DNA from: Pseudoxanthomonas composti
Lineage (GTDB): Bacteria; Pseudomonadota; Gammaproteobacteria; Xanthomonadales; Xanthomonadaceae
Length of the DNA: 64,000 nucleotides
Assembly (NCBI RefSeq): GCF_004122095.1
Contig: NZ_SAWZ01000001.1
Coordinates: 496,001 to 560,000, forward strand
Direction of reading: 5' to 3'
Positions within the stretch are counted from its first letter, which is position 1, and each line of letters starts with the position of its first letter. Positions 1 through 64,000 of this stretch are shown here, piece by piece. A program made the translations under genes and the position numbers. The notes beneath the pieces were generated by a model. The model had not been told where the DNA came from and did no database searches. It saw nothing but the letters and a program-made list of their open reading frames with translations.

Positions 1-755
1 ACATCCACGTGCAAGGGCACTGGTGGCAGCACCCCTGGGTATGGGGCATGGCGGCCGTGGGCCTGGTGCTGGCCGGCTACGGGCTCTCCCTGCTGCGCAC
101 GCGACATCTGCGCGCGCGCCAGGCCGAGCTGGAGGCGCATGTGATCGAGCGCACCACCGCCCTGGCCGCGGCCAACCAACGCCTGGTGGAACTGTCCTAC
201 GTCGATTCGCTGACCGGCCTGGCCAATCGCCGCCAGCTCATGGAGCTGCTGGAAGCTCAGTCACGCCAGTCCTCGCCGCGGTCGCTGGCGCTGATCCTGA
301 TGGATGTGGATCACTTCAAGGCGCTCAACGACGCGCACGGCCACCTTGCCGGCGACCAGGCGCTGCGCCGCCTGGCTGCCACCCTGCGCCACTGCGCCGA
401 CGATCAGGCCCTGGTGGCGCGCTACGGTGGCGAGGAGTTCGCCTGCGTGCTGCAGGACGCCAACCTCGGGCAGGCCCTGGCGATGGCCGAACGCATCCGT
501 GCCGGGGTCGCCGCCAGTCGTGTCGCGATCCCGGGCGAAACCCCGCCGGTTTGCGTGACCATCAGCGCGGGCGTGGCCGTCGCCGTGCTCGCGCGACAGG
601 AGGACGTGGACGCCCTGCTGCGCTGCGCCGATGAGGCGCTGTACCGGGCCAAGCACGAGGGCCGCAACCGGGTGCGCGCGCAGGTCATGCCCGCAGCGGC
701 AGCGGCAGCGAGCCCCGGGCCCGTCGCCACAGCGCCTGAGCCGGATGGCCGATAA
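1..755 (+). CDS. Membrane-anchored diguanylate cyclase, 3' end only
   Basis: This is the C-terminal part of a diguanylate cyclase, which makes cyclic di-GMP from two GTP. The reading frame is open to the window edge, so the N-terminal sensor is missing. Numbering from the GTG codon at base 9, one membrane helix lies near residues 10-29. A charged helical linker ends in an ERTTAL segment, of the kind that joins a membrane helix to a GGDEF domain after a Y_Y_Y/propeller-type sensor. The GGDEF domain spans about residues 63-228 and has LTGLANRR, DVDHFKALND and an intact GGEEF at 140-144, so activity is expected. The position of the RxxD inhibitory site reads DDQA, so product inhibition through that site is unlikely. 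The tail is alanine- and proline-rich. The identity of the sensor domain is an inference. Confidence 0.9.
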   Translation, partial: IHVQGHWWQHPWVWGMAAVGLVLAGYGLSLLRTRHLRARQAELEAHVIERTTALAAANQRLVELSYVDSLTGLANRRQLMELLEAQSRQSSPRSLALILMDVDHFKALNDAHGHLAGDQALRRLAATLRHCADDQALVARYGGEEFACVLQDANLGQALAMAERIRAGVAASRVAIPGETPPVCVTISAGVAVAVLARQEDVDALLRCADEALYRAKHEGRNRVRAQVMPAAAAAASPGPVATAPEPDGR

Positions 756-827
756 ACGGCGCCCTCCCCCGGGTCAACCCGCTCCCGCCCCAGCCGATAC
801 CCCCTGCATGTCAGGGACGTTGCGCGC

Positions 828-1070
828 ATGAGCCAGCTCATCCAGACCCGGGTCGCGGAAGTCAGCGGCCGCATCAGCGCGGCCTGGCAGGCCGAGGCCG
901 CCTGGACGCCGCGGTTCAACCAGGTCCTGGCCGCCGCCGCGCGCGAGGCGTGTCGCGACCTGCATGCGATCGATGCGGAAGAAGTCAGCCATCGCCTTGG
1001 GCTGGTGCTGCTGGACCTGGGCGCCATCACCCGCGCGCAGCTGCCACGCGTCGGCGCGTTTCTCGGCTGA
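828..1070 (+). CDS. Small protein of unknown function (80 aa)
   Basis: I do not recognise this small protein. It starts at an ATG 72 bases after the diguanylate cyclase stop and has no membrane segment or signal peptide. The sequence is predicted mostly helical and alanine-rich, with a mid-region CRDLHAID segment and a hydrophobic LGLVLLDLGAITRAQL stretch near the C-terminus. Strong third-position GC and the same orientation as its neighbours support it as real. It may share a transcript with the upstream cyclase, but no function can be assigned. Confidence 0.55.
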   Translation: MSQLIQTRVAEVSGRISAAWQAEAAWTPRFNQVLAAAAREACRDLHAIDAEEVSHRLGLVLLDLGAITRAQLPRVGAFLG

Positions 1071-1149
1071 GCTTGCCGCAACGTGCGCTGCTTCACGGTC
1101 AGCTGACACCTGCCATGTCATCACTGCAGGACCAACGCACGAGATGCAC

Positions 1150-1320
1150 ATGACGACCCTGCGCAATACCAAAGCCGTGCCGCCCACCACGTTCTACACC
1201 AAGCCCCGCGAAGACAAGCGCAGCGCCCAGCAGCAGCTGCAGGACCAGATCGAAGCCTTCGAAGCCTCCGGCGGGCGCATCGAGAAACTCGGCAACACCC
1301 CCCTTCGCAAGAACCACTGA
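1150..1320 (+). CDS. Small conserved-looking basic protein (56 aa)
   Basis: This is a short, soluble, basic protein that begins MTTLRNTK and ends in a segment rich in Gly, Glu and Arg (ASGGRIEKLGNTPLRKN). Small gammaproteobacterial proteins with a C-terminal 'GG+(I/V)xxLGxxPxR' tail are common in this group, as far as I recall, and none has a firm function that I can name. A second ATG lies two codons upstream at base 1144. The start at 1150 is preferred only because the TTLRN segment follows it directly, and the choice is weakly supported. The protein may bind nucleic acid given its charge, but that is a guess. Confidence 0.5.
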   Translation: MTTLRNTKAVPPTTFYTKPREDKRSAQQQLQDQIEAFEASGGRIEKLGNTPLRKNH

Positions 1321-1405
1321 AGCACCCGCGCAGCCACCGGCCGGACCCGTCCCCGTTGATCCGACGCCGACGACCTTGTCGGCCCTTTGGCCTTGATCAG
1401 TGCCG

Positions 1406-4400
1406 TCAGCGCGTCCTGACCGACGCGATGCGACGCGGCGTCTGATCGGTGGACGAGGCAGTGGCACGTGCGCGCGCCGTGGCGCCCTTGGACGTGGCCA
1501 GGCCGTGCTGCTGGATCATCGCCTCCAGCAGGTGCTCGCGGATCGGCCGACTCAGCAGGAACCCCTGCACCTCCGCGCATTCGTCTTCCACCAGGATGCG
1601 CAGCTGGCCGGCGGTCTCCACGCCCTCGGCCGTCACCGACAGGCCCAGCGCCTTGCCCATGGCCAGGATCGCCTTGACGATGTCGCGGCTGCCTTCGCGG
1701 TGTTCGATGTCGCTGATGAACTGGCGATCGATCTTGATCACATCGAAAGGGAACTGGCGCAGGTAGCTGAGCGAGGAGTAGCCGGTGCCGAAGTCATCGA
1801 TGGCCAGCTTGATCCCCAGCGCCTTGAGTTCGGCCAGCGCCTTGGCCGCGCGCGTGGCGTCCTCCATCAGCACGCCTTCGGTAATTTCCACCTCCAGCTG
1901 CGCGGGCGAGGCGCCGGTGCGCCGTAGCACCTGGCGGATGCGCTCGATCAGCTTGCCGTCGCGAAACTGCACCGGCGAGACGTTGACCGACACGCCCATG
2001 TCCGGCCACCGCGCCGCGGCGCGGCAGGCCTCTTCCAGCACCCAGTCGCCCAGCGCGACGATCATGCCGTTGCGCTCGGCCAGCGGAATGAAGCGGTCCG
2101 GCCCCACCCGCCCCAGCTCCGGGTGCTGCCAGCGCACCAGCGCCTCGGCGCAACGGATGGCCTGCGAACTGGCGTCGAAGCGCGGCTGGAACTCCAGGTA
2201 GAACTCACCGGCGGCGATGCCGCGACGCATGTCCTGCGTCAGCTGGCGGTTGGCGTGGATGCGCTCGTTGATCTCCGCGCCGAAGAAACGGTAGCCGGCG
2301 CCGCCATGGCGCTTGACCTGGTACAGCGCGCTGTCCGCGGCACGCAGCAGGTCATCGGGTGTGGTGCCGTCGGACGGGGACAGCGCCACGCCGATGGACA
2401 CCCCCACCACCAGGTCTCCCCCATCGTGGTGGATGGGCAGGGCCATCGCCTCCAGCACCTGGATGCAGTGCGCTTCGACCGCTTCCTCTCCCAGGTTCGG
2501 CGCGGCGATCACGAACTCATCGCCACTCACGCGCGCGACCATCTGGTCGGCCTTGAGCGTGCGGCGCAGGCGGTCGGCCACCTCGCCCAGCACACGGTCG
2601 CCGACATGATGGCCGTAGGTGTCGTTGATCGGCTTGAAGCCGTCCAGGTCCAGGTACATCACCGCCAGGCGCGCGCCAGGGCCCTGCAGCGAGCTGGTCA
2701 TGAACGAGGCCAGGCGGGTGCGGTTGGGCAGCGAGGTGGCCGAATCGTGCTGGGTCTGGCGCTGGGCATCCTCGAAGGCCTCGGCCATGGCCACATCGGC
2801 GGTCACGTCGGTGGCGAACTTGACGATCTTCCACAGCTTGCCCTTGAGGTCGAAGATCGGGTTGTAGGAGGCCTGCAGCCAGACCACGCGCCCGTCCTTG
2901 CCGACCCGGCGGTAGCGTCCGGCCAGGAAGTGCCCGGAACGCAAGGTGTCCCAGAATGCGGCGTACGTACCGGACTCGCTCTCGCTGACATCCAGCAGCA
3001 TGCGGTGATGCCGCCCCTGCAGTTCCTCCTGCGTGTAGCTCACTGCCTTGAGAAAGTTCGTATTGGCATCGAGGATGCGACCGTCGGTGGAGAAGGTCAC
3101 CACGCACTGCGACTTGTGGATGGCCTCGACCTGGCTTTGCAGGTCGGCCTGTCGCAGCCGCTGTTCGGTGACATCGGTGGCGTGCTTCACCACCCCCGTC
3201 GCTCGGCCCGTGGCGTCCAGGATCGGGCTGTAGGTGGCGCGCAGCCAGACCTCGCGCCCATCGCGGCCCAGGCGCCTGTACTCGCCGCTCTGGTGCTCGC
3301 AATGCGCCAGGGCTTCCCAGAACGCGGCGTACTCCGGGCTCAGCGCGGTGGGCGGGTCGATGAACATGCTGTGGTGCTTGCCGCGCACATCCGGCAGGCG
3401 ATAGCCCATCGCGTCGAGAAAGTTGTCGTTGGCGTCGAGGATCGTGCCGTCCAGCGTAAAGGAGATCACGCACTGCGTGGCATGGATCGCCGCCAACCGC
3501 CCCTGCTGCTCGGCCTGGCGCCGCTTTTCAGCGGTGACCACAGAGGCGTACTCGACCACCTTGGCCAGGCCACCGGCCAGATCGAAGATGGGGCTGTAGC
3601 TGGCCTGCAGCCAGACCTCCCGACCTTGCTTGTCGATGCAGCGGTACTGCCCGGACTGGTCGTGTCCGGCCTCCAGGGCACGCCAGAAGGCGGCGTACTC
3701 GGCACTGTGCGCATGGGCGGGCTCGACGAACAGGCGGTGGTGGCGGCCCACCGTCTCCTCCCGCGTATACCCCAGCGCGTCCAGCATCGCTTGGTTGGCA
3801 TCGAGCACCACGCCGTGGCGGTCGAAGCTCATCACGCAGTGCGAGCGGTGCAGGGCCGCGACATGCCAGTGGTATTCGGCCTGCTGCAGCCGCTCGGCGG
3901 TGACATCCATCGCATAGACCACGACCCGCTGCACCTTGCCATCCGCGCCAGCCAGCGGCACATGCAGCGCGCGCAGCCAGACCTCGCGCCCATGCTTGCC
4001 GACGCGACGCACTTCACCGCCCAGGCACTGGCCGCTGGCGAGCTGTTGCCAGAAGCTGTCCTGCTCCGGGGCCTGTCTGGCCACTGCATCCAACAGCAGA
4101 TCGTGATGGCGCCCCCGCAGTTCTTCGGCGGTGTAGCCGAACAGGTCCTGCGCACGAGCGTTGGCGCGCAGCAACGTGCCATCCAGCGCGAACTCGAGCA
4201 CCACATTGGCTTTGCCAATGGCCTGCAGCTGACGGTGCGCATCGCTGGATCGCAACACGCGGTCGGTGATGTCCAGCGACATCTCCACGACCTGGTGCAC
4301 CTGGTTGTGCCTGTTGAGCACCGGCGTATAGACGGCGTGGTACCAGCGCCGCTCGCCGGCGGCGTTGCCGCGCAGGAGCTCGGCAGTGAGGGACTGACCG

Positions 4401-4705
4401 CCGGCCAAGGTCTCCAGCACGGTCTGGAACGGGCGTTGGCCGCCTTCGCCGGCCAGCGTCCCCAGGTCCGGCAGGTGCCGGCCGATGACTTCATCCGGGC
4501 TCGCCCCGTGCGCGCGCAGGAACAGGGGATTGCAGCGGATCACCCGGCCCTGCAGATCCAGCACCAGGACGTTGAAGCTGCGGTTGAGGGCGAGGTGTTC
4601 CGGCACTGGCTCGGGCTGGCTGGTCGTTCCCAGCAAATCGGAGATGTAGGCATCGCCCTCGCCATGCGGATCGACAACGTGCAGCGATGGGGGCGGCAAG
4701 CTCAT
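1406..4705 (-). CDS. Multi-PAS GGDEF-EAL cyclic di-GMP signalling protein
   Basis: This 1099-residue protein has five PAS domains, then GGDEF (about residues 650-820) and EAL (about 835-1085), with no membrane helix, so it should be cytoplasmic. PAS2 to PAS5 are clearly related copies of about 122 residues. Each has a 'G+HH' motif and a PAC segment resembling VWLQASYSPIFD, as in the BdlA/Aer-like PAS family. The GGDEF signature is SGDEF near residue 726, so cyclase activity is uncertain. The EAL domain keeps EALVRW, the NVSP segment, EITEG, DDFGTGYSS, KIDRQF and EGVET, so phosphodiesterase activity is expected. A longer start at 4750 adds 15 residues that look like untranslated sequence, so the ATG at 4705 is chosen. 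It is monocistronic. Ligand and partners are unknown. Confidence 0.93.
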   Translation of the reverse strand: MSLPPPSLHVVDPHGEGDAYISDLLGTTSQPEPVPEHLALNRSFNVLVLDLQGRVIRCNPLFLRAHGASPDEVIGRHLPDLGTLAGEGGQRPFQTVLETLAGGQSLTAELLRGNAAGERRWYHAVYTPVLNRHNQVHQVVEMSLDITDRVLRSSDAHRQLQAIGKANVVLEFALDGTLLRANARAQDLFGYTAEELRGRHHDLLLDAVARQAPEQDSFWQQLASGQCLGGEVRRVGKHGREVWLRALHVPLAGADGKVQRVVVYAMDVTAERLQQAEYHWHVAALHRSHCVMSFDRHGVVLDANQAMLDALGYTREETVGRHHRLFVEPAHAHSAEYAAFWRALEAGHDQSGQYRCIDKQGREVWLQASYSPIFDLAGGLAKVVEYASVVTAEKRRQAEQQGRLAAIHATQCVISFTLDGTILDANDNFLDAMGYRLPDVRGKHHSMFIDPPTALSPEYAAFWEALAHCEHQSGEYRRLGRDGREVWLRATYSPILDATGRATGVVKHATDVTEQRLRQADLQSQVEAIHKSQCVVTFSTDGRILDANTNFLKAVSYTQEELQGRHHRMLLDVSESESGTYAAFWDTLRSGHFLAGRYRRVGKDGRVVWLQASYNPIFDLKGKLWKIVKFATDVTADVAMAEAFEDAQRQTQHDSATSLPNRTRLASFMTSSLQGPGARLAVMYLDLDGFKPINDTYGHHVGDRVLGEVADRLRRTLKADQMVARVSGDEFVIAAPNLGEEAVEAHCIQVLEAMALPIHHDGGDLVVGVSIGVALSPSDGTTPDDLLRAADSALYQVKRHGGAGYRFFGAEINERIHANRQLTQDMRRGIAAGEFYLEFQPRFDASSQAIRCAEALVRWQHPELGRVGPDRFIPLAERNGMIVALGDWVLEEACRAAARWPDMGVSVNVSPVQFRDGKLIERIRQVLRRTGASPAQLEVEITEGVLMEDATRAAKALAELKALGIKLAIDDFGTGYSSLSYLRQFPFDVIKIDRQFISDIEHREGSRDIVKAILAMGKALGLSVTAEGVETAGQLRILVEDECAEVQGFLLSRPIREHLLEAMIQQHGLATSKGATARARATASSTDQTPRRIASVRTR

Positions 4706-5016
4706 GCGGGGGATGACTCGGCAGCGGACAAAAGTGAGACACGGACTCACCCGTCAGCCAAGCCTTGGCCGCAGCATGTGATCCGTCCCCCTGTTCATCG
4801 GCCACGGCCCGGCGTTCTTGAGCCCGGGCATGACATTCAAACGTTACCGAACCTCACGATCCGTCACGCGCGGCGGTGCGGCGGCGCACTGGATTCGCCC
4901 GGTCCGCGGGGGAAGCGCGCCTGTGCGGCACGTGGATGCGATGCGCGCCTTGGCCCGATATTGCTGGCCCATGACTTCGCCGCCATGGTCACGCGCTGGG
5001 CGCCGCCGCAATGGCC
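4706..5016. other. Intergenic region with no gene seen
   Basis: This is the spacer between two minus-strand genes. It should hold the promoter of the PAS-GGDEF-EAL gene on the minus strand. I see no clear -35/-10 pair, terminator hairpin with a T tract, RNA gene or credible ORF. The long frames that cross it are shadows of the neighbouring coding regions. Confidence 0.4.
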
Positions 5017-5268
5017 TTAGCGGCATGGAACGCAGTGAATGCGCTGGTTGGCAAGCAAGGGTTCGGCGCGCTCGACCCAGTCCACAGGGCCCAGGATGTC
5101 GGCCAGGACCACCAAGGCTGGGTCGCGTTTTTCCACCGCCAACCGACCCAATTGCACGTCGACCCCGCGCTCGGCCAGGGTCTCGACCAGGGTGGCCACA
5201 CGTCCGATCAGTTCGGCGACCGTCGGCCGCAGTCCCTGGCCGGTATAGCTGAAGACGTAGCGATTCAT
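5017..5268 (-). CDS. Small protein of unknown function (83 aa)
   Basis: This is a short soluble protein that starts MNRYVFSYTGQG. The ATG at 5268 is preceded on the minus strand by a GGAGCGAGGG Shine-Dalgarno-like stretch, so the longer upstream frame is rejected. The N-terminal beta-strand-like 'RYVFSYTG' segment is followed by an amphipathic helix (PTVAELIGRVATLVETLAERG) and a second strand/helix pair. That layout looks like a small alpha/beta domain. I do not recognise the family. The gene stands alone between a minus-strand regulator and a divergent lipoprotein gene. Confidence 0.6.
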   Translation of the reverse strand: MNRYVFSYTGQGLRPTVAELIGRVATLVETLAERGVDVQLGRLAVEKRDPALVVLADILGPVDWVERAEPLLANQRIHCVPCR

Positions 5269-5533
5269 CCCTCGCTCCACCGTTGCAATGGGCGCACACA
5301 CTAGTGAGCGCAGATGCAAGACAGGTGACAGCCAAGGCATCGGCACGTGGAGGGTTCAGCGCCGTGAAATCGCGCTTCGGTTGCGCATCGCGATCTGGTC
5401 GCAGCGATCCGGCCCACACAATCGCGCGGCTGCGTACGGCTTGGACCAAAGCCCGGTCCCATCGTCCGGACGCGGCGGTTAAGCTGCCCGGCCGCCTTGC
5501 GCAAGGCGTCAGTAAACGCGAAGGAGACGCCAG

Positions 5534-7675
5534 ATGATGGCTTGGAACCCCTATCCCGGTGTCGCATTGGCTGCACTGCTCTCGACCCTGGCCGGCTGCG
5601 CCACGCCCGCAGCTTCCCCGACACCACGGCAACCGCAGCTCACGCTGGAGATCACCGCACGCGAGGATGTGCCCGGCCAATGGGGCCAGGTAGGCCAGTA
5701 CGAGCGCATCAGCGGCGTGGTGCATGGCGAGGTGGATCCCAAGGACCCGCGCAATGCGCTGATCCAGGATCTGGCGCTGGCCGACACCAACGCCCGTGGC
5801 ATGGTCGCCTACGCTTCCGAGTTCTCCATGCTCAAGCCCAAGGACATGTCCAGGGCCAGCGGCACGCTGCGCGTGGACGCGCCCAATCGCGGCAACATCC
5901 TCACCACCATCGACCCCAGCTATGCGCCGGGCGATGCGGAATACCTGGAACGCGGCTGGGTGATGCTGTACCCGGCCTGGCAGGGCGACGTGCCCAAGAG
6001 CTCGCCGCGTCGGCTCACCCTGCAGGTGCCGCTGGCACATAACGCCGATGGCAGCAGCATCACCGGCGCCTATCGCGCCGAACTGGTGCCCGAGCGACCG
6101 ACGCCGGCCATGGTCCTGCCCGGGGGCACCTTCAACAACGGCATGCTGCCGTATGCGCCGGTGAGCCTGGACACCCGTCAGCCGGGCAACACCCTGACCC
6201 GGCGACGCAATGAGGCTGACGCGCGCGAGCCGATCCCGGCAGGCGATTGGGCCTTCGCGCAGTGCTCCGAGCGCCAGCCCTTTCCCGGCACGCCGGATCC
6301 GGCCAGCCTCTGCCTGCGCGGCGGTTTCGACCCGGCCTATCTGTACGAGGTGGTCTACCAGGCCAAGGATCCGAAGGTGATGGGCGTTGGGCTGGCCGCC
6401 TTCCGCGACGTGGTGGATTTCTTTCATCATGCCGAGCGCGACAGCCGCGGTGCGGCCAACCCGCTGGCCGGGCGCATGCGGCACGTGCTGGGCGAAGGCA
6501 CTTCGCAGTCCGGCAACTTCCTCAAGACCTTCATGCACCTGGGGTTCAACCAGTCCCTGCGCGGTGGTCGCGTGTTCGATGGCATGTACGCGCAGGTGGC
6601 CGCGCGCCTGACCGGGATCAACACGCGCTTTGCCGTGGTCGGCAGCGGCGGCGGCCTGCGCACGGATCACACCGCTTTCGGCCACATGGCGCCGCGCGCG
6701 TTCGCGCCGGATTACGTCGATGGCCTGACCGGGCGCAAGGGCGGGTTGATGACGCGCTGCACCGCCACGCGGACCTGTCCCAAGTTCTTCCTGGGCCTGT
6801 CGGGCACCGAGTTCTGGCAGCTGCAGGGGGGACCCGTCCTGAGCAACAGCGATGGCACGCAGGACCTGCCCCAGCCCGATGCGCTGCGCATCTACTACTA
6901 CAGCAGCACCCAACACGGCGGTCCCGGTGGCACCGAACACGTGGGCTATCAACCGCAGCAGGATGTGTACCCGGGCGGCACGGTGGTGCAGTTCAACGAC
7001 AGCTTCCGCGCCTTGTTCATCGCACTGGAAGACTGGGTGGTCCACGACCGCGCCCCGCCGGACAGCCGCATCCCGCGCATTGCCAATGGCACCCTGGTCG
7101 CGCCCGAGCAGATGACCTGGCCGGTCATGCGCGGGCTGCAGTGGCCGGTGCAGGGCGTGGCCACGCCGATCCCCGCCTTCGAAAACCGCGGCTGGATCAA
7201 CCGCATGTCGGTGCTGGACTTCGGCGCGCGTTTCCAGCCCCAGGACGAATCGGGCATCGCCGACCTGCTGCCGCCCCGCGACACCGGCCGCGGCTTTGCC
7301 ATGCGCGTGCCGCAGGTGGATGCCCGGACCGGCCTGACGCTGGCGGGCGTGCACAGCGTGGAGCGGCGCGTGCCGCTGGGCACCAGCATCGAGTTCAACT
7401 ACGTCGCGCGGCCGGGCATCGTCGACCTGTCCAACCTGCGCGGCAGCTTCATTCCTTTCCACGCCACCGAGGCCGCGCGCAAGGCCGCCGGCGACACGCG
7501 GCCCTCGCTGGAATCGCTGTACGGCAACCAACAGGGCTACGTCGACGCGGTACGCAAGGCAGCCAACGACCTGGTCGCCGAGCGCTTCCTGTTGCCACGC
7601 GATGCGCAGCGGCTGATCGAGCAGGCACAGGCGCGGAGGATCTTTTCAGCGCAGCAGTCGTCCGACTCGCACTGA
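5534..7675 (+). CDS. Lipoprotein alpha/beta hydrolase-domain protein
   Basis: This 713-residue exported protein has a signal peptide ending in a lipobox (STLAGC), which predicts a lipid-anchored periplasmic or outer-membrane protein. A GxSxSG-type nucleophile elbow (GTSQSGN, near residue 325) in the middle and the overall length match the 'alpha/beta hydrolase domain-containing protein' family (Abhydrolase_10). Members of that family are putative esterases without an agreed substrate. The N-terminal 160 residues look like a beta-rich accessory domain. GAAGGAGA just upstream of two adjacent ATGs supports the start; the second ATG, at 5537, is an equally good alternative. It is not clearly in an operon, although another lipoprotein gene follows 72 bases downstream. 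The hydrolase call is good, but the substrate is unknown. Confidence 0.85.
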   Translation: MMAWNPYPGVALAALLSTLAGCATPAASPTPRQPQLTLEITAREDVPGQWGQVGQYERISGVVHGEVDPKDPRNALIQDLALADTNARGMVAYASEFSMLKPKDMSRASGTLRVDAPNRGNILTTIDPSYAPGDAEYLERGWVMLYPAWQGDVPKSSPRRLTLQVPLAHNADGSSITGAYRAELVPERPTPAMVLPGGTFNNGMLPYAPVSLDTRQPGNTLTRRRNEADAREPIPAGDWAFAQCSERQPFPGTPDPASLCLRGGFDPAYLYEVVYQAKDPKVMGVGLAAFRDVVDFFHHAERDSRGAANPLAGRMRHVLGEGTSQSGNFLKTFMHLGFNQSLRGGRVFDGMYAQVAARLTGINTRFAVVGSGGGLRTDHTAFGHMAPRAFAPDYVDGLTGRKGGLMTRCTATRTCPKFFLGLSGTEFWQLQGGPVLSNSDGTQDLPQPDALRIYYYSSTQHGGPGGTEHVGYQPQQDVYPGGTVVQFNDSFRALFIALEDWVVHDRAPPDSRIPRIANGTLVAPEQMTWPVMRGLQWPVQGVATPIPAFENRGWINRMSVLDFGARFQPQDESGIADLLPPRDTGRGFAMRVPQVDARTGLTLAGVHSVERRVPLGTSIEFNYVARPGIVDLSNLRGSFIPFHATEAARKAAGDTRPSLESLYGNQQGYVDAVRKAANDLVAERFLLPRDAQRLIEQAQARRIFSAQQSSDSH

Positions 7676-7747
7676 CCCCGCGCAGGCGTGAATGCGGGAT
7701 TCAGCGCCGCGGCGGCAAGGTCGGGCCTTCGTTCAGTGGAGGCCCGC

Positions 7748-8362
7748 ATGACTTCGACGACCCGACGTTTAGTTCTCACCTCGGCTCTCGCCCTGGCGCT
7801 TGCCGCCTGCGCCCGGCAGGAATCGCCAGCGCCGGCGGACGCTGCCGCGCCGCCGCCGGGCGCGGCCGCCGAAGCGGCACCCGCGGTCCAGGACAGCGAC
7901 CCGGCGGCGACGCCTCCTCCCACGCAAGCCGGTGCCGCCACGCCCCTGGAACTGGAAGGACTGGGCGACCTGCGCATCGGTCAGGCGCCGCCGGCCGGCT
8001 GGGCCGCGCGCGGTGCGCAGGAGAGCCCGGCGTGCAGCACGCTGTCCTCTGAGCAGCATCCCGGGGTCTACGCGATGGTGCTGGACGGCAAGGTTCAGCG
8101 CATCACGGTCGGCCAGCGCTCGCAGGTCAAGCTCATCGAGGGCATCGGCGTGGGCGCAAGCGAGGCCGACGTGGGCAAATGGTTCGCCGGCTTCCGCGAA
8201 ACACCGCATGCCTACGAGGCAGCACCGGCGAAGTACCTCACCGCACCCAATGCCGATTCGGGCGGTCCCGCGCTGCGTTTCGAGATCGGGCAGGACGGCA
8301 AGGTCAGCGCCATGCATGTTGGCACCATGCCCGCGCTGGGATATGTCGAAGGCTGCAGCTGA
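7748..8362 (+). CDS. Lipoprotein of unknown function (204 aa)
   Basis: This is a secreted lipoprotein. The signal peptide ends in a LAAC lipobox within the first 21 residues, followed by an Ala/Pro-rich low-complexity linker and a C-terminal domain of about 130 residues. The domain begins 'LEGLGDLRIGQAPPAGW' and contains three cysteines, two of which could form a disulfide (CSTL and the final CS). GGAGG eight bases upstream fixes the ATG at 7748. A longer frame that starts at 7688 lacks a signal peptide. Small lipoproteins of this layout are common in this bacterial family, but I cannot name a function. The gene converges on the retropepsin-like gene with a strong hairpin between them. Confidence 0.75.
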   Translation: MTSTTRRLVLTSALALALAACARQESPAPADAAAPPPGAAAEAAPAVQDSDPAATPPPTQAGAATPLELEGLGDLRIGQAPPAGWAARGAQESPACSTLSSEQHPGVYAMVLDGKVQRITVGQRSQVKLIEGIGVGASEADVGKWFAGFRETPHAYEAAPAKYLTAPNADSGGPALRFEIGQDGKVSAMHVGTMPALGYVEGCS

Positions 8363-8369
8363 AGACGAC

Positions 8370-8395
8370 GGTGCCGGCCGCGACGGGCCGGCACC
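8370..8395. terminator. Hairpin between convergent genes, probable bidirectional terminator
   Basis: A perfect 10-bp stem (GGTGCCGGCC / GGCCGGCACC) with a 6-base loop lies in the 43-base gap between two converging stop codons. No long T tract follows on either strand, so termination would rest on the very stable GC stem. Confidence 0.5.
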
Positions 8396-8405
8396 GCGCT
8401 TTGGA

Positions 8406-9344
8406 TCAGGGACAGAGCGCGACCGCCTGGGCGCGCTGATCGACCAGCACGACGGCCTGTTGCAGCGCATGGGCGCCGACCAGTAGCTCCGGATACTTGT
8501 CCGAGACCCGTACCTCCACATCGGACAGACGCAGGTCACCAACCTTGAATGGCCCTGCTACAGGGGCACGCTGCAGATCGAGCGTGCCGTTGGACAGCCC
8601 GCCCTGCCCCGCCGCCTCTAACGGCCGGTCCGCCACGCGGTCGTACAGCGCGCGCGGCAGCACGAAGCTCACATTGGCGCCTGTATCCAGGTTGCCCACA
8701 GCCTGCACCGCACCGATGGACACCGGCACGCGGAAGGCGCGTTGGTAAGGCAAGGCGCCGGACGCATCGCTGGACAGCATGCTGGCGCGGCTGAAGGACA
8801 GCCGTTTCCTTGGGAAATCGATGACCAGCAGCCCGTCGGCGAAGAACTCGCGGCCGAGGATGCCGGAAAACTTCGCATGCGCCGCGCTGCGGCTGGCGTA
8901 GTCGCGGGTGATGACCTCCATGTCGGTACGCACCAGCCCGCCCAACTGGATCGAGGCCAGCTGCACCGTCGTGGCGGTGGCGGTGCTGACGCCATCGGAA
9001 TTGTCTGCCTTCCCCAGCACCGGCAAAGCCAGCGCCTGGACCAGGCTGCTGTCGGCGCGTCCCATCCCGCTGGCACCGGTATCCACCGCGAACCGAAACG
9101 GGCCCTGCCCGTTGACGCGCACGGGCACGTAGATCCGACCGTCTACGGTGTCGAACGAAACGTGCACCAGCGGGTCTTGCAGGTCCTTGACGAGCGCACA
9201 GGCGGGCGACGGTGCCCGCGCGTTGGCGCCGCTTGCCACGGTGGCCAGGAACAGGAGCCCAAGGCCCGCAGCGGCTTGCGCCCATCGGCGGTCGCGACTG
9301 CGCCGCGTGCCCACCCAAGGTGACAGTGTGCTTTTCCAGACCAT
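8406..9344 (-). CDS. Periplasmic retropepsin-like aspartic protease
   Basis: This 312-residue exported protein resembles the bacterial 'aspartyl protease family' with retropepsin fold. An Arg-rich start and a hydrophobic segment ending ASGANA (about residues 21-42) look like a signal peptide or N-terminal anchor. Two catalytic-type motifs are present, FAVDTGASG at residues 86-94 and NLDTGANVS at 218-226. Each lies in a repeat that also holds GILGREFF or LLVGAHAL, so a single chain could form the two-lobed active site. The ATG at 9344 has AAAGGGAG upstream, and the longer frame to 9656 is not supported. The substrate is unknown. A role in envelope protein processing is inferred from location only. 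Confidence 0.85.
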   Translation of the reverse strand: MVWKSTLSPWVGTRRSRDRRWAQAAAGLGLLFLATVASGANARAPSPACALVKDLQDPLVHVSFDTVDGRIYVPVRVNGQGPFRFAVDTGASGMGRADSSLVQALALPVLGKADNSDGVSTATATTVQLASIQLGGLVRTDMEVITRDYASRSAAHAKFSGILGREFFADGLLVIDFPRKRLSFSRASMLSSDASGALPYQRAFRVPVSIGAVQAVGNLDTGANVSFVLPRALYDRVADRPLEAAGQGGLSNGTLDLQRAPVAGPFKVGDLRLSDVEVRVSDKYPELLVGAHALQQAVVLVDQRAQAVALCP

Positions 9345-10076
9345 CGAACGCTCCCTTTGATGATAACCAAGCCGCACCGCGCGGCACGCCAATCTACGGG
9401 CGCGGGCATCGGCAGCGGGGCTCGGTCCGACCGAAGCGCGCTTGGGGCGACGGAACCGCTGGAATGCGAGGCGAGTCGGGGTGACGGCCCAGGCGCCCGC
9501 ACTTTCCCGGCGTTTGTGCGGGCTCCCGATACCAGCCAAAGAACATGGCGGGAGACCCCTGTCGGCGCCGTTGCCTCTCACCCAGTGGCGCCGATAGAAA
9601 TCTCGAACAGCTTCGAAAGCATCCTGTGGGAGCGGCTCTGCGTGGCCCCGGGCCATCAGCCGCGAAAGGGCCTTCCCGATAAAGCCCCTTCGCGGCTGAT
9701 GACCTGAGGCCAGTTAGAACCGCTCCCACGGCGCAATGCGAATGGCTCGATTGTGTACAAAGAAGATGAGTCGAAGTTCCCTTTGCCCTGAGCCGGCGTT
9801 GCGATCGTCCTGGTCGGTGTGAGGGCAGCATCTTCGAGTGCGCCACCCGCGCAACCGCGTAGTCGGAAACCTCAAGTTTCGATGCCTATCCCCGCGTCAT
9901 TCCAAAGCACAGCGCGCCGCGGACACCGCACCACCCCGACCTACGCGCACCGCAGGCAACATCTCTGCGGACATGCGGCGCTCATCCGGGACGAACGCTG
10001 TGGGTCTACAATCCGCGCCCCATTCCATGGCCGGCATGTCACCGCGACAGGCCGGCCGCCAGTTCCGAATTCCCCG
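9345..10076. other. Long intergenic region carrying one REP-like palindrome
   Basis: These 730 bases lie between two divergent genes and hold no credible ORF. The frames crossing it have no Shine-Dalgarno sequence and poor codon use. It contains the REP-like palindrome at 9626-9729, and presumably the promoters of the flanking genes. I saw no RNA gene or clear promoter. Confidence 0.4.
9626..9729. repeat. REP-like palindrome, long variant
   Basis: The ends are GTGGGAGCGG and CCGCTCCCAC. Inside is a second palindrome, with AGCCGCGAA and TTCGCGGCT around a CCTTCCCGATAAAGCC core. This copy carries extra bases in both arms compared with the roughly 67-bp copies at 20893, 26032 and 28498. The family is an extragenic palindrome likely mobilised by TnpA_REP-type enzymes. 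No such gene is in the window. Confidence 0.85.
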
Positions 10077-10739
10077 ATGAAGTTGCTTGCCCAGTGTGTG
10101 GTGCTCTATGCGCGTTGCCTCTGCGAAGTGCAGCCGCTGTTGGCCCCAGTGCGTGTGGCGACCAACCTCGAAGCCGCACCGCAGCTGATCCGGTTCCAAC
10201 GCTGCGCGGCCGATGCGGACCTGCATCTGGCGAGCCTGGACTGCGCCATCGCGGCCCTGCCCGAGCTGCAGCGCGGACTGCTGCGGCAGGCGATCCGCCA
10301 GGCCTGGCGCCCGACCCTGGCCGGCAGCGCGGCGGCCGATCGGGTCGGCGAGTGCCTGCTGTCCGGCGCTGCGCTCTCGCTCATGCCTGCAGGCGAGGGC
10401 GACGCACCGCCCTGGCAGGACAGCACCCTGGCCGCAATCGCCCTGCGCAGCCTGCGCTACGTGCTGCAGATGACCGAGACGCTGCCTGACATCAGCGCGG
10501 GTGCCGCGCTGCCCGGGTTCTCCAGCCAGCAGCATGCGGCGGCCTGGGGCCTGACGACGCTGCTGGAGGAACAGCAGGCCGCGCTCTGGGACGCGATGGA
10601 GAAGATCACCCCCGCCGATGCCGCGCTGCTGGCTCAAGCCGCGCAGGCGCAACTGGCCCAGGCGGTGGCCGGCAGTCAGGATGCGGAGATGCTGGCCTAC
10701 TTCGCCAGCGGCGTGTTCGCCGAGCGCGTCCACGCCTGA
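10077..10739 (+). CDS. Protein of unknown function (220 aa)
   Basis: This is a soluble, largely helical protein that begins MKLLAQCVVLYARCL and is rich in alanine and leucine, with no signal peptide or membrane helix. The upstream extension of the frame (to 9819) lacks coding character, so the ATG at 10077 is used although no strong Shine-Dalgarno sequence precedes it. The sequence has four or five amphipathic helices and several scattered cysteines. I do not recognise the family. It converges on the EAL-CBS-GGDEF gene and shares no obvious operon. Confidence 0.6.
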   Translation: MKLLAQCVVLYARCLCEVQPLLAPVRVATNLEAAPQLIRFQRCAADADLHLASLDCAIAALPELQRGLLRQAIRQAWRPTLAGSAAADRVGECLLSGAALSLMPAGEGDAPPWQDSTLAAIALRSLRYVLQMTETLPDISAGAALPGFSSQQHAAAWGLTTLLEEQQAALWDAMEKITPADAALLAQAAQAQLAQAVAGSQDAEMLAYFASGVFAERVHA

Positions 10740-10744
10740 GGCTC

Positions 10745-10764
10745 GCGCGCCGCCGCCGGCGCGC
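10745..10764. terminator. GC-rich hairpin between convergent genes
   Basis: A perfect 7-bp stem (GCGCGCC / GGCGCGC) with a six-base loop fills most of the 28 bases between two convergent stop codons. It lacks a T tract, so it is a terminator candidate on position and stability alone. Confidence 0.4.
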
Positions 10765-10767
10765 CGC

Positions 10768-12576
10768 TTATGCCGTGGTGTCCTGCGGCATCACGTACAG
10801 GCCCTGCTGGTGACGCTTGGCGTGGCGCTTGGCGCTGGCCGCCAGCGAGGCGATCTGCTCGGCGCCGGTGAATCGGCCCACGCCAGCGCACACGACCCCG
10901 ATGGCCAGGGTGGTCAACGCGAAGGTGGTGAAACGGCCGGCGCGGTCCTCGCCTTCGAACGCCCCGCGCGCCAGGTCCTGCGGCTCGAACAGCGCCTGGG
11001 CCGAGGCATTGAATTCGGCGACGATGCGCTGGCAGCGCGCCTCCCAGTCCTCGCTCTGCAGCAGCACCACGAAATCGTCCCCGCCGACATGGCCGACGAA
11101 ATCCCACTGCGGATCGGCATGGCGCAGCAGCGTGGAGGCCACCAGCTGGATCATGCGGTCGCCGCGAAAATACCCGTACTGGTCGTTGTAGGGCTTGAAG
11201 CTGTTGAGGTCGCAGTAGGCCGCGGCAAAGCGCTGCCGGCCCTCCAGCAGCCGGGTGATGTGCTCGGTGATGGGGATGTTGCCGGGCAGCAGCGTCAGTG
11301 GATTGGCGTAACGGGCCGCCTCGATGCGCAGTTCGGTGACCCGCCGCACCAGCGCCTCGGACGCGCCTACGCCGCGGTACCGCCCCTGCTCGGTGATGAT
11401 GAAGCCATCGGACAGGTAGCGCTGGTCCTCGCCCAGCAGGATCTGCGACATCTCATCGATGCTCTGTCCCACGTCGCACACCACCGGTGAGGCATGCATG
11501 TGCAGCACGCAGGGCTTCTTGCCGGTCAGCTCGCGGGCGAACGGCGCGGCCATGCGCTCGTTGAACACACGCCGGTTGAGCAAACCCAGCGGCTTGCCCT
11601 GCGCATCGACCACCGGCAGCGCCGGCAACTGCGGGTTGGCGCGGAAGATCTGCTCGGCGTCCAGGTTGGTGGCCAGGCTGGAGATGGAGGGCGCCTCGAT
11701 CAAAAGATGCGCCGCATTGATGCGGCGAAAGCCCGACGGACGCGTCTCCCGCGGGGGCACCGGCAGGCGCGCGCGACTGGACTGGAACACGCCCTCGGGT
11801 ACCTCCTGCGCGACGGTGAAGCTGGGCCGTCCCAGCAGGTAGCCCTGCGCGAAGGCGATGCCCAAGTCTTGGACGATGCGCAGGTCCTCAGGGCGCTCCA
11901 CGCCTTCGGCAATCAGCTCGGTCCCCAGGCTCTCGGCCACCGACACCAGCGCCTTGACGATGCTCAAGCGCCCCTGGCTGTCGGCGATGTGGTGGATCAG
12001 GTACTTGTCCAGCTTGACGAACTCCGGCGCCAGCTCGTGCCAGAGCTCGAAGTTGGAATGGCCATTGCCGAAATCGTCCAGCGCGATGCGCACACCGGCC
12101 GCGCGCAGGAAGCCCAGCGCGTGGGCCAGCTCGCCGGCGTTCTCGACGATGTCGCGCTCGGTGATCTCGATGACGAAGCGCCCCAGGTCATGACCCGAGC
12201 GCTGCAGCGTCTCCAGCACCTGCTGCGGGCGCAGGGTGCTCTGCAGGATGGCGTGCGCCGACAGATTGACCAGCAGGCGCCCACCCGTCGAGAAATCGAA
12301 CTGGGCCGCTGCCTGACGCGCGGCCAGCACCTCCACTTCGCCCAGGCGCCCATCGCGGCGCGCCTGATCCAGCACAAGTAGCGGCGACGCCCCACCTTGC
12401 GGGCGCATCAGCGCCTCGTGCGCGACCACCCGCTGCGTGCTCAGCCGCACAACGGGCTGGAAAGCCATCTGGAACTGCCAGGGCGGGCCCGACGGCATCG
12501 CCGGGGCGGATGCCTCCATCGCGACGTGGAGGCCCTGCGTCGACGACGGCTCAGCGGCGGGTCTTGCGTTTGGCAT
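10768..12576 (-). CDS. EAL-CBS-GGDEF cyclic di-GMP protein
   Basis: This 602-residue cytoplasmic protein has an unusual order: EAL first (about residues 30-270), a CBS-pair region (about 290-425) and a C-terminal GGDEF (about 440-600). The EAL domain keeps HEALMRP, VNLSAH, EITERD, LDDFGNGHSN, VKLDK, AEGVE and a QGYLLGRP end, so phosphodiesterase activity is plausible. The GGDEF motif is GGDDF near residue 497, usually compatible with cyclase or GTP-binding function. CBS pairs bind adenine nucleotides in other proteins, suggesting that this one links nucleotide status to c-di-GMP. That link is inference. The frame can also start at a TTG at 12591; the ATG at 12576 is preferred. No neighbour suggests a partner. 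Confidence 0.92.
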   Translation of the reverse strand: MPNARPAAEPSSTQGLHVAMEASAPAMPSGPPWQFQMAFQPVVRLSTQRVVAHEALMRPQGGASPLLVLDQARRDGRLGEVEVLAARQAAAQFDFSTGGRLLVNLSAHAILQSTLRPQQVLETLQRSGHDLGRFVIEITERDIVENAGELAHALGFLRAAGVRIALDDFGNGHSNFELWHELAPEFVKLDKYLIHHIADSQGRLSIVKALVSVAESLGTELIAEGVERPEDLRIVQDLGIAFAQGYLLGRPSFTVAQEVPEGVFQSSRARLPVPPRETRPSGFRRINAAHLLIEAPSISSLATNLDAEQIFRANPQLPALPVVDAQGKPLGLLNRRVFNERMAAPFARELTGKKPCVLHMHASPVVCDVGQSIDEMSQILLGEDQRYLSDGFIITEQGRYRGVGASEALVRRVTELRIEAARYANPLTLLPGNIPITEHITRLLEGRQRFAAAYCDLNSFKPYNDQYGYFRGDRMIQLVASTLLRHADPQWDFVGHVGGDDFVVLLQSEDWEARCQRIVAEFNASAQALFEPQDLARGAFEGEDRAGRFTTFALTTLAIGVVCAGVGRFTGAEQIASLAASAKRHAKRHQQGLYVMPQDTTA

Positions 12577-12913
12577 CTTGCATCCGATCAAACGTGGGCG
12601 CCGCTTCGATCCACCGCAGGTGCGGGCGAACGCGCACGAAGTACGCGCCTGGAATCTAGGACGGGCGTGGGCGAGTGAACGACCTGATCGGGGGAGGAAT
12701 CACAGGCTTGGTGGCATCCTGCCTCCACAGCGCCTCCTGGCACCGCGCGATTACAGCGTTGCCGCATGACAGCAGAAAGACACGCAACGCCGACACGCGC
12801 CACCTGCTCGGCTCGCCCGGCTTCCAGCGAAAAGTCTGGACACAACGCCCAGGCCGCAGGCCCGGCTCAAGCCCGGATGGAATGACCCCACAGATAGCGC
12901 GCACGGAGGTATC

Positions 12914-13159
12914 AAAACCGGGGTCAGAGTGCAGTTTCCCAGCCGACTCAGGGGCCGGCGCAGCCCCTGCGGAAGCGAAAGTGCACTCTGACCCCGCTTC
13001 GGTGATCGGTTCGACACCGCGCGACCCGCACGCGCCGAGAAATAAGCTGAGCGGATGCCCTAGCTATAGCCGGGGTCAGAGTCTAGTTCTTGGCTCACTG
13101 CTCGCAGCACATGACGCGGGCGTTCCTGGTGCGAAAAAGTGCACTCTGACCCCGGTTTT
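12914..13159. repeat. Inverted-repeat element with GGGGTCAGAGTGCA termini
   Basis: A 246-bp stretch is bounded by perfect 20-bp inverted repeats: AAAACCGGGGTCAGAGTGCA at 12914-12933 and its complement at 13140-13159. Two further copies of the core lie inside, at about 12977-12996 (reverse) and 13070-13091 (forward, diverged), so the element looks like two nested inverted-repeat units of about 85-90 bp. There is no ORF of note inside. It is probably a non-autonomous mobile or REP-type element. I recall this core near IS200-like/TnpA_REP genes in related genomes but cannot verify that here. Confidence 0.75.
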
Positions 13160-13168
13160 GCCTTGACG

Positions 13169-15159
13169 CTAGCCGCTGACGCCGACGCTGTTGTTGCTGC
13201 GATCCGCGTCCGGCAGCTTGTGGTCTGGATCGATGCTGACCTTGAGCAGTTTCTTGGTCGTCGGGAAGGTCAGCTCCGGGGTGCTGCGCTGGATCCAGGT
13301 TTCCACCGGCAGGCGGCGGTCCTCATGCGTGCCATCGGCGTAGTCCAGGCGCACGGTGGCTGGCATCACCAGCTTCTGCCTGGCCACCAAGGCCACGGTC
13401 ACGCCCTTGGCCGGGTCGCCCTCGACGTACCGGGCCGAGGTCACGCCCAGATCAAGCTGCCAGTTGTTGAAGTACCAGCCGCGCCACCACCAGGACAGGT
13501 CTTCGCCCGCCTCGCTTTCCATGAAACGGAAGAAGTCCGATGGCGTCGGGTGCCGGTAGGCCCAGGTGGCGATGTACTTGCGGAACGCCGGGTCGAAGCG
13601 TTCCGGCCCCAGGATCTGCTCGCGCAGCAGCACCAGGCCCAGGGCGCCCTTGAAGTAGGTCACCGGGTGGCGGTACTTCTCGGCCGTGGCATCGGCGATG
13701 TCCATCAGCGTCGGCGCGCTGGCATCGGCCAGGGTGGGCAGGATCTCCTCGACCGGGTTCCCACCCTTGGGGGCGTACTCGCTGTCGCGCTTTGGCGCGT
13801 ACTCGCCGTGGTTGAACGCGTCGGACGCGTAGACATCGATGAAGGTGTTGAAGCCCTCGTCCATGAACGCGTGCCGGCGCTCGTTGTTGCCCACGATCAT
13901 CGGAAACCAGGTGTGGCCGATCTCGTGCGCGGTGATCCAGAACAGCACGTCCTTGTCGTCCTCGTAGCCGTCGAACACGATGCCCGGGTATTCCATGCCG
14001 GCACCATGCCCGCCCAGGTTCACCGCCGCCGGCCAGGGATAGGGATACCACTGCGAGAAGTGTTCGATGGCGCCCTTCACGTACTCGGTCGAGCGGTTCC
14101 ACTTGTCCGCGCCCACACCTTCGACCGGATACACCGACATGGCCAGCGAGGTCTTGCCATCGGGCAGGTTGATGCGCGCGGCGTCCCAGACGAAGGCCGG
14201 CGATGCGGCAAAGGCGACATCGCGGGTGTGCTCCATGTGGAAGCGCCAGGTCTGGGTGCCGCTGCGCGTGGGCCGGCTGGCCGGGTCGGTGACTTCGGCC
14301 GGCGTGCGGATGAGCACGGTGCGGTCGCTGCCGGCGGCCTGCTTCAGCCGCTGCTGCTGGGTGGCGGTCAGCACCTGCGCGCCGTTGACCAACTCGCCCG
14401 AACCGGCCACCAGATAGTCCCACGGCACGGTCACCGCGTAATCGAAGCTGCCGTACTCCAGGTAGAACTCCGCGCCCAGGTAGGGCTGGGTATCCCAGCC
14501 GCGCAGGTCGTCATAGACCGCCATGCGCGGGTACCACTGCGCGATCTCGTAGATGTCGCCGTGCTTGGTCGGCGTCACCGCGGTGCGCCCGCCCCAGGTG
14601 CCGGGCACGGTGTAGCGGTAGTCGACGTGCAGCTCGGCTGCTGGCCCTTGCCTGCCAGCGCCCGCGGCAGGTCCACGCGCATGCGCGTGTCATCGATCAG
14701 GTAATTCACTTGCTGCGGCTTGCCGCCGCCTTGCGAGACCGAAACGCGCGCGATCTGGTAACCCTCGGTGGTGTTCTTGCGCCGCCAGGGCATCGCCGCA
14801 CCGGCGCGCGAGTCGGCGCGGTAGAGGTTCTGGTCCATCTGCAGCCACAGCACGTCCAGCGCATCAGGACTGTTGTTGGTGTAGGTGATGACCTCCTGCC
14901 CGTGCAGCGTGTGCGTGGCCGGGTCGATCGTGGCCTGCAGGTCGTAGTCGGCCCGGTTCTGCCAGAACAGCGGGCCGGGCTTGCCGGCGCCACCGCGCAC
15001 GGCCGTGGCCGGGGTCGGCAACTGCAGCGGGGCGAAGGCCTCCAACGGGTCGAAACCGACAGACGACGCCGGCGGCGAGGCGGCCTGGGCAGCAGGCAGG
15101 CAGGCGGTGGCGGCCAGCCACAGCGGGGCAAGAAACAGGCGAGGGACGCGTGCGGACAC
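13169..15159 (-). pseudogene. M1-family metallopeptidase interrupted by a frameshift
   Basis: Two overlapping frames together encode one exported zinc aminopeptidase-like protein. The first runs from a GTG at 15159, with signal peptide ending PAAQA, to about 14640. The second continues from there to 13169. It carries the HEIGHTWFP zinc motif followed by the downstream glutamate in FMDEGFN, as in family M1. The break is near 14636-14642 on the minus strand: CAGCAGCCGAGCTGC reads through in phase only if one base is added, which would restore a continuous AELHVDYRYTVPG. A GTTGGAG Shine-Dalgarno lies before the GTG. A single-base deletion could be a true null mutation or a sequencing error. The rest of the coding sequence is intact, so the damage, if real, is recent. 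Confidence 0.85.
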
Positions 15160-15488
15160 GGCGCGGCTCCAACGGTGGGGGGGGGCCACCGGTTTAGCAT
15201 CCTGACAATTCTGAAAGGAGGGCCAGAGGTCACGCCCGGCTCGGGGGCCTGGACGGTGCGCTGGAAAGCCGTTCCACCACCGGACTGCGCAGTAGGGCTT
15301 GGCATGGAGCCGCTTCCGCTGACGTATCACTGCCGCAGGCATCGCATCCCCTGGCCAAGGCAATCCCCCACCGCGATCTGCCGTTCCCCATGCAAGATGC
15401 GGTCCGTGACGGGGTCGATTGCCGCTGATTCCAGGAGGGCGTATTGTATTTTGCACTACGGGCACACTTTCCATCAGGAGCTACCCCC
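15160..15488. promoter_or_regulatory. Divergent intergenic region; probable promoter/operator of the toxin-antitoxin pair at its right end
   Basis: This gap separates the peptidase gene from the toxin-antitoxin pair. A (G)9 run lies at 15177-15185. The only AT-rich patch, TATTGTATTTTGCACTAC at about 15443-15460, sits about 30 bases before the antitoxin ATG, where an autoregulated promoter/operator bound by the ribbon-helix-helix antitoxin would be expected. AGGAG at 15476-15480 is the antitoxin ribosome-binding site. The operator role is inferred from position. Confidence 0.45.
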
Positions 15489-15791
15489 ATGCCCCGCACT
15501 GCCGAACGCAAGGACCATCCGCTTTCGATGCGGCTGCCTGAGGCCGACATCGCCATCATTGATCGCGCCGCGGCCCTGCGTGGACGCTCGCGGACCGATT
15601 TCGTGCGGGAGGCTGCCGTGCGCGCCGCCGAGGAGGTCATGATGGAAACGCTGCCTGTCCGGATGAGTCAGGAAGGGTTCGACGCATTCATCCAGGCCCT
15701 GTCCGGCCCGGCAACTGCGGTGCCCGCGATGGTCGAGGTACTGCGGCGCCCTGCGCCCTGGGAGCAGGGTGGCGGCGACGTCGGAAACTGA
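15489..15791 (+). CDS. tacA: DUF1778 (TacA-type) antitoxin
   Basis: This 100-residue protein has a ribbon-helix-helix DUF1778 domain in its first two thirds. The beta strand 'HPLSMRLPEADI' is followed by the helix pair ending RTDFVREAAVRAAEEVM. The C-terminal segment would wrap around the toxin. It neutralises the acetyltransferase encoded immediately downstream and represses its own promoter in characterised homologues such as Salmonella TacA. AGGAG seven bases upstream supports the ATG at 15489. Only three bases separate its stop from the toxin start, so the two are translated as a pair, antitoxin first. Confidence 0.88.
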   Translation: MPRTAERKDHPLSMRLPEADIAIIDRAAALRGRSRTDFVREAAVRAAEEVMMETLPVRMSQEGFDAFIQALSGPATAVPAMVEVLRRPAPWEQGGGDVGN

Positions 15792-15794
15792 GAG

Positions 15795-16304
15795 GTGAGG
15801 CTTTCCGGGCCTGAGCCCCTCACCGCCTCCCACGACCTGGCGGGGTTCTCGTGCGGCAAGCCGGGGTTGGACCGCTGGCTGAGGGCTCGCGCGCTCTCCA
15901 ACCAGAACGAGGGCTTCACGGCGGTGATGGTAGTCCGCGAGGACAACCGGGTGGTCGGCTACTACGGTCTTGCGCCTACCGCCATCGTGCCCGGGCAGCT
16001 GCCGCGCTCGATCCGGACAGGGCAGCCGCCCGATCCCGTGCCCTGCCTGCTGCTGGGACAGCTTGCGACCGATGAACGCTGGAAGGCACGAGGGATCGGC
16101 ACTGGGCTGCTCAAGCACGCATTGCAGCGCTGCGTGGTGGCGGCCTCGCTGGTCGGCGGCAGGGCGCTGGTGGTCAACGCGGTCGACGCGGAAGCGGCGG
16201 CTTTCTGGAGCCGCCGCGGTTTCATCGCGACCAAGGACGACCCGTGGGTCCTGTTCCGCTCGCTCGCCGACATCGCAGCCTCGCTCGATCAGGCCCGACG
16301 GTGA
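15795..16304 (+). CDS. tacT: GNAT-family (TacT-type) toxin, Tyr-to-Trp variant
   Basis: This is a 169-residue GNAT acetyltransferase. TacT-family toxins acetylate the amino group of charged aminoacyl-tRNA and stop translation. The fold markers are visible: VVGYYGLAP on a central strand, QLATDERWKARGIGTGLL carrying the acetyl-CoA loop RGIGTG, and the C-terminal 'AAAFWSRRGF' segment. In Salmonella TacT the last motif reads NFY and its Tyr is needed for activity. Here it is Trp. I recall related homologues with FW, so this may be a subclass rather than a dead toxin. It starts at a GTG three bases after the antitoxin stop. Confidence 0.87.
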   Translation: MRLSGPEPLTASHDLAGFSCGKPGLDRWLRARALSNQNEGFTAVMVVREDNRVVGYYGLAPTAIVPGQLPRSIRTGQPPDPVPCLLLGQLATDERWKARGIGTGLLKHALQRCVVAASLVGGRALVVNAVDAEAAAFWSRRGFIATKDDPWVLFRSLADIAASLDQARR

Positions 16305-16352
16305 AGCCAGCGCAGCGGCCGACGCTTGCCCTGCGATGACAGTGAGGCGGTT

Positions 16353-16575
16353 GAGGAACGAGTGGAGAGGAACGAGGAACGAGTGAGAGCAACCCACTGG
16401 CTGGCACTCGTTCCTCGTTTTCACTTCTCCCGCTGGGTTCTCATTGGAGATGGCGGCCTCAGGCAGTCGAGCACGTCAGAGCGGGCAGCGGTCCCGGCCA
16501 ACAAGGAACGCGTGAAAAGCGACCACGCCGCTCCCACTCGTTCCTCTCCGCTCGTTCCTCGTTCCTCGTTCCTCG
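16353..16575. repeat. Inverted heptad-type simple repeats
   Basis: Runs built from GAGGAACGA units at 16353-16388 are answered by complementary CTCGTTCCT units at about 16535-16575. A 22-base stretch of the two arms matches with a single mismatch when inverted. The arms enclose about 150 bases lying just past the pyrB stop. There is no ORF inside. A long stem could form in RNA or DNA. Confidence 0.7.
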
Positions 16576-16581
16576 CCCCAC

Positions 16582-17526
<945 letters not shown>

Positions 17527-17548
17527 GGTGCGAAAGGTCTGCAGGGAG

Positions 17549-17998
17549 TCAGGTCAGGGGAGTGGCGTCGTCGGGCGCGGCCAGCCAGCGCTCCACGATC
17601 ACCGCGGCGGCCACCGCATCCAGCGCGGCCGCATCGCGGCGACGCTTGCGCCCGGCGGCCCGGTCCACGGCGAAACGCTCGGCCGCCTCGATGGAGCTGG
17701 CGCGCTCGTCGATCAACACCACCGGCAGCTTGTAGCGCTGCTGCAATTGGCGGGCGAAGGCGTGGGCGCGCTTGCGGTTGGGCTGGTCGCCGCCGTCCAG
17801 GGTCATGGGGTCGCCCACCACCAGTCCGTCCGGGCGCCATTCCTCGCGCAGCTTGTCCAGCGCGCTCCAGTCCGGGCCATTGGCATGCACATCGACCACG
17901 GCCAGCGCGCGTGCGCCCACGCCGTAGGCGCTGGCCACGGCCACGCCGATGCGCTTGTTGCCCACATCGAACCCCAGCACGGTGCCGTCCACCTTCAT
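17549..17998 (-). CDS. ruvX: Putative pre-16S rRNA nuclease (YqgF/RuvX family)
   Basis: This 149-residue RNase H-fold protein is of standard family length. Visible motifs are VLGFDVGNKRIGVA at the N-terminus with the first catalytic aspartate, VVGDPMTLDG in the middle, VVLIDERASSIEA with the second acidic position, and a C-terminal DAVAAAVIVERWL. In characterised bacteria YqgF matures the 5' end of 16S rRNA. The ATG at 17998 is preferred over one seven codons upstream. The gene sits between yqgE and pyrB in the same orientation, an arrangement common in gammaproteobacteria. Confidence 0.95.
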   Translation of the reverse strand: MKVDGTVLGFDVGNKRIGVAVASAYGVGARALAVVDVHANGPDWSALDKLREEWRPDGLVVGDPMTLDGGDQPNRKRAHAFARQLQQRYKLPVVLIDERASSIEAAERFAVDRAAGRKRRRDAAALDAVAAAVIVERWLAAPDDATPLT

Positions 17999-18083
17999 GG
18001 CTTTACCCCACGCCAGCACCGACAGGTCCGCGCCAGGCCCCCGCCAGCGCCGCCGCGACCGCTTCGCGCGTGCGCGCCTGGCC

Positions 18084-18650
18084 TCATGCGTGGCCGCTGT
18101 AGTCGGTCATCAGGCTCAGGTCCACGCCGATGCGGCCGGCGGCGGCCTGCCAGCGACGCTCCAGCGGCGTGTCGAACAACAGCTCGGCATCGGCCGGGGC
18201 GGTCAGCCAGCTGTTCTCGCCCAGCTCGTATTCCAGCTGCCCCGCGCCCCAGCCCGCGCAGCCCAGGGCGACGATGGCATTGGCCGGCCCGTGGCCGGCG
18301 GCCATGGCCTCGAGGATGTCGCGCGAGGTGGTCAGGTAGAGGTTCTCGCCGATCTCCAGGGTGGAGTCCCACTGCGTGGGGCCCTCGTGCACCACGAAGC
18401 CGCGCTCGGGGTGCACCGGCCCGCCCTGCAGCACGGCACGCGCGCGCAGGACCTCATCGCCGGTATGCAGCTCCATCTGGTCCAGCATCTCGCCCAGGGT
18501 GAAATCCGAAGGCCGGTTGATCACCAGGCCCATCGCGCCATCGGCATCGTGCTGGCAGATCAGGGCCACCGAGCGGGCGAAGTTGGGGTCGCTCAGCGCC
18601 GGCAAGGCGATGAGGACCTGCTTGGCGAGCGGGGCGGGATCGAGATTCAT
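18084..18650 (-). CDS. yqgE: YqgE/AlgH family protein
   Basis: This 188-residue cytoplasmic protein belongs to the UPF0301 (YqgE/AlgH) family. The sequence has the typical [16 protein letters not shown] start and the LVINRP, GGPV and GWGAGQLE motifs. Its biochemical role is not settled. AlgH was named for an effect on alginate regulation in Pseudomonas, and the conserved position next to ruvX is the main clue. A longer frame from 18728 overlaps the inverted repeat and the tag promoter region and is rejected. It is first in the yqgE-ruvX-pyrB cluster and divergent from tag. Confidence 0.94.
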
Positions 18651-18665
18651 GTGCCGTATTCTAGA

Positions 18666-18716
18666 GCGTGTGCTGGATGAGGTGGGTTGGTCGTCGCCTC
18701 GAAGTCCAGCACACGC
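18666..18716. promoter_or_regulatory. Inverted repeat between divergent yqgE and tag
   Basis: Perfect 12-base arms, GCGTGTGCTGGA at 18666-18677 and TCCAGCACACGC at 18705-18716, flank a 27-base loop in the 95-base gap between the two starts. The repeat could be a regulatory site for both genes or a fortuitous stem. No regulator gene lies nearby. Confidence 0.45.
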
Positions 18717-18745
18717 GCTCGCCCTCACCCGTGAAACCCGACGCC

Positions 18746-19285
18746 ATGAGCAGCTACTGCGACTTCGCCCCCGGCCACCCGGTGCACGGTGCCTACCACG
18801 ACACCGAGTACGGCTTCCCGCAGCGGGAGGAATCGGTGCTGTTCGAGCGCCTGCTGCTGGAGATCAACCAGGCCGGCCTGTCCTGGGAGACCATCCTGAG
18901 GAAGCGCGACGGGTTCCGCCGGGCCTATTCGGCATTCGATGTCGATGCCGTCGCCGCCTATGGCCAGGCCGATCGCGACCGGCTCATGGCCGACGCCGGG
19001 ATCATCCGCAACCGGCTCAAGATCGAGGCGGCCATCCATAACGCCCAGGTCATCCAGGGCCTGCGCGCCTCCCACGGCGGCTTTGCCGCGTGGCTGGACG
19101 CCCACCATCCGCTGGACAAGGCCGGCTGGGTGAAGCTGTTCAAGAAGACCTTCCGCTTCACCGGGGGCGAGATCACCGGCGAGTTCCTGATGAGCCTGGG
19201 CTACCTGCCGGGCGCGCATCACGCCGACTGCCCGGTGTACACGCGCCTGCTGGCCATGGCCCCGCCATGGCGGGGCGGCGGCTGA
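18746..19285 (+). CDS. tag: DNA-3-methyladenine glycosylase I
   Basis: This base-excision repair enzyme removes 3-methyladenine from DNA. At 179 residues it is of normal length. The zinc ligands match E. coli Tag: C5 in SYCDF, H18 in GAYHDTEYG, and H158/H159 with C162 in GAHHADCP. The [17 protein letters not shown] segment and [16 protein letters not shown] are typical of the family. The start at 18746 follows a weak Shine-Dalgarno. The gene stands alone, divergent from yqgE, with a 12-bp inverted repeat in the gap. Confidence 0.97.
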
Positions 19286-19890
19286 GCGCGGAGATGGTGC
19301 GCGGTTGAGGGCTCGGCGTGACGGTCACGCCTGCGCCCACGAGCCCGCAGCGTGGGGAGCCTGCTCTGCCGGACCGGCCTCGCTGACTGGCACGCTTCCG
19401 GCGTGGGCAAGCCGGACCTCCTTCCACCCGGACCGGGATGGTGCCGGTGCCTCTGGCCGGCGGCATGCGCAGGACGCGTGCGCCGGAAGGCAGGCCGTCT
19501 GTGCCCGCCATCATCCCGGAGGCTGCGTTCACGCATCGCTTCGACACCTCCGAAAGCCATGCGCGGCTCGGCACTGGCCTTGCTCGCCAGTGCAACGCTC
19601 TCCCGCGCGCGGCGCCTCAGATCCGCTGCATTGCGCGGGGTGCGGGTGTCGGGTGCGTGAGGCAAATTTTTCCTGGCCGGGACAGGGCCCACGGACGAGC
19701 GCGTGTGACGCCATAGATCGGACGGCCTGACAGGAAGGCGCAGCCCCATTCGCCGGAGCGAAGTCTCAAGGCTGCCACCAGGCAGCGATCCAAGCCTGCC
19801 CGGGAATCTGTCATCCATGCCACTCGCACCCTCGCCCTGCCGCGCCCAGCACCTGCCGATGACAGCGGCTTACAGGGCCGCCCGCACGCT
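19286..19890. other. Long intergenic region with no gene seen
   Basis: About 600 bases separate tag and the DUF72 gene. Frames on both strands have coding-like GC but no ribosome-binding site or recognisable product, and I reject them. A short stem (CTGCCACCAGGCAG, about 19774-19787) lies near the right end. I cannot assign an RNA gene or regulator. Confidence 0.4.
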
Positions 19891-20799
19891 ATGACCATGT
19901 CCATCCGCATCGGCATTTCCGGCTGGCGCTACCCGCGGTGGCGCGGCCGCTTCTATCCTCAGGGGCTGCCGCAACGCGCGGAGCTCGAATACGCCTCACG
20001 CTGCTTCCCCAGCATCGAGCTCAACGGCTCGTTCTACTCGCTGCAGCGTCCGCAGAGCTGGCAGGCCTGGCACGACGCCACGCCGGCGCGCTTTGTGTTC
20101 GCGGTGAAGGGCCCGCGCTTCATCACCCATACCAAGCGGCTGCGCGACTGCGGCACGCCTTTGGCGAACTTCTTCGCCTCCGGCCTGCTCGCCCTGGGCC
20201 CGAAACTCGGCCCCTTGCTCTGGCAACTGCCGCCGACGTTGAAGTTCGACGCCGCGCTATTGGAGGAATTCCTTGCACTGCTGCCGCGTAACGTCGAACA
20301 GGCAGCCGCGCTGGCCAGGCGCCGCGACACTGCGTTGATGCGCGGTCGCAGCGTCCTGGCGGCTGAGGGCCGGCGTCGGATCCGCCACGCCCTGGAGGTG
20401 CGTCACGACAGCTTCCTCGATGCGGAATTCATCGCGCTGCTGCGGCGCCACCGGGTCGGGCTGGTGGTGGCCGATGCGGCCAGCCGCTATCCGCTGATGG
20501 AGGACGTGACGGCGGACTTCGTTTATCTGCGCCTGCACGGCGATGCCGAGCTGTATGCCAGCGGCTATGGCGACGCGGCGCTGGCGCGGTGGGCGCGCAA
20601 GATCACGCGATGGACCGAAGGCGGGGAACCGGACGATGCCGCGCGCCATGCCCCCAAGGCACCGGCGCGCACCCGGCGGGACGTGTATTGCTACTTCGAC
20701 AACGACATGAAGGTACACGCGCCCTTCGATGCGGCCGGATTGATGGAACGCCTCGGGCAGCGGCCCATGCGTCCTACAGACTTGGCGACGAGATCCTAG
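19891..20799 (+). CDS. DUF72 (YecE-like) family protein
   Basis: This 302-residue soluble protein of the DUF72 family has a TIM-barrel-like fold. The opening RIGISGWRYPRWRGRFYP, the segment IELNGSFYSLQRPQSW, FVFAVKGPRFITH, ALEVRHDSF and the late YCYFDNDMKVHAPFDA are diagnostic. The biochemical activity of the family is not established. The E. coli member is YecE. A second ATG two codons in (19897) may be the true start. No neighbours inform its role. Confidence 0.9.
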   Translation: MTMSIRIGISGWRYPRWRGRFYPQGLPQRAELEYASRCFPSIELNGSFYSLQRPQSWQAWHDATPARFVFAVKGPRFITHTKRLRDCGTPLANFFASGLLALGPKLGPLLWQLPPTLKFDAALLEEFLALLPRNVEQAAALARRRDTALMRGRSVLAAEGRRRIRHALEVRHDSFLDAEFIALLRRHRVGLVVADAASRYPLMEDVTADFVYLRLHGDAELYASGYGDAALARWARKITRWTEGGEPDDAARHAPKAPARTRRDVYCYFDNDMKVHAPFDAAGLMERLGQRPMRPTDLATRS

Positions 20800-20892
20800 G
20801 GCGCTGCCCGGCCTGTTGCGATCACTCAAAGGCTGGTTTCGAAAAGACCCGTCAGGAGCAAAGCGTGGCAGCCAGTGGTGGGAGCGGATTTT

Positions 20893-20960
20893 GTGGGAGC
20901 GGCTTCAGCCGCGAAGTGGACTTCCCAGGAATGCCCCTTCGCGGCTGAAGCCGCTCCCAC
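20893..20960. repeat. REP-like palindrome
   Basis: GTGGGAGCGGCTTCAGCCGC and its inverted complement enclose a core around CTTCCCAGGAATGCCC. Upstream, TGGTGGGAGCGG at about 20877 is a partial third arm. It lies between the DUF72 gene and the YitT-family gene, which converge here. Confidence 0.9.
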
Positions 20961-21039
20961 AAGAATCCGCCTCCACCAAGCCGCCGGTGCGAGACAAGTT
21001 TTCATGAGGTCGCTTGCAACCCGGCCCCTGCAGCCTTGC

Positions 21040-21828
21040 TCAAACACCCATGTAGCGATGCGGGCGATGGTTGAACATCAGCACCAGGCTCAACATCAGC
21101 GCGCCCAGCGCCGAGTACAGCACCTTGGAAGGCGCCAGGGTGAAACACGCCACGCACATCAGCGCCGCGTCGAAGCTCATCTGCACCTTGCCCGCGCTGA
21201 TGCCGCGCGTGCGCTGCAGGTACACCGCCAGGATGCCGACACCGCCCAGGCTGGCGTGGTGGCGGATGAAGAACAGGATGCCCAACCCCACCAGCGCCCC
21301 GCCGACCACGGCCGAGTACAGCGAGGCCATGTGACCGTAGTCGGCCCAGCGCGGCAGCAGGTCGGTCAGCACGCCGCAGGCGCCCACGGCGGCGAAGGTC
21401 TTGAGCGTGAACTCCCAGCCCATGCGCCGCACCGACAGCCAGTAGAACGGCAGGTTGACCAGCACGAACATCAGGCCGAAGTTCCAGCCGAAGGCGTAAT
21501 GCGTCAGGAAGGCCACCCCCGCCATGCCGCCGATCATCAGCCCGCCCTTGGCGAACACCGCCAATCCCATGGACGCCACCAGCGTGGCCAGCACCATGCC
21601 TTGCACGTCCTCGGCGATGGAGTGGTGGAAGGCGCGATCGTCGACCCCGGTGCCTTCCGAGTCCGGCGCCGGCGTCAGCGGACCGGAGGTCACCACCACG
21701 CCCGGCGGCGAGTGGTCGGCACCGCCGTCGTCCAGGCCGATTTCCGGCGCAGGCACGCCCGGGGAGGAATCTTCGGTAGGCGTTCGGGAAGTCGGCACGG
21801 CGGCGGCAGGCGTTGGGGGCGCGGGCAT
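21040..21828 (-). CDS. YitT-family membrane protein
   Basis: This 262-residue protein has a Pro/Gly/Asp-rich hydrophilic N-terminus (about 70 residues, predicted disordered) followed by five or six membrane helices. The core sequence, with FAKGGLMIGGMAGVAFL, an aromatic NLPFYWLSVRRMG and the loop FFIRHHASLGGVGILA, matches the YitT/DUF161 family of inner-membrane proteins of unknown transport or signalling role. The acidic N-terminal extension is not typical of the family. It converges on a DUF72 gene at a REP palindrome. There is no clear Shine-Dalgarno at 21828, and an internal start is possible. Confidence 0.82.
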   Translation of the reverse strand: MPAPPTPAAAVPTSRTPTEDSSPGVPAPEIGLDDGGADHSPPGVVVTSGPLTPAPDSEGTGVDDRAFHHSIAEDVQGMVLATLVASMGLAVFAKGGLMIGGMAGVAFLTHYAFGWNFGLMFVLVNLPFYWLSVRRMGWEFTLKTFAAVGACGVLTDLLPRWADYGHMASLYSAVVGGALVGLGILFFIRHHASLGGVGILAVYLQRTRGISAGKVQMSFDAALMCVACFTLAPSKVLYSALGALMLSLVLMFNHRPHRYMGV

Positions 21829-21896
21829 TCTACCGGCCGCCCCACGCGTCAGTCACAACTGAAACCGAATCGACGCCGGTAAACCGCTCAGGTCCA

Positions 21897-21924
21897 ACGA
21901 AAACGGCCGCCCAAAGGGCGGCCG
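21897..21924 (-). terminator. Rho-independent terminator of the pilT-pilU unit
   Basis: On the minus strand a 9-bp stem CGGCCGCCC/GGGCGGCCG with a 3-base loop is followed by TTTTCGTT. It lies 27 bases after the pilU stop and is the clearest intrinsic terminator in the window. Confidence 0.85.
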
Positions 21925-21950
21925 CGAATCGGGCTGGCGCGACGGCGCGC

Positions 21951-23081
21951 TCAACGCACCTCGGCCACTTCCACCCCATCCAGGCCCTGGGCCAGGGTCT
22001 TGGCATCGCCGCCCTGGGCCAGCTTGATGCGCAGGCGCACCTCGTTCTGCGAGTCGGCGTGGCGCAGGGCCTCGTCGTAGCTGATCTCGCCGGCCTGGTA
22101 GAGCTCGAACAGGCTCTGGTCGAAGGTCCGCATGCCCAGGTTGGTGGATTCCTTCATCACTTCCTTGAGCTTGTGGATCTCGCCCTCGCGGATGTAGTCC
22201 TGGATCAGCGGCGTGCCCAGCATGATCTCCATCGCCACCCGGCGCCCCTTGCCGTCGGGCGTGGGCACCAGCTGCTGGGCGACCACGCCGCGCAGGTTGA
22301 GCGACAGGTCCATCAGCAGCTGGTTGCGGCGGTCTTCCGGGAAGAAGTTGATGATGCGGTCCATCGCCTGGTTGGCGTTGTTGGCGTGCAGGGTGCACAG
22401 CACCAGGTGGCCGGTTTCGGCGAAGGAGATGGCGTGGTCCATGCCCTCGCGGGTGCGCACCTCGCCGATCATGATCACGTCGGGGGCCTGGCGCAGGGTG
22501 TTCTTCAGCGCCGCTTCCCAGCTGTCGGTGTCGATGCCGACCTCGCGCTGGGTGATGATGCAGCCCTCGTGCTTGTGCACGAACTCGATCGGGTCCTCGA
22601 TGGTGATGATGTGGCCGGTCGAGTTCTGGTTGCGGTAGCCGATCATCGCCGCCAGCGAGGTCGACTTGCCGGTGCCGGTGGCGCCGACGAAGATGATGAT
22701 GCCGCGCTTGGTCATGGCCAGCGTTTTGATCACCGGCGGCAGGTTCAGCTCATCGACCGAGGGAATGCGCGATTCGATCCGGCGCAGCACCATGCCGACC
22801 TGGTTGCGCTGGTAGAAGCAACTGACACGGAAACGGCCCACGCTGGCCACGCCGATGGCGAAGTTGCACTCGTGGGTCTTCTCGAACTCCTCGCGCTGGG
22901 CCGGGGTCATCACGTTGAGCACCAGGTCGCGCGACTGCTGCGGCGTCAGCGGCGTCTGCGTGATCGGCGAGAGCCGCCCATGCACCTTGATCGAAGGCGG
23001 CATGCCGGCGGTGATGAACAGGTCCGACGCCTTCTGGTGCGCCATCAGTTTCAGGAACGAGGTGAAGTCGATGGTGCTCAT
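21951..23081 (-). CDS. pilU: Type IV pilus retraction ATPase PilU
   Basis: This is a PilT-like hexameric ATPase of the type IV pilus, which helps depolymerise pilin and drive twitching. At 376 residues it is longer than PilT, with a C-terminal extension, as PilU usually is. Walker A GATGTGKST is at about residues 133-141. Also present are the Asp box around IITIEDPIEFVHKHEG, Walker B VIMIGEVRTREGM and the His box CTLHANNANQAMDRII. The start at 23081 is preceded by GGAG. It follows pilT in the same direction with a 121-base gap of simple repeats, and a strong terminator ends the unit. Confidence 0.96.
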   Translation of the reverse strand: MSTIDFTSFLKLMAHQKASDLFITAGMPPSIKVHGRLSPITQTPLTPQQSRDLVLNVMTPAQREEFEKTHECNFAIGVASVGRFRVSCFYQRNQVGMVLRRIESRIPSVDELNLPPVIKTLAMTKRGIIIFVGATGTGKSTSLAAMIGYRNQNSTGHIITIEDPIEFVHKHEGCIITQREVGIDTDSWEAALKNTLRQAPDVIMIGEVRTREGMDHAISFAETGHLVLCTLHANNANQAMDRIINFFPEDRRNQLLMDLSLNLRGVVAQQLVPTPDGKGRRVAMEIMLGTPLIQDYIREGEIHKLKEVMKESTNLGMRTFDQSLFELYQAGEISYDEALRHADSQNEVRLRIKLAQGGDAKTLAQGLDGVEVAEVR

Positions 23082-23097
23082 GGTGTGCTCCTTGGGA

Positions 23098-23201
23098 GCC
23101 GGGATGAGGGATGCGGGATGAGGGGATTGCTAAGAGCGGGCGGATCAGGGATCGATGAGAGACCGCTTCCGCGAATCCCCAATCCCCAATCCCGAATCCC
23201 C
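23098..23201. repeat. Heptad simple repeats between pilT and pilU
   Basis: A G-rich arm of GGGATGN units (about 23098-23127) is followed by a C-rich array of AATCCCC units (23173-23201, four units). The arms are roughly complementary. The array fills the gap between pilT and pilU and is the second heptad-type repeat pair in the window, after the one next to pyrB. Confidence 0.7.
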
Positions 23202-23202
23202 G

Positions 23203-24240
23203 CTACTCGAACATCCGCTTGTCCTTGGCGTACTCGCGGGCCTGGTTGCGCGTGATCAGGCTGCGCTTGACCAGGTCCTGCAGATGCTGGTCAAGCGTCT
23301 GCATGCCCATCTGCTGGCCGGTCTGGATGGCCGAATACATCTGCGCCACCTTGTCCTCGCGGATCAGGTTGCGGATGGCCGGGGTGCCGACCATGATTTC
23401 CCAGGCCGCGGTGCGGCCACCGCCGACCTTCTTCAGCAGCGCCTGCGAGATCACCGCGCGCAGCGACTCGGACAGCATCGAGCGCACCATCGGCTTTTCG
23501 CCGACGGGGAACACGTCGATGATGCGGTCGATGGTCTTGGCCGCCGAGCTGGTGTGCAGGGTGCCGAACACCAGGTGGCCGGTTTCCGCGGCGGTCAGCG
23601 CCAGGCGGATGGTCTCCAGGTCGCGCAATTCGCCCACCAGGATGATGTCCGGGTCTTCACGCAGGGCCGAGCGCAGCGCCTCGTTGAAGCCGTGGGTGTC
23701 GCGATGCACCTCGCGCTGGTTGATCAGGCACTTCTGCGAGGTATGCACGAATTCGATCGGGTCCTCGACGGTGAGGATGTGGCCGTATTCGTTCTTGTTG
23801 ATGTAGTCGATCATCGCCGCCAGCGTGGTCGACTTGCCCGAGCCGGTCGGGCCGGTCACCAGGATCAGGCCCTGCGGTTGGTCGATGAGCTGGCGAAAAA
23901 TCGGCGGCGTGTTCAGGTCCTCCAGGGTCAGCACTTCCGAGGGAATCGTGCGGAAGACCGCGCCGGCGCCACGGTTCTGGTTGAAGGCGTTGACGCGGAA
24001 GCGCGCCAGCGAGGGAATCTCGAAGGAGAAATCGACCTCGAGGAATTCCTCGTAATCGCGGCGCTGCTTGTCCGACATGATGTCGTAGACCAGTGCATGC
24101 ACCTGCTTGTGGTCCAGGGCCGGGATGTTGATGCGACGCACGTCGCCATCGACGCGGATCATCGGCGGCAGGCCGGCGGACAGGTGCAGGTCCGATGCCT
24201 TGTTCTTGACCGAGAACGCCAACAGTTCGGCGATATCCAT
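23203..24240 (-). CDS. pilT: Type IV pilus retraction ATPase PilT
   Basis: This is the main retraction motor of the type IV pilus, a cytoplasmic hexameric ATPase. At 345 residues it has canonical length. The N-terminal PAS-like domain begins MDIAELLAFSVKNKASDLHLS. Walker A GPTGSGKST is at 130-138. The Asp box ILTVEDPIEFVH, Walker B ILVGELRD and His box GTLHTSSAAKTIDRIIDVFP follow, and the AIRNLIRE segment is intact. GGGGGAAG seven bases before the ATG at 24240 rejects the longer frame to 24390. It is divergent from yggS-proC, a conserved arrangement, and precedes pilU. Confidence 0.97.
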   Translation of the reverse strand: MDIAELLAFSVKNKASDLHLSAGLPPMIRVDGDVRRINIPALDHKQVHALVYDIMSDKQRRDYEEFLEVDFSFEIPSLARFRVNAFNQNRGAGAVFRTIPSEVLTLEDLNTPPIFRQLIDQPQGLILVTGPTGSGKSTTLAAMIDYINKNEYGHILTVEDPIEFVHTSQKCLINQREVHRDTHGFNEALRSALREDPDIILVGELRDLETIRLALTAAETGHLVFGTLHTSSAAKTIDRIIDVFPVGEKPMVRSMLSESLRAVISQALLKKVGGGRTAAWEIMVGTPAIRNLIREDKVAQMYSAIQTGQQMGMQTLDQHLQDLVKRSLITRNQAREYAKDKRMFE

Positions 24241-24333
24241 GCGCGTACTTCCCCCGATTGCGACTAAGTGTGGTAAGGCAGTTCCCCGGACGGCAGTATA
24301 CGCGGTTCCACCAGATTCAAAGGGTGCCGCCCC

Positions 24334-25017
24334 ATGCTCGCCGAGCGCTACGCCCAGACCCTGCAAAGGCTGCAGAACGACGCGGCCCATGCTGAACGCG
24401 CCGCGCCCTCACTGCTCGCCGTGTCCAAGACGCAGCCGGCCGAGGCGGTCGCTGAACTGGCCGCCGCCGGACAGCGCGCGTTCGGTGAGAACTACGTGCA
24501 GGAAGCCCAACAAAAGATCATCGGCCTGCGCACGCTCGGACTTGAGTGGCATCTGATCGGCCACCTGCAATCCAACAAGGCCGCCCTGGCCGCCGAGCTG
24601 TTCGACTGGGTGCAGAGCGTGGACCGGCCCAAGCTGGTCCAGGCGCTGGCCACGGCGCGCGCGCCCTCGCAGCCGCCGCTGAACGTGCTGATCCAGGTGA
24701 ACGTGGACGGCGAGCCGGGCAAGCAGGGCTGCAGCCCGGCGGACGTGCCGGTCTTGGCCGCAGCGATCGGCCGCCATGCCACGCTGAAGCTGCGCGGGCT
24801 GATGGCGATTCCAACCCCGCATGAGGCACTGGAAGCGCGCCGCCCCGCCTTCCGCGCGATGAAGGCCCTGTTCGATCAGCTGCGCCAGGACGCCCCGCAC
24901 GTGGACACGCTGTCCATGGGCATGAGCGATGATGCCGCCCTGGCCATCGCCGAGGGCGCCACGATGGTGCGCATCGGCACCGCCCTGTTCGGCGCCCGTC
25001 CGCGCAAGCCCGATTGA
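24334..25017 (+). CDS. yggS: PLP homeostasis protein (YggS/PLPBP family)
   Basis: This 227-residue protein binds pyridoxal phosphate and helps balance vitamin B6 and amino-acid pools. It has no known enzymatic activity. PLP-binding K32 is in LLAVSKTQ, followed by GENYVQEA, WHLIGHLQSNK, the QVNVDGEPGKQG segment, a SMGMSDD motif that usually contacts the phosphate, and a C-terminal RIGTALFG. It is normal family length. The gene is followed 31 bases later by proC, the usual gammaproteobacterial pairing, and is divergent from pilT. Confidence 0.96.
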   Translation: MLAERYAQTLQRLQNDAAHAERAAPSLLAVSKTQPAEAVAELAAAGQRAFGENYVQEAQQKIIGLRTLGLEWHLIGHLQSNKAALAAELFDWVQSVDRPKLVQALATARAPSQPPLNVLIQVNVDGEPGKQGCSPADVPVLAAAIGRHATLKLRGLMAIPTPHEALEARRPAFRAMKALFDQLRQDAPHVDTLSMGMSDDAALAIAEGATMVRIGTALFGARPRKPD

Positions 25018-25048
25018 CCCGACATTCCAACGCCAAAAGGCATTCCGC

Positions 25049-25873
25049 ATGACTTCGATTTCCCGCGTCGCCTTCATCGGCGGCGGCAACATGGCCCGCA
25101 GCCTGATCGGCGGCCTGATCGCGCGCGGCATTCCGGCCGACCGGATCACCGTGGCCGAACCGGTGCCGGCGCTGCGCCAGGCGCTGGCCGATGACTTCGG
25201 CGTGGCCGTGCATGACGATGCCAGCGCCGCGGTGGCCGAGGCGGGCCTGTGGATGATGGCGGTCAAGCCGCAGGTCATGCGCGAGGTCTGCAGCCACCTG
25301 GCGGCCACGGCGCAGTCCACGCGCCCGCTGGTGGTGTCCATCGCCGCCGGCATCACTGCCGAACAGCTGGACCGCTGGCTGGGCGGCGATGCGGCCATTG
25401 TGCGCGCCATGCCCAACACCCCCGCCCTGCTGGGTGCGGGGGTGACCGGCCTGTACGCCAACGCGCGCGTCGACCTGGAGGGCCGCGCGCAGGCCGAGGA
25501 GCTGCTCAGCAGCGCCGGCAAGACCGTGTGGGTGGCCGACGAGGCGCTGATGGATGCGGTCACCGGCGTGTCCGGCAGCGGCCCGGCCTATGTCTTCCTG
25601 TTGGCCGAAGCCATGGAGGCCGCAGCCCTGGCGCAGGGCCTGCCCGCAGAAGCCGCGCGCACCCTGGTGCAGGAGACCGTGCTGGGCGCCGCGCGCATGC
25701 TGACCGAGGCCGGCGAGGCCCCGGCCGAGCTGCGCCGCCGCGTGACTTCGCCCGGCGGCACCACCCAGGCGGCGGTCGAGACCTTCCAGGCCGGGGGCTT
25801 CGAGACCCTGGTCGGCCAGGCCATCGCCGCGGCCACCCGCCGCGGCGGCGAGCTGTCGGCAGCCAACGACTGA
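25049..25873 (+). CDS. proC: Pyrroline-5-carboxylate reductase
   Basis: This enzyme catalyses the last step of proline synthesis, reducing pyrroline-5-carboxylate with NAD(P)H. At 274 residues it is of standard length. A Rossmann nucleotide loop, FIGGGNMARSLIGG, is at the N-terminus, AMPNTPALLGAGVTGLY is in the middle, and GVSGSGPAYVFLLAEAM and VTSPGGTTQAAVE are at the C-terminus. The ATG at 25049 is chosen because the upstream frame extension does not match the family. It is the second gene of yggS-proC. Confidence 0.97.
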   Translation: MTSISRVAFIGGGNMARSLIGGLIARGIPADRITVAEPVPALRQALADDFGVAVHDDASAAVAEAGLWMMAVKPQVMREVCSHLAATAQSTRPLVVSIAAGITAEQLDRWLGGDAAIVRAMPNTPALLGAGVTGLYANARVDLEGRAQAEELLSSAGKTVWVADEALMDAVTGVSGSGPAYVFLLAEAMEAAALAQGLPAEAARTLVQETVLGAARMLTEAGEAPAELRRRVTSPGGTTQAAVETFQAGGFETLVGQAIAAATRRGGELSAAND

Positions 25874-25926
25874 AGCGAATCTCGAATCACCCCACTCCGC
25901 CACAGCTCCGCAGCGTGCATTGCCCT

Positions 25927-26046
25927 GTCGAAGCGGCTGCGGTGGAAGTAATTGCTGTGGCAGCGGCTGCTGTGGAAGTGGCTGCTGTGGCGCCGGCTCT
26001 TATGGCAGCGGCTGTGGTGGCGCCGGCTTTTGTGGGAGCGGGGGGG
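25927..26046 (+). repeat. 15-bp tandem repeat running into a REP palindrome
   Basis: Eight consecutive 15-base units, starting at 25927, 25942, 25957, 25972, 25987, 26002, 26017 and 26032, follow the consensus GTGGMAGCGGCTGCT. The unit resembles the arm of the REP element that begins at 26032 (GTGGGAGCGG), so the array appears to be an expansion of a REP stem. Differences between units are mainly single bases. Confidence 0.85.
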
Positions 26047-26098
26047 GGGGCGAAGGGCCTTCCCGGTAAAGCTCCTTCGCGGCTGAAGCCGCTCCCAC
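26032..26098. repeat. REP-like palindrome with a poly-G left arm
   Basis: The right half is canonical, TTCGCGGCTGAAGCCGCTCC and so on. In the left arm, the CTTCAGCC expected after GTGGGAGCGG is replaced by a run of 11 G (26040-26050). The palindrome is therefore broken in one arm. Confidence 0.85.
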
Positions 26099-26163
26099 GG
26101 AATGCTTCGGGAGTGTTCAAGGTTGCCTGGACCATCACATGCAGCGCATCTCCGACCGGTGAG

Positions 26164-26364
26164 ATGACTTCTACCCGCATCGCTCACTGCCTGGGGCAAT
26201 GCTCGAAGCTCAACAGCGCAGTTGAGGGCGGCAGGGATCACGATCGCTGTTTGGGCTTCATCGTCAGCGTGGAAGCGCTCGGCGACGATCGGACGTATTG
26301 GATGGAGCTGGAATCAGGCCGGGACGCCTTTATCGATCGATTGCTCATGCGGCACATGACCTAG
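26164..26364 (+). CDS. Possible small protein (66 aa), unknown
   Basis: An ATG at 26164 opens a 66-codon frame ending at 26364. The C-terminal part reads like a real protein (SVEALGDDRTYWMELESGRDAFIDRLL), whereas the N-terminal part does not. It lies past the REP and minisatellite region, has no obvious ribosome-binding site, and its base composition is lower in GC than its neighbours. It is either a short acquired gene or a remnant of one. I do not recognise it. Confidence 0.35.
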   Translation: MTSTRIAHCLGQCSKLNSAVEGGRDHDRCLGFIVSVEALGDDRTYWMELESGRDAFIDRLLMRHMT

Positions 26365-26406
26365 TGAGCGTTCGCTTTGGAAGCGACCAGGCATGTGCTG
26401 CAGGTG

Positions 26407-26847
26407 TTACGTGGCCTGCCACCGCTGCGGCCCGTCGCCCTGCCGGGCCAAGGCGTCGCCGGGATTGCTCAGGCGACAGCGCCGCAGCGACAGGCAGCCG
26501 CAGCCGATGCAGTCGGTGAGCTGGTCGCGCAGCTGTTGCAGCGCATGGATGCGCCCGTCCAGTTCAAGCCGCCAGGCCGCGGACATGCGCGCCCATTCTG
26601 CCTTGGTCGGCGTGCGGCCCTCGGGCAGGCTGTCGAAGGCGCGCGCCACCGCTTCCAGCGGCACGCCCACGCGCTGGGCCACGCGGATCACTGCCAGCCG
26701 CCGCAGCACATCGCGCGTGTAGCGGCGCTGGTTGCCGGCGGTGCGCAGGCTGTGGATCAAGCCCTTCTTCTCGTAGAAATGCAGGGCCGACACCGCCAGC
26801 CCGCTGCGCGCGGCCACCTCGCCCACCGTCAGTTCCTGCGCGTGCAT
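26407..26847 (-). CDS. soxR: Redox-sensitive transcriptional activator SoxR
   Basis: SoxR is a MerR-family regulator with a [2Fe-2S] cluster that activates genes when oxidised by redox-cycling agents. At 146 residues it is family length. The winged helix begins [24 protein letters not shown]. The metal-binding cysteines are C113, C116, C118 and C124, spaced Cx2CxCx5C as required. It is divergent from the MFS gene at 26973, and a strong SoxR box lies between them. In non-enteric bacteria SoxR typically controls a few efflux genes directly instead of soxS, and this arrangement fits that pattern. Confidence 0.96.
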
Positions 26848-26880
26848 GCCGTCCTCGCCCTGATCTGTACCGCCCTGTTG

Positions 26881-26900
26881 ACCTAAACCTTACTTGAGGT
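26881..26900. promoter_or_regulatory. SoxR box
   Basis: ACCTAAACCTTACTTGAGGT has ACCT and AGGT ends, and its right half (ACTTGAGG) is identical to half of the E. coli soxS operator. It sits in the divergent gap, and TTGACC at 26878-26883 overlaps its left end as a possible -35 of the MFS gene. SoxR should activate the exporter and may autoregulate. Confidence 0.8.
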
Positions 26901-26972
26901 CGCACGCTGGTGTCACCGCGCTGCCGCGCACCGATGCGGCAACGCGCTTCATTCCACAAGGACGCAAACCTC

Positions 26973-28373
26973 ATGTCATCCATCGCCACGCCTCAGCGCG
27001 AGGATTCACCCACCGCGCCCCTGCCCTCGCTGCTCGCATCCGAGTACCGCGCCACCACCTTGGGCATGGTGGCGCTGGTCTCGCTGATCGCCTTCGAGGC
27101 GCTGGCCGTGGCCGCGGCCATGCCCACCGTGGCCCAGGCGCTGGATGGCCTGCCGCTGTACGCGCTGGCCTTCGGCGGCACCCTGGCCACCAGCGTGATC
27201 GGCCTGACCCTGGCCGGGCGCTGGTGCGATGCACGCGGCCCCGCGCCGGCGCTATGGCTGGGCCTGGCCAGCTTCATCATCGGGCTGGTGCTGGCCGGCG
27301 CCGCGGTGTCCATGCCCATGCTGCTGGCGGGCCGGCTGGTGCAGGGGCTGGGCGGCGGCTGCATGACCGTGGCGCTTTACGTGCTGGTGGCGCGGCAATA
27401 CCCTGATGCCCTGCGCCCGAGACTGTTCGCGGCCTTCTCCGCCGGCTGGGTCGTCCCATCCCTGGTCGGCCCGGCGCTCAGCGGGTTCATCGTCGAATCC
27501 CTTGGCTGGCGCTGGGTGTTCCTGATCGTGCCGGTGCTGGCGCTGCCGGCCGCCTGGCTGCTGCGCCCTGCGCTGCGCGCGGCTCATGCCTCGGCTGGAT
27601 CAGGCCAGCCCACCGGCGCTTCCACGCCGATCGCCTGGGCGATCGGCGCTGCGCTCGCCACTTGCCTGTTGTATCTGGGTGGCCAGCTGCACGGCGCCCT
27701 GGGCCTTGCCGTCATGCTGCCCGCAGCGGTGGGCGCGCTGCTGTGCGCGCAGCGACTGTTGCCCGCGGGGACCCTGCGCGGCGGCCGCGGCCTTCCCAGC
27801 GTGATCGCACTGCGCGGCCTGGCGTGCTCGTCCTTCTTCGCCACCGAGGCCTTCCTGCCGCTGCTGCTGTCGCGCGAACGCGGGCTGTCGCCGTCCTGGG
27901 CCGGCATCGCGCTCAGCATCGGCGCGCTGGGGTGGTTTGCCGGTTCCTGGTACCAGGGCCACAGCCGCAGCGGCTGGAGCCGCCATCGTTTCCTGCGCAC
28001 CGGCACCCGCGCGATGTGCGCCGGCCTGCTGCTGACCTTCGGCCTGGTATGGCCGGCGCTGCCGATCCCGGTGGCCATCGCCGGCTGGGCGCTGACCGGC
28101 CTGGGGATGGGCATGATCTCGGCCAGCCTGTCGGTGTTGACGCTAGCGCTGTCCGCACCGCACGAACAGGGACGTAACAGCTCTGCGCTGCAGTTGTGCG
28201 AGGCCTTGGCCGTGGCTGCCACGCTGGCCATCGGCGGCTCGCTGTTCTCGCTGCTGCTGGAGCGCGCACCGCAGGCCGCGTACCTGACCACCTTCGCCGT
28301 TGCCGGCCTGGCGGCGGTGGCCGGCGCGTGGATCGTTGGGAGAACCGAGGCGCATCGCGGTGCGACTGCGTGA
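26973..28373 (+). CDS. MFS transporter, SoxR-linked
   Basis: This 466-residue inner-membrane transporter of the major facilitator superfamily has about 12-14 hydrophobic segments. After a short hydrophilic N-terminus, helix 1 is followed by the MPTVAQAL motif, LAGRWCDARGP (motif A-like loop) and GRLVQGLGGG (motif B), the pattern of drug/proton antiporters. The start at 26973 rejects the 5' extension, which has no coding quality. Divergence from soxR across a SoxR box suggests export of redox-active compounds such as quinones or phenazines, but the substrate is an inference. The gene ends before a REP palindrome. Confidence 0.9.
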   Translation: MSSIATPQREDSPTAPLPSLLASEYRATTLGMVALVSLIAFEALAVAAAMPTVAQALDGLPLYALAFGGTLATSVIGLTLAGRWCDARGPAPALWLGLASFIIGLVLAGAAVSMPMLLAGRLVQGLGGGCMTVALYVLVARQYPDALRPRLFAAFSAGWVVPSLVGPALSGFIVESLGWRWVFLIVPVLALPAAWLLRPALRAAHASAGSGQPTGASTPIAWAIGAALATCLLYLGGQLHGALGLAVMLPAAVGALLCAQRLLPAGTLRGGRGLPSVIALRGLACSSFFATEAFLPLLLSRERGLSPSWAGIALSIGALGWFAGSWYQGHSRSGWSRHRFLRTGTRAMCAGLLLTFGLVWPALPIPVAIAGWALTGLGMGMISASLSVLTLALSAPHEQGRNSSALQLCEALAVAATLAIGGSLFSLLLERAPQAAYLTTFAVAGLAAVAGAWIVGRTEAHRGATA

Positions 28374-28497
28374 GGTGGGTCGACTCCAGCCCGGCAGGCG
28401 CTCACCCGGGGCCGATGCGCGCGTTCCTTGAAAGCGGCTGAACGTTCCTTTGGACAACCTGCCTGCGCCACGATCGAGCCGGAATTCGGATTGTCCT

Positions 28498-28564
28498 GTG
28501 GGAGCGGCTTCAGCCGCGAAGGGCATTCCCGGTAAAGCCCCTTCGCGGCTGAAGCCGCTCCCAC
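28498..28564. repeat. REP-like palindrome, canonical copy
   Basis: This is the cleanest copy. It runs from GTGGGAGCGGCTTCAGCC to its perfect complement, around a CATTCCCGGTAAAGCC core. It lies between the convergent MFS and two-haem lipoprotein genes, where it may also act as a transcription barrier. Flanking bases 28374-28707 contain no ORF. Confidence 0.92.
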
Positions 28565-28707
28565 AGGGCGCGCTCACAGCTCACTCGTGCTCCCTGAGTC
28601 GCGATGGGAGATGCCTTTTCTCATCTGAGACAGATGAGACAAGCGTCATCTCGCTAGGACAGGAACACCCCTGACTCTGACAGTTCGGTATCGCTGCCAG
28701 CCCGGCG

Positions 28708-30948
28708 TTACAGCGACTCCAGAAAGGTCAGGATCGCCTGGCGGTCGGCACGCGGCAGCGCCTCGTAGCGGGTTCGACTGTTGGCAGCTTCGCCACCATG
28801 CCAGGCGATCGCTTCGGACACGGTGCGGGCGCGGCCGTCATGCAGGTAACGCACGCTGCTGGCGTCGGCAAATCCGGTGCCCTTCTGGACATACTTCAGC
28901 GAGCCCAGCCCCCACAGCGGCTGCGTGCGCCACAGATTAGCCGCCGCCTCACCCTCGGCCAGCGTGTCGGCCATCTCGCTGCCCATGTCATGCAGCAGCA
29001 GATCGGTGTAGGGCCGGATGGTCTGGTTGCGAAGCTCGGCGAACGGGTGGCGGGCGCCGGTCTTGATCTGCGCCACGTGGCAGGCCGTGCACTGCGCCTG
29101 CGCGAACAGCTGCTGGCCGCGCGCCACCGTCTGCTCGTCCACCTCGTGCTCGGGCGGGGTGATGGTGCCATCTGTGTAGCCGCTGCGCAGGCTGCGCTGG
29201 GCGGGCACGCCGAGCAATTGCAGATAGTCGGTGAGCTGGGCGATGTCCTCGGTGGTGATGGCCGTCGAGGCGTTGCCGGCCTTGCACTCGGCCGAAGCCG
29301 GTGCCCGCTGGCAGGCGGCATTCTTGTAGACCGGGCTGGTCACGCCCATGTCCAGCAGCAGGGCCGTGCCGCTCTGCTGGCGCAGCGAGCCTTTGCCCGC
29401 CTTCCAGCCGAACCGCCCCAGGTGGCGCGCGCCGGTCTCCGGATCGATCGACCAGTTGGGCTTGCCGCGCACGCCATCGCCGTTGCGGTCGTCCGGATCG
29501 GACAACGCCAGGATCGTCTCCTCGTCGATCGCCTCCAGCAGCCCCAAGCCGATCACCTGCGGCGCCTGCCGCACCGAATAGGCCGCCGGCACCGGGCCTG
29601 AGAAGGCATAGACCGGCTTGCGCAACTCGACCACCTCGCCATCGGGTAGCCGCCGCTGCGAGGTCTCGAAGGACTGGATCCTCACCGCATGGTTCGGCGC
29701 GTTGCCATCGCGCGCCACCTGCTGCACGGCCAGGCCGTAGACCGGGTCGGGCGCCGCCCCGGTGGCATTGGCGGCCGCGGTCAGCACGTTCATCGCATTG
29801 AGCGGATCGCCGGCCTCCACCGCCGGGCTGCGGCCGTTCAAGCTGTGACAGGCCAGGCAGCGCTCCTGGTTGAAGCGCGCGCCCAGCTGGTTGGCGTGCC
29901 GGGTGAACACCGGGTTGACGTTGGGGCTTTCCGAGTGCCTGCCATCCAGGAAGGAGGTGTGGAACAGCCGCCGCCCCTCCACGAAGCGCTGCACGTTGCT
30001 GATGCCGATGTTGGTGGCGGCCTGCTGGAAGACCCGGTGCGGCTCTTCCGAATAGTTGTAGGACACGCTGGCCTGCCCGCCCAGCAGCGTCTCCTCGGGC
30101 AACGGCGTGGTGTCCAGCTTGGGCGCGGTGCCATACCAGGGCACGAAGCCCTTGCCGACCACGTACATCTGCTCCATCGAGTAATAGCGGCGCGGGCCGC
30201 CGTCGATCAGGGCGTTGTTCGTGCCCGGCGCGGCCTCCAGGAAGATGCTGCCGGTCATCTCGATCTTGTCGCCCATCCGCAGCCGGTTGTCTGGCCGGGT
30301 ATTGCCGATGTAGAGCTGCTCATCGCCGTAGCGCCAGTAGTCGCGGATCACGGCGTTGCCGTCCCCGGCCACGCACATCTGGGCGATGTCGGTCGAGGCA
30401 CCGCAGCGCGTGCTGCCATCGGTCGGATGCTTGAAGCCGGTGTTCAACTGCCAACCGTACTCGGCGCTGGTGGGATCGATGCGACGGAAGGCGTTGAAGG
30501 CGTTGTCGACCATGACCCCGGCGTTGGAGCGCAGGTACGCATTGATGCGCTGGCGACCCGCTGGCACCTCATCGCGAATGACGATGCCGAAGGTGCGGTT
30601 CTGGAAATAGTGGGTCGGGAAGGCGAAGTGATTGCCCGGCCCCCGGTCCACCGGATCGGTCCACGGCTCACCGCCTTCGCGCGAATGACGCGGCACCGGC
30701 CGAAACCCCAGCAGGGTCACCAAGGTGCCATCGGCCTCGGTGTACTGGATCTGCTCGCGCACCGGCGTGTCGCTGGCAAACAGCGACGCGTAGGCCGGCG
30801 TGGGGTTGGCCGCCGGCGGAACCGGCGTGGCCACCGGAGGCGCGGCAGGCTGCGCCGGCGTGCTGGCGCTGCCACCCCCACCACCCCCACCGCATGCGGC
30901 CAGGACCACCGCCGCCACACACGCCGCTGCCAAGGTCCTCGTCCGCAT
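28708..30948 (-). CDS. Di-haem oxidoreductase-like lipoprotein (DHOR/DUF1111)
   Basis: This 746-residue exported lipoprotein has a signal peptide ending in LAAC at residues 15-18, then a run of seven glycines and a Ser/Ala/Pro-rich linker. Two c-type haem sites, CLACH at 364-368 and CTACH at 620-624, lie in the layout of the 'di-haem oxidoreductase, putative peroxidase' family. The sequence LHDMGSEMADTL and the closing 'W...PLWGLGSL...YLHDGRA' region are typical of it. The likely role is periplasmic or surface electron transfer, or hydrogen-peroxide reduction, and the physiological partner is unknown. The ATG at 30948 gives the signal peptide. The family is often found beside an imelysin-type gene for iron, but none is seen here. 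Confidence 0.9.
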   Translation of the reverse strand: MRTRTLAAACVAAVVLAACGGGGGGGSASTPAQPAAPPVATPVPPAANPTPAYASLFASDTPVREQIQYTEADGTLVTLLGFRPVPRHSREGGEPWTDPVDRGPGNHFAFPTHYFQNRTFGIVIRDEVPAGRQRINAYLRSNAGVMVDNAFNAFRRIDPTSAEYGWQLNTGFKHPTDGSTRCGASTDIAQMCVAGDGNAVIRDYWRYGDEQLYIGNTRPDNRLRMGDKIEMTGSIFLEAAPGTNNALIDGGPRRYYSMEQMYVVGKGFVPWYGTAPKLDTTPLPEETLLGGQASVSYNYSEEPHRVFQQAATNIGISNVQRFVEGRRLFHTSFLDGRHSESPNVNPVFTRHANQLGARFNQERCLACHSLNGRSPAVEAGDPLNAMNVLTAAANATGAAPDPVYGLAVQQVARDGNAPNHAVRIQSFETSQRRLPDGEVVELRKPVYAFSGPVPAAYSVRQAPQVIGLGLLEAIDEETILALSDPDDRNGDGVRGKPNWSIDPETGARHLGRFGWKAGKGSLRQQSGTALLLDMGVTSPVYKNAACQRAPASAECKAGNASTAITTEDIAQLTDYLQLLGVPAQRSLRSGYTDGTITPPEHEVDEQTVARGQQLFAQAQCTACHVAQIKTGARHPFAELRNQTIRPYTDLLLHDMGSEMADTLAEGEAAANLWRTQPLWGLGSLKYVQKGTGFADASSVRYLHDGRARTVSEAIAWHGGEAANSRTRYEALPRADRQAILTFLESL

Positions 30949-31284
30949 GCCCCGCCCCCATCCCGGTCCTGCGCAAGCGGCCGTCATGGCCATGCGCGAA
31001 AGAGCGCAATCCTACAGATCCGGACGGCCGCCACCTTGCTGGCGATCACTGTCTGCGCGCTTGGTCAGGTCCTGGCCCCTCGTTAGGAACGAGAGCTCGC
31101 GCCCGCAGTCTGACTGTGGCTCCTGCCAAGTCACCCTGTGACACAACGCCCCAGTGCCGCAACAAGGACAACGTAAGGACCACTCTTTCCGTCAATGCTC
31201 GAAGGAAAATAAGGGGGGGGGGGGGGATAAGTAACCCCAGTAGTATCGGGCCACTTTTACTGAGAGGCCATAAATTCACGATCG
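30949..31284. other. Intergenic region with a (G)14 tract at the edge of the AT-richer island
   Basis: No gene is seen. A run of 14 G lies at 31213-31226, and from about 31100 the GC content drops towards the CDI island. It would hold the promoter of the di-haem lipoprotein gene on the minus strand near 30950-31050. There is no clear terminator for the immunity genes. Confidence 0.5.
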
Positions 31285-31617
31285 TTATTCATACTTAAAA
31301 TCGATTTTTATCTTCATGCTGCGCAGGCATAGCTCGACAATACAACTTTTCCATGGCCTACCCCCCGCATAAAGCCCATTCGACTCGAAGAAATTTCTAA
31401 GCCGAACAAAAAGATCTAGCAAATCATTATCCACCTTCGCGCTGCTTGGCAAAAACCACTGCTTTTTTCCAGAGGGCCCAAGATAATCAAATAACAAATT
31501 ACAGTGATCCTCCCCCGGAGAAATTTCGGCCTCTACCATTACCACCTCGGCGTCAGCAGGAGAGATCGCGACCAAAACCGCACCAATGCCCTCATAAATC
31601 TTATTGTCCACACTCAC
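31285..31617 (-). CDS. Putative YezG/DUF600-type immunity protein, no cognate toxin in view
   Basis: This 110-residue acidic, soluble protein has an AT-richer sequence than the core genes. The opening KIYEGIGAVLVAI, EAEISP, a central LRNFFESNG and the closing 'W...IVELCLRSMKIKIDF' fit the layout of the YezG/DUF600 immunity family, by my recognition only. It is the third small gene behind the CDI genes, so it could protect against a toxin whose gene is not here. A GTG start at 31617 is used because no ATG fits. The frame stays open further upstream without a start codon, up to a TGA near 31690. Confidence 0.55.
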   Translation of the reverse strand: MSVDNKIYEGIGAVLVAISPADAEVVMVEAEISPGEDHCNLLFDYLGPSGKKQWFLPSSAKVDNDLLDLFVRLRNFFESNGLYAGGRPWKSCIVELCLRSMKIKIDFKYE

Positions 31618-31704
31618 ATCCCACGCGGAGAATTGACAAAAGCTCCTATTATTGGGCGTCCGGAATTTACAGGAATAGCTCCACGCTAATCAGCGAAGAA
31701 CCTT

Positions 31705-32112
31705 TCAGGTGAATTCAATCGTGCACTCTGATAGCGGAAATGAGCGGCCATCCGAGACAACAAATTTATCCCCCTCGACTCGAGCAAGGAGTAAGCCAAG
31801 CCCCTTCCCCCCCTCTTCCATGTCCTTTCGCCAGCCAGCAAGATCACCGTGATATATGACAGCATGAAAAAGCGGGCCACCTGGAGGTGTAATGTCGCAA
31901 CCAGCTTCATTTATGCCACCAGAAGTTGCATTAGGCGGCTCAGTAAAGCAGGTTATTTTTTTAAACTGCTTTCTGAACTTACTTTTCCCGTCATCAGAGA
32001 AGTAAACAGCCTCACGAGTAGATGTACTTTCGGTTCCCGGGATGACCCTGGCATCCACTCTCTCAAGCTTTCCACCAAGCATTCGCTCTAGCCCTTTAAT
32101 TTGATCGCTCAT
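31705..32112 (-). CDS. Putative immunity gene for the truncated CdiA toxin
   Basis: This 135-residue soluble protein, of unrecognised family, starts MSDQIKGLERMLGG and lies only nine bases after the stop of the truncated cdiA, the position of a cdiI. A GAGG-type Shine-Dalgarno precedes the ATG at 32112. It has two cysteines and an acidic, Gly-rich C-terminal half (MEEGGKGLGLLLARVEGD). Composition is AT-richer than the surrounding core genome, as expected for acquired immunity genes. It is inferred to be the partner of the VENN-linked toxin. The pairing rests only on position. Confidence 0.55.
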   Translation of the reverse strand: MSDQIKGLERMLGGKLERVDARVIPGTESTSTREAVYFSDDGKSKFRKQFKKITCFTEPPNATSGGINEAGCDITPPGGPLFHAVIYHGDLAGWRKDMEEGGKGLGLLLARVEGDKFVVSDGRSFPLSECTIEFT

Positions 32113-32121
32113 GACGCAACC

Positions 32122-35100
32122 TCAATTTCTCACCGGAGTGATGACAAACTTAAAATTTTCAACACCCGCTTCTGTAAAATCCTTCGAATACTGACTAGCC
32201 AGCTCTTGACTATTCGTATGGTAAATGACGCCACCTTCAAAACCTGAAGAATATTTCTTTGCCTGATCCACCATCTTGGCTTGCTCTATAATCGACCAGG
32301 GTTTCGTACCTGTAGAGCCACTCGGGTTCCGAATGGAACTCCCCCAATCCTCTACAAACTTAGCATCAACAGCAGTTCGCTTTCCATCAGTAATAGTTAC
32401 GTTATCAGCAACACCATTTACTCGCCTTCCGTCTACAACTGTCGTGAACTGACGTTCGGCATAGGTAACACCTCCATAAATATCTCGCACACCACTTTCA
32501 TAGCTCTGTGCCTTGTCGATGGCTCGACCGCCGCTGATGGTCACGGGCTTAGTGGTTTCTAAACCCTGACCACTTGCTTTTGCACCACCAGCTGCAACAT
32601 TCGGTGCAGAGACATCGTCGCCCAGGCGCACGACCGCTTTCCCCGCGCTGCTACCCGCCAGCTCCGCAGCCTCATCCACCGGCCTTAAGGCACTGACTGG
32701 CTCAAGGGTTGTGATCGGCAAAGTCGTGGCTGGCTTGCCTAGATTAGCGGCCGCACCCGCTGGCACAAACCCGACCAGAGAGTAGAGCGCCTCCGCATAC
32801 GGCGTCGGCAGTCCTGTCTTGCTCAGCAACATGCCGCCCAGGGTGGATGTCGCTTGACCCGTCGCTACCGTTCTAGCCCCGGCTGTGGCCTGGTCTGCGC
32901 CCCAAGGGATCAGGACGCATGTAATGGCGGTCTCTAAGCATCCACCGCCGCCTGCGAGCATGGCGGTTGCGCCCTCCGCTGTTTGCAGCAGACCACCAAG
33001 GCGGGCAAACGGGTGTCCATTTTCGTTATCCCATTTCGTGGTGGCGTCTGATACGGCGTCAAGGGCTCCGTAGCCGAACAATTGCTGCTCCGAAGGCTTT
33101 CCAGTCTTTGCCGCCAGGGTTGTGCCGTAATTTAGGTAAATCTGAGTAGCCAGCAGGTCTTGCTCGTCCTTGAGCGATGCACCCGCAGCTTCAACAGCAG
33201 CCCAGAATTTTTGCTCCTCGCTACCATCCGCATACTCTGCAGAGCACTTGACTCGTGCGCAGGCGGCAGCGGTGAGCCGCGCCTCTTTATCGGCGTCCCC
33301 CTCGCTTAGCTCCTTGATCCGATTGACTTCCGTCTCGTTCAGCATGCGGTTGTTCTCCACCGCATTCTTGGAGGCGCCGGTTCCCGCCGCAGCCTCGGCC
33401 AGGCTTCCTCCCGAAATCCCCCCAGCCAGTGCGCCAGCTGCCTGCGACAGCGCCAAAATGGTTTGCTTGTCCGCGTCAGGAAACGCCTGCATCAGCACGC
33501 CGGCCGCCAGCTCCCCACCCGCTCCGGCTGACGCACCGCCCGCCAGCGATGTGCCATTGACCTCCGCAAGCACCGCGCCCAGCAGCGCATGCGACAAGGC
33601 CTGGGCGACCGCGTTCGGGTCGCTGCCGTGGTTGGTATCGAACTTCTGACCGATCAGCTGCGCTGCATATGGTGCGAGCGCGTTGCCCGCGATCTGCGCG
33701 CCGCTTTGGCCTGCGGTGCTACCCACCAAAGCCGTGGTCACGGCCTGCAGGTCGCGGTTGTAGTCGCCACCGGTCCCCCATTGCAGTTGGGTGGCATAAG
33801 CCTGGCGATAGTCCGAGCTGTTCTGCAGCAGGAGGTCCTGCTGGTCCGAAGCACTCAGCGCTCCGAATGCAGCCTGCGCCTCGGGCGATAGCCCCGACAG
33901 GTAAGCCTCGGCCGCTTGCGAGGCCTGCTTCTGGGCATTGGTGGCGATGTCCCCAGCCACTTGCTGGCTGGTCGCCACCACCGTGCCCATGGCCGCTGCC
34001 ATGGCCTGCTGGTCCGCCAGGAGCTTCCCGGCATCGGGAAGATCCTTGAGCGCCGTGTGGGCAACGCTGGCGTCGGCGTTGATGCCCAGTTCCGCGGCGG
34101 TGGTCTGCTTGCCGCCGAGGGTGATGTTGCCTTCGGTCAGGGTGGCGTAGGTCGTGCTGCTGTCGCCGCCCTTCTCTGTCATCGGCACGCCAGCGCCGAA
34201 GTTCGGGGTGCCGCCTTCGGTGGTCGGCTTGAAGCCCTCGGCCTTGCCGCCGTAGCCGCCACTGATGCTGCCCGAGCTTGCGCTGTGCTGCATCTGGTTC
34301 TGCAGGTCGCTGAAGGTCAGGCTCTGCGCGGTCAGCGCGCTGTTGGCCGCATTGGTGCTCGCGATCGCACCGCCGATCAGGTTTACCGTGTCCGCATCGA
34401 CGTGGTAACCGCCATCCCCGGCGAAGAGCCCGGACTGCTGCCCGACCCCTTCGTAGCTGCCGTTGGCCTTGCCCGAGCTGGCATAGCCGCTGGCGTCCCA
34501 GGCCGTGCCGAAGGACACCTGCACGCGTCCGCCGGCCTGGCTGTTCTTGGACGTGCTCTTGGCCAGGTCCTGCAGCGACTCGATGGTGAGTGCGCCGCCA
34601 GTCTTCACATCGATGCGGTCGCCCGTGGCTGTGGCACCGCGCAGGGTCGTGTCGCCATCGGCCTTCAGCGAGATGTCCCGACCGGTCAGCGTGGTGTTCT
34701 GCCAAGCGGTGCTGTCCGAACTGGACTTGCTGCTGCCCGCACTGGCTTCGGCATACACGTACACACCGGTCTGGGCGCCCACCGACACGCCTACGCCCAC
34801 CTCGACACCTGCGTTGTTGCTGCGGCTGCTGTCGGTGACATGCGCCTTGCCTGCCTCCAGCAGGATGTCTTGGGCTGAATCCAAGGACAGCTTGTCGCCG
34901 GCGCTCAGGTTGCCTTGCACGACATGGATGTCGCCGGTGGTGCTGGTCAGGCTGAGGTTACCGCCGGCCTGCAGGGTCGAGCCTTGCGAGACCGTGCTGC
35001 TGCCCTGTGCGCTGCTGCTGGCCGTCTTGAAGCCAACACCCGCCTCAGCGGCGATCAGGGTGCCACTGCCCCCCGCGCCAGCGGCCGCCGCCGCCGCGCT

Positions 35101-36258
35101 TGCCGACTGGTAGGCATTGGCCGCCGCGGCCATGCCCTGCATCGCCTGCAGGCGACCATCGGACTGGCGGGCGGCGTCCACGTTGTTGATCAGGTCGATC
35201 AGCGGCGACTTGATCCGTGCGAACACGCCGAACTTCTTGTCCTCATCGCTTTGCGAGTACTGGCCGGTTTCTTCGGCCGTGGTCACCTCGATCTGTGCGG
35301 CGGTGATGCCGATGTCCTGCGCGGCCACCACGTTGCTGGCGACCTGGCTGTAGGTGCCTCCCGCGCTCAGGCTGACATCGCCTTTCAGGCTGCCCACGCT
35401 GCTGGCCACCTGCGACACCTGGCCCTCCTGGTCGCGGTGGCGCTGGGCGTTGTAGCCGGCGAAGCGCTCGGTGTCGGAGATGACCACCGTGCCGATGCCC
35501 TTGCTGTCCGAGCGATTGGCATTGCCCAGCGTGTCCTGGCCGCTCCGCAGGGTCAGGTCGCCGGCCGCGTGCAGGCCGACATCGCCGTCCGCGACGATGT
35601 TGCCGGCGGTCAGCACGATGTCGCCGCCGGTCGTGCTCAGGCTGGCATTACCGCCCACCGACAGCTGCGTGCCGGTGATGGTGTCGGTCTGGCCGGCACC
35701 GTTGCCCAGCTGGTTGTAGTTGCCGAAGGCCAGGGCCGCCGCGTTGTTGAATCCCCAGCCCTTGCCGGCGCTGGCGTTGCCGCTGGACTGGGTGTTGTGG
35801 GCCACATCGAAGACGATGTTCTGGCTGGCCAGCAGCAGGGCATTGCCCTCAGCCGACAGCTGCGCGCCCTGGCTGGTGATCGAGCCATCGCTGGCGAGCA
35901 GGGTCAGGTTGCCGGCGGCGGACAACTGGCTGACCCGGGCGTCGCTGCTGCTGCCATTCTGCGCCGCGTTGGCGCGCTGACTGCCGGCCTGTATCACCAC
36001 CGGCGTGAGGGCTGCCATGGTGCCGGCGCTGGCGCCTTCGGCATCGCGGCTGGCCTTGCTCAAGGTCGAGCCACTGTCGGCCATGTCGGCCGTGGCCGAG
36101 TCGCGGGCGCTGCGATACGCCGCGGCCGGGTCGTAGGTCACCCTGACCGAGAAGCCGCTGGACTTGCTGGCTTGGCTGGACTGGCTGTCCGCCGTGTCCT
36201 GCCGCGCCAGCAGGGCGATGTCCTTGGCCGCCAGCGTCAGGTCCTGGCCCGCGCCCAC
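32122..36258 (-). CDS. 5'-truncated ('orphan') CdiA fragment with VENN junction and second toxin domain
   Basis: This 1378-codon frame encodes the C-terminal part of a CdiA-like contact-dependent toxin. It begins in the middle of an FHA-2-like repeat region. The bases upstream read GWASD in phase and then stop at a TAA (36283-36285), so no signal peptide or TPS secretion domain is present and the GTG start is only formal. The repeat region ends near residue 700. A pretoxin segment follows, ending in VENN at 967-970, then about 400 residues of variable sequence. The final 110 residues contain 'VADNVTI...AVDAKF', the spacing of a PD-(D/E)xK nuclease. It is probably not exported as it stands, but could swap its toxin cassette into an intact cdiA by recombination. 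Confidence 0.8.
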   Translation of the reverse strand: MGAGQDLTLAAKDIALLARQDTADSQSSQASKSSGFSVRVTYDPAAAYRSARDSATADMADSGSTLSKASRDAEGASAGTMAALTPVVIQAGSQRANAAQNGSSSDARVSQLSAAGNLTLLASDGSITSQGAQLSAEGNALLLASQNIVFDVAHNTQSSGNASAGKGWGFNNAAALAFGNYNQLGNGAGQTDTITGTQLSVGGNASLSTTGGDIVLTAGNIVADGDVGLHAAGDLTLRSGQDTLGNANRSDSKGIGTVVISDTERFAGYNAQRHRDQEGQVSQVASSVGSLKGDVSLSAGGTYSQVASNVVAAQDIGITAAQIEVTTAEETGQYSQSDEDKKFGVFARIKSPLIDLINNVDAARQSDGRLQAMQGMAAAANAYQSASAAAAAAGAGGSGTLIAAEAGVGFKTASSSAQGSSTVSQGSTLQAGGNLSLTSTTGDIHVVQGNLSAGDKLSLDSAQDILLEAGKAHVTDSSRSNNAGVEVGVGVSVGAQTGVYVYAEASAGSSKSSSDSTAWQNTTLTGRDISLKADGDTTLRGATATGDRIDVKTGGALTIESLQDLAKSTSKNSQAGGRVQVSFGTAWDASGYASSGKANGSYEGVGQQSGLFAGDGGYHVDADTVNLIGGAIASTNAANSALTAQSLTFSDLQNQMQHSASSGSISGGYGGKAEGFKPTTEGGTPNFGAGVPMTEKGGDSSTTYATLTEGNITLGGKQTTAAELGINADASVAHTALKDLPDAGKLLADQQAMAAAMGTVVATSQQVAGDIATNAQKQASQAAEAYLSGLSPEAQAAFGALSASDQQDLLLQNSSDYRQAYATQLQWGTGGDYNRDLQAVTTALVGSTAGQSGAQIAGNALAPYAAQLIGQKFDTNHGSDPNAVAQALSHALLGAVLAEVNGTSLAGGASAGAGGELAAGVLMQAFPDADKQTILALSQAAGALAGGISGGSLAEAAAGTGASKNAVENNRMLNETEVNRIKELSEGDADKEARLTAAACARVKCSAEYADGSEEQKFWAAVEAAGASLKDEQDLLATQIYLNYGTTLAAKTGKPSEQQLFGYGALDAVSDATTKWDNENGHPFARLGGLLQTAEGATAMLAGGGGCLETAITCVLIPWGADQATAGARTVATGQATSTLGGMLLSKTGLPTPYAEALYSLVGFVPAGAAANLGKPATTLPITTLEPVSALRPVDEAAELAGSSAGKAVVRLGDDVSAPNVAAGGAKASGQGLETTKPVTISGGRAIDKAQSYESGVRDIYGGVTYAERQFTTVVDGRRVNGVADNVTITDGKRTAVDAKFVEDWGSSIRNPSGSTGTKPWSIIEQAKMVDQAKKYSSGFEGGVIYHTNSQELASQYSKDFTEAGVENFKFVITPVRN

Positions 36259-36398
36259 ATCGGAGGCCCAACCGGATGGATTTTATGTTTTTAAAGAGCT
36301 TCTACTCATGCCACGCCTGCAGAGAAAATCTCTCGATAACCACCGCTAAGAATCAGAGACAAATTTCTTCTGAATAAACACCATCCCTACTCCCCCCC
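36259..36398. other. Junction between the immunity gene and the cdiA fragment
   Basis: This AT-rich spacer holds the breakpoint where the truncated cdiA sequence begins (about 36265-36275). It contains an in-frame TAA for the fragment and no promoter that I could identify. The small stem AGAGAAAATCTCT is noted at 36321-36333 without interpretation. Confidence 0.45.
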
Positions 36399-37301
36399 TT
36401 ATGCCAACATAGGCTCGCTCCATCGCGAGAAATCGAACTCCCCGGGCAATCGGCGCAAGACATGAGCGCAGTAGCGGTCAATTGCATCTCCAGGGTCGCG
36501 CAGCACCCGGATGTCATTGATGTCGCCACGATGAATGTGATAGACGACCTGATCCCGGCGAGTCGAGCATACAAAGAATTGATCGCCTACAGGCCCTCCT
36601 ACGCCGGCAGGACGAGTATCGAGAAAACACCGAAACTTGTATCTTCTTATGCCGTAACGACCCTTCGGCTCAACCACCGTATCCGGAAAGAGATCGACAA
36701 TCTTCGGAAGGAATTTCTTCTTCGCACCCTTGCCCAACGTATCCAGATAATTATCCGCGTCCAACCACATGGAGGAAGGATGGCCAATCAAACATCGATT
36801 GATCAAAGGCCCCTGAAATGGCTCACCTGGCATACGCCACCCCGCGGTACGCCATAACCACGATTTTGCCAACGCATCTGGAAGGCTCAACAAGGAACCA
36901 AATGAGTCATCGCCTTCTTCATAGGTAGAACCAGGAAAATTTGCCTGCACTTGAACCATTCGACCGCTGGCGTCAAAAAACAGGATAGGCCTGACCATAG
37001 GCGGACCACCTGGATTCATAAGATCCTTAATTAGGACAATACCAAGAAGAAGCTCTCCTGCCGCCTCATTGAATGCCGAAAATGAGTAAGGCTGCAGAAT
37101 TTCGAGAGGACCAATAACCCAACTCTTCCCTCTCGACAATAGCCCTTCATAATCATAATTACTTTTCATTCCATTGTATCCAGGCTCCATCACGGATCGA
37201 TAGGTGCCTGGCACATCTTCATAACACCCATAGATGCCCCCATCCATTCGAGCAAGATACTGGTCCGTTGACACCCCAAAGTTTTCATAAAAATCAACCA
37301 T
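36399..37301 (-). CDS. cdiI: Probable CdiI immunity protein (300 aa)
   Basis: This soluble acidic protein of unrecognised family is encoded immediately after cdiA. The ATG at 37301 has GGAG seven bases upstream. The frame continues back to a GTG at 37331 that overlaps the cdiA stop. Position in the order cdiB-cdiA-cdiI marks it as the immunity gene for the HNH-type toxin of the preceding CdiA. At 300 residues it is longer than most CdiI proteins (usually 80-180), so it may be a multi-domain immunity protein or may have a different role. Composition is AT-richer than cdiA's 5' region, consistent with transfer as a cassette with the toxin end. Confidence 0.65.
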   Translation of the reverse strand: MVDFYENFGVSTDQYLARMDGGIYGCYEDVPGTYRSVMEPGYNGMKSNYDYEGLLSRGKSWVIGPLEILQPYSFSAFNEAAGELLLGIVLIKDLMNPGGPPMVRPILFFDASGRMVQVQANFPGSTYEEGDDSFGSLLSLPDALAKSWLWRTAGWRMPGEPFQGPLINRCLIGHPSSMWLDADNYLDTLGKGAKKKFLPKIVDLFPDTVVEPKGRYGIRRYKFRCFLDTRPAGVGGPVGDQFFVCSTRRDQVVYHIHRGDINDIRVLRDPGDAIDRYCAHVLRRLPGEFDFSRWSEPMLA

Positions 37302-37317
37302 CGCGACTCCACTCTCA

Positions 37318-40300
37318 TCAATTTGATTCACGGTAGGCCTTTACGGCTTCCTCAACCTTCCCCCTAAATTTATCTTGCACCCCTTCCAAATAATTCTTGT
37401 ATTCAGCACTTACAGGCTTCCCATTCCAAGTCATCCATCCATCACCAACCCCTTCGACCTTGCATCCCTTGGAGCAGTTTGCCGAAGCGATCACGGGCTG
37501 CAGATTGGCCGGATCATTCAAAAGCTCCTTTTGAACAGTGACTGGCAACTCATCAAATCCGTCAATCTTCTTGATGGCATCTTGCGGAAGAATGTGATCG
37601 ACATGCACCTTAGCCGTGGACGGCACAACTTCCTTGGCTCCGGTCAATGGATTGACCCACGTCAGCTCGTTCCTGGCGTTCACCCAAGTATCGCTGACGA
37701 CCCTTCCATTTAGCCAAATCGTGTCTTCGGCGGCCTTGGCTAAAGGACGAAGTACGCCGACCGTCTTGCCAACTACGGTCGGCAACGCAGCCAACGCCAC
37801 ATCCGTGCTAGCTCCTTGGGTATCGCCTTGCACCACCTTACGTACGACACCGGCCGCCATACCGACATCGCCGCTGAACGTCTCCAATACCGCAATGCCA
37901 TCGGAACCACGTATCGCTGACGCCCAAGTCAACAGCTCGCCTTGGTACATCTGCTGCAAGGAGTTCTTGGTAACTCCCGAAGCTCCAAGGACGTTGTAGA
38001 CCTGTTGGAACTGCTTGGTGGTGTTGGCCAGCAGATTGCCGTACTGGGGGAAGCTGCCGTATTCCGCGTCAGTAGCTCTAAAAGCCTGCCCCCAGCTATA
38101 GCTATTCTCGTTGGTGTTCAGGAACGCCAGTGCTTCGGTATCGATCTTCTCTATGCCGACCTGCTTGGCGAGCACGGCATCAACCTGCGCCGCCGCCTCC
38201 AGGGTCAAGCGGTACTTCGCCTCATCAACACTGATGCCTTGCTGCTGTGCGAACGACTCTGCGTTCTGGTTGATCCAAGTGACTTCATCTGGATGAAGCT
38301 GGCGGTTGTACTGGTCGCCCGCCAGCGCCGTGCCGGCGCCTGTGCCGCCGCCCAGCGCGGTTCCCAAGGCCGCACTGCCCAGCTCCATCAGGCTGCCGAA
38401 GGCTGGGTCCTGAGGCGACATGCCTTGCGCGACCAGGTAATCCGCCATCGCCTGTTTGGCAGCCTCGGCCACCATCGCGCCCGCCGCACCAGCCAAGGCA
38501 TCCGACCCGCCCAGCGCGGCGACCGCGGCCCCGGTCAGCCCGTGCAGCAGTGTCTTGTTGGTACCACTTTCACTCCAGCTGTTCAGCCTTGCCAATGCAT
38601 CAGCCTCGGCTGCCGCATCGCCGTTGGCTTGTGCTGTGGCGAAGTCTTCCAGCGCACGCTGCTGCATCTGTGCGGCCAGGTCCCCTGCCGCCCGGAACCA
38701 CACCTGCCCGGCCACTTGGCCCAACTCGGCACGCTCCTGCAGCTTGTCCAGGTTGATTTCCTTGACCCCGTTGCCATCCAGCGTAGTGGCGGTACGCGTC
38801 AGCCCATCCAGTGCTGTGGTGTCGCCGTTGCGCACCACCACCGTGCCAGCGGCGATATCGCTCGTGGTCGTGCTGCTGGCGCTGTCCTTGGACCCGCCCA
38901 GCGCGCTGAGCCCGGCAGCCGCGGCCGAGGCGGCCATGCCGCCGCCAGTGCTCGCACTGACCCCCACGCTGCTGGTCTTGGCCTTGGCCTCGTTCTGCAG
39001 GTCCTCCACCGTCAGGCTGCCGGTGGACAGGTGGTTGAGTGCCGCATCTGCGCTGCTGGCGATCGCCGCGCCCACCAGGTGCGTGTTCCCGCCGACGTTG
39101 ATGTCGAAGCCACCGGCGCCGGCCTGGATGCCGCTCTGCTCGGCCACGCTGGTGTAGCTACTTTCGACCTTCTGCTGGCTGTAGCTGCCGCCGCTGCCCG
39201 AACCGGTCGCCAGCGTCAGGCTCGCCTGCTGCTGCTTGCTCTTGTACTCGCTGTTGTCCTGCTCGCTCTTGATCAGCAGGTTGCCGCCGATATCGGCCAC
39301 CACCCGGTTACCCAAGGCCTGCGCGCCCTGGATCGTGGTGTCGTTGCCGCTGACCAGCGTCAACGTATCCGCCGCGCTCACCACGCTCTCAGCATGCAGA
39401 TCACTATTGCCCTTGGCCTGGCCCTTGCCGGCACTGACGGACAGGTAATAGCCGGTCGTGGCGCCCACGCTGACGCCGATCTCGCCGCCGGCGTTCTTGT
39501 TCTCCGACTTGCTGGTGTTGCTCTCCTGATTGCTCAGCAGGCTCAGGTTCCGCGCCGCCGCCAAGGCGACGTTTTGGCCTGCAATCTGGCTGCCGATGAC
39601 GCTCAGATCGCCGCCGGTGGCGGCGATGGTCACATCGCCATCGCTCAGGATCCGACTGCCGCCGGTGCTCTCCTCGTGCGTCACCGTCTTGCTCGACGAA
39701 CTGCTGGCGCCGATGCCGAGGCGCAGGCTTACACCGGCCGCGTTGGCCGCGCCCTGGTTGCCATCGGCAAGGGCGCTCGTGCCATCCTGCGCGACGTTCC
39801 CGGCTACGGCCTGGCCCTGGTAGCCGGCCATGCCGTTGTTGAACAGCCCGGCGGCATCGCCCGCCGCGTATGCCGCCCTGGCCGCATACAACGCCTTGAG
39901 CCGGTCGTCCTCCACCTCGCTGCCTCGCTTGACCGCGCCGTAGGCTGCCTGGGCGGCATCCACCACGCCACCCGTCAGTCCCAGCGTGATGCCGGCGCTC
40001 TGCTGCTTGGAGGTCTGGACCGTATCGATGCGGTTCTCCGCCGCCGCGATGGTGACTTCCTTGCCGACGATGGTCGTCCCGCCGGCACTGAGCACATCGC
40101 TGCCGGTGATGTTCACCGCATTGCCGGCCGTCAGCGTGACCAACCCGTCCGTGCTGCCCACCACGCTGCCGCTGTGGCTGACTTCGGTCGCATCAAGCGT
40201 ATCGGTCTTCTTGGTCACGCCCAGGTTGACGCTGAAGCCACCGCCGCCGTACAGACCAGACTTCTTGACGGTCCTGTCGTGCTCCTCGCTGTGCGTGTTC

Positions 40301-43300
40301 TGCGCCGTCTCGAGTTTCAGGTCGTTGCCGGCTGCCAGCAGGACATCGCCGGTTCCCACGATCTGGGCGCCCTGGGACAACAGGTCATTGCCGGCGGCGA
40401 CGGTAACGCTTTCGCCACTCAGGGTGCTGGCCACCGCCACGCTGTCATGCCATTCGTCGTGGGTGGTGGTGGTCTTGCTGGAGAAGGTGCCCTTCTTCTT
40501 TTTGGCCATGTCCTGCACGGCGTCGTGCTGTTCCTGCGCCGAGAGCAGGTTCACATCGTTGCCGGCCGACAGGGCGATGCCGCCGTTGGTGCTACTGACC
40601 GTGGCCGCGGTCAGGGTGGCGTCGTGACCTGCCTGCAGGACGATGTCGCTGCCAGCCTGGAAGCTGGTGCCGTGTACGGTCTGGTCCGAGGTCTGCGTCA
40701 CCTGCTTGAAGCGCTTGCGCGTCTCGGTGGTGCTGCTGGTGTCGGTGGTGGTCAGGGCGGTGACGTTGAGGTCGTTGCCGGCCACCACGGTCATACCCTG
40801 CCCGGCCTGGAGCTGGGCCGCCACCAGGTTCACGTCGTTGCCCGCGGCCAGCACCAGGTTGCCGCCGGCGTTGAGGGCCTGCACGTCCAGCGACTGGCGC
40901 GTGGTGGTGGTGGTCACCTGGGTCTTGCCCTGGCGACTGCGATCGACCACGGTGCTGCCGGGCTCGAGGACCGATTCCACCGTCAGGTCGCGCGCGGCCG
41001 TGGCCACCAGGTCGCCACCGGCGCTGACTTCCACCTGCCGCAGCAGCAGGTCCTTGCCCGAGCTCAGCTGCAGGTCCTCTGCCGCGCTCACGCGGGTGCG
41101 CGTGCCGCTGCCGTCCTGGGACAGGGACAGCGTGCCGCCGGCCATCAGGGCGGCGCTCCCGCCGGCCTCCACCGCCACGCCGCGCAGTTGCAGGTCGTTG
41201 CCTGCCTGCAGCTGCAGGTTGCCGCCGGCCTGGATCGATGTCGCCTCGCCACCGCGGATGAGTCCGGCGTCTTCGCGCAGCGCGCCGGGCTGGGCCAGCA
41301 GGCTGCCGCCGGCGGCCAGCAGGGCGTTGCCGCCCGCGGCCACCTTGGTGCCCGACAGCGACAGGTCGCCTCCGGCCAGCAGTGCCAGGCTGTTGCCGGC
41401 GCTGATCGCGCCCAGCGTGCTGTGTGCGCCGATGCCGGCCAGGGCCTCGCTGCGCAGCGCGTTGCCCGCACTCAGCGCCACGTCCTGGCCCTGGATCTGG
41501 CCACCCAGGTTGAGCAGGTCATCGCGTGCCTGCAGGACCACCGCGTCGCTACCGGCGATGCGCCCCTGGTTGAGCAGGCTGCCGGCCGTGGCGAGCACGT
41601 CGGTGCCGGTGATGGCGCCCTGGTTGGTCAGGGTGCCGGTGGCGTTCAAGTCCACGGTGCCACCGGCGATCAGCGCCCCGTCGCTGCGCAACTGCAGCGA
41701 GGACGAGGCCAGGTACACCACGGGCACCAGCACCTTCTGGCCGGCGTATTCATGCTCGACCATCCACACGATGTCCTCGGTCAGCGCCGCCACCTGCGCC
41801 GCGCTCAGGCCCACGCCCACGCTCAGCTGCAACGCGTTGGACGCGGCCACGCCCGATTCCAGCAGCGCTCGGTACTGCGCCACCCCGTCCTCGTAGTTGC
41901 CCAGGTAGCGCCGGCCGGTCAGGTCGGTGATCTGGTCCAGCACCAGGCGCTGCTCGTAGAAGCCATCCCCCAGGCGCTTCATGTCCGCTTCCGGGTCCAC
42001 GCCCAGCTTGTCCAGCAGGTAGTCGCTGCTGATGAAGTTGTCGTAGTTGACGAAGCGCGGATCGGTCTCGATCAGGTACCGTCGCACCGGGCCGCCGCCG
42101 CGATAGGCGTTGATGCCGCCCAGTGCGCCGGCCGCGCGGCCAAGTGCCGCGGTCGTGGCGCCATCGATGCTGGCCAGGCGGTAGAGCCCGCCCGGCGCGG
42201 TCATCCGTACGTAGTCGGGCACGTTAACCGTGCCGTCCAGCAGCACCGTTTGCGTCTGCCCCTCGACTGCCGCGGGCGCCACGGTGGAACTGCTCACGCC
42301 CGTGGCCGCGCCGACGCTGGTGGCCACAGGACCGGCCGACTGCAGGCCATTGTCCACACGCGCCGGACCGCTCGCCGCATTCGCACGGCCCTGCACGGAC
42401 TGACCTGAAGCGCCGTTGGCGCGCTCCACGCCGCGCTGCGACGGTGCGCCGATACCGCCGCTGCCGGCGAGTTGTGCACCGCTGATCGCCCGGCCGTCCA
42501 GACTGACCGCGCCATTGGAGATGTTGGCGCCATTGATCGCCACTCCCTGGCCACCGGTCATGTTGGCGGCAAGGGCGATGTAGCTGTTGTCCAGGATCCC
42601 GGAGTTGTACTCCTCTACCTGTACGCTGTAAGTGCAGCCGTCCGCTCGATAGCCGCGTGCGCAATCGCCATCCTCCAGAACGGCCACCTGCGCGACGTCG
42701 GCGTATCGAGTCCGTTGGCTCAGTGCTAGAGCGTTGTTGCTTACGACTTCTTGCCCGCTGATCAGAGCATCGCTAAGACCATTCGTGCCGGCACGATTGA
42801 GCGAGAGCACACCAGCGGCGGCAATCGTCGATGCATTGTTGTCTACGCTGCCGGACAGGGAGATGTTATTTCCAGCGGCGAGGCGTCCTTCGGCGCTGGC
42901 CGAGATCAGTTGATCGCGGCTGATGACGTCATACGTTCGCGTCTCCTCCAGAATGATTCTGTCACCGACGTTGGGACCGTTTTGCTCGGGCATTGGTCCC
43001 CCGACGTACAGCACTTCAGGAGGCGTCGTCGCGTTAATTGCTTCGCGCTCAGCTTCAGACAGCGGAGCGGTTTGGGCGTTCACCACCCGCCGCCGGTTAT
43101 TGATCTGATTGGCCGCGATGAGCACGCTGCCATCGGCCTCGATGCTGCCGGAGATGTTGTTCAGCACACCGGTGCGCGCGGTGAGGGTGCCGCCGCCGTC
43201 GCGCGCGGCACCGATGGCGATGTTGCCCAGGCTGAAGATGCGCGCGTCGCGGTTGAGTAGCTGGTCGCGCACCAGCAGGGTCATGTTGCCGGTGCTGCCC

Positions 43301-46300
43301 AACAGCGCCGAGCCGTAGGCGCTGTTGTCGGTCGCCCCGCCCAGGTCGGCGCCGTTGATCAGGGTGCCGGCCTCCACCAGCACGTTGCCGCCGACGAGGT
43401 TGCCGGTGTTGTTGATGGTGCCCGCGCGCAGGCTCAGCGCGGTGTTGCCGGAGACGCTGCCGGCGTTGTCCAGAGTGCCGCCGGTGCCCAGGCGGGTCTC
43501 GTTGGCCAGGATGCTGGCGCCGCCCCGGTTGAAGATATTGCCGGCGCTGATGTCCAGCACACGCGCGGCCTTCAGCGTGGCCTCGTTGGTCAGGTTGCCG
43601 CCCACGCGCAGGAAGAAATCGCCGTTGCTGGACAGGTCGGCGCCGGCACGATGCACGTAGTCGCCATGCAGGGTCAGGTCGAGCAGGTTCTGGGCCAGGA
43701 TGCTGCCGCCGCCATCGAAGCTGCTGGTGGAGATGACCACGTCACCGGCACCGCCGGTGCTACTGCCCGCGCCGATCCGTCCACCGGCGTTGCTCAGCGA
43801 CTGCAGGTCCAAGCGGACGGCTTGCTCGGCCTTGAGCGTGCCGTTGCGGTTATCCACGGTGGCGCCGCCACGCTGCAGCGCGAAGCTGCCGCCTGCGTAG
43901 ACGTTGCCGCCCTGGTTGTCCAGAGCGTTGGTGTTGGCGGTGAGATCGCCACCGGCGACCAGTTGGCCGTTGCTGTTGCCGATGCTGGCCGCGTCGATCA
44001 CCACGCTGCCACGCCCGCCCAGGTTGCCGCTGGCATTGACCAGGCCGCCGCCGGTGACCAGGCGGGTCAGGCCGGTGCCGTTGTTGACGATGTGGCCCTG
44101 GGCGTTGTCGATGGACCCTGCCGAGGCGGTGAGCGTGGTGCCGGCATCGAGCTGGCCGCCGCCGTTGCGCAGCGCGCCGTTCACGGTGAGGTTGAACGCG
44201 CCACCGGCGCCGAAGCGGCCGCCCTGGTGGTTGTCGAACTGGCCGCGCGCGGTGATGTTCAATGCGCCACCGGCCTGCACGCTGCCGCCGGCATTGGCGA
44301 TGTTGGTGGCGATCAGCGTGGCCTCGCCGCTGGCGCCGAGGCTGCCATTGCCGTTGTCCAGCCCCTGGGCCAGCTCGACCCACAGGCCGCCGCCGCTGCC
44401 ATTGCTGGCCACCGCCTGCGCGGTGCCCCCGGCGTTGGTCAGGCTGTCGGCACGCAGGGTCAGCGCGCCGCCGCTGGCCTGCAGCAGGCCGTTGCGGTTG
44501 TCGATGGCGCCGGAGGTGGTCACCGCCAGGTCGCGTGCTGCAATGGAACCTGCCACGTTGGACAGGCTGGTCGCAGCCAGGCCGGCATCGCCGGCGGCGG
44601 CGATGACGCCGTTCTGGTTGTCCAGCGCGCCGCTGGCCGACAGGGTCAATCGGCCCTGGGTCAGCACGCGTCCGCCGGCGTTGCCGAGCGCGCCGCGGCT
44701 GCTGATGTCGAGGGTGCCGGCGCCGGCATGTTCGATCCGGCCCTGGCTGTTGTCCAGGCTGGCCGCGGCCAGGGTGAGGTTGCCGCCGTTGCTGGCGATG
44801 GTGCCGGCGCTGTTGTCGATGCCGCCGTCGAACACCAGCCGGGTATCGCCGCCGCCGGACTGCACCAGGCGGCCACCGGCGTTGTCCAGCGCCGCCGAGT
44901 TCAGCGTCAACTGGTTGGCCTGCAGGCTGCCGCCGGCGTTGTCGAGCGTGCCGCCGGCCGACATGGCCAGCGTGCCGCCGGCGAGCAGGTTGGCGTTGCG
45001 ATGGTCGATCGCGCCGGTGGCGCTCAGCGTGGCGTTGCCGCTTACGCGGGTGGTGCTGCCGGCCAGTTGCAGCTGCTGGCCCGAGGCCTGCAGCGCATGG
45101 CCTGCCAGCAGCGTGCCCGAGGCCTGCATGGTGCGGTCTGCGATCAGCGACAGCGTGCCGCCGCTGCCCAGCTCGCCGTTGGCGGCGATGCCGGCGCCGA
45201 CGGTGCCGGCGATGGCGATGTCGCCGGCGTGCAGGCTGAGGTCACCGGCGGACACGGTCTGCCCGGCGTTGTCGAGATGCGCCGCTTCCAGCGCCACGGC
45301 CTGGCCGCGCACGCTGCCGCGCTGGCGCAGGGTAGCGCCGCTGCCCAGGTCGACCTGCTGGGCATCGAGCGCACCGTCGATGGTCAAATCCCCGCCCGCA
45401 TCGAGCCGCAGCAGGGACGCGGCACTGAGCGTGCCGCTCTGGCTGAGCGCGCCATCGGCCTGGGCGGTGAAGGCGCCGCTGGCGGCCAGCGTGCCAGCCA
45501 GGCGCAGGTCGCCATGGCTGCGCAACGCGACCTCGCCGGACTCGCTCCCCAGCCTGCCGCTGCTGGCCAGGCCGGCCGCGGTCACCTGCAGTGCCTGGCC
45601 GCCGATCAGGTCGCCCTGGTTGTCCACGCTGCCACGCGCGCTCAGCTCTAATCCCTGCGCGCCATAGGCTTGGCCTTGCTGGCTCAGGCTGCCCACGTCC
45701 AGGGCGAGCATGCGCCCTGCCAGCAGCCCGCCAGCGTTGCCGGCCTGCCCGGCCAGCTGCACGCTCAGGTCGCGTTGCGCGGCCAGCATGCCGCGGTTGT
45801 CCAGGCTGGCTGCGTTGACGGACAGGTCGCTGCCTGCATGTAGCTGGGCAGCGTTGTGCAGCGCGGACCCGGCGGCGATATCGATGGTGGTGCCGGCCTG
45901 CAGCGCGCCCGCCAGGGCGATGTCGCCATCGGCCTGCAGGTCCAGCGTGGTGCCGGCTTCGAGCGTGCCGCGGCTGTCGATGGCGCCGGCGTCCAGCGCC
46001 AGCGACTGCGCGGTCTGTATCTGCGCGGCCTGGCCGGTGGCCAGGGTGGCGCCGGCGCCCAGACGAACGCTGGCGGCGCCCAGCTGGCCGTCCAGCTGCA
46101 GGGTGCGCTGGGCCTGCAGATCGGCCGCTTGGATCGCGTGCAGGCTGCCGCCGAACACCGCATCGCGCCCGGCGCTCAGCACCAGTGACTGCGCCGACAG
46201 ACCGCCCGCCTGGTAGAGACTGCCGCCCGCCTGTGCATGCAGCGCACCGGCGGCGGCGACGACGCCTGCAAGGTCGAGGTCCTCGCGGGCCGAAAGCCGG

Positions 46301-49300
46301 ACCGCGCCCGCTTCGCTGCCCAGGCGACCACGGCTGCGCAAGGTCCCGGCATCAACTTCCACATCGCCAACAGCAATCGCCTCGCCGGTGTTGTCGAGCG
46401 TCTGCAGCACCTGCAGCCGCAGGTCCTGCCCGGCCTGCAGGGTGCCGGCATTGGCAAGGCTGCCGGCAAGGTTCGCTTCCAGCGTGCGCTGGGCGGCAAG
46501 GACCGCGCTGACGGCGTTGTCCAGGCCGTCGGCATCGATGCGCAAGTCGCGGCCGGCGATGACCTGGCCGGCGGCGCTCAGTTGGCCATCGCTGCGCAAG
46601 GCCACGTCACCGCCTGCCTGCACAATCCCACCCAGCGTCAGCGCATCGCTGCCGAACAGGCGCAGGTCGCCATTGGCATCCAGGCTGCCTTGGCTGTCGA
46701 GCACGCGTGCGTCGGCCGCGATTGCAGCGCCGCTCTGCAGGACCGAGCCAGCTTCAAGGTGCAGCTGGTCGGCCTGCAGGCTGGCATTGGCCTCGCTGCG
46801 CGCCTGCGCGGCGAAGCTCAGCGCGGCATGCGCGCGCAGGTCGAGTGTGCCCGCCGATTGCAGGGTGCCGCGCGCGACCAGGTCGCGCCCGGCCGACAGC
46901 GACACGCTGCCGCCGCTCAGCGCACCGGCCTGGTGCAGGTCACCGGCCGCGACGGCTCGCAGCGCACCGGCGGCCGCGGCCGATCCGGCAAGCGCAAGAT
47001 CACCGTCGGCGGTCAGTGCCGCATCGCCCGCCTCGCTGCCGATCTGGCCGCTGGTGCGCATCGTGCCGGCGCGCACGGCGAGCGCATCATGCGCGACCAG
47101 GCTGCCGGTGTTCTCCAGCGTCTCCTGCACCTGCACGTCCATGTTGCCGGCGCTGGTGATGCGGCCGTCCTGCCGCAGCGCGTGCGCACGCAGGTCCACA
47201 CCGCCGAGCGCATGGATCTGGCCAGCGTTCTCCAGTGCGCCGAGCACCTGCAGTTGGAGTCCCTCGCCGGCCGAGAGCGTCGCATCGCGAGCCTGGCGCA
47301 TCGCGGCCGCGCTCGCCGACAGCGGGCCGCCGGCCACCACCTGGGCCGCGCTGTCGAGTGCGCCGCCGGCCTGCAGCGCCAGCGCCTCACGCGCCTGCAC
47401 CGTCCCGGCCAGTGTCAGCGCATCGACCGCGGTGGCCTGCAGCGAGCCGCCGGCATCGAGCACGCCGTCGCTGTCCACGCTGGCGCCCTGCAGGACCAGC
47501 GCGCCCAGGCTCTGCAGTTGACCACGCTGGCGCAGCGCCGCATCGGCCTGCACACGCAGGTCGCCGGCTGCCGACACCACCGCACTGCTGTCCAGCGCGC
47601 CGACCGCCTGCAGGTCCATGCCGCCCGCGGTGCTACGCACGCTGCCGCCCAGGACCAGATCACCGCCGCTGCGCGCCGCCAGCGTGGCCGCACTCAGCGA
47701 GCCTTCGAGTCGCGCCTGCTGCTGGGCCTGGATCGAGGCCGCACCGCCTGCAACGGTGTTGCCGCCCAGCGCGAGCGTGTTGACACGTAACGCCAGCGCA
47801 CCGCGCTGGCTGCCAAGGTCGCCACTGGAAGCCAACTGCGCGGTGTCCACGCGTAGGGCATCGGCCGCCACCAGGCTGCCGCGATTGTCCAGCGCATCGC
47901 GCAGCGCCAATGTGGCCGCACCGGCGCTGTAGACCTGTCCGGCGTTGTCCAGGCGCTCGCCGCGCAGGTCCAGCCCCGCGCGGGCGTAAAGCGTGCCGGC
48001 GTTATCGGTGCTGGCGCTGTCCACGGACAAGGCGCCGTTGGCCGACACCATGCCATCTGCGCGGTTATCCAACCGCGCCGTCTGGAGCCGCAGTGCGCCA
48101 CCGGAGATCAGGCTGCCGCGGTTGTCCAGGGCCGAAGCCAGCAGCTGCACGCCGCCCCGGCCCTGGGCCAGGCCAGCCAGGCTGGCCGAACCCGTGCTGC
48201 GGATGTCCAGGGTGTCGGCGGCATCCAGCGTGCCGGACAGCCCCATCCTGCCGGCGTCCAGGGCCAGGCTGGCGCCACTTTGCAGCATGCCCGACAGCGA
48301 CAGCTCCTCCGCCTGCAAGGAAGCATTGCCACCGGCATGGAGCGTGCCGGCACTGCGCAGCAGGCCATCGGCGTTCAGGGCCAGGGTGCCTGCGCTGTAG
48401 ATGTTGCCGTCCACGGCCAGCTCGGCGGCGGCCAGGCGCAGCGCACCGGCGCTGCTGCGACCGGTTTGCAGCAGCGCGCCGGTGGTTGCCGCGTCCAGCG
48501 TGCCCGCGGCGATGGTGTCGCCGCGCAGCGCCATCGACGCGCCGCGCAGGCTGACATCCCCGGTCTGCGAGCCGGCCGTGCCGTCCTGTAACAACGCACC
48601 GGCCGCAGCGACCGCCAGGGCATCGCGCGCCACCGTGGCGCCGTCCAGGCTGACCTGTCCGCTGCTGTCGATCCGCAGATCCCCGGCCTGCGCCGCCAGC
48701 GTGCCCTTGCTGACCACGCCGACCCCGGCCTCGGTAGCGATCAGGCGAATGCGATTGGCATACATGCCACCGAGCTGGGCCACGTCGATGCCGAAGGCCG
48801 GCGCCCCGCCCTCGGTCGCCGGCAAGGCTTCGAGCAGCAGGCCGTCGTAGCTGAAGCGCCCGCCACCGCTCACCCCGTTCAGATCCTGCGCCCACACCGA
48901 GCCGGCCACGCCCAGCTGCCGGGACAGCAGATCCAGTCGATCCACGCCGGATGCATCCAGGCCACGGGCGCCCACCTCCAAGGTGCCGCCGCCCACGTCG
49001 AAGCCGTTGAGCGCGCCATCGGCGCCAAGATGGGGACGGCCGGTGGCCAGGGTCACGCGCGAGGTGTTGAGGAAGCCGCAGCCGTTGCAGCTGATGCCGT
49101 TGGGGTTGGCGATGACCAGCTGCGCCCTGCTGCCGGCGATCTCGACATAGCCATCGAGTCGGCTGCGTGTGGAGCTGACCTCGTTGAGGATCAGCGAGGC
49201 CGGCCCGGCGCCCTTGAGGTTGTCGTTGCCGGCGACGTAGCCGCCCAGCTCGGTCCTGGAGATCTGCGCGCTGTTGTTGAGGATCAGGCCCTGCGTGCCG

Positions 49301-49590
49301 ACGTCGAACTGGTTGTAGCGGTTGTGCGAGACGCCCTTGGCATTGGGCGCCACGATGTCCACGACGGGCACGCCATTGGCGGCCACCTGCTGGCCCGGCG
49401 TCTGCCCCTGCGCGTTGCTGGCCAGGGCCACCTGGGCCCAGGCCGGGAATGACGCCCACGGCACCGTGCAGGACAGCAGCAGGGCGAGCGCGCGCTTGCA
49501 CAGCTCGGCGACATACCTGCGCGGCCCTGCAGGCACCGGCGCCATGTCCATCCGATCCATCTCGCTCACGTGCTTGCTCAACTTGTCCAT
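37318..49590 (-). CDS. cdiA: Contact-dependent inhibition toxin CdiA with C-terminal HNH-type nuclease
   Basis: This is a 4090-residue two-partner secretion exoprotein. An extended N-terminus and signal peptide end at AWAQ (residue 53). The TPS domain has NPNGI at 162-166 and a CxxC pair (168, 171). Then come about 2000 residues of imperfect FHA-1 repeats. A region near residues 2500-2640 begins YLIETDPRFVNYDNF and is typical of the receptor-binding part of CdiA. FHA-2 repeats follow to about 3600, a pretoxin segment with NRQLHPDE near 3760 replaces VENN, and the last 110 residues hold 'VHVDHILPQ' and 'LQPV..S.NCSKGC', an HNH/endonuclease VII-like pattern. The target is expected to be DNA of neighbouring cells. 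AGGGGAC precedes the ATG at 49590; the longer frame is rejected. Confidence 0.93.
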   Translation of the reverse strand: MDKLSKHVSEMDRMDMAPVPAGPRRYVAELCKRALALLLSCTVPWASFPAWAQVALASNAQGQTPGQQVAANGVPVVDIVAPNAKGVSHNRYNQFDVGTQGLILNNSAQISRTELGGYVAGNDNLKGAGPASLILNEVSSTRSRLDGYVEIAGSRAQLVIANPNGISCNGCGFLNTSRVTLATGRPHLGADGALNGFDVGGGTLEVGARGLDASGVDRLDLLSRQLGVAGSVWAQDLNGVSGGGRFSYDGLLLEALPATEGGAPAFGIDVAQLGGMYANRIRLIATEAGVGVVSKGTLAAQAGDLRIDSSGQVSLDGATVARDALAVAAAGALLQDGTAGSQTGDVSLRGASMALRGDTIAAGTLDAATTGALLQTGRSSAGALRLAAAELAVDGNIYSAGTLALNADGLLRSAGTLHAGGNASLQAEELSLSGMLQSGASLALDAGRMGLSGTLDAADTLDIRSTGSASLAGLAQGRGGVQLLASALDNRGSLISGGALRLQTARLDNRADGMVSANGALSVDSASTDNAGTLYARAGLDLRGERLDNAGQVYSAGAATLALRDALDNRGSLVAADALRVDTAQLASSGDLGSQRGALALRVNTLALGGNTVAGGAASIQAQQQARLEGSLSAATLAARSGGDLVLGGSVRSTAGGMDLQAVGALDSSAVVSAAGDLRVQADAALRQRGQLQSLGALVLQGASVDSDGVLDAGGSLQATAVDALTLAGTVQAREALALQAGGALDSAAQVVAGGPLSASAAAMRQARDATLSAGEGLQLQVLGALENAGQIHALGGVDLRAHALRQDGRITSAGNMDVQVQETLENTGSLVAHDALAVRAGTMRTSGQIGSEAGDAALTADGDLALAGSAAAAGALRAVAAGDLHQAGALSGGSVSLSAGRDLVARGTLQSAGTLDLRAHAALSFAAQARSEANASLQADQLHLEAGSVLQSGAAIAADARVLDSQGSLDANGDLRLFGSDALTLGGIVQAGGDVALRSDGQLSAAGQVIAGRDLRIDADGLDNAVSAVLAAQRTLEANLAGSLANAGTLQAGQDLRLQVLQTLDNTGEAIAVGDVEVDAGTLRSRGRLGSEAGAVRLSAREDLDLAGVVAAAGALHAQAGGSLYQAGGLSAQSLVLSAGRDAVFGGSLHAIQAADLQAQRTLQLDGQLGAASVRLGAGATLATGQAAQIQTAQSLALDAGAIDSRGTLEAGTTLDLQADGDIALAGALQAGTTIDIAAGSALHNAAQLHAGSDLSVNAASLDNRGMLAAQRDLSVQLAGQAGNAGGLLAGRMLALDVGSLSQQGQAYGAQGLELSARGSVDNQGDLIGGQALQVTAAGLASSGRLGSESGEVALRSHGDLRLAGTLAASGAFTAQADGALSQSGTLSAASLLRLDAGGDLTIDGALDAQQVDLGSGATLRQRGSVRGQAVALEAAHLDNAGQTVSAGDLSLHAGDIAIAGTVGAGIAANGELGSGGTLSLIADRTMQASGTLLAGHALQASGQQLQLAGSTTRVSGNATLSATGAIDHRNANLLAGGTLAMSAGGTLDNAGGSLQANQLTLNSAALDNAGGRLVQSGGGDTRLVFDGGIDNSAGTIASNGGNLTLAAASLDNSQGRIEHAGAGTLDISSRGALGNAGGRVLTQGRLTLSASGALDNQNGVIAAAGDAGLAATSLSNVAGSIAARDLAVTTSGAIDNRNGLLQASGGALTLRADSLTNAGGTAQAVASNGSGGGLWVELAQGLDNGNGSLGASGEATLIATNIANAGGSVQAGGALNITARGQFDNHQGGRFGAGGAFNLTVNGALRNGGGQLDAGTTLTASAGSIDNAQGHIVNNGTGLTRLVTGGGLVNASGNLGGRGSVVIDAASIGNSNGQLVAGGDLTANTNALDNQGGNVYAGGSFALQRGGATVDNRNGTLKAEQAVRLDLQSLSNAGGRIGAGSSTGGAGDVVISTSSFDGGGSILAQNLLDLTLHGDYVHRAGADLSSNGDFFLRVGGNLTNEATLKAARVLDISAGNIFNRGGASILANETRLGTGGTLDNAGSVSGNTALSLRAGTINNTGNLVGGNVLVEAGTLINGADLGGATDNSAYGSALLGSTGNMTLLVRDQLLNRDARIFSLGNIAIGAARDGGGTLTARTGVLNNISGSIEADGSVLIAANQINNRRRVVNAQTAPLSEAEREAINATTPPEVLYVGGPMPEQNGPNVGDRIILEETRTYDVISRDQLISASAEGRLAAGNNISLSGSVDNNASTIAAAGVLSLNRAGTNGLSDALISGQEVVSNNALALSQRTRYADVAQVAVLEDGDCARGYRADGCTYSVQVEEYNSGILDNSYIALAANMTGGQGVAINGANISNGAVSLDGRAISGAQLAGSGGIGAPSQRGVERANGASGQSVQGRANAASGPARVDNGLQSAGPVATSVGAATGVSSSTVAPAAVEGQTQTVLLDGTVNVPDYVRMTAPGGLYRLASIDGATTAALGRAAGALGGINAYRGGGPVRRYLIETDPRFVNYDNFISSDYLLDKLGVDPEADMKRLGDGFYEQRLVLDQITDLTGRRYLGNYEDGVAQYRALLESGVAASNALQLSVGVGLSAAQVAALTEDIVWMVEHEYAGQKVLVPVVYLASSSLQLRSDGALIAGGTVDLNATGTLTNQGAITGTDVLATAGSLLNQGRIAGSDAVVLQARDDLLNLGGQIQGQDVALSAGNALRSEALAGIGAHSTLGAISAGNSLALLAGGDLSLSGTKVAAGGNALLAAGGSLLAQPGALREDAGLIRGGEATSIQAGGNLQLQAGNDLQLRGVAVEAGGSAALMAGGTLSLSQDGSGTRTRVSAAEDLQLSSGKDLLLRQVEVSAGGDLVATAARDLTVESVLEPGSTVVDRSRQGKTQVTTTTTRQSLDVQALNAGGNLVLAAGNDVNLVAAQLQAGQGMTVVAGNDLNVTALTTTDTSSTTETRKRFKQVTQTSDQTVHGTSFQAGSDIVLQAGHDATLTAATVSSTNGGIALSAGNDVNLLSAQEQHDAVQDMAKKKKGTFSSKTTTTHDEWHDSVAVASTLSGESVTVAAGNDLLSQGAQIVGTGDVLLAAGNDLKLETAQNTHSEEHDRTVKKSGLYGGGGFSVNLGVTKKTDTLDATEVSHSGSVVGSTDGLVTLTAGNAVNITGSDVLSAGGTTIVGKEVTIAAAENRIDTVQTSKQQSAGITLGLTGGVVDAAQAAYGAVKRGSEVEDDRLKALYAARAAYAAGDAAGLFNNGMAGYQGQAVAGNVAQDGTSALADGNQGAANAAGVSLRLGIGASSSSSKTVTHEESTGGSRILSDGDVTIAATGGDLSVIGSQIAGQNVALAAARNLSLLSNQESNTSKSENKNAGGEIGVSVGATTGYYLSVSAGKGQAKGNSDLHAESVVSAADTLTLVSGNDTTIQGAQALGNRVVADIGGNLLIKSEQDNSEYKSKQQQASLTLATGSGSGGSYSQQKVESSYTSVAEQSGIQAGAGGFDINVGGNTHLVGAAIASSADAALNHLSTGSLTVEDLQNEAKAKTSSVGVSASTGGGMAASAAAAGLSALGGSKDSASSTTTSDIAAGTVVVRNGDTTALDGLTRTATTLDGNGVKEINLDKLQERAELGQVAGQVWFRAAGDLAAQMQQRALEDFATAQANGDAAAEADALARLNSWSESGTNKTLLHGLTGAAVAALGGSDALAGAAGAMVAEAAKQAMADYLVAQGMSPQDPAFGSLMELGSAALGTALGGGTGAGTALAGDQYNRQLHPDEVTWINQNAESFAQQQGISVDEAKYRLTLEAAAQVDAVLAKQVGIEKIDTEALAFLNTNENSYSWGQAFRATDAEYGSFPQYGNLLANTTKQFQQVYNVLGASGVTKNSLQQMYQGELLTWASAIRGSDGIAVLETFSGDVGMAAGVVRKVVQGDTQGASTDVALAALPTVVGKTVGVLRPLAKAAEDTIWLNGRVVSDTWVNARNELTWVNPLTGAKEVVPSTAKVHVDHILPQDAIKKIDGFDELPVTVQKELLNDPANLQPVIASANCSKGCKVEGVGDGWMTWNGKPVSAEYKNYLEGVQDKFRGKVEEAVKAYRESN

Positions 49591-49664
49591 GTCGCGTCCC
49601 CTGTTTCCTTGTTGCCTGGTGCTCCGCGCGGTGGCGGACTCAAATCGCACGCGCAGCGCGTGCG

Positions 49665-51362
49665 TCAGAACTGGTAGATCACCCGCGCGCCGTAGGTCGG
49701 CTGCGCGCTTCCGAAACCGTCCGGCCGGTGGATCGGCCAACCGGCAAACGCATCCACGCTGGCCCCGTGCCAGCCGCCGCGCACGCCGACCGCCCCGCCC
49801 ACCAGGCTGCGCCCGGGCAGGCCCTCGGCACTGCGGCCATCCACGCGCCCGGCATCCAGGCCCAGGTAGGGCGACAGGCGCCCACCGAGCAGGGTCAGGC
49901 TCAAGGTGTTGCGCCAGTACGCCCCCTTCTCCGCGCCCAGGGCGGCCTCGCCGTCGAATCCGCGCACGCTGTAGCGCCCGCCGATGGTGATGAACTCAGA
50001 GCCCAGCAGCAGTTCTCCTGCCGTTTGTGCGCGCAGATTGCTTTCCCAGGACAGCGCCGCCGGGCCCAGTCGCAGCGGCAGCGCCATCCCAAGGTCCAGG
50101 CTGGTCACGCCATAGCGAAAGCTGGGGAAGCCGACCTGCGGGTCGTAGCCGGTCCACTGCCCATCGAACCAGGGCGTGCCGCGGCGATGCGCCAATCGCG
50201 CATCGACCTGCATCGCGCCCAGGTAGTGTCGATGGGTCAGGTAGAACTCGGCGCTGGTGGTGTCGCGGCGCTGGATGGCGATCTCCACCCCGTCCAGATA
50301 GCTGCGCGCCCGCCGCCGGGCCAACGTCATCCCCAGGGCGGTCTTGTGCTTGCCACCGCGAGCGACGACCCGCTGCAGGTCCAGCTGGGTGCTGCTGGAT
50401 TGGCCGCTGGAGCGGAAGCGCTGCTGGAAGCCCTGCACCTGCTGGTGGTAGCGGTAGGAGGAGGTGGACAGCGAGAAGGTCCACCAGCCCCAGGGCAGGC
50501 TGTAGCTGAGGCTGTTGCCGCGCGTGCCGCGCGCCTGGTCCTGGTCTGCCAGATCGTGGCTGTAGCCGATGCCGAACAGATCGTTCAAGCCCAGTGGGTT
50601 GTCCACCGACAGGTCCAGCCCCGATTGCACCCGCCCGGTGGCCTGGACGCCGGCATCGTCGGCGTTGAGCACGCCACGCCAGCGCCTGGCGTGCTGCAGG
50701 GTCACGATCAGGTCTGACTCGCCGGGCTCCTCACCAGGGGCAATGTCGATCTTCGCGTCCTGTGAGGCCAGCCGCTTGAACTGTTCCACCGCCTGCTCGA
50801 TCGCCCGCAGATCCAGCAGGTCGCCCGGTCGGATCGGCAGCGCGCTGCGCCAGCTGCCGCCCGGGCGCTCGGACACCACGCGCACCGCGCGCAGGCGTCC
50901 TGGCATCAGTTCCAAGCGCAGCTCGCCACCGGACAGGTCCTGCTCGGGCACGCCGATGCGCGTGGTTACCAGGCCGCGGGCGAACAGTTGGTCCAGCGCG
51001 CGCCTGCGGATCAGAGCGATGCCCGCACGTCCGACGCACTGCCCCTCATAGCGACGCAGCGACTTCAGCAGCCAGCCGAAGCGGTCCCAGTCCGCGCCGC
51101 CACCGAACAGCCGCACGCGGGTGATCGGAAAGCACGGAGTTTCCTCAGGCAGCGCCCACGCGCCGCCGCCCTCGGCCGGAGCGGTCGGTGTTCCGGCGAA
51201 AGGCGCCTGACGGTCCTGCTGCTGGCGCTCGCTGATCTGCTCGGCCTGGCGCAGCTGCTCCTGCCGATCCAGCGGCGAGGACGATGTTTGTTGCGCCGAA
51301 GCGATGCCGGCCGCAGCCCAAAGGCACGCCGCCAAGATCCATGGCGCTGGACGAATCCCCAT
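49665..51362 (-). CDS. cdiB: Outer-membrane CdiB/TpsB transporter
   Basis: This is the TpsB partner of CdiA, of the Omp85/FhaC family. After a signal peptide (about residues 1-24) there is a plug-like helix, two POTRA domains (about 75-220) and a 16-strand barrel ending in the C-terminal phenylalanine (VIYQF). The barrel loop motif (YSVRGFDGE, the VRGY-type motif of family loop L6) is present. It recognises the TPS domain of CdiA and exports it across the outer membrane. It is the first gene of the operon, with cdiA 74 bases downstream. The ATG at 51362 follows a G-rich stretch. An ATG six codons upstream is possible. Confidence 0.93.
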   Translation of the reverse strand: MGIRPAPWILAACLWAAAGIASAQQTSSSPLDRQEQLRQAEQISERQQQDRQAPFAGTPTAPAEGGGAWALPEETPCFPITRVRLFGGGADWDRFGWLLKSLRRYEGQCVGRAGIALIRRRALDQLFARGLVTTRIGVPEQDLSGGELRLELMPGRLRAVRVVSERPGGSWRSALPIRPGDLLDLRAIEQAVEQFKRLASQDAKIDIAPGEEPGESDLIVTLQHARRWRGVLNADDAGVQATGRVQSGLDLSVDNPLGLNDLFGIGYSHDLADQDQARGTRGNSLSYSLPWGWWTFSLSTSSYRYHQQVQGFQQRFRSSGQSSSTQLDLQRVVARGGKHKTALGMTLARRRARSYLDGVEIAIQRRDTTSAEFYLTHRHYLGAMQVDARLAHRRGTPWFDGQWTGYDPQVGFPSFRYGVTSLDLGMALPLRLGPAALSWESNLRAQTAGELLLGSEFITIGGRYSVRGFDGEAALGAEKGAYWRNTLSLTLLGGRLSPYLGLDAGRVDGRSAEGLPGRSLVGGAVGVRGGWHGASVDAFAGWPIHRPDGFGSAQPTYGARVIYQF

Positions 51363-51649
51363 TGCTCCTGCCCCCTGCATGACCGCGACAGCGACGCGGT
51401 CAGTTCACATCCCTGCGACATCCATGTTTTCGCGTTCGCACCGTTGGCACGGTGCGGCAACGTCACAAGGCATGCCTGTCCTTGAAACCTCTTCGGCAGG
51501 AACTTTCGGCTTCTGAAGCCTGCAGCGCAGGGCATGTTTCATTTGCCCAGGTGGCTTCACGTTCCGAGCGTGAGGAAAATCACGCCCATCCCGGTGACTT
51601 GCGCCCGCACGTCGCGGTCGCAGCGAGCGGGCCGCCCGCGATGCCCGGC
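51363..51649. promoter_or_regulatory. Region upstream of cdiB with an 8-bp hairpin
   Basis: This is the presumed promoter region of the cdiBA genes on the minus strand. CGCACCGT and ACGGTGCG (51437-51456, loop TGGC) form a perfect stem, 75 bases before the cdiB start. It could be the end of the neighbouring BtuF-like gene's transcript, a regulator site or a leader stem; no T tract follows it. No -10 was convincing. Confidence 0.4.
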
Positions 51650-52447
51650 TCAGGGCCGGCGGTGCGCCCAGGCCTGGACGATCTCGGCGATCGCGCGCAG
51701 GCCGTCGGTCAGGGCCGCCGGGCCGGGCTGCAGGATCAGCGGGGATTTGATCTCGTGCAGCTGGCCATCGCGCACGGCCGGGATGGCCTGCCAGCCCGGC
51801 CGTGCGGCCACGCGCTCGGGGCGGAAGCGCTTGCCGCACCAGGAGCCCAGGATGATGTCCGGCGCGCGCGCGATCACCGGCGCGCCGTCGGCCAGGATGC
51901 GGCCGCGGGCCAGCGGCTGGCGCGACAGCTCGGGAAACACATCGATGCCGCCGGCGATCTCGATCAGCTCGGCCACCCACTGGATGCCGGTGATGATGGG
52001 CGTGTCCCACTCCTCGAAATACACCCTGGGCCGCTGCGGCAATGCCACGGCCTGCGCGGCCACCGCATCCAGCCCGCGTTGCAGGCGATCGGCATAGTCC
52101 AGGGCCTGCGCCGCCTCTCCGACCAGCGCGCCGAGCCGGCGGATGTAGTCGAGGATGCCGGCCACGCTGCGATGGTTGGAGATCCACACCTCCACGCCAT
52201 GCCGGATCAGTGCGGCGGCGATATCGGCCTGGATGTCGGAGAAGCCGATCGCCAGATCCGGCTCAAGCGCGAGGATCGCCTCCACCTTGGCGCTGGTGAA
52301 GGCGCTGACCTTGGGCTTGTCCCTGCGCGCCTGCGGCGGGCGCACGGTGAACCCGCTGATGCCGACGATGCGCGCGGACTGGCCCAGCGCGTACAGCGTT
52401 TCGGTGGGCTCCTCGGTCAGGCAGACGATGCGGCGCGGACCGATCAT
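51650..52447 (-). CDS. BtuF-like cobalamin/ABC substrate-binding protein without signal peptide
   Basis: This 265-residue protein of the periplasmic-binding-protein-2 (BtuF/FecB-like) fold, which in E. coli delivers vitamin B12 to BtuCD, begins directly with the domain. IVCLTEEPTETLYALG and EPDLAIGFSD are the recognisable parts, and GGIDVFPELS is conserved. No signal peptide is visible, so export is not supported here, and I cannot tell whether it is periplasmic. The start codon overlaps the acetyltransferase stop (ATGA), so the two are translationally coupled. No BtuC or BtuD gene is adjacent. Confidence 0.8.
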   Translation of the reverse strand: MIGPRRIVCLTEEPTETLYALGQSARIVGISGFTVRPPQARRDKPKVSAFTSAKVEAILALEPDLAIGFSDIQADIAAALIRHGVEVWISNHRSVAGILDYIRRLGALVGEAAQALDYADRLQRGLDAVAAQAVALPQRPRVYFEEWDTPIITGIQWVAELIEIAGGIDVFPELSRQPLARGRILADGAPVIARAPDIILGSWCGKRFRPERVAARPGWQAIPAVRDGQLHEIKSPLILQPGPAALTDGLRAIAEIVQAWAHRRP

Positions 52448-52902
52448 GACGCGAGGGCCATGCGGAAATACACCACGCGCTCGGTTTCGGTAAAGCCGCA
52501 GCGCGCGTGGGCGGCGTGCGCATCGAGGTTGTCCAGCGCCGCGTCCGAAGCCAGCTCGCCGCAGCCCTGCGTGCGCGTCCACGCCATCACCGCCTGGACC
52601 AGCGCGCGCCCCACGCCGCGGCCGCGCGCGGACGGGCTGACGTACCAGGCTTCGAGAAAGCCCACCGGCGCCTCGTCGGTGCCGTTGACGTATTCGTGGC
52701 GCACGCTGGCCTCGGCAAAGCCCAGCAGCGCACCCTGCCCATCCACCGCCACCAGCGCGCAGGCCTGCTGCTTTGCCAGCAACGCGGTCGCTTCCTCCAA
52801 GGGCTGGTCGGCATCGGGCCATAGCGCCAACCGCAAGACGGCCCACGCCGGCACGTCATCGACCTGCGCGCCACGGATATGAAAGTCCAGGTCTGCGCTC
52901 AT
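52444..52902 (-). CDS. AAC(6')-like GNAT acetyltransferase
   Basis: This 152-residue GNAT protein resembles the chromosomal aminoglycoside 6'-N-acetyltransferases of Stenotrophomonas and Acinetobacter (AacA4/Iz-like). The acetyl-CoA loop RGRGVGRAL, an ELASDAALDN motif, an HAAHARCGFTETERVVYFRM C-terminal segment and the VRHEYVNG strand are all recognised. It could acetylate aminoglycosides, but only sequence similarity supports that, and the natural substrate may be different. Its ATG overlaps the preceding gene's stop, and its own stop overlaps the next start, so it is the middle of a tight three-gene unit. Confidence 0.82.
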   Translation of the reverse strand: MSADLDFHIRGAQVDDVPAWAVLRLALWPDADQPLEEATALLAKQQACALVAVDGQGALLGFAEASVRHEYVNGTDEAPVGFLEAWYVSPSARGRGVGRALVQAVMAWTRTQGCGELASDAALDNLDAHAAHARCGFTETERVVYFRMALAS

Positions 52903-53276
52903 CGGCCCGCCCTCTCCCTGGTCGGCAGGGGAAACAGGGACTCGTCCACGAACACGGCCGGCACCTCCCATGGGTGATGCGCATGCACGCCTTCCCGCAA
53001 CAGCCGCTGCAGGCGCTGCGCATCGCGCGGAATGGAAAACTCCAGGCGCACCGTGGGTGCCGCGCTCAGCTCGCCGGCCTTGCCCAAGGCCGGGCTGGCC
53101 GCCTGGTCCGGGCGGAACTGCTCCAGGCCAGGGGACGAGATCCACATCACCTCGCGGTAATCGCCCATGGCCAGATCGTCCACGGACAGGATGCCGGCCT
53201 TGAGCGCATCCATGTCGGCCGGCGGCACGAACACCGTGATGCGATAGACCGGAATCAACTGCAGCTCAGCTGGCAT
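52899..53276 (-). CDS. Nif3-like/YqfO C-terminal-type domain protein (125 aa)
   Basis: This 125-residue soluble protein has the CutA-like insert-domain signature of the YqfO/Nif3 family. The parts seen are RITVFVPPADMDALKAGI, GDYREVMW, GLEQFRPDQAASPALG, and HHPWEVPAVFVD at the C-terminus. These features match the small 'NIF3' structural-genomics proteins rather than full-length Nif3. The ATG at 53276 has GGGAGGCGG upstream. It is the first gene of a trio overlapping by 4 bases, followed by the AAC(6')-like and BtuF-like genes. Its function is not known. Confidence 0.75.
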   Translation of the reverse strand: MPAELQLIPVYRITVFVPPADMDALKAGILSVDDLAMGDYREVMWISSPGLEQFRPDQAASPALGKAGELSAAPTVRLEFSIPRDAQRLQRLLREGVHAHHPWEVPAVFVDESLFPLPTRERAGR

Positions 53277-53303
53277 GTCCGCCTCCCTCGATCATGTTCC
53301 CCA

Positions 53304-53330
53304 GCGTGGTCCCGCGATGCCGGACCACGC
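53304..53330. promoter_or_regulatory. 9-bp hairpin in the leader of the Nif3-like/AAC/BtuF unit
   Basis: The perfect stem GCGTGGTCC/GGACCACGC with a 9-base loop lies 28 bases before the Nif3-like start and 73 bases after pdxH. It lacks a T tract. It could terminate pdxH or shape the leader of the following unit. Confidence 0.4.
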
Positions 53331-53402
53331 CGCACGCATGCGCGCGCCGCGCTGCGCAGTGCTGGCCCGCGCACGCGCGCCAGCCGCACCTCGCCCAGGC
53401 CC

Positions 53403-54002
53403 TCAGGGATACAGCATGCGCTTGGACCACTGCCCGGCCGCATCGCGCTCGTAGCGCCAGCGCTCGTGCAGGCGGAACTGCGCGCCGTACCAGAACTCCA
53501 TGGCATGCGGGACGATGCGCGTGCCGCTCCAGCCGTCCGGGCGCGGGACCTGGCGGCCTTCGAACTCGGCTTCCACCTGGGCGATGCGGTCCTCGAAATC
53601 GTCGCGCCCGTCCAGGGTCTGCGACTGCGCCGAGGCCCAGGCGCCGATCTGGCTCATGCGCGGACGGCTGGCGAAGTAGGCATCGGCTTCCTCGTCGCTC
53701 ACGCGCTGGGCCAGGCCCTCGATCCGCACCTGCACGCCGGCCACGCGCAGGCTGCGCCACAGGAACAACAGCGCCGCCTGCGGATTGAGCTCCAGCTCCT
53801 GGCCCTTGCGACTGTCCAGGTGCGAATAGAACACGAAGCCGCGCGCGTCGTGCGCCTTGAGCAGGACGATGCGCGCCGAAGGCGCGCCGGCCGGCGTGGC
53901 GGTGGCCAGGGTCATCGCGGTGGGTTCCAGCTCCTGGCTGGACTGGGCTTCCTGCAACAGCGCGGAGAAGGTGGACAGCGCCTCGGCGTAGAGATCGGTC
54001 AT
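53403..54002 (-). CDS. pdxH: Pyridoxamine 5'-phosphate oxidase
   Basis: This FMN enzyme oxidises pyridoxine- and pyridoxamine-5'-phosphate to pyridoxal phosphate. At 199 residues it is short but normal for this group. It has the substrate/FMN segments [41 protein letters not shown] near the middle, and the C-terminal [18 protein letters not shown] and the final RMLYP. A longer frame to 54053 is rejected because it extends into the divergent gene's leader. It is divergent from the glycerate-kinase-like gene. Confidence 0.95.
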
Positions 54003-54040
54003 GGCATGGCCAGCAGAAGGGACTGCGCTATTGTCGCCCG

Positions 54041-54865
54041 ATGGCCCACTCACCGCATCCCGCGCCTGCCGGCTTTGCGCCGGACATCGTCGAGCAGGCG
54101 CTGCAGGCCGCGCTGGCGCTGCCGGCCGAGGTCCCGGTGATGGCCATCAGCGGCCTGCAGGGCAGCGGCAAGTCCACCCTGACCGAACAGGTCGCCGTGC
54201 TGGCCCGCGCCCGCGGCCATGCGGTGGCCGTGCTGTCCATCGACGATGTCTACCTGAGCCACGCCCAGCGCCAGGCGCTGGCGCGCCAGGTGCATCCGCT
54301 GCTGGCCACCCGCGGCCCGCCCGGCACCCACGATGTGCAGCAGGCCCTGGACGTGCTCGATGCCCTGGGCGCGGGCCGCCCGGTGGCATTGCCGCGCTTC
54401 GACAAGCTGGCCGACGACCCCTGCCCGCGCGAGTGCTGGCCGCGCGTGCAGGCGCCGGTGGATCTGGTGCTGATCGAGGGCTGGTTCCTCGGCACCTTGC
54501 CCGAAGCGCCGCAGGCCCTGGTCGCGCCGGTCAATGCCCTGGAGCGCGAGGAGGACCCCGACGGTCGCTGGCGGCGCTGGTGCAACCAGGCGCTGGCCGG
54601 CGCCTACCAGCAGTTGTGGGCGCGTTTTGATGCGCTGTTGTTCCTGCAGCCGCCGGGCTTTGAGATCGTGGCCGAATGGCGCTGGCAGCAGGAGCAGCAC
54701 CTGCAGGCCAGCCAGCCCGGGCGTGGCGGCATGAACCGGGCCCAGGTGGCGCGCTTCGTGCAGCACTACGAGCGCGTCAGCCGCCAGGCGCTGCGCACGC
54801 TGCCGGCCGTGGCCATGCGCACGCTGACGCTGGATGCGCAGCGCCGCGTCATCGACATCGGCTGA
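54041..54865 (+). CDS. P-loop kinase resembling D-glycerate 3-kinase
   Basis: This 274-residue soluble kinase has a Walker [10 protein letters not shown] near residue 42 and a [16 protein letters not shown] segment, a lid-like [21 protein letters not shown], a [10 protein letters not shown] strand (Walker B-like), and a late [14 protein letters not shown]. These match the fungal and plant-type D-glycerate 3-kinase family also found in bacteria. Its role would be in glycerate metabolism (photorespiration-like recycling, glyoxylate), with the substrate inferred. It lies 38 bases from the divergent pdxH start and precedes aroK in the same direction. Confidence 0.85.
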
Positions 54866-54982
54866 CGCGCCTGCGCAATGCATGCATCTGCAACCAGTTT
54901 CCCGGCCGCGAGGCGTTGCTTCCGTGCATTCCTGGCGCGTTTTCAGGCCCGCACCGACGCTGCGGTGATAGCATTCGCGGCG

Positions 54983-55525
54983 ATGAATCCCGCGCCCAAC
55001 CTGGTCCTGGTCGGCCCGATGGGTGCTGGCAAGACCGCCATCGGGCGCCGCATCGCTGAGCGCTTCAGCCTGCAGTTCGTGGACCTTGACCAGCGCATCG
55101 TCGAGGCTGCCGGCATCAGCATCCCCACCATCTTCGAGCACGCTGGCGAAGCGGGCTTCCGCCTGCGCGAGTGCGAGGCATTGGCCGACGCGCTGGCTGG
55201 CGAGGGGATGCTGATCTCCACCGGCGGCGGTGCGGTGCTGGATGCCGACAATCGTGCCTTGATGCAGGCGCGCGGCTTCGTGGTCTACCTGCAGGTCGGA
55301 CTGGAATCGCAGCTGCGCCGCATCGGCCGGGACCGCAACCGGCCGCTGCTGCAGACCGACAATCCTAAGGAGACGCTGCGCCAGCTCTCGCGCATCCGCG
55401 AGCCGCTGTATCGACAGGTGGCCGACCTGATGCTCGACACCGATGGACTCAACCCCGGGCAGGCCACCGCCTCGCTCACCCTGAAACTGGCCCGTCAGTG
55501 GCAACGCAGCGAAGCGACCGCATGA
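54983..55525 (+). CDS. aroK: Shikimate kinase
   Basis: This enzyme phosphorylates shikimate in the aromatic amino-acid pathway. At 180 residues it is of normal length. Walker A GPMGAGKT is at residues 11-18. The FVDLDQRI segment carries the magnesium/shikimate-binding aspartates. The glycine-rich STGGGAVL and the lid arginine in RNRPLLQ are present. The ATG at 54983 is chosen over a longer frame that has no support. Its stop overlaps the aroB start by four bases (ATGA), so aroK and aroB are translationally coupled, the usual arrangement in gammaproteobacteria. Confidence 0.97.
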
Positions 55526-56643
55526 ATCCCCCCCGCACCCCTCCCAGGATCGTCCACGTCGGCGGCAGCGCGCCCTACGACATCCACATCGGCCACGGCC
55601 TGCTGGACGATGGCGCCGCGCTGGCCGCGCATGTGCGCGGGCGCCACGTGCTGCTGCTGAGCGATACCAACGTCGCCCCGCTGTATGCCGAGCGCGTCGC
55701 CGCGGCGCTGCAGGCGGCCAGGCCGGAGCTGAAGATCGGCCGCTTCGTCCTGCCCGCCGGTGAGGCGTCCAAGACCCTTGCCGGTTTCGGTGAGGCCATC
55801 ACCGCGCTGGCCGAACTGGGCGCCACCCGCGATGCCTGCGTGTTCGCCCTGGGCGGCGGCGTGGTCGGGGACCTGGCCGGCTTCGCGGCGGCCTGCTGGA
55901 TGCGCGGGGTGGACTGCGTGCAGCTGCCGACCACGCTGCTGTCGATGGTGGACTCCTCCGTGGGCGGCAAGACCGCGGTGGATCTCCCGCAGGGCAAGAA
56001 CCTGGTCGGCGCCTTCCACCTGCCGCGCGCGGTGTTCGCCGACACCGGTGCGCTGACCAGCCTGCCGCTGCGCGAACTGCGCGCCGGGCTGGCCGAGGTC
56101 ATCAAGTACGGCGCCATCCGCGATCCGTTGTTCATGGAGTGGCTGGGCGCCGAGCGCGAGGCTTTGCTGGCCGGCGATGCCCACGCCCTGGCCACGGCGA
56201 TCGCGCGCAGCTGCGAGCACAAGGCCGAGATCGTCGAGCGCGACCCGCTGGAGAAAGGCGAGCGCGCCCTGCTCAACCTCGGCCACACCTTCGGCCATGC
56301 CATCGAGACCGAACAGGGCTATGGCGCGCCCGGCAGCGACAACCTCAACCATGGCGAGGCCGTGGCCGTGGGCATGGTGCTGGCCGCGCGCCTGTCCACG
56401 CAGCTGGGCCTGGCCCCGGCCAGCGACGCCGAGGCCCTGCAGGCCCTGCTCGCGCGCTACGGCCTGCCCACGCAGATCCCGGTGGGCCTGGCGCCGGAAG
56501 CCCTGTTGGCGCGCATGCGCCTGGACAAGAAGAACATCGCCGGCCGGCTGCGTCTGGTGCTGTGGCGGGGCATCGGCCAAGCGATGGTGGTGCCGGACGT
56601 GGACGAAGCGCAGGTGCTGCAGGTGCTGGCGGGAACGCCGTAA
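55522..56643 (+). CDS. aroB: 3-dehydroquinate synthase
   Basis: This enzyme converts DAHP to 3-dehydroquinate, step two of the shikimate pathway, using NAD and a divalent metal. At 373 residues it is of normal length. The glycine-rich [37 protein letters not shown], the metal and substrate motif HTFGHAIE, and [10 protein letters not shown] near the C-terminus are all present. The start overlaps the aroK stop. In related genomes damX/dedD-type genes may follow; here a minus-strand cupin gene ends 89 bases downstream. Confidence 0.97.
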
Positions 56644-56731
56644 ACCCTGGAGTTTGTCGAGCCCGTGGGGGCCCGGCCACGAACGCGCACGCAGCTGCGC
56701 GGCAAAGTTGCTTAGGCGCGGCGATCGACCG

Positions 56732-57055
56732 TCACACGCTGCCCGCTCGTTCGATCACCAGGATGCGCGCCGCGCCCTGCGGGTGGGCGACGTGCTCGGT
56801 GCCTTCCGGCGCATGGAAGACATCGCCGGCCTCCAGCAGCGCCGTGCGCTCGGCACCGTCCGCGCGCCAGTGCATCCGCACGCGTCCATCGAGCACGGCG
56901 AACACCTCCTGCCCATCGTTGACGTGCCAGACATAGGGCGCATCGGTCCAGTGCAGGCGTATGCCGACGCCGTCGATCAGCGCGATCGGCAAGGCCTCCC
57001 AGGCGCGCGCGGTGAAGTCGCGGCTGCGCACCACCATTGGCATCGGGCGGTTCAT
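56732..57055 (-). CDS. Small cupin-domain protein
   Basis: This 107-residue protein has a single cupin barrel, with WHVNDGQEVFAVLDGRVRMHW and GDVFHAPEGTEHVAHP as the two conserved motifs. The histidines needed to bind metal are present in the second motif (H at GTEH), and the first has H and E positions. The enzyme or ligand is unknown. Its start overlaps the isochorismatase stop (ATGA), so it is the second gene of a coupled pair. Confidence 0.88.
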   Translation of the reverse strand: MNRPMPMVVRSRDFTARAWEALPIALIDGVGIRLHWTDAPYVWHVNDGQEVFAVLDGRVRMHWRADGAERTALLEAGDVFHAPEGTEHVAHPQGAARILVIERAGSV

Positions 57056-57675
57056 GCGGCCTGGCGTGCGCGCTGGTTGGACTGCACGATGTCATCCGGC
57101 TGCAGCGCCTGCCCGGCCTGCAGCGCGGCGATCCAGGCATCGGTGCTGGCCACGGCCGCGAAGTTGCTGTGGAAGACCACGCTGAAGACGCGGTGGATTT
57201 CCTCTGCGCTGGCCTGGCCGGCGGCGTTGGCATAAGGCAGCGCACCGCTGGCGTCGCCCAGCACTTCCACGCGCAGGCCGCGATGGAACGCCTCGAAGAT
57301 GCTGGAGGCGTTGCAGTTATGGGTCATGTAGCCGACCACCGTCACGGTATCGATGTCGCGCGCGGCCAGCCACGCGGCCAGGTCGGTGCCGGCGAACACG
57401 CTGGGATGCGCCTTGAGGATGTGGTGATCGCGCGGGCGGGCCGCCACGTCCGGGTGCAGCGCCCAGGTGTCGCTGCCATCGGCGAACACCGGCGCGTCGG
57501 CGGCCATGGTGTGCTGGAACACCACCACCGGCACCCCCTGGGCATGGGCCGTGTCGATGGCGCGGAGAATATTGGGCAGCGAGGCGGACACCGGCGGATG
57601 GGCGATGCGCAGCTGTCCGGTGAAGTATTCGTTCTGGACGTCGATGACCAGCAGCGCGCGGCGGGGGACGGACAT
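57052..57675 (-). CDS. Isochorismatase-family hydrolase
   Basis: This 207-residue cysteine hydrolase of the isochorismatase superfamily has the catalytic triad D12 (LLVIDVQNEY), K87 (ILKAHPSVF) and C120 (GYMTHNC), all visible at normal spacing. Members include nicotinamidases and biuret hydrolases, and the substrate cannot be read from sequence. It is co-translated with a small cupin protein and divergent from a GlxA-type AraC regulator, an arrangement that suggests a locally regulated small catabolic or stress unit. Confidence 0.9.
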   Translation of the reverse strand: MSVPRRALLVIDVQNEYFTGQLRIAHPPVSASLPNILRAIDTAHAQGVPVVVFQHTMAADAPVFADGSDTWALHPDVAARPRDHHILKAHPSVFAGTDLAAWLAARDIDTVTVVGYMTHNCNASSIFEAFHRGLRVEVLGDASGALPYANAAGQASAEEIHRVFSVVFHSNFAAVASTDAWIAALQAGQALQPDDIVQSNQRARQAA

Positions 57676-57769
57676 GGCGGGAGCCTTTCGTTGGAGTGGG
57701 CGGCCAGTCTGGGCGTCGGTCGTGGCATCGACGAGTGGCCCGATGAGCGACTTTCGATAGAATCGGGCC

Positions 57770-58720
57770 ATGTCGCCGCATCGCATCGCCGTGGTCGCCT
57801 TCGACCGCATCAGCCCCTTCCATCTGTCCGTGCCGTGCCTGGTGTTCGAGTCGCGCCCGGAGCCGGACCTGCCCACCTTCGAGCTGCGCGTCTGCGCCGC
57901 CGAGCCGGGGCCGCTGCGCACCGATGCCGGCTTCAGCGTGCAACCTGCCCATGGACTGGAGGGGCTGGACGGGGCCGACACGGTGATCGTTCCTTCCTGG
58001 CGCGATCGGGACGAGCCGGCGCCACCGGTGCTGATCGAGGCACTGCGGCGGGCCCATGCCGGCGGCGCGCAGCTGGTGGGGCTGTGCCTGGGCACCTTCG
58101 TGCTGGCCGATGCCGGGCTGCTCGACGGCCGCCCGGCCACCACGCACTGGGCTGCGCTGGAGACCTTCGCCCGGCGCCATCCGCAGGTGCGGCTGCGCCC
58201 GGACGTGCTGTACGTGGATGACGGCGAGGTGCTGACCTCGGCCGGCACCGTGGCCGGCATCGACTGCTGCCTGCATCTGCTGCGCCGCCTGCATGGCGCC
58301 GAGGTCGCCAACCGCATCGCCCGGCGACTGGTGATCGCCCCGCATCGCCAGGGTGGACAGACCCAGTACATCGAGCAGCCGCTGCCGACCGATGGGGGCG
58401 ACGAACGGCTGGCGCGGGTCGTGGAATGGGCCCTGACCCACCTGGACCAGCGGCTGGACGTGGACCTGCTGGCCGCACGCGCGTTGATGAGCCGGCGCAC
58501 CTTCACGCGGCGGTTCCGGCAGTCGACCGGTGCCAGCCTCGGCGACTGGCTGGCGCACCAGCGCCTGGCGCGGGCGCAACGCCTGCTGGAGACCACCGAC
58601 CTGGCGCTGGACCACGTCGCCGCCGCGGCCGGCTTCGCCAGCGCCATCTCGCTGCGCCAGCGCTTCGCCGCGACGCTGCGCACCTCGCCGTCGGCCTATC
58701 GACGCAGTTTCCGAGGTTGA
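57770..58720 (+). CDS. GlxA-family AraC-type transcription regulator
   Basis: This 316-residue regulator has an N-terminal DJ-1/PfpI-like domain (residues 1 to about 185, with the GLCLGTF nucleophile-elbow segment at 105-111) and a C-terminal AraC double helix-turn-helix (about 220-310). The latter carries the RRTFTRRFRQSTG and AAGFASAISLRQRF segments. DJ-1-domain AraC proteins usually sense small metabolites. It is divergent from the isochorismatase/cupin pair, 94 bases away, which is the likely target. It converges on the phosphatase gene across a GC-rich, imperfect stem (about 58721-58760). Confidence 0.93.
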   Translation: MSPHRIAVVAFDRISPFHLSVPCLVFESRPEPDLPTFELRVCAAEPGPLRTDAGFSVQPAHGLEGLDGADTVIVPSWRDRDEPAPPVLIEALRRAHAGGAQLVGLCLGTFVLADAGLLDGRPATTHWAALETFARRHPQVRLRPDVLYVDDGEVLTSAGTVAGIDCCLHLLRRLHGAEVANRIARRLVIAPHRQGGQTQYIEQPLPTDGGDERLARVVEWALTHLDQRLDVDLLAARALMSRRTFTRRFRQSTGASLGDWLAHQRLARAQRLLETTDLALDHVAAAAGFASAISLRQRFAATLRTSPSAYRRSFRG

Positions 58721-58763
58721 CGCGCGTGCCGGCGGCGCCGGGGCGCCACGGCGCGCGCGTGGA

Positions 58764-59675
58764 TCAACCCACCTGGCCCAGGCGCGCGCGCAGGCGCTCG
58801 ATCTGCGCCTGGCTCAGGCCAATCGTCCTGAGATAACCCTCGGCGCCACCGTACTGGCGCGACAGCGCTGCCAGGAACATCTGCATGTCCTGCGGCGCGG
58901 TGCCGGCCATGCCGGCCAGCTTGCGCCCCAGTTCGGGATGGGCCGTGAGCATGGCCTTTAGCTGGGCGTTCATCGCGCTGTCCCTGGGCTGGCCCTGCAG
59001 GTAATGCGCCGAGATGGCGTAGTCGTGCACGATCGCATCGTGCGGCACCCCGGCCAGGTCCAGCAGCAGTGCGGCGATCACGCCGGTGCGGTCCTTGCCG
59101 GCGGTGCAGTGGAACAGCACGGTGCCCTGCTCCTGCGCGGCCATGCGCGCGAACACCTGGCGGAACTGCGGCTGGTTGCCACCCAGCCACTGCACGTAAG
59201 CCTGGCCCAGCGAATCAGGGAAGCGGGTCACCAGCTGCTCCAGGTCCATCTTCTCGGTGCCCATCAGCGAGATGCGCTGGTAATCGAAGCGAGCATCGCC
59301 GGCCAGCAGATCCGGCGACTGCGCCTGCTCATCGGCGGTGCGCAGGTCGATGTCCACCCGTACGCCGGCCGCGGCCAGCGCGTCCCGGTCGGCAGCGGTC
59401 AGGCGGCCCAGGTCGGCGGTGCGCAGGAAAGCGTCGGCCGGGATCGGACCGTTCCGCCCCTGCAGGCCGGCGAAGCTGCGGACGTTCCAGGCGCCCTGCA
59501 GCGGCACCAGGCGCTGCGCATCGTCGGGCAGCGGCTGCACGTTGCCGGGCGCGCCCGCTGCGATCGGGGTGAACGGCGTCGCGGCGGGCGCGGCGGCGGA
59601 GACGGCCGGCTGCTGGCTCGCGCAACCGCACAGCACGACCAGGGCCAGGACAAGCGGTGAGTGGGAAGGCTTCAT
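58764..59675 (-). CDS. Secreted tyrosine phosphatase lipoprotein
   Basis: This 303-residue lipoprotein has a signal peptide with lipobox LCGC (lipidated C18). The phosphatase domain contains RSFAG, a WNVR-style start and the signature HCTAGKDRTG at 189-198, with nucleophile C190 and R196. This matches the Y_phosphatase3 family, which acts on phosphotyrosine or phosphoinositides in LipA/MptpB-type proteins. The protein would face the periplasm or the outside. It starts 18 bases after the TonB receptor stop and so is probably in its transcript. Confidence 0.9.
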   Translation of the reverse strand: MKPSHSPLVLALVVLCGCASQQPAVSAAAPAATPFTPIAAGAPGNVQPLPDDAQRLVPLQGAWNVRSFAGLQGRNGPIPADAFLRTADLGRLTAADRDALAAAGVRVDIDLRTADEQAQSPDLLAGDARFDYQRISLMGTEKMDLEQLVTRFPDSLGQAYVQWLGGNQPQFRQVFARMAAQEQGTVLFHCTAGKDRTGVIAALLLDLAGVPHDAIVHDYAISAHYLQGQPRDSAMNAQLKAMLTAHPELGRKLAGMAGTAPQDMQMFLAALSRQYGGAEGYLRTIGLSQAQIERLRARLGQVG

Positions 59676-59693
59676 CTTTCGAACTCCGTTGGA

Positions 59694-61991
59694 TCAGAAA
59701 TGGACGGTCACGTCGAAACCGAACGTGCGCGGATCATTGAAGATGCCGCTCTGGCCGAGGGCGGCGCTGTTGAGCTTGTAGAACAGGTGCTGCTCGTCGA
59801 GCAGGTTGCGCGACCACAGCGAGAACTCCGCGGTCGTGCCGCCCTGGCCCATCGGCATGTCCACCAGCGCGATGCGCGCGTTGACCAAGGTGGAACTGTC
59901 GGTGAGCGTCTGGTCGTACTCGGAGGTGTAGAACCCATCGGACCAGTTGCCGTCCACATGGAATTTCAGCGCCGAGGCGTTGGCCAGCGGCACGAAGTAA
60001 TCCACCGCCAGGCTGGTGGCGTTCTTCGGCGCCAGCAGGGGCTGCACCGTCACCTGCACGCCGGCACCGAAGGGGTCGACGGTGTGCAGGGCGTCTATGT
60101 CGGTGTAGGCATGGCTCAGGCGCAGGGTCAGGTTCTCCACCGGGATCAGGGTGAACTCCAGCTCGGCGCCCCGCGTTTCGACCTCGTCCAGGGCGTTGGT
60201 GGTCACCGCGGTGGTGCGGGTGACGCCGCTGTTGGGGTCGAAGGGCAGGTTGAAGTCCACCTGCTTGTGCGCCACGGTGGCATCGAACAGCGCCAGGTTC
60301 AGGCGCGCGCGGCTGTCCCAGAACTCCGACTTCAGGCCAAGCTCGTAGGCGGTGACTTCTTCCGGGTCGAAGGCGGTGTAGTTGGTGGAGCGCGAGTTGG
60401 CGCCGCCGGCCTTGAAGCCGGTGCTGTACTTGGCATAGACCATCGCCTGCGTGCCCAGATCGTAGGCGATGTTGACCATCGGGTCGAACCGGCTCCAGGC
60501 ATCGTCGAAGCGCAACGCGGTGCTGGCGCCGTTGACGATGGACAGCTGGCCCCGCTTGTCGTCGCGGGTGAAGCGGCCGCCTGCGGTCACATGCAGGCGT
60601 TCGACCGAGGCAGGCGTCCAGGTCGCCTGCCCGAACACGCCCAGGCTGTCGGTCCAGGCCTTGCTGGCGCGGTCGATGCGCACGCTGCGCAGGTCCAGCG
60701 GATTGGTCGCCGGGTTGAGCGTGTAGCTGTTGCCGCCCGGCCCCCACAGCAGCATGTTCGGCGTCTGCGCGTTGTCGCCGGCGGTCTCGTGGTAGTAGAA
60801 CGCGCCGGCCAGGTACTCCACCTGCGGGGTGTTGCCGATCAGCTGGAATTCCTGGCTGTACTGGTGCTGGTAGACCTGCGCCAGGCTGTAGCGCGCGAAC
60901 GGCCTGCCCGCGCCGGAGTAGGTGGAGATCGCATCGATCAGGCCCATGTCGAACTGCCCCTGCTCCAGCTCCCGATAGGAACTGATCGACTTCAGCGTCA
61001 GGGCATCGGACAGGTCCCAGCTCACGTTGAGCAGGTGGCCGTCGGTGCGGCCCACGTTGGGCTGCTGCGGACCGCCGAGGATGGCGCTGTCCCGGCGCTC
61101 GGTCCTGGTGCCAGACACCTGCAGCGGGCTGGCGTAGGGGCCGGCCACCAGCAGCTGGGTGTGGTACGGCGTGGTGGCGTCATAGGCATTGTCGTAGGCG
61201 TAGAGCGCCGAGAAGGCCTGGCTGGGCTGCCACAGCGCGCTCAGCCGTCCGCCGCGCTTGGAGAAGGCATTGAAGTCCTCCTGGCCCGGCATCGGGTTGT
61301 CGGTGGTGCCGTCGCGCTTGGACTGCACCGCATCGAGCTTGAAGCTCACCTGCCCGAGCTTGGGCAGGTCCAGGTGAAGGCCGGTGTTGTAACCCCCGTA
61401 GTTGGAGACCCCCGCGGTGAGCCGCCCTTCGAGTTCACCGGTGGGCTGCCTGGTCACGATGCTGATCGCGCCGCCCTCGGTATTGCGGCCGAACAAGGTG
61501 CCCTGCGGGCCCTTGAGCACCTCGATGCGCTCCACGTCGTAGAGCATGGTGCCCAGGCCCTGCGCGCGCCCCAGGAACACGCCATCGACGTAGACGCCCA
61601 CGCCGGCATCGCGCGCCGGCTGGTTGGCATCGCCGGCCGCGCCGATGCCACGGATGCCGATGTTCAGCGCCGAGCTGCGGGTTGCGAACGGCGTCACCCG
61701 CAGCGACGGGATCGCGCCGTCGGCCAGGTTGCCCAGGGAGATGACCTTGCGGTCCTGCAGGGCCTCGGCATCGGCGACCGATACCGAGATTGGGGTCTGC
61801 TGGAGGTTGGTGGCGCGCTTTTGCGCGGTGACCACGACCTGGTCCAGTTCGACCGCATCGCGGCTGTCGCTGGCGGCGGGCCCAGGCCCGCGGCTGGACG
61901 CGTCGTGCTGCTGGGCCATGGCCAGCGAAGGCAACAGGGAGGCAAGGGACAGCGCGAGCGCCTGCGGACGCAGGGCACGGGAAGCAGACAT
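59694..61991 (-). CDS. TonB-dependent outer-membrane receptor
   Basis: This 765-residue receptor has a signal peptide ending SLAMAQQ. Then comes a TonB-box-like stretch (VELDQVVVTAQKR), a plug domain with a conserved 'IRGIGAAGDANQPARD' part and the EVLKGPQGTLFGRN motif, and a long beta-barrel that ends in the aromatic VHF. Barrels of this type take up siderophores, nucleosides, cobalamin or glycans, and the ligand here is not known. A TetR gene is divergent with a palindrome in the gap, and a secreted tyrosine phosphatase gene follows after 18 bases. The longer frame to 62054 is rejected since it overlaps the operator. Confidence 0.95.
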   Translation of the reverse strand: MSASRALRPQALALSLASLLPSLAMAQQHDASSRGPGPAASDSRDAVELDQVVVTAQKRATNLQQTPISVSVADAEALQDRKVISLGNLADGAIPSLRVTPFATRSSALNIGIRGIGAAGDANQPARDAGVGVYVDGVFLGRAQGLGTMLYDVERIEVLKGPQGTLFGRNTEGGAISIVTRQPTGELEGRLTAGVSNYGGYNTGLHLDLPKLGQVSFKLDAVQSKRDGTTDNPMPGQEDFNAFSKRGGRLSALWQPSQAFSALYAYDNAYDATTPYHTQLLVAGPYASPLQVSGTRTERRDSAILGGPQQPNVGRTDGHLLNVSWDLSDALTLKSISSYRELEQGQFDMGLIDAISTYSGAGRPFARYSLAQVYQHQYSQEFQLIGNTPQVEYLAGAFYYHETAGDNAQTPNMLLWGPGGNSYTLNPATNPLDLRSVRIDRASKAWTDSLGVFGQATWTPASVERLHVTAGGRFTRDDKRGQLSIVNGASTALRFDDAWSRFDPMVNIAYDLGTQAMVYAKYSTGFKAGGANSRSTNYTAFDPEEVTAYELGLKSEFWDSRARLNLALFDATVAHKQVDFNLPFDPNSGVTRTTAVTTNALDEVETRGAELEFTLIPVENLTLRLSHAYTDIDALHTVDPFGAGVQVTVQPLLAPKNATSLAVDYFVPLANASALKFHVDGNWSDGFYTSEYDQTLTDSSTLVNARIALVDMPMGQGGTTAEFSLWSRNLLDEQHLFYKLNSAALGQSGIFNDPRTFGFDVTVHF

Positions 61992-62056
61992 GGGAGGGTT
62001 CCGGCGTGGGTGGGTGGCGGACAGCGAGCGCAGTCTGTGCGGCCGCGATGACAAAT

Positions 62057-62072
62057 GAATGACCGTTCATTC
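62057..62072. promoter_or_regulatory. Near-palindromic TetR-type operator between divergent genes
   Basis: GAATGACCGTTCATTC is a 16-base palindrome with two central mismatches, with an additional AAAT before it. The 12 outer bases are symmetric, as in TetR operators of the TGAATGA/TCATTCA type. It is 65 bases upstream of the receptor ATG and 54 bases upstream of the chosen TetR start. It should be the site of the divergent repressor. Confidence 0.75.
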
Positions 62073-62126
62073 CATCCGCAATCGACTACCATCCCGGCCT
62101 TCGCGCCGCACCGCCCACACCGATCG

Positions 62127-62771
62127 ATGGCTCCCCACAGCTCCGCCCCGCACGACCCCGATGCCGCGCCCAGCGCGCGCGCCGAAAGCCAGCGCGAACG
62201 CATCCTCGATGCTGCCCAGCGCTGCTTCATCGCCCGTGGCTTCCACGCCGCCACGGTCAGCGACATCGCCACCGAAGCCGGTATCAGCCAGGGGCTGATG
62301 TACCGCTATTTCGACAACAAGCGGGCCATGATCCTGGCGCTGATCGAGCGCCAGCTGCAATCGGACCAGCAGTCCATGCGCCGCAATCCGCTGTCGGCCG
62401 ACATTGTCGAGAACCTGCTGGCGATCCACCAACTGTGGACACGCGGCGAATCGATCGCCGGCGTGGATGCGGCCATCGCCAGCGTGGCGCTGTACGCGGA
62501 GATCACCGCCGAGGCGCAGCGGGACCCGGTGGTGGCCGACGTGCTGCAGCGTCATGACCGCCTCACCACGCAGACGGTCTGCGACTGGCTGCGCCAGCAC
62601 GACCTGGCGCGCGGTGCGGCCATCGACGAGGCCGGCCTGCAACGGCGAACCCTGCTGATGCGCACCGTGGTCGAGGGTCTGGCGATGCGCGCCGTGCGCG
62701 ACCCGGATATCGCGCCGCAGACCGTGCGCGCCATGCTGGCCGGCGCCATGGCGCAGGTGCTGAACGACTGA
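62127..62771 (+). CDS. TetR-family transcription regulator
   Basis: This 214-residue TetR regulator has an N-terminal helix-turn-helix (about residues 20-66) with the motif RILDAAQRCFIARGFHAAT, then VSDIATEAGISQGLMYRYFDNK, and a C-terminal ligand-binding domain. It is divergent from the TonB receptor gene with a palindrome in the intergenic region, which it presumably binds to repress both genes. A 24-codon extension to an ATG at 62055 overlaps that operator and is therefore rejected. The inducer is unknown. Confidence 0.92.
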   Translation: MAPHSSAPHDPDAAPSARAESQRERILDAAQRCFIARGFHAATVSDIATEAGISQGLMYRYFDNKRAMILALIERQLQSDQQSMRRNPLSADIVENLLAIHQLWTRGESIAGVDAAIASVALYAEITAEAQRDPVVADVLQRHDRLTTQTVCDWLRQHDLARGAAIDEAGLQRRTLLMRTVVEGLAMRAVRDPDIAPQTVRAMLAGAMAQVLND

Positions 62772-62830
62772 GGCCTAGGCCTCGCGCGCCTTGCGCAGGC
62801 CTTGCCACGCGCTGCGGTAAACTCGCGGCC

Positions 62831-63088
62831 ATGCGCGTTCTTCTCCAGCAACATCCCAGCGTGGGCCAGTCGCCCCGCTACCTGCAGCTGACCCTGCAGC
62901 CGGACCTGTTCGGCGGCTGGGAGCTGCTGCGCGAGGCCGGCCAGGTCGGTGGGCGCGGGCAGCTGCGGCGCGAGCAGTTCCTGGCCCAGGCCGAGGCCAC
63001 GGCCGCCTTCGAGAAGCTGCGCGATGCCCATCTCAAGCGCGGGTTCCAGGTGATGTTCGTGCGCGGGTTCGACGCGCCGAGCGCCTAG
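62831..63088 (+). CDS. WGR-domain protein
   Basis: This 85-residue protein is a single WGR domain, the small module found in PARP proteins and in bacterial genes of unsettled role. The conserved LFGGWELLREAGQVGG motif, QFLAQAEATAAFEKLRDAHLKRGF and a FVRGFD end are seen. It starts at an ATG 59 bases after the TetR stop and is likely the first of a short row leading to hemE. Function is unknown; nucleic-acid binding is an inference from the domain. Confidence 0.88.
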   Translation: MRVLLQQHPSVGQSPRYLQLTLQPDLFGGWELLREAGQVGGRGQLRREQFLAQAEATAAFEKLRDAHLKRGFQVMFVRGFDAPSA

Positions 63089-63094
63089 CGCGTG

Positions 63095-63652
63095 ATGCAG
63101 CCCGTCCTGGAAACGCCGCGCCTGTTGCTGCGCCCGTACCTGGCCACCGACGCGGCGCACGTGCAGCGCCTGGCCGGCGATGCGCGCGTGGCCGACACCA
63201 CCGCCAACATTCCCCATCCTTACCCCGATGGCGCGGCACAGGCGTGGATCGCCGGGCTGGCGCCGGCCCTGGCCGCCGGCACGCGCGTGGCCTATGCGAT
63301 CACCCTGCGCCAGGACGGCAGCCTGATCGGCACGGTCGACCTGCACGAGATCTCCGCCGGCCACGCGCGGGCGATGCTGGGTTACTGGATCGGCGTGCCC
63401 TACTGGGGCCAGGGCTATGCCACCGAAGCGGCCCGGCGCCTGATCGAGCACGGCCAGACCGCGCTTGGCCTGAGCCGCATCGGCGGCGCCTGCCTGGCCC
63501 GCAACCCGGCCTCGGCGCAGGTGATGGAAAAGCTCGGCCTGCGCCTGGAAGGTCGGCTGATCGCCCACGAATGCAAGCACGGGCTCTTCGAGGACCTGCT
63601 GCTGTACGGCCTGGTCCTGCCCGGCCGCGTGCCCCCGGTTTCACCCGCCTGA
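63095..63652 (+). CDS. RimJ/RimL-type GNAT acetyltransferase
   Basis: This 185-residue GNAT enzyme starts [19 protein letters not shown], an N-terminal layout shared with ribosomal-protein and small-molecule acetyltransferases. The acetyl-CoA loop '[11 protein letters not shown]' and [25 protein letters not shown], the typical late helix, are present. It could modify an N-terminal alpha-amino group, but the target is unknown. The GTG at 63092 one codon upstream is an alternative start. It is six bases after the WGR gene and 25 before hemE. Confidence 0.9.
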
Positions 63653-63677
63653 CATCCCCCATCACAGAAGACCTGCC

Positions 63678-64000
63678 GTGTCCCTGCCTGCATTGAAGAA
63701 CGACCGCCTGCTGCGCGCCCTGCGCCGCCAACCCACCGACCGCACCCCTGTGTGGCTGATGCGGCAGGCCGGCCGCTACCTGCCCGAGTACCGCGCCACC
63801 CGCGCCAAGGCCGGCAGCTTCCTGGGCATGGCCAAGAACCCGGAGATCGCCTGCGAGATCACCCTGCAGCCGCTGCGGCGCTTTCCGCTGGACGCGGCGA
63901 TCCTGTTCTCGGACATCCTGACCATCCCCGATGCGATGGGGCTGGAGCTGTACTTCGTCGATGGCGAGGGCCCCAAGTTCCGCCACACCGTGCGCAGCGC
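63678..64000 (+). CDS. hemE: Uroporphyrinogen decarboxylase, 5' part
   Basis: This enzyme converts uroporphyrinogen III to coproporphyrinogen III in haem synthesis. The frame opens at a GTG at 63678 and runs past the window end, so about 107 of the usual 350-360 residues are visible. Residues 25-45 contain the conserved [16 protein letters not shown] segment with the substrate-binding arginines. [18 protein letters not shown] with its key aspartate lies in the visible part, near residue 80. ACAGAAGA lies 10 bases upstream as a ribosome-binding site. It is in the same direction as aroB and the GNAT gene. Confidence 0.95.

Follow-up and report, generated by a model that had tools for sequence, protein, structure and literature searches.

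The 1378-codon reading frame behind the intact CDI locus in the window (the whole stretch of 64,000 nucleotides from Pseudoxanthomonas composti) is likely the 3' half of a class B CdiA that formerly belonged to the same CDI system and was displaced by an incoming class A half. It sits on the same strand as, and behind, an intact cdiB-cdiA-immunity set, which comprises the following features:

49665..51380, minus strand: cdiB, outer-membrane TPS transporter (Pfam ShlB 3e-100, two POTRA domains)
37318..49740, minus strand: intact cdiA with TPS, FHA-1 scaffold, class A FHA-2, NRQLH pretoxin and C-terminal toxin domain (Pfam)
37318..40281, minus strand: 3' part of the live cdiA that is specific to class A, beginning near residue 3154 in the nucleotide comparison
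36399..37301, minus strand: putative immunity gene of the live CdiA, 300 aa, directly downstream of cdiA

The live CdiA has 4140 aa counted from the first TTG, with the first ATG about 150 bp inside, and carries a TPS domain (3e-49), Fil_haemagg and Fil_haemagg_2 in Pfam as well as the NRQLH motif at residue 3812. Its toxin shows a weak likeness to GmrSD_C with an E value of 0.006, which is below the cut-off. The gene at 36399..37301, whose ATG is preceded by GGAG, is a putative immunity gene by its position and its homologs; its protein has 85 matches including itself, several of which are from Xanthomonas and Stenotrophomonas. The fragment behind this set and its landmarks are:

32122..36258, minus strand: class B cdiA 3' half, likely displaced, 1378 codons with a GTG start; stop-to-stop frame to 36282
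33349..33360, minus strand: VENN motif of this half, residue 967
36259..36267, minus strand: Ala-Ser-Asp codons ahead of the GTG, where the homology truly ends in the alignment of the relatives

The first-pass annotation had described a frame of about 1380 codons with FHA-2 repeats, VENN pretoxin and toxin, and Pfam confirmed this for the ORF of 1378 aa with Fil_haemagg_2 (7.8e-42) and PT-VENN (6.7e-13, residues 928-971). It had also placed GWASD in phase before VGAGQDLTL and a TAA eight codons upstream, which is what the stop-to-stop frame of 1386 codons contains, with NPSGWASD-VGAGQDLTL as its N-terminal reading. A TPS domain was not found in the ORF by the Pfam search, hence it is a 5'-truncated cdiA; a complete CdiA effector is ruled out, as both the TPS secretion domain and the scaffold are missing from the frame. 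The sharp 5' boundary claimed in the annotation holds as well. Close relatives read TIAASD or TIAGSD at this position, followed by (V/I/L)GAGKDLTL or similar, and therefore the homology extends to "ASD", three codons before the GTG, and ends there. The approximately 160 bp upstream from "ASD" have no match to any fetched locus at E 0.1.

That the frame is a gene in its own right, with a separate start and a working protein as its product, is highly improbable, even though 1386 codons are open and there is no excess of changes. Changes at conserved sites are few (10/301), and the mean pN/pS is 0.396 compared to 0.393 and 0.378 for the full-length genes of X. AmX2 and X. pisi, respectively, with synonymous sites near saturation; this constraint is uninformative about present use. 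Against such a gene stand the lack of a TPS domain, the absence of a Shine-Dalgarno-like run ahead of the GTG, promoter-like sites at chance level in the region (2 vs. 2.5 expected) and the start points, which vary among the relatives. The cell probably does not make the toxin half.

With the adjacent CdiA the fragment shares only 26.6% identity in the best alignment, and blastn of the fragment against the adjacent cdiA gave no match at E 1e-3. The difference between VENN and NRQLH pretoxin noted in the annotation is therefore real, but the divergence reaches far wider than the pretoxin. Exact matches between the fragment and the live cdiA reach no further than 16 bp, with a mean of 14.8 and a maximum of 17 in 30 codon-shuffled controls, and neither the exact-match test nor blastn found a recombination arm common to both. 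For this strain, the idea from the annotation that the fragment is a live cassette store, which recombines with the live cdiA and thereby switches the toxin, is thus left without support and is improbable. It gains some plausibility from a toxin domain that looks intact and from the relatives, in which the longest exact arms measure 1123 bp (X. melonis), 136 bp (X. floridensis), 108 bp (X. Leaf131) and 65 bp (S. mori); as X. melonis retains an identical arm of this size, switching is plausible there. Moreover, a toxin homolog with 86% identity occurs in P0208 behind an FHA-2 that is 43% identical to the live CdiA and 31% to the fragment. Since this FHA-2 is nearer to class A, toxins of the type found in the displaced half do change class.

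Ten relatives were fetched, which had been hand-picked for these arrangements from 43 loci and therefore give no frequencies. Seven of them are Xanthomonas loci with the CdiB lineage of the window, whose CdiB is 68-76% identical to theirs. In four of these seven (X. AmX2, X. bonasiae, X. cucurbitae and X. pisi, CdiB 68-75%) the class B half is joined to the CdiA scaffold in one frame, which supports the alternative proposal of the annotation, that the fragment is left over from an older CdiA whose place the present one has taken. The other three, X. melonis, X. arboricola and X. Leaf131, have a live CdiA with a different FHA-2 and the class B half behind it, like the window. The scaffold common to the live CdiA of the window and the class B CdiA of X. 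pisi consists of three stretches with 71-74% nucleotide identity, the last of which ends at residue 3154; on the protein level the likeness of the live CdiA to class B scaffolds fades near residue 3240. In the same X. pisi comparison the homology of the orphan starts about 60 codons past this scaffold end. The orphan of X. melonis represents the 3' end of a CdiA resembling that of X. pisi, with 88% nucleotide identity over 4577 bp. In line with displacement, the 5' breakpoints vary from locus to locus.

Four of these seven relatives have class B as their live form, so an ancestral class B state needs fewer steps. For relatives that were chosen and not sampled, this argues against the reading in which the class B half arrived behind the locus as a module of its own, without ever having belonged to a CdiA at this site. 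We consider such an acquisition rather unlikely, although two deep CdiB lineages have exchanged the class B FHA-2, and for the Neisseria tpsC cassettes external uptake and recombination into the downstream region are given as possible in the available text (PMC3848433). It would also fit a 15-bp exact repeat of the start of the fragment at the far end of the array, which has two matches in the window and none in 100 shuffles and is adjoined by a weak class B match. The genes and the repeat downstream of the fragment are:

32122..32574, minus strand: toxin domain of the displaced half, predicted restriction-endonuclease-like nuclease
31705..32112, minus strand: probable cognate immunity gene of the displaced toxin, 135 aa, by homolog pairing elsewhere
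31285..31617, minus strand: second immunity-like gene without a toxin (YezG-like, weak; PF04634, TIGR01741)
31064..31078, minus strand: 15-bp exact repeat of the 5' end of the orphan (36236-36250), possible further remnant

The gene at 31705..32112 has GAGG 7 nt upstream of its ATG, and its homolog lies directly 3' of the toxin homolog in both toxin-bearing plasmid records, so that it is probably the cognate immunity gene. Displaced toxin and immunity gene are apparently intact, and the latter is probably the useful remnant of the displaced half. For 31285..31617 the E values are 0.003 (PF04634) and 3e-4 (TIGR01741), both below the cut-off. The two toxin domains and the two immunity genes have a G+C content of 46-51% compared to 68-71% in the FHA parts, as expected of acquired tips.

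For the displacement we propose an ancestral class B CdiA, with FHA-2, VENN pretoxin, toxin and immunity gene, on the TPS/FHA-1 scaffold. A class A half, bringing along a pretoxin, a toxin and an immunity gene of its own, would then have recombined onto the shared scaffold, one end presumably being joined by homology and the other one illegitimately, which would have left the old class B half stranded behind the new one. Both modules are similarly diverged from Xanthomonas (FHA-2 about 73-75% on the nucleotide level), so the pair may be old and this divergence does not fix the order of events, which we infer. Within the genus, 3 of 38 genomes match at all, the own one included; the other two have a distant CdiB (37-39%) and lack the flanking genes of the window, and the pre-displacement state was not found among the 38.

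Orphan cdiA-CT/cdiI modules have been proposed to be displaced 3' ends or a silent repository (PMC3150448; Ruhe 2016, PMC4927057). As far as the available parts of these papers describe them, the fragment resembles such modules in lying on the same strand behind cdiBAI with a truncated 5' end, and in having VENN, a toxin and, next to it, a probable cognate immunity gene. It differs in that its FHA-2 class is not that of the live gene and in lacking an arm to it; many orphans have such an arm, but not all of them need one (PMC3150448). The annotation had further stated that orphans usually start close to VENN. The accessible text of a review agrees (PMC9086364), but according to Poole 2011 (PMC3150448, in part) varying amounts of upstream cdiA can be retained, and one orphan has no upstream likeness to its cdiA. 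The "unusual length" of the fragment found no support within the Xanthomonadaceae. Among 13 orphan frames measured, some of them pieces of broken ones, nine have a VENN-like motif, preceded by about 480-1690 codons of in-frame homology; the window with about 970 is mid-range, and as orphan fragments vary in length, 1378 codons are not unusual among them. The tpsC cassettes of Neisseria meningitidis (Arenas 2013, PMC3848433) are likewise truncated tpsA-like pieces with VENN, a new 3' end and an immunity ORF, and in the available text their recombination is rare and many are broken. However, they span 260-893 residues and have a central part in common with the adjacent tpsA; the fragment shares none with the live gene by blastn or exact matching. 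Remnants of type II cdi loci in Acinetobacter (De Gregorio 2019, PMC6336857) are similar in their stepwise displacement by incoming DNA, which pairs at cdiA and is joined illegitimately at the 3' side, the mechanism that we favor here. There, as far as the available text goes, divergence starts after a conserved region that is partly FhaB-related, whereas the swap in the window would include FHA-2 itself. Among titles and abstract openings, with subscription journals thinly covered, we found no report on displaced Xanthomonas CdiA halves or whole-FHA-2 exchange.

The kind of element is thus already known, and the window adds a member whose exchange unit exceeds the classical VENN-to-immunity cassette. 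Most discussion of orphan modules treats them as toxin/immunity tips with a cut close to the pretoxin motif, and the case is notable mainly for the exchange of a whole delivery section beyond the toxin tip. FHA-2 is thought to carry the toxin through the outer membrane of the target (PMC9086364, available text), and here FHA-2 and tip are exchanged jointly while the export and scaffold part is shared, which makes it testable whether FHA-2 classes differ in their targets or in the pretoxins they serve. The paired cases differ in what they let expect, reversible switching with an arm as in X. melonis and none without an arm as in the window. Tentatively, and with some doubt, the exchange unit in Xanthomonadaceae CDI may be the whole delivery half of CdiA, with at least two FHA-2 classes replacing one another on the TPS/FHA-1 scaffold that they have in common, and with class B having crossed between two deeply split CdiB lineages. 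As a retained arm can evolve in concert with the live gene, most clearly in X. melonis, arm-bearing loci may be reversible two-state switches, whereas at arm-less loci like that of the window the old half would be frozen and kept for its immunity gene.

The CDI locus of the window comprises, all on the minus strand:

49665-51380 (-), cdiB
37318-49740 (-), live cdiA, with Pfam TPS and FHA repeats, NRQLH at residue 3812 and no VENN
36399-37301 (-), putative immunity gene, 300 aa
32122-36258 (-), the fragment, a class B cdiA 3' half with Pfam Fil_haemagg_2 and PT-VENN
31705-32112 (-), 135-aa gene
31285-31617 (-), 110-aa gene, a toxin-less, YezG-like putative immunity gene (below curated cut-offs)

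The fragment has a frame of 1378 codons with a GTG start, enclosed in a stop-to-stop frame of 1386 codons, and Pfam detects no TPS domain in it. Its FHA-2 type and that of the live CdiA are named class B and class A, respectively, names coined in this analysis. A protein alignment of 867 columns puts the fragment at only 26.6% identity to the adjacent CdiA, and a blastn comparison of the fragment with the adjacent cdiA gives no match, so the first-pass annotation was right that it is not a simple recent duplicate of its neighbour; the pretoxins also differ as described there, with PT-VENN in the fragment and NRQLH in the adjacent CdiA. Between the last immunity-like gene and a di-haem oxidoreductase gene (28708-30993, minus strand) lie 14 consecutive C (31213-31226, minus strand), a kind of tract whose length can vary. 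Since the oxidoreductase gene is confined to its own genome among the 38 of the genus (E 1e-150), the whole stretch may be a variable island.

The 5' boundary had been called sharp, and comparison with relatives bears this out. In close relatives TIAASD, TIAGSD or similar precedes the first residue of the fragment; the window retains ASD and then departs from the family, and the ~160 bp upstream from there have no match in any fetched locus (blastn, E 0.1). Judged from these alignments, the cut is a sharp one, three codons upstream of the GTG. The scaffold of the live CdiA, i.e. its TPS/FHA-1 5' part, has three stretches that align with the X. pisi class B CdiA (71-74% at the nucleotide level). 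The last of them ends at residue 3154, beyond which the live CdiA still matches the class A CdiA of X. melonis; in protein comparisons its resemblance to class B scaffolds peters out around residue 3240. Homology of the fragment sets in ~60 codons past the nucleotide parting point at residue 3154, and at the nucleotide level it therefore holds only class B-specific sequence. The far end of the array repeats 15 bp from the 5' end of the fragment exactly (31064-31078, minus strand; 0/100 shuffles), and beside it 23 bp (31025-31047, minus strand) match FHA-2 DNA of class B in two further genomes at 91% (E 0.024). Together they may be what is left of another displaced half.

The genome of the window has no second class B copy, and only three of the 38 genomes of the genus, its own included, match class B at all: G026 has a 58% match inside a 4272-aa frame plus a smaller broken piece 9 kb off, and G029 a weak match. 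The CdiB of these two CDI loci is 37-39% identical to that of the window, and none of the window's flanking genes is common to them. A protein search with the fragment, which scored the 7989 likeliest candidates and whose length limits full-length CdiA exceeds, gave 195 matches, the best non-own one being 67% identical among the 120 listed; many of the matches listed are proteins of roughly 770-2350 aa from Xanthomonas or Stenotrophomonas, annotated as "hemagglutinin repeat-containing". The length of the fragment, singled out as unusual, is not so for this family. A search of the genome collection gave 43 class B-matching loci, which were sorted by open frame. As the first-pass annotation had suggested looking for, such residues do occur on a full TPS protein: class B match and TPS domain share one frame in 12 of the 43 (L012, L014, L015, L016, L018, L025, L030, L032, L036, L037, L043, L046), three of which (L032, L036, L037) are outside Xanthomonadaceae and just 39-47% identical. 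Among the remaining loci the class B match stands alone behind another CdiA in some, and in several the contig ends too early to show the arrangement. The loci of S. mori (L017) and S. ginsengisoli (L045) each have an array with three small class B fragments, with a common start at residue 205 and residue 188-189, respectively. L030 shows the reverse arrangement, a class A-like FHA-2 piece (15368-16207; 42% to the window's live CdiA) behind a class B CdiA.

Ten relatives were picked by arrangement, not randomly, and 32-40 kb were fetched from each. Seven belong like the window to CdiB lineage I (68-76% identical to its CdiB) and three, X. floridensis, S. mori and S. maltophilia E301, to the deep lineage II (36-37%). 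Class B CdiA is live in four of the seven lineage I relatives, X. AmX2, X. bonasiae, X. pisi (a short contig of which carries one more class B piece) and X. cucurbitae (whose frame extends as far as the fetched contig does), and the fragment is therefore best read as the relic of an earlier, displaced CdiA, one of the two origins first proposed. In the other three, X. melonis, X. arboricola (class B half broken into three frames) and X. Leaf131, another FHA-2 is live with a class B half behind it. Against the window's class A, this live FHA-2 has an identity of 64-68% in X. melonis and X. arboricola and of just 37% in X. Leaf131, so more than two FHA-2 classes exist.

The two lineages separate with full support in the CdiB tree (8 rows of I, 11 of II). 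They interleave in the tree built from class B FHA-2 (20 rows, each orphan labelled with its own locus's CdiB), with five changes, at least three of them forced by supported branches; no bootstrap tree gives a single origin, and 127-131 of 500 label shuffles were as low as observed, hence the CdiB lineage label is not clustered. The data reject a tree that keeps lineage II together, at p-AU 0.0006 when all rows are used and 0.0001 when S. mori and the window are left out. Such a tree is also rejected for the 12 rows that are not orphans (p 2.6e-6), with three changes, two of them forced; in this subset X. sp. 3793 and X. dyei, whose CdiB is of lineage II, are placed amid Xanthomonas of lineage I, and the TPS part of one row, L021, lies in a frame of its own. 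Because the lineages interleave and these trees are rejected, class B FHA-2 is, on tree evidence, a part that moves between CdiA scaffolds.

The first-pass annotation had also considered a store for toxin switching and advised a search for high-identity recombination tracts in the FHA-2 region. Such an arm, i.e. sequence common to live cdiA and displaced half, is present in X. melonis, with 1363 bp at 96.6%, of which 1123 consecutive bp match exactly; 12 of the 14 100-column windows are fully identical, after which identity drops to 96% and, where the classes meet, to 61%. The sequence spanning the break is common to X. melonis and X. arboricola (818 columns, 80.7%), so these two species probably go back to one displacement event. 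As the likeness within X. melonis is far above that between the live genes of both species (88.7%), its arm seems to have undergone exchange with the live cdiA since they split, although a second displacement would look alike. The margin is small in X. arboricola (arms 93.4%, its orphan to X. pisi 92.9%), and X. Leaf131 is a tie (arms 91.7%, its live arm to the X. arboricola orphan 91.8%). X. melonis (L056 and L057) is a good place to seek switching. In the window the longest exact match between fragment and live cdiA is 16 bp, which is control level (30 codon-shuffled controls: mean 14.8, maximum 17), and the switching reading fails there because the arm is absent. With 13 bp in S. maltophilia E301, the window is not the sole locus without an arm.

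The fragment deviates at 10 of 301 columns (3.3%) in which full-length class B proteins do not vary, compared with 0 to 5.3% for full-length rows (leave-one-out) and 10% for the S. mori orphan. Its mean pN/pS of 0.396 is close to the highest values among the full-length rows tested (0.294-0.393; X. AmX2 0.393, X. pisi 0.378; S. mori orphan 0.518). Synonymous sites are near saturation and the test is thus rough; it indicates constraint for most of the fragment's history and is silent on present use.

It is most likely that the arrangement originated by homologous 5' pairing and illegitimate 3' joining. Incoming DNA would pair with cdiA in the shared scaffold on the 5' side and join illegitimately on the 3' side, so that the live gene would end up seamless and the old half would start wherever the second joint fell; an illegitimate 3' joint would explain why breakpoints vary and an arm is found in some species and none in others. 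The mechanism favoured here is also proposed for Acinetobacter by De Gregorio (2019; PMC6336857). Ruhe (2016; PMC4927057) presents both a fossil and a silent-repository model, of which the fossil model fits the window. The likely reason for retention of the displaced half is its immunity gene; for E. coli EC93, Poole (2011; PMC3150448) describes an orphan immunity protein that is made and an orphan toxin that apparently is not. The case of the window is ordinary in kind and informative in detail.
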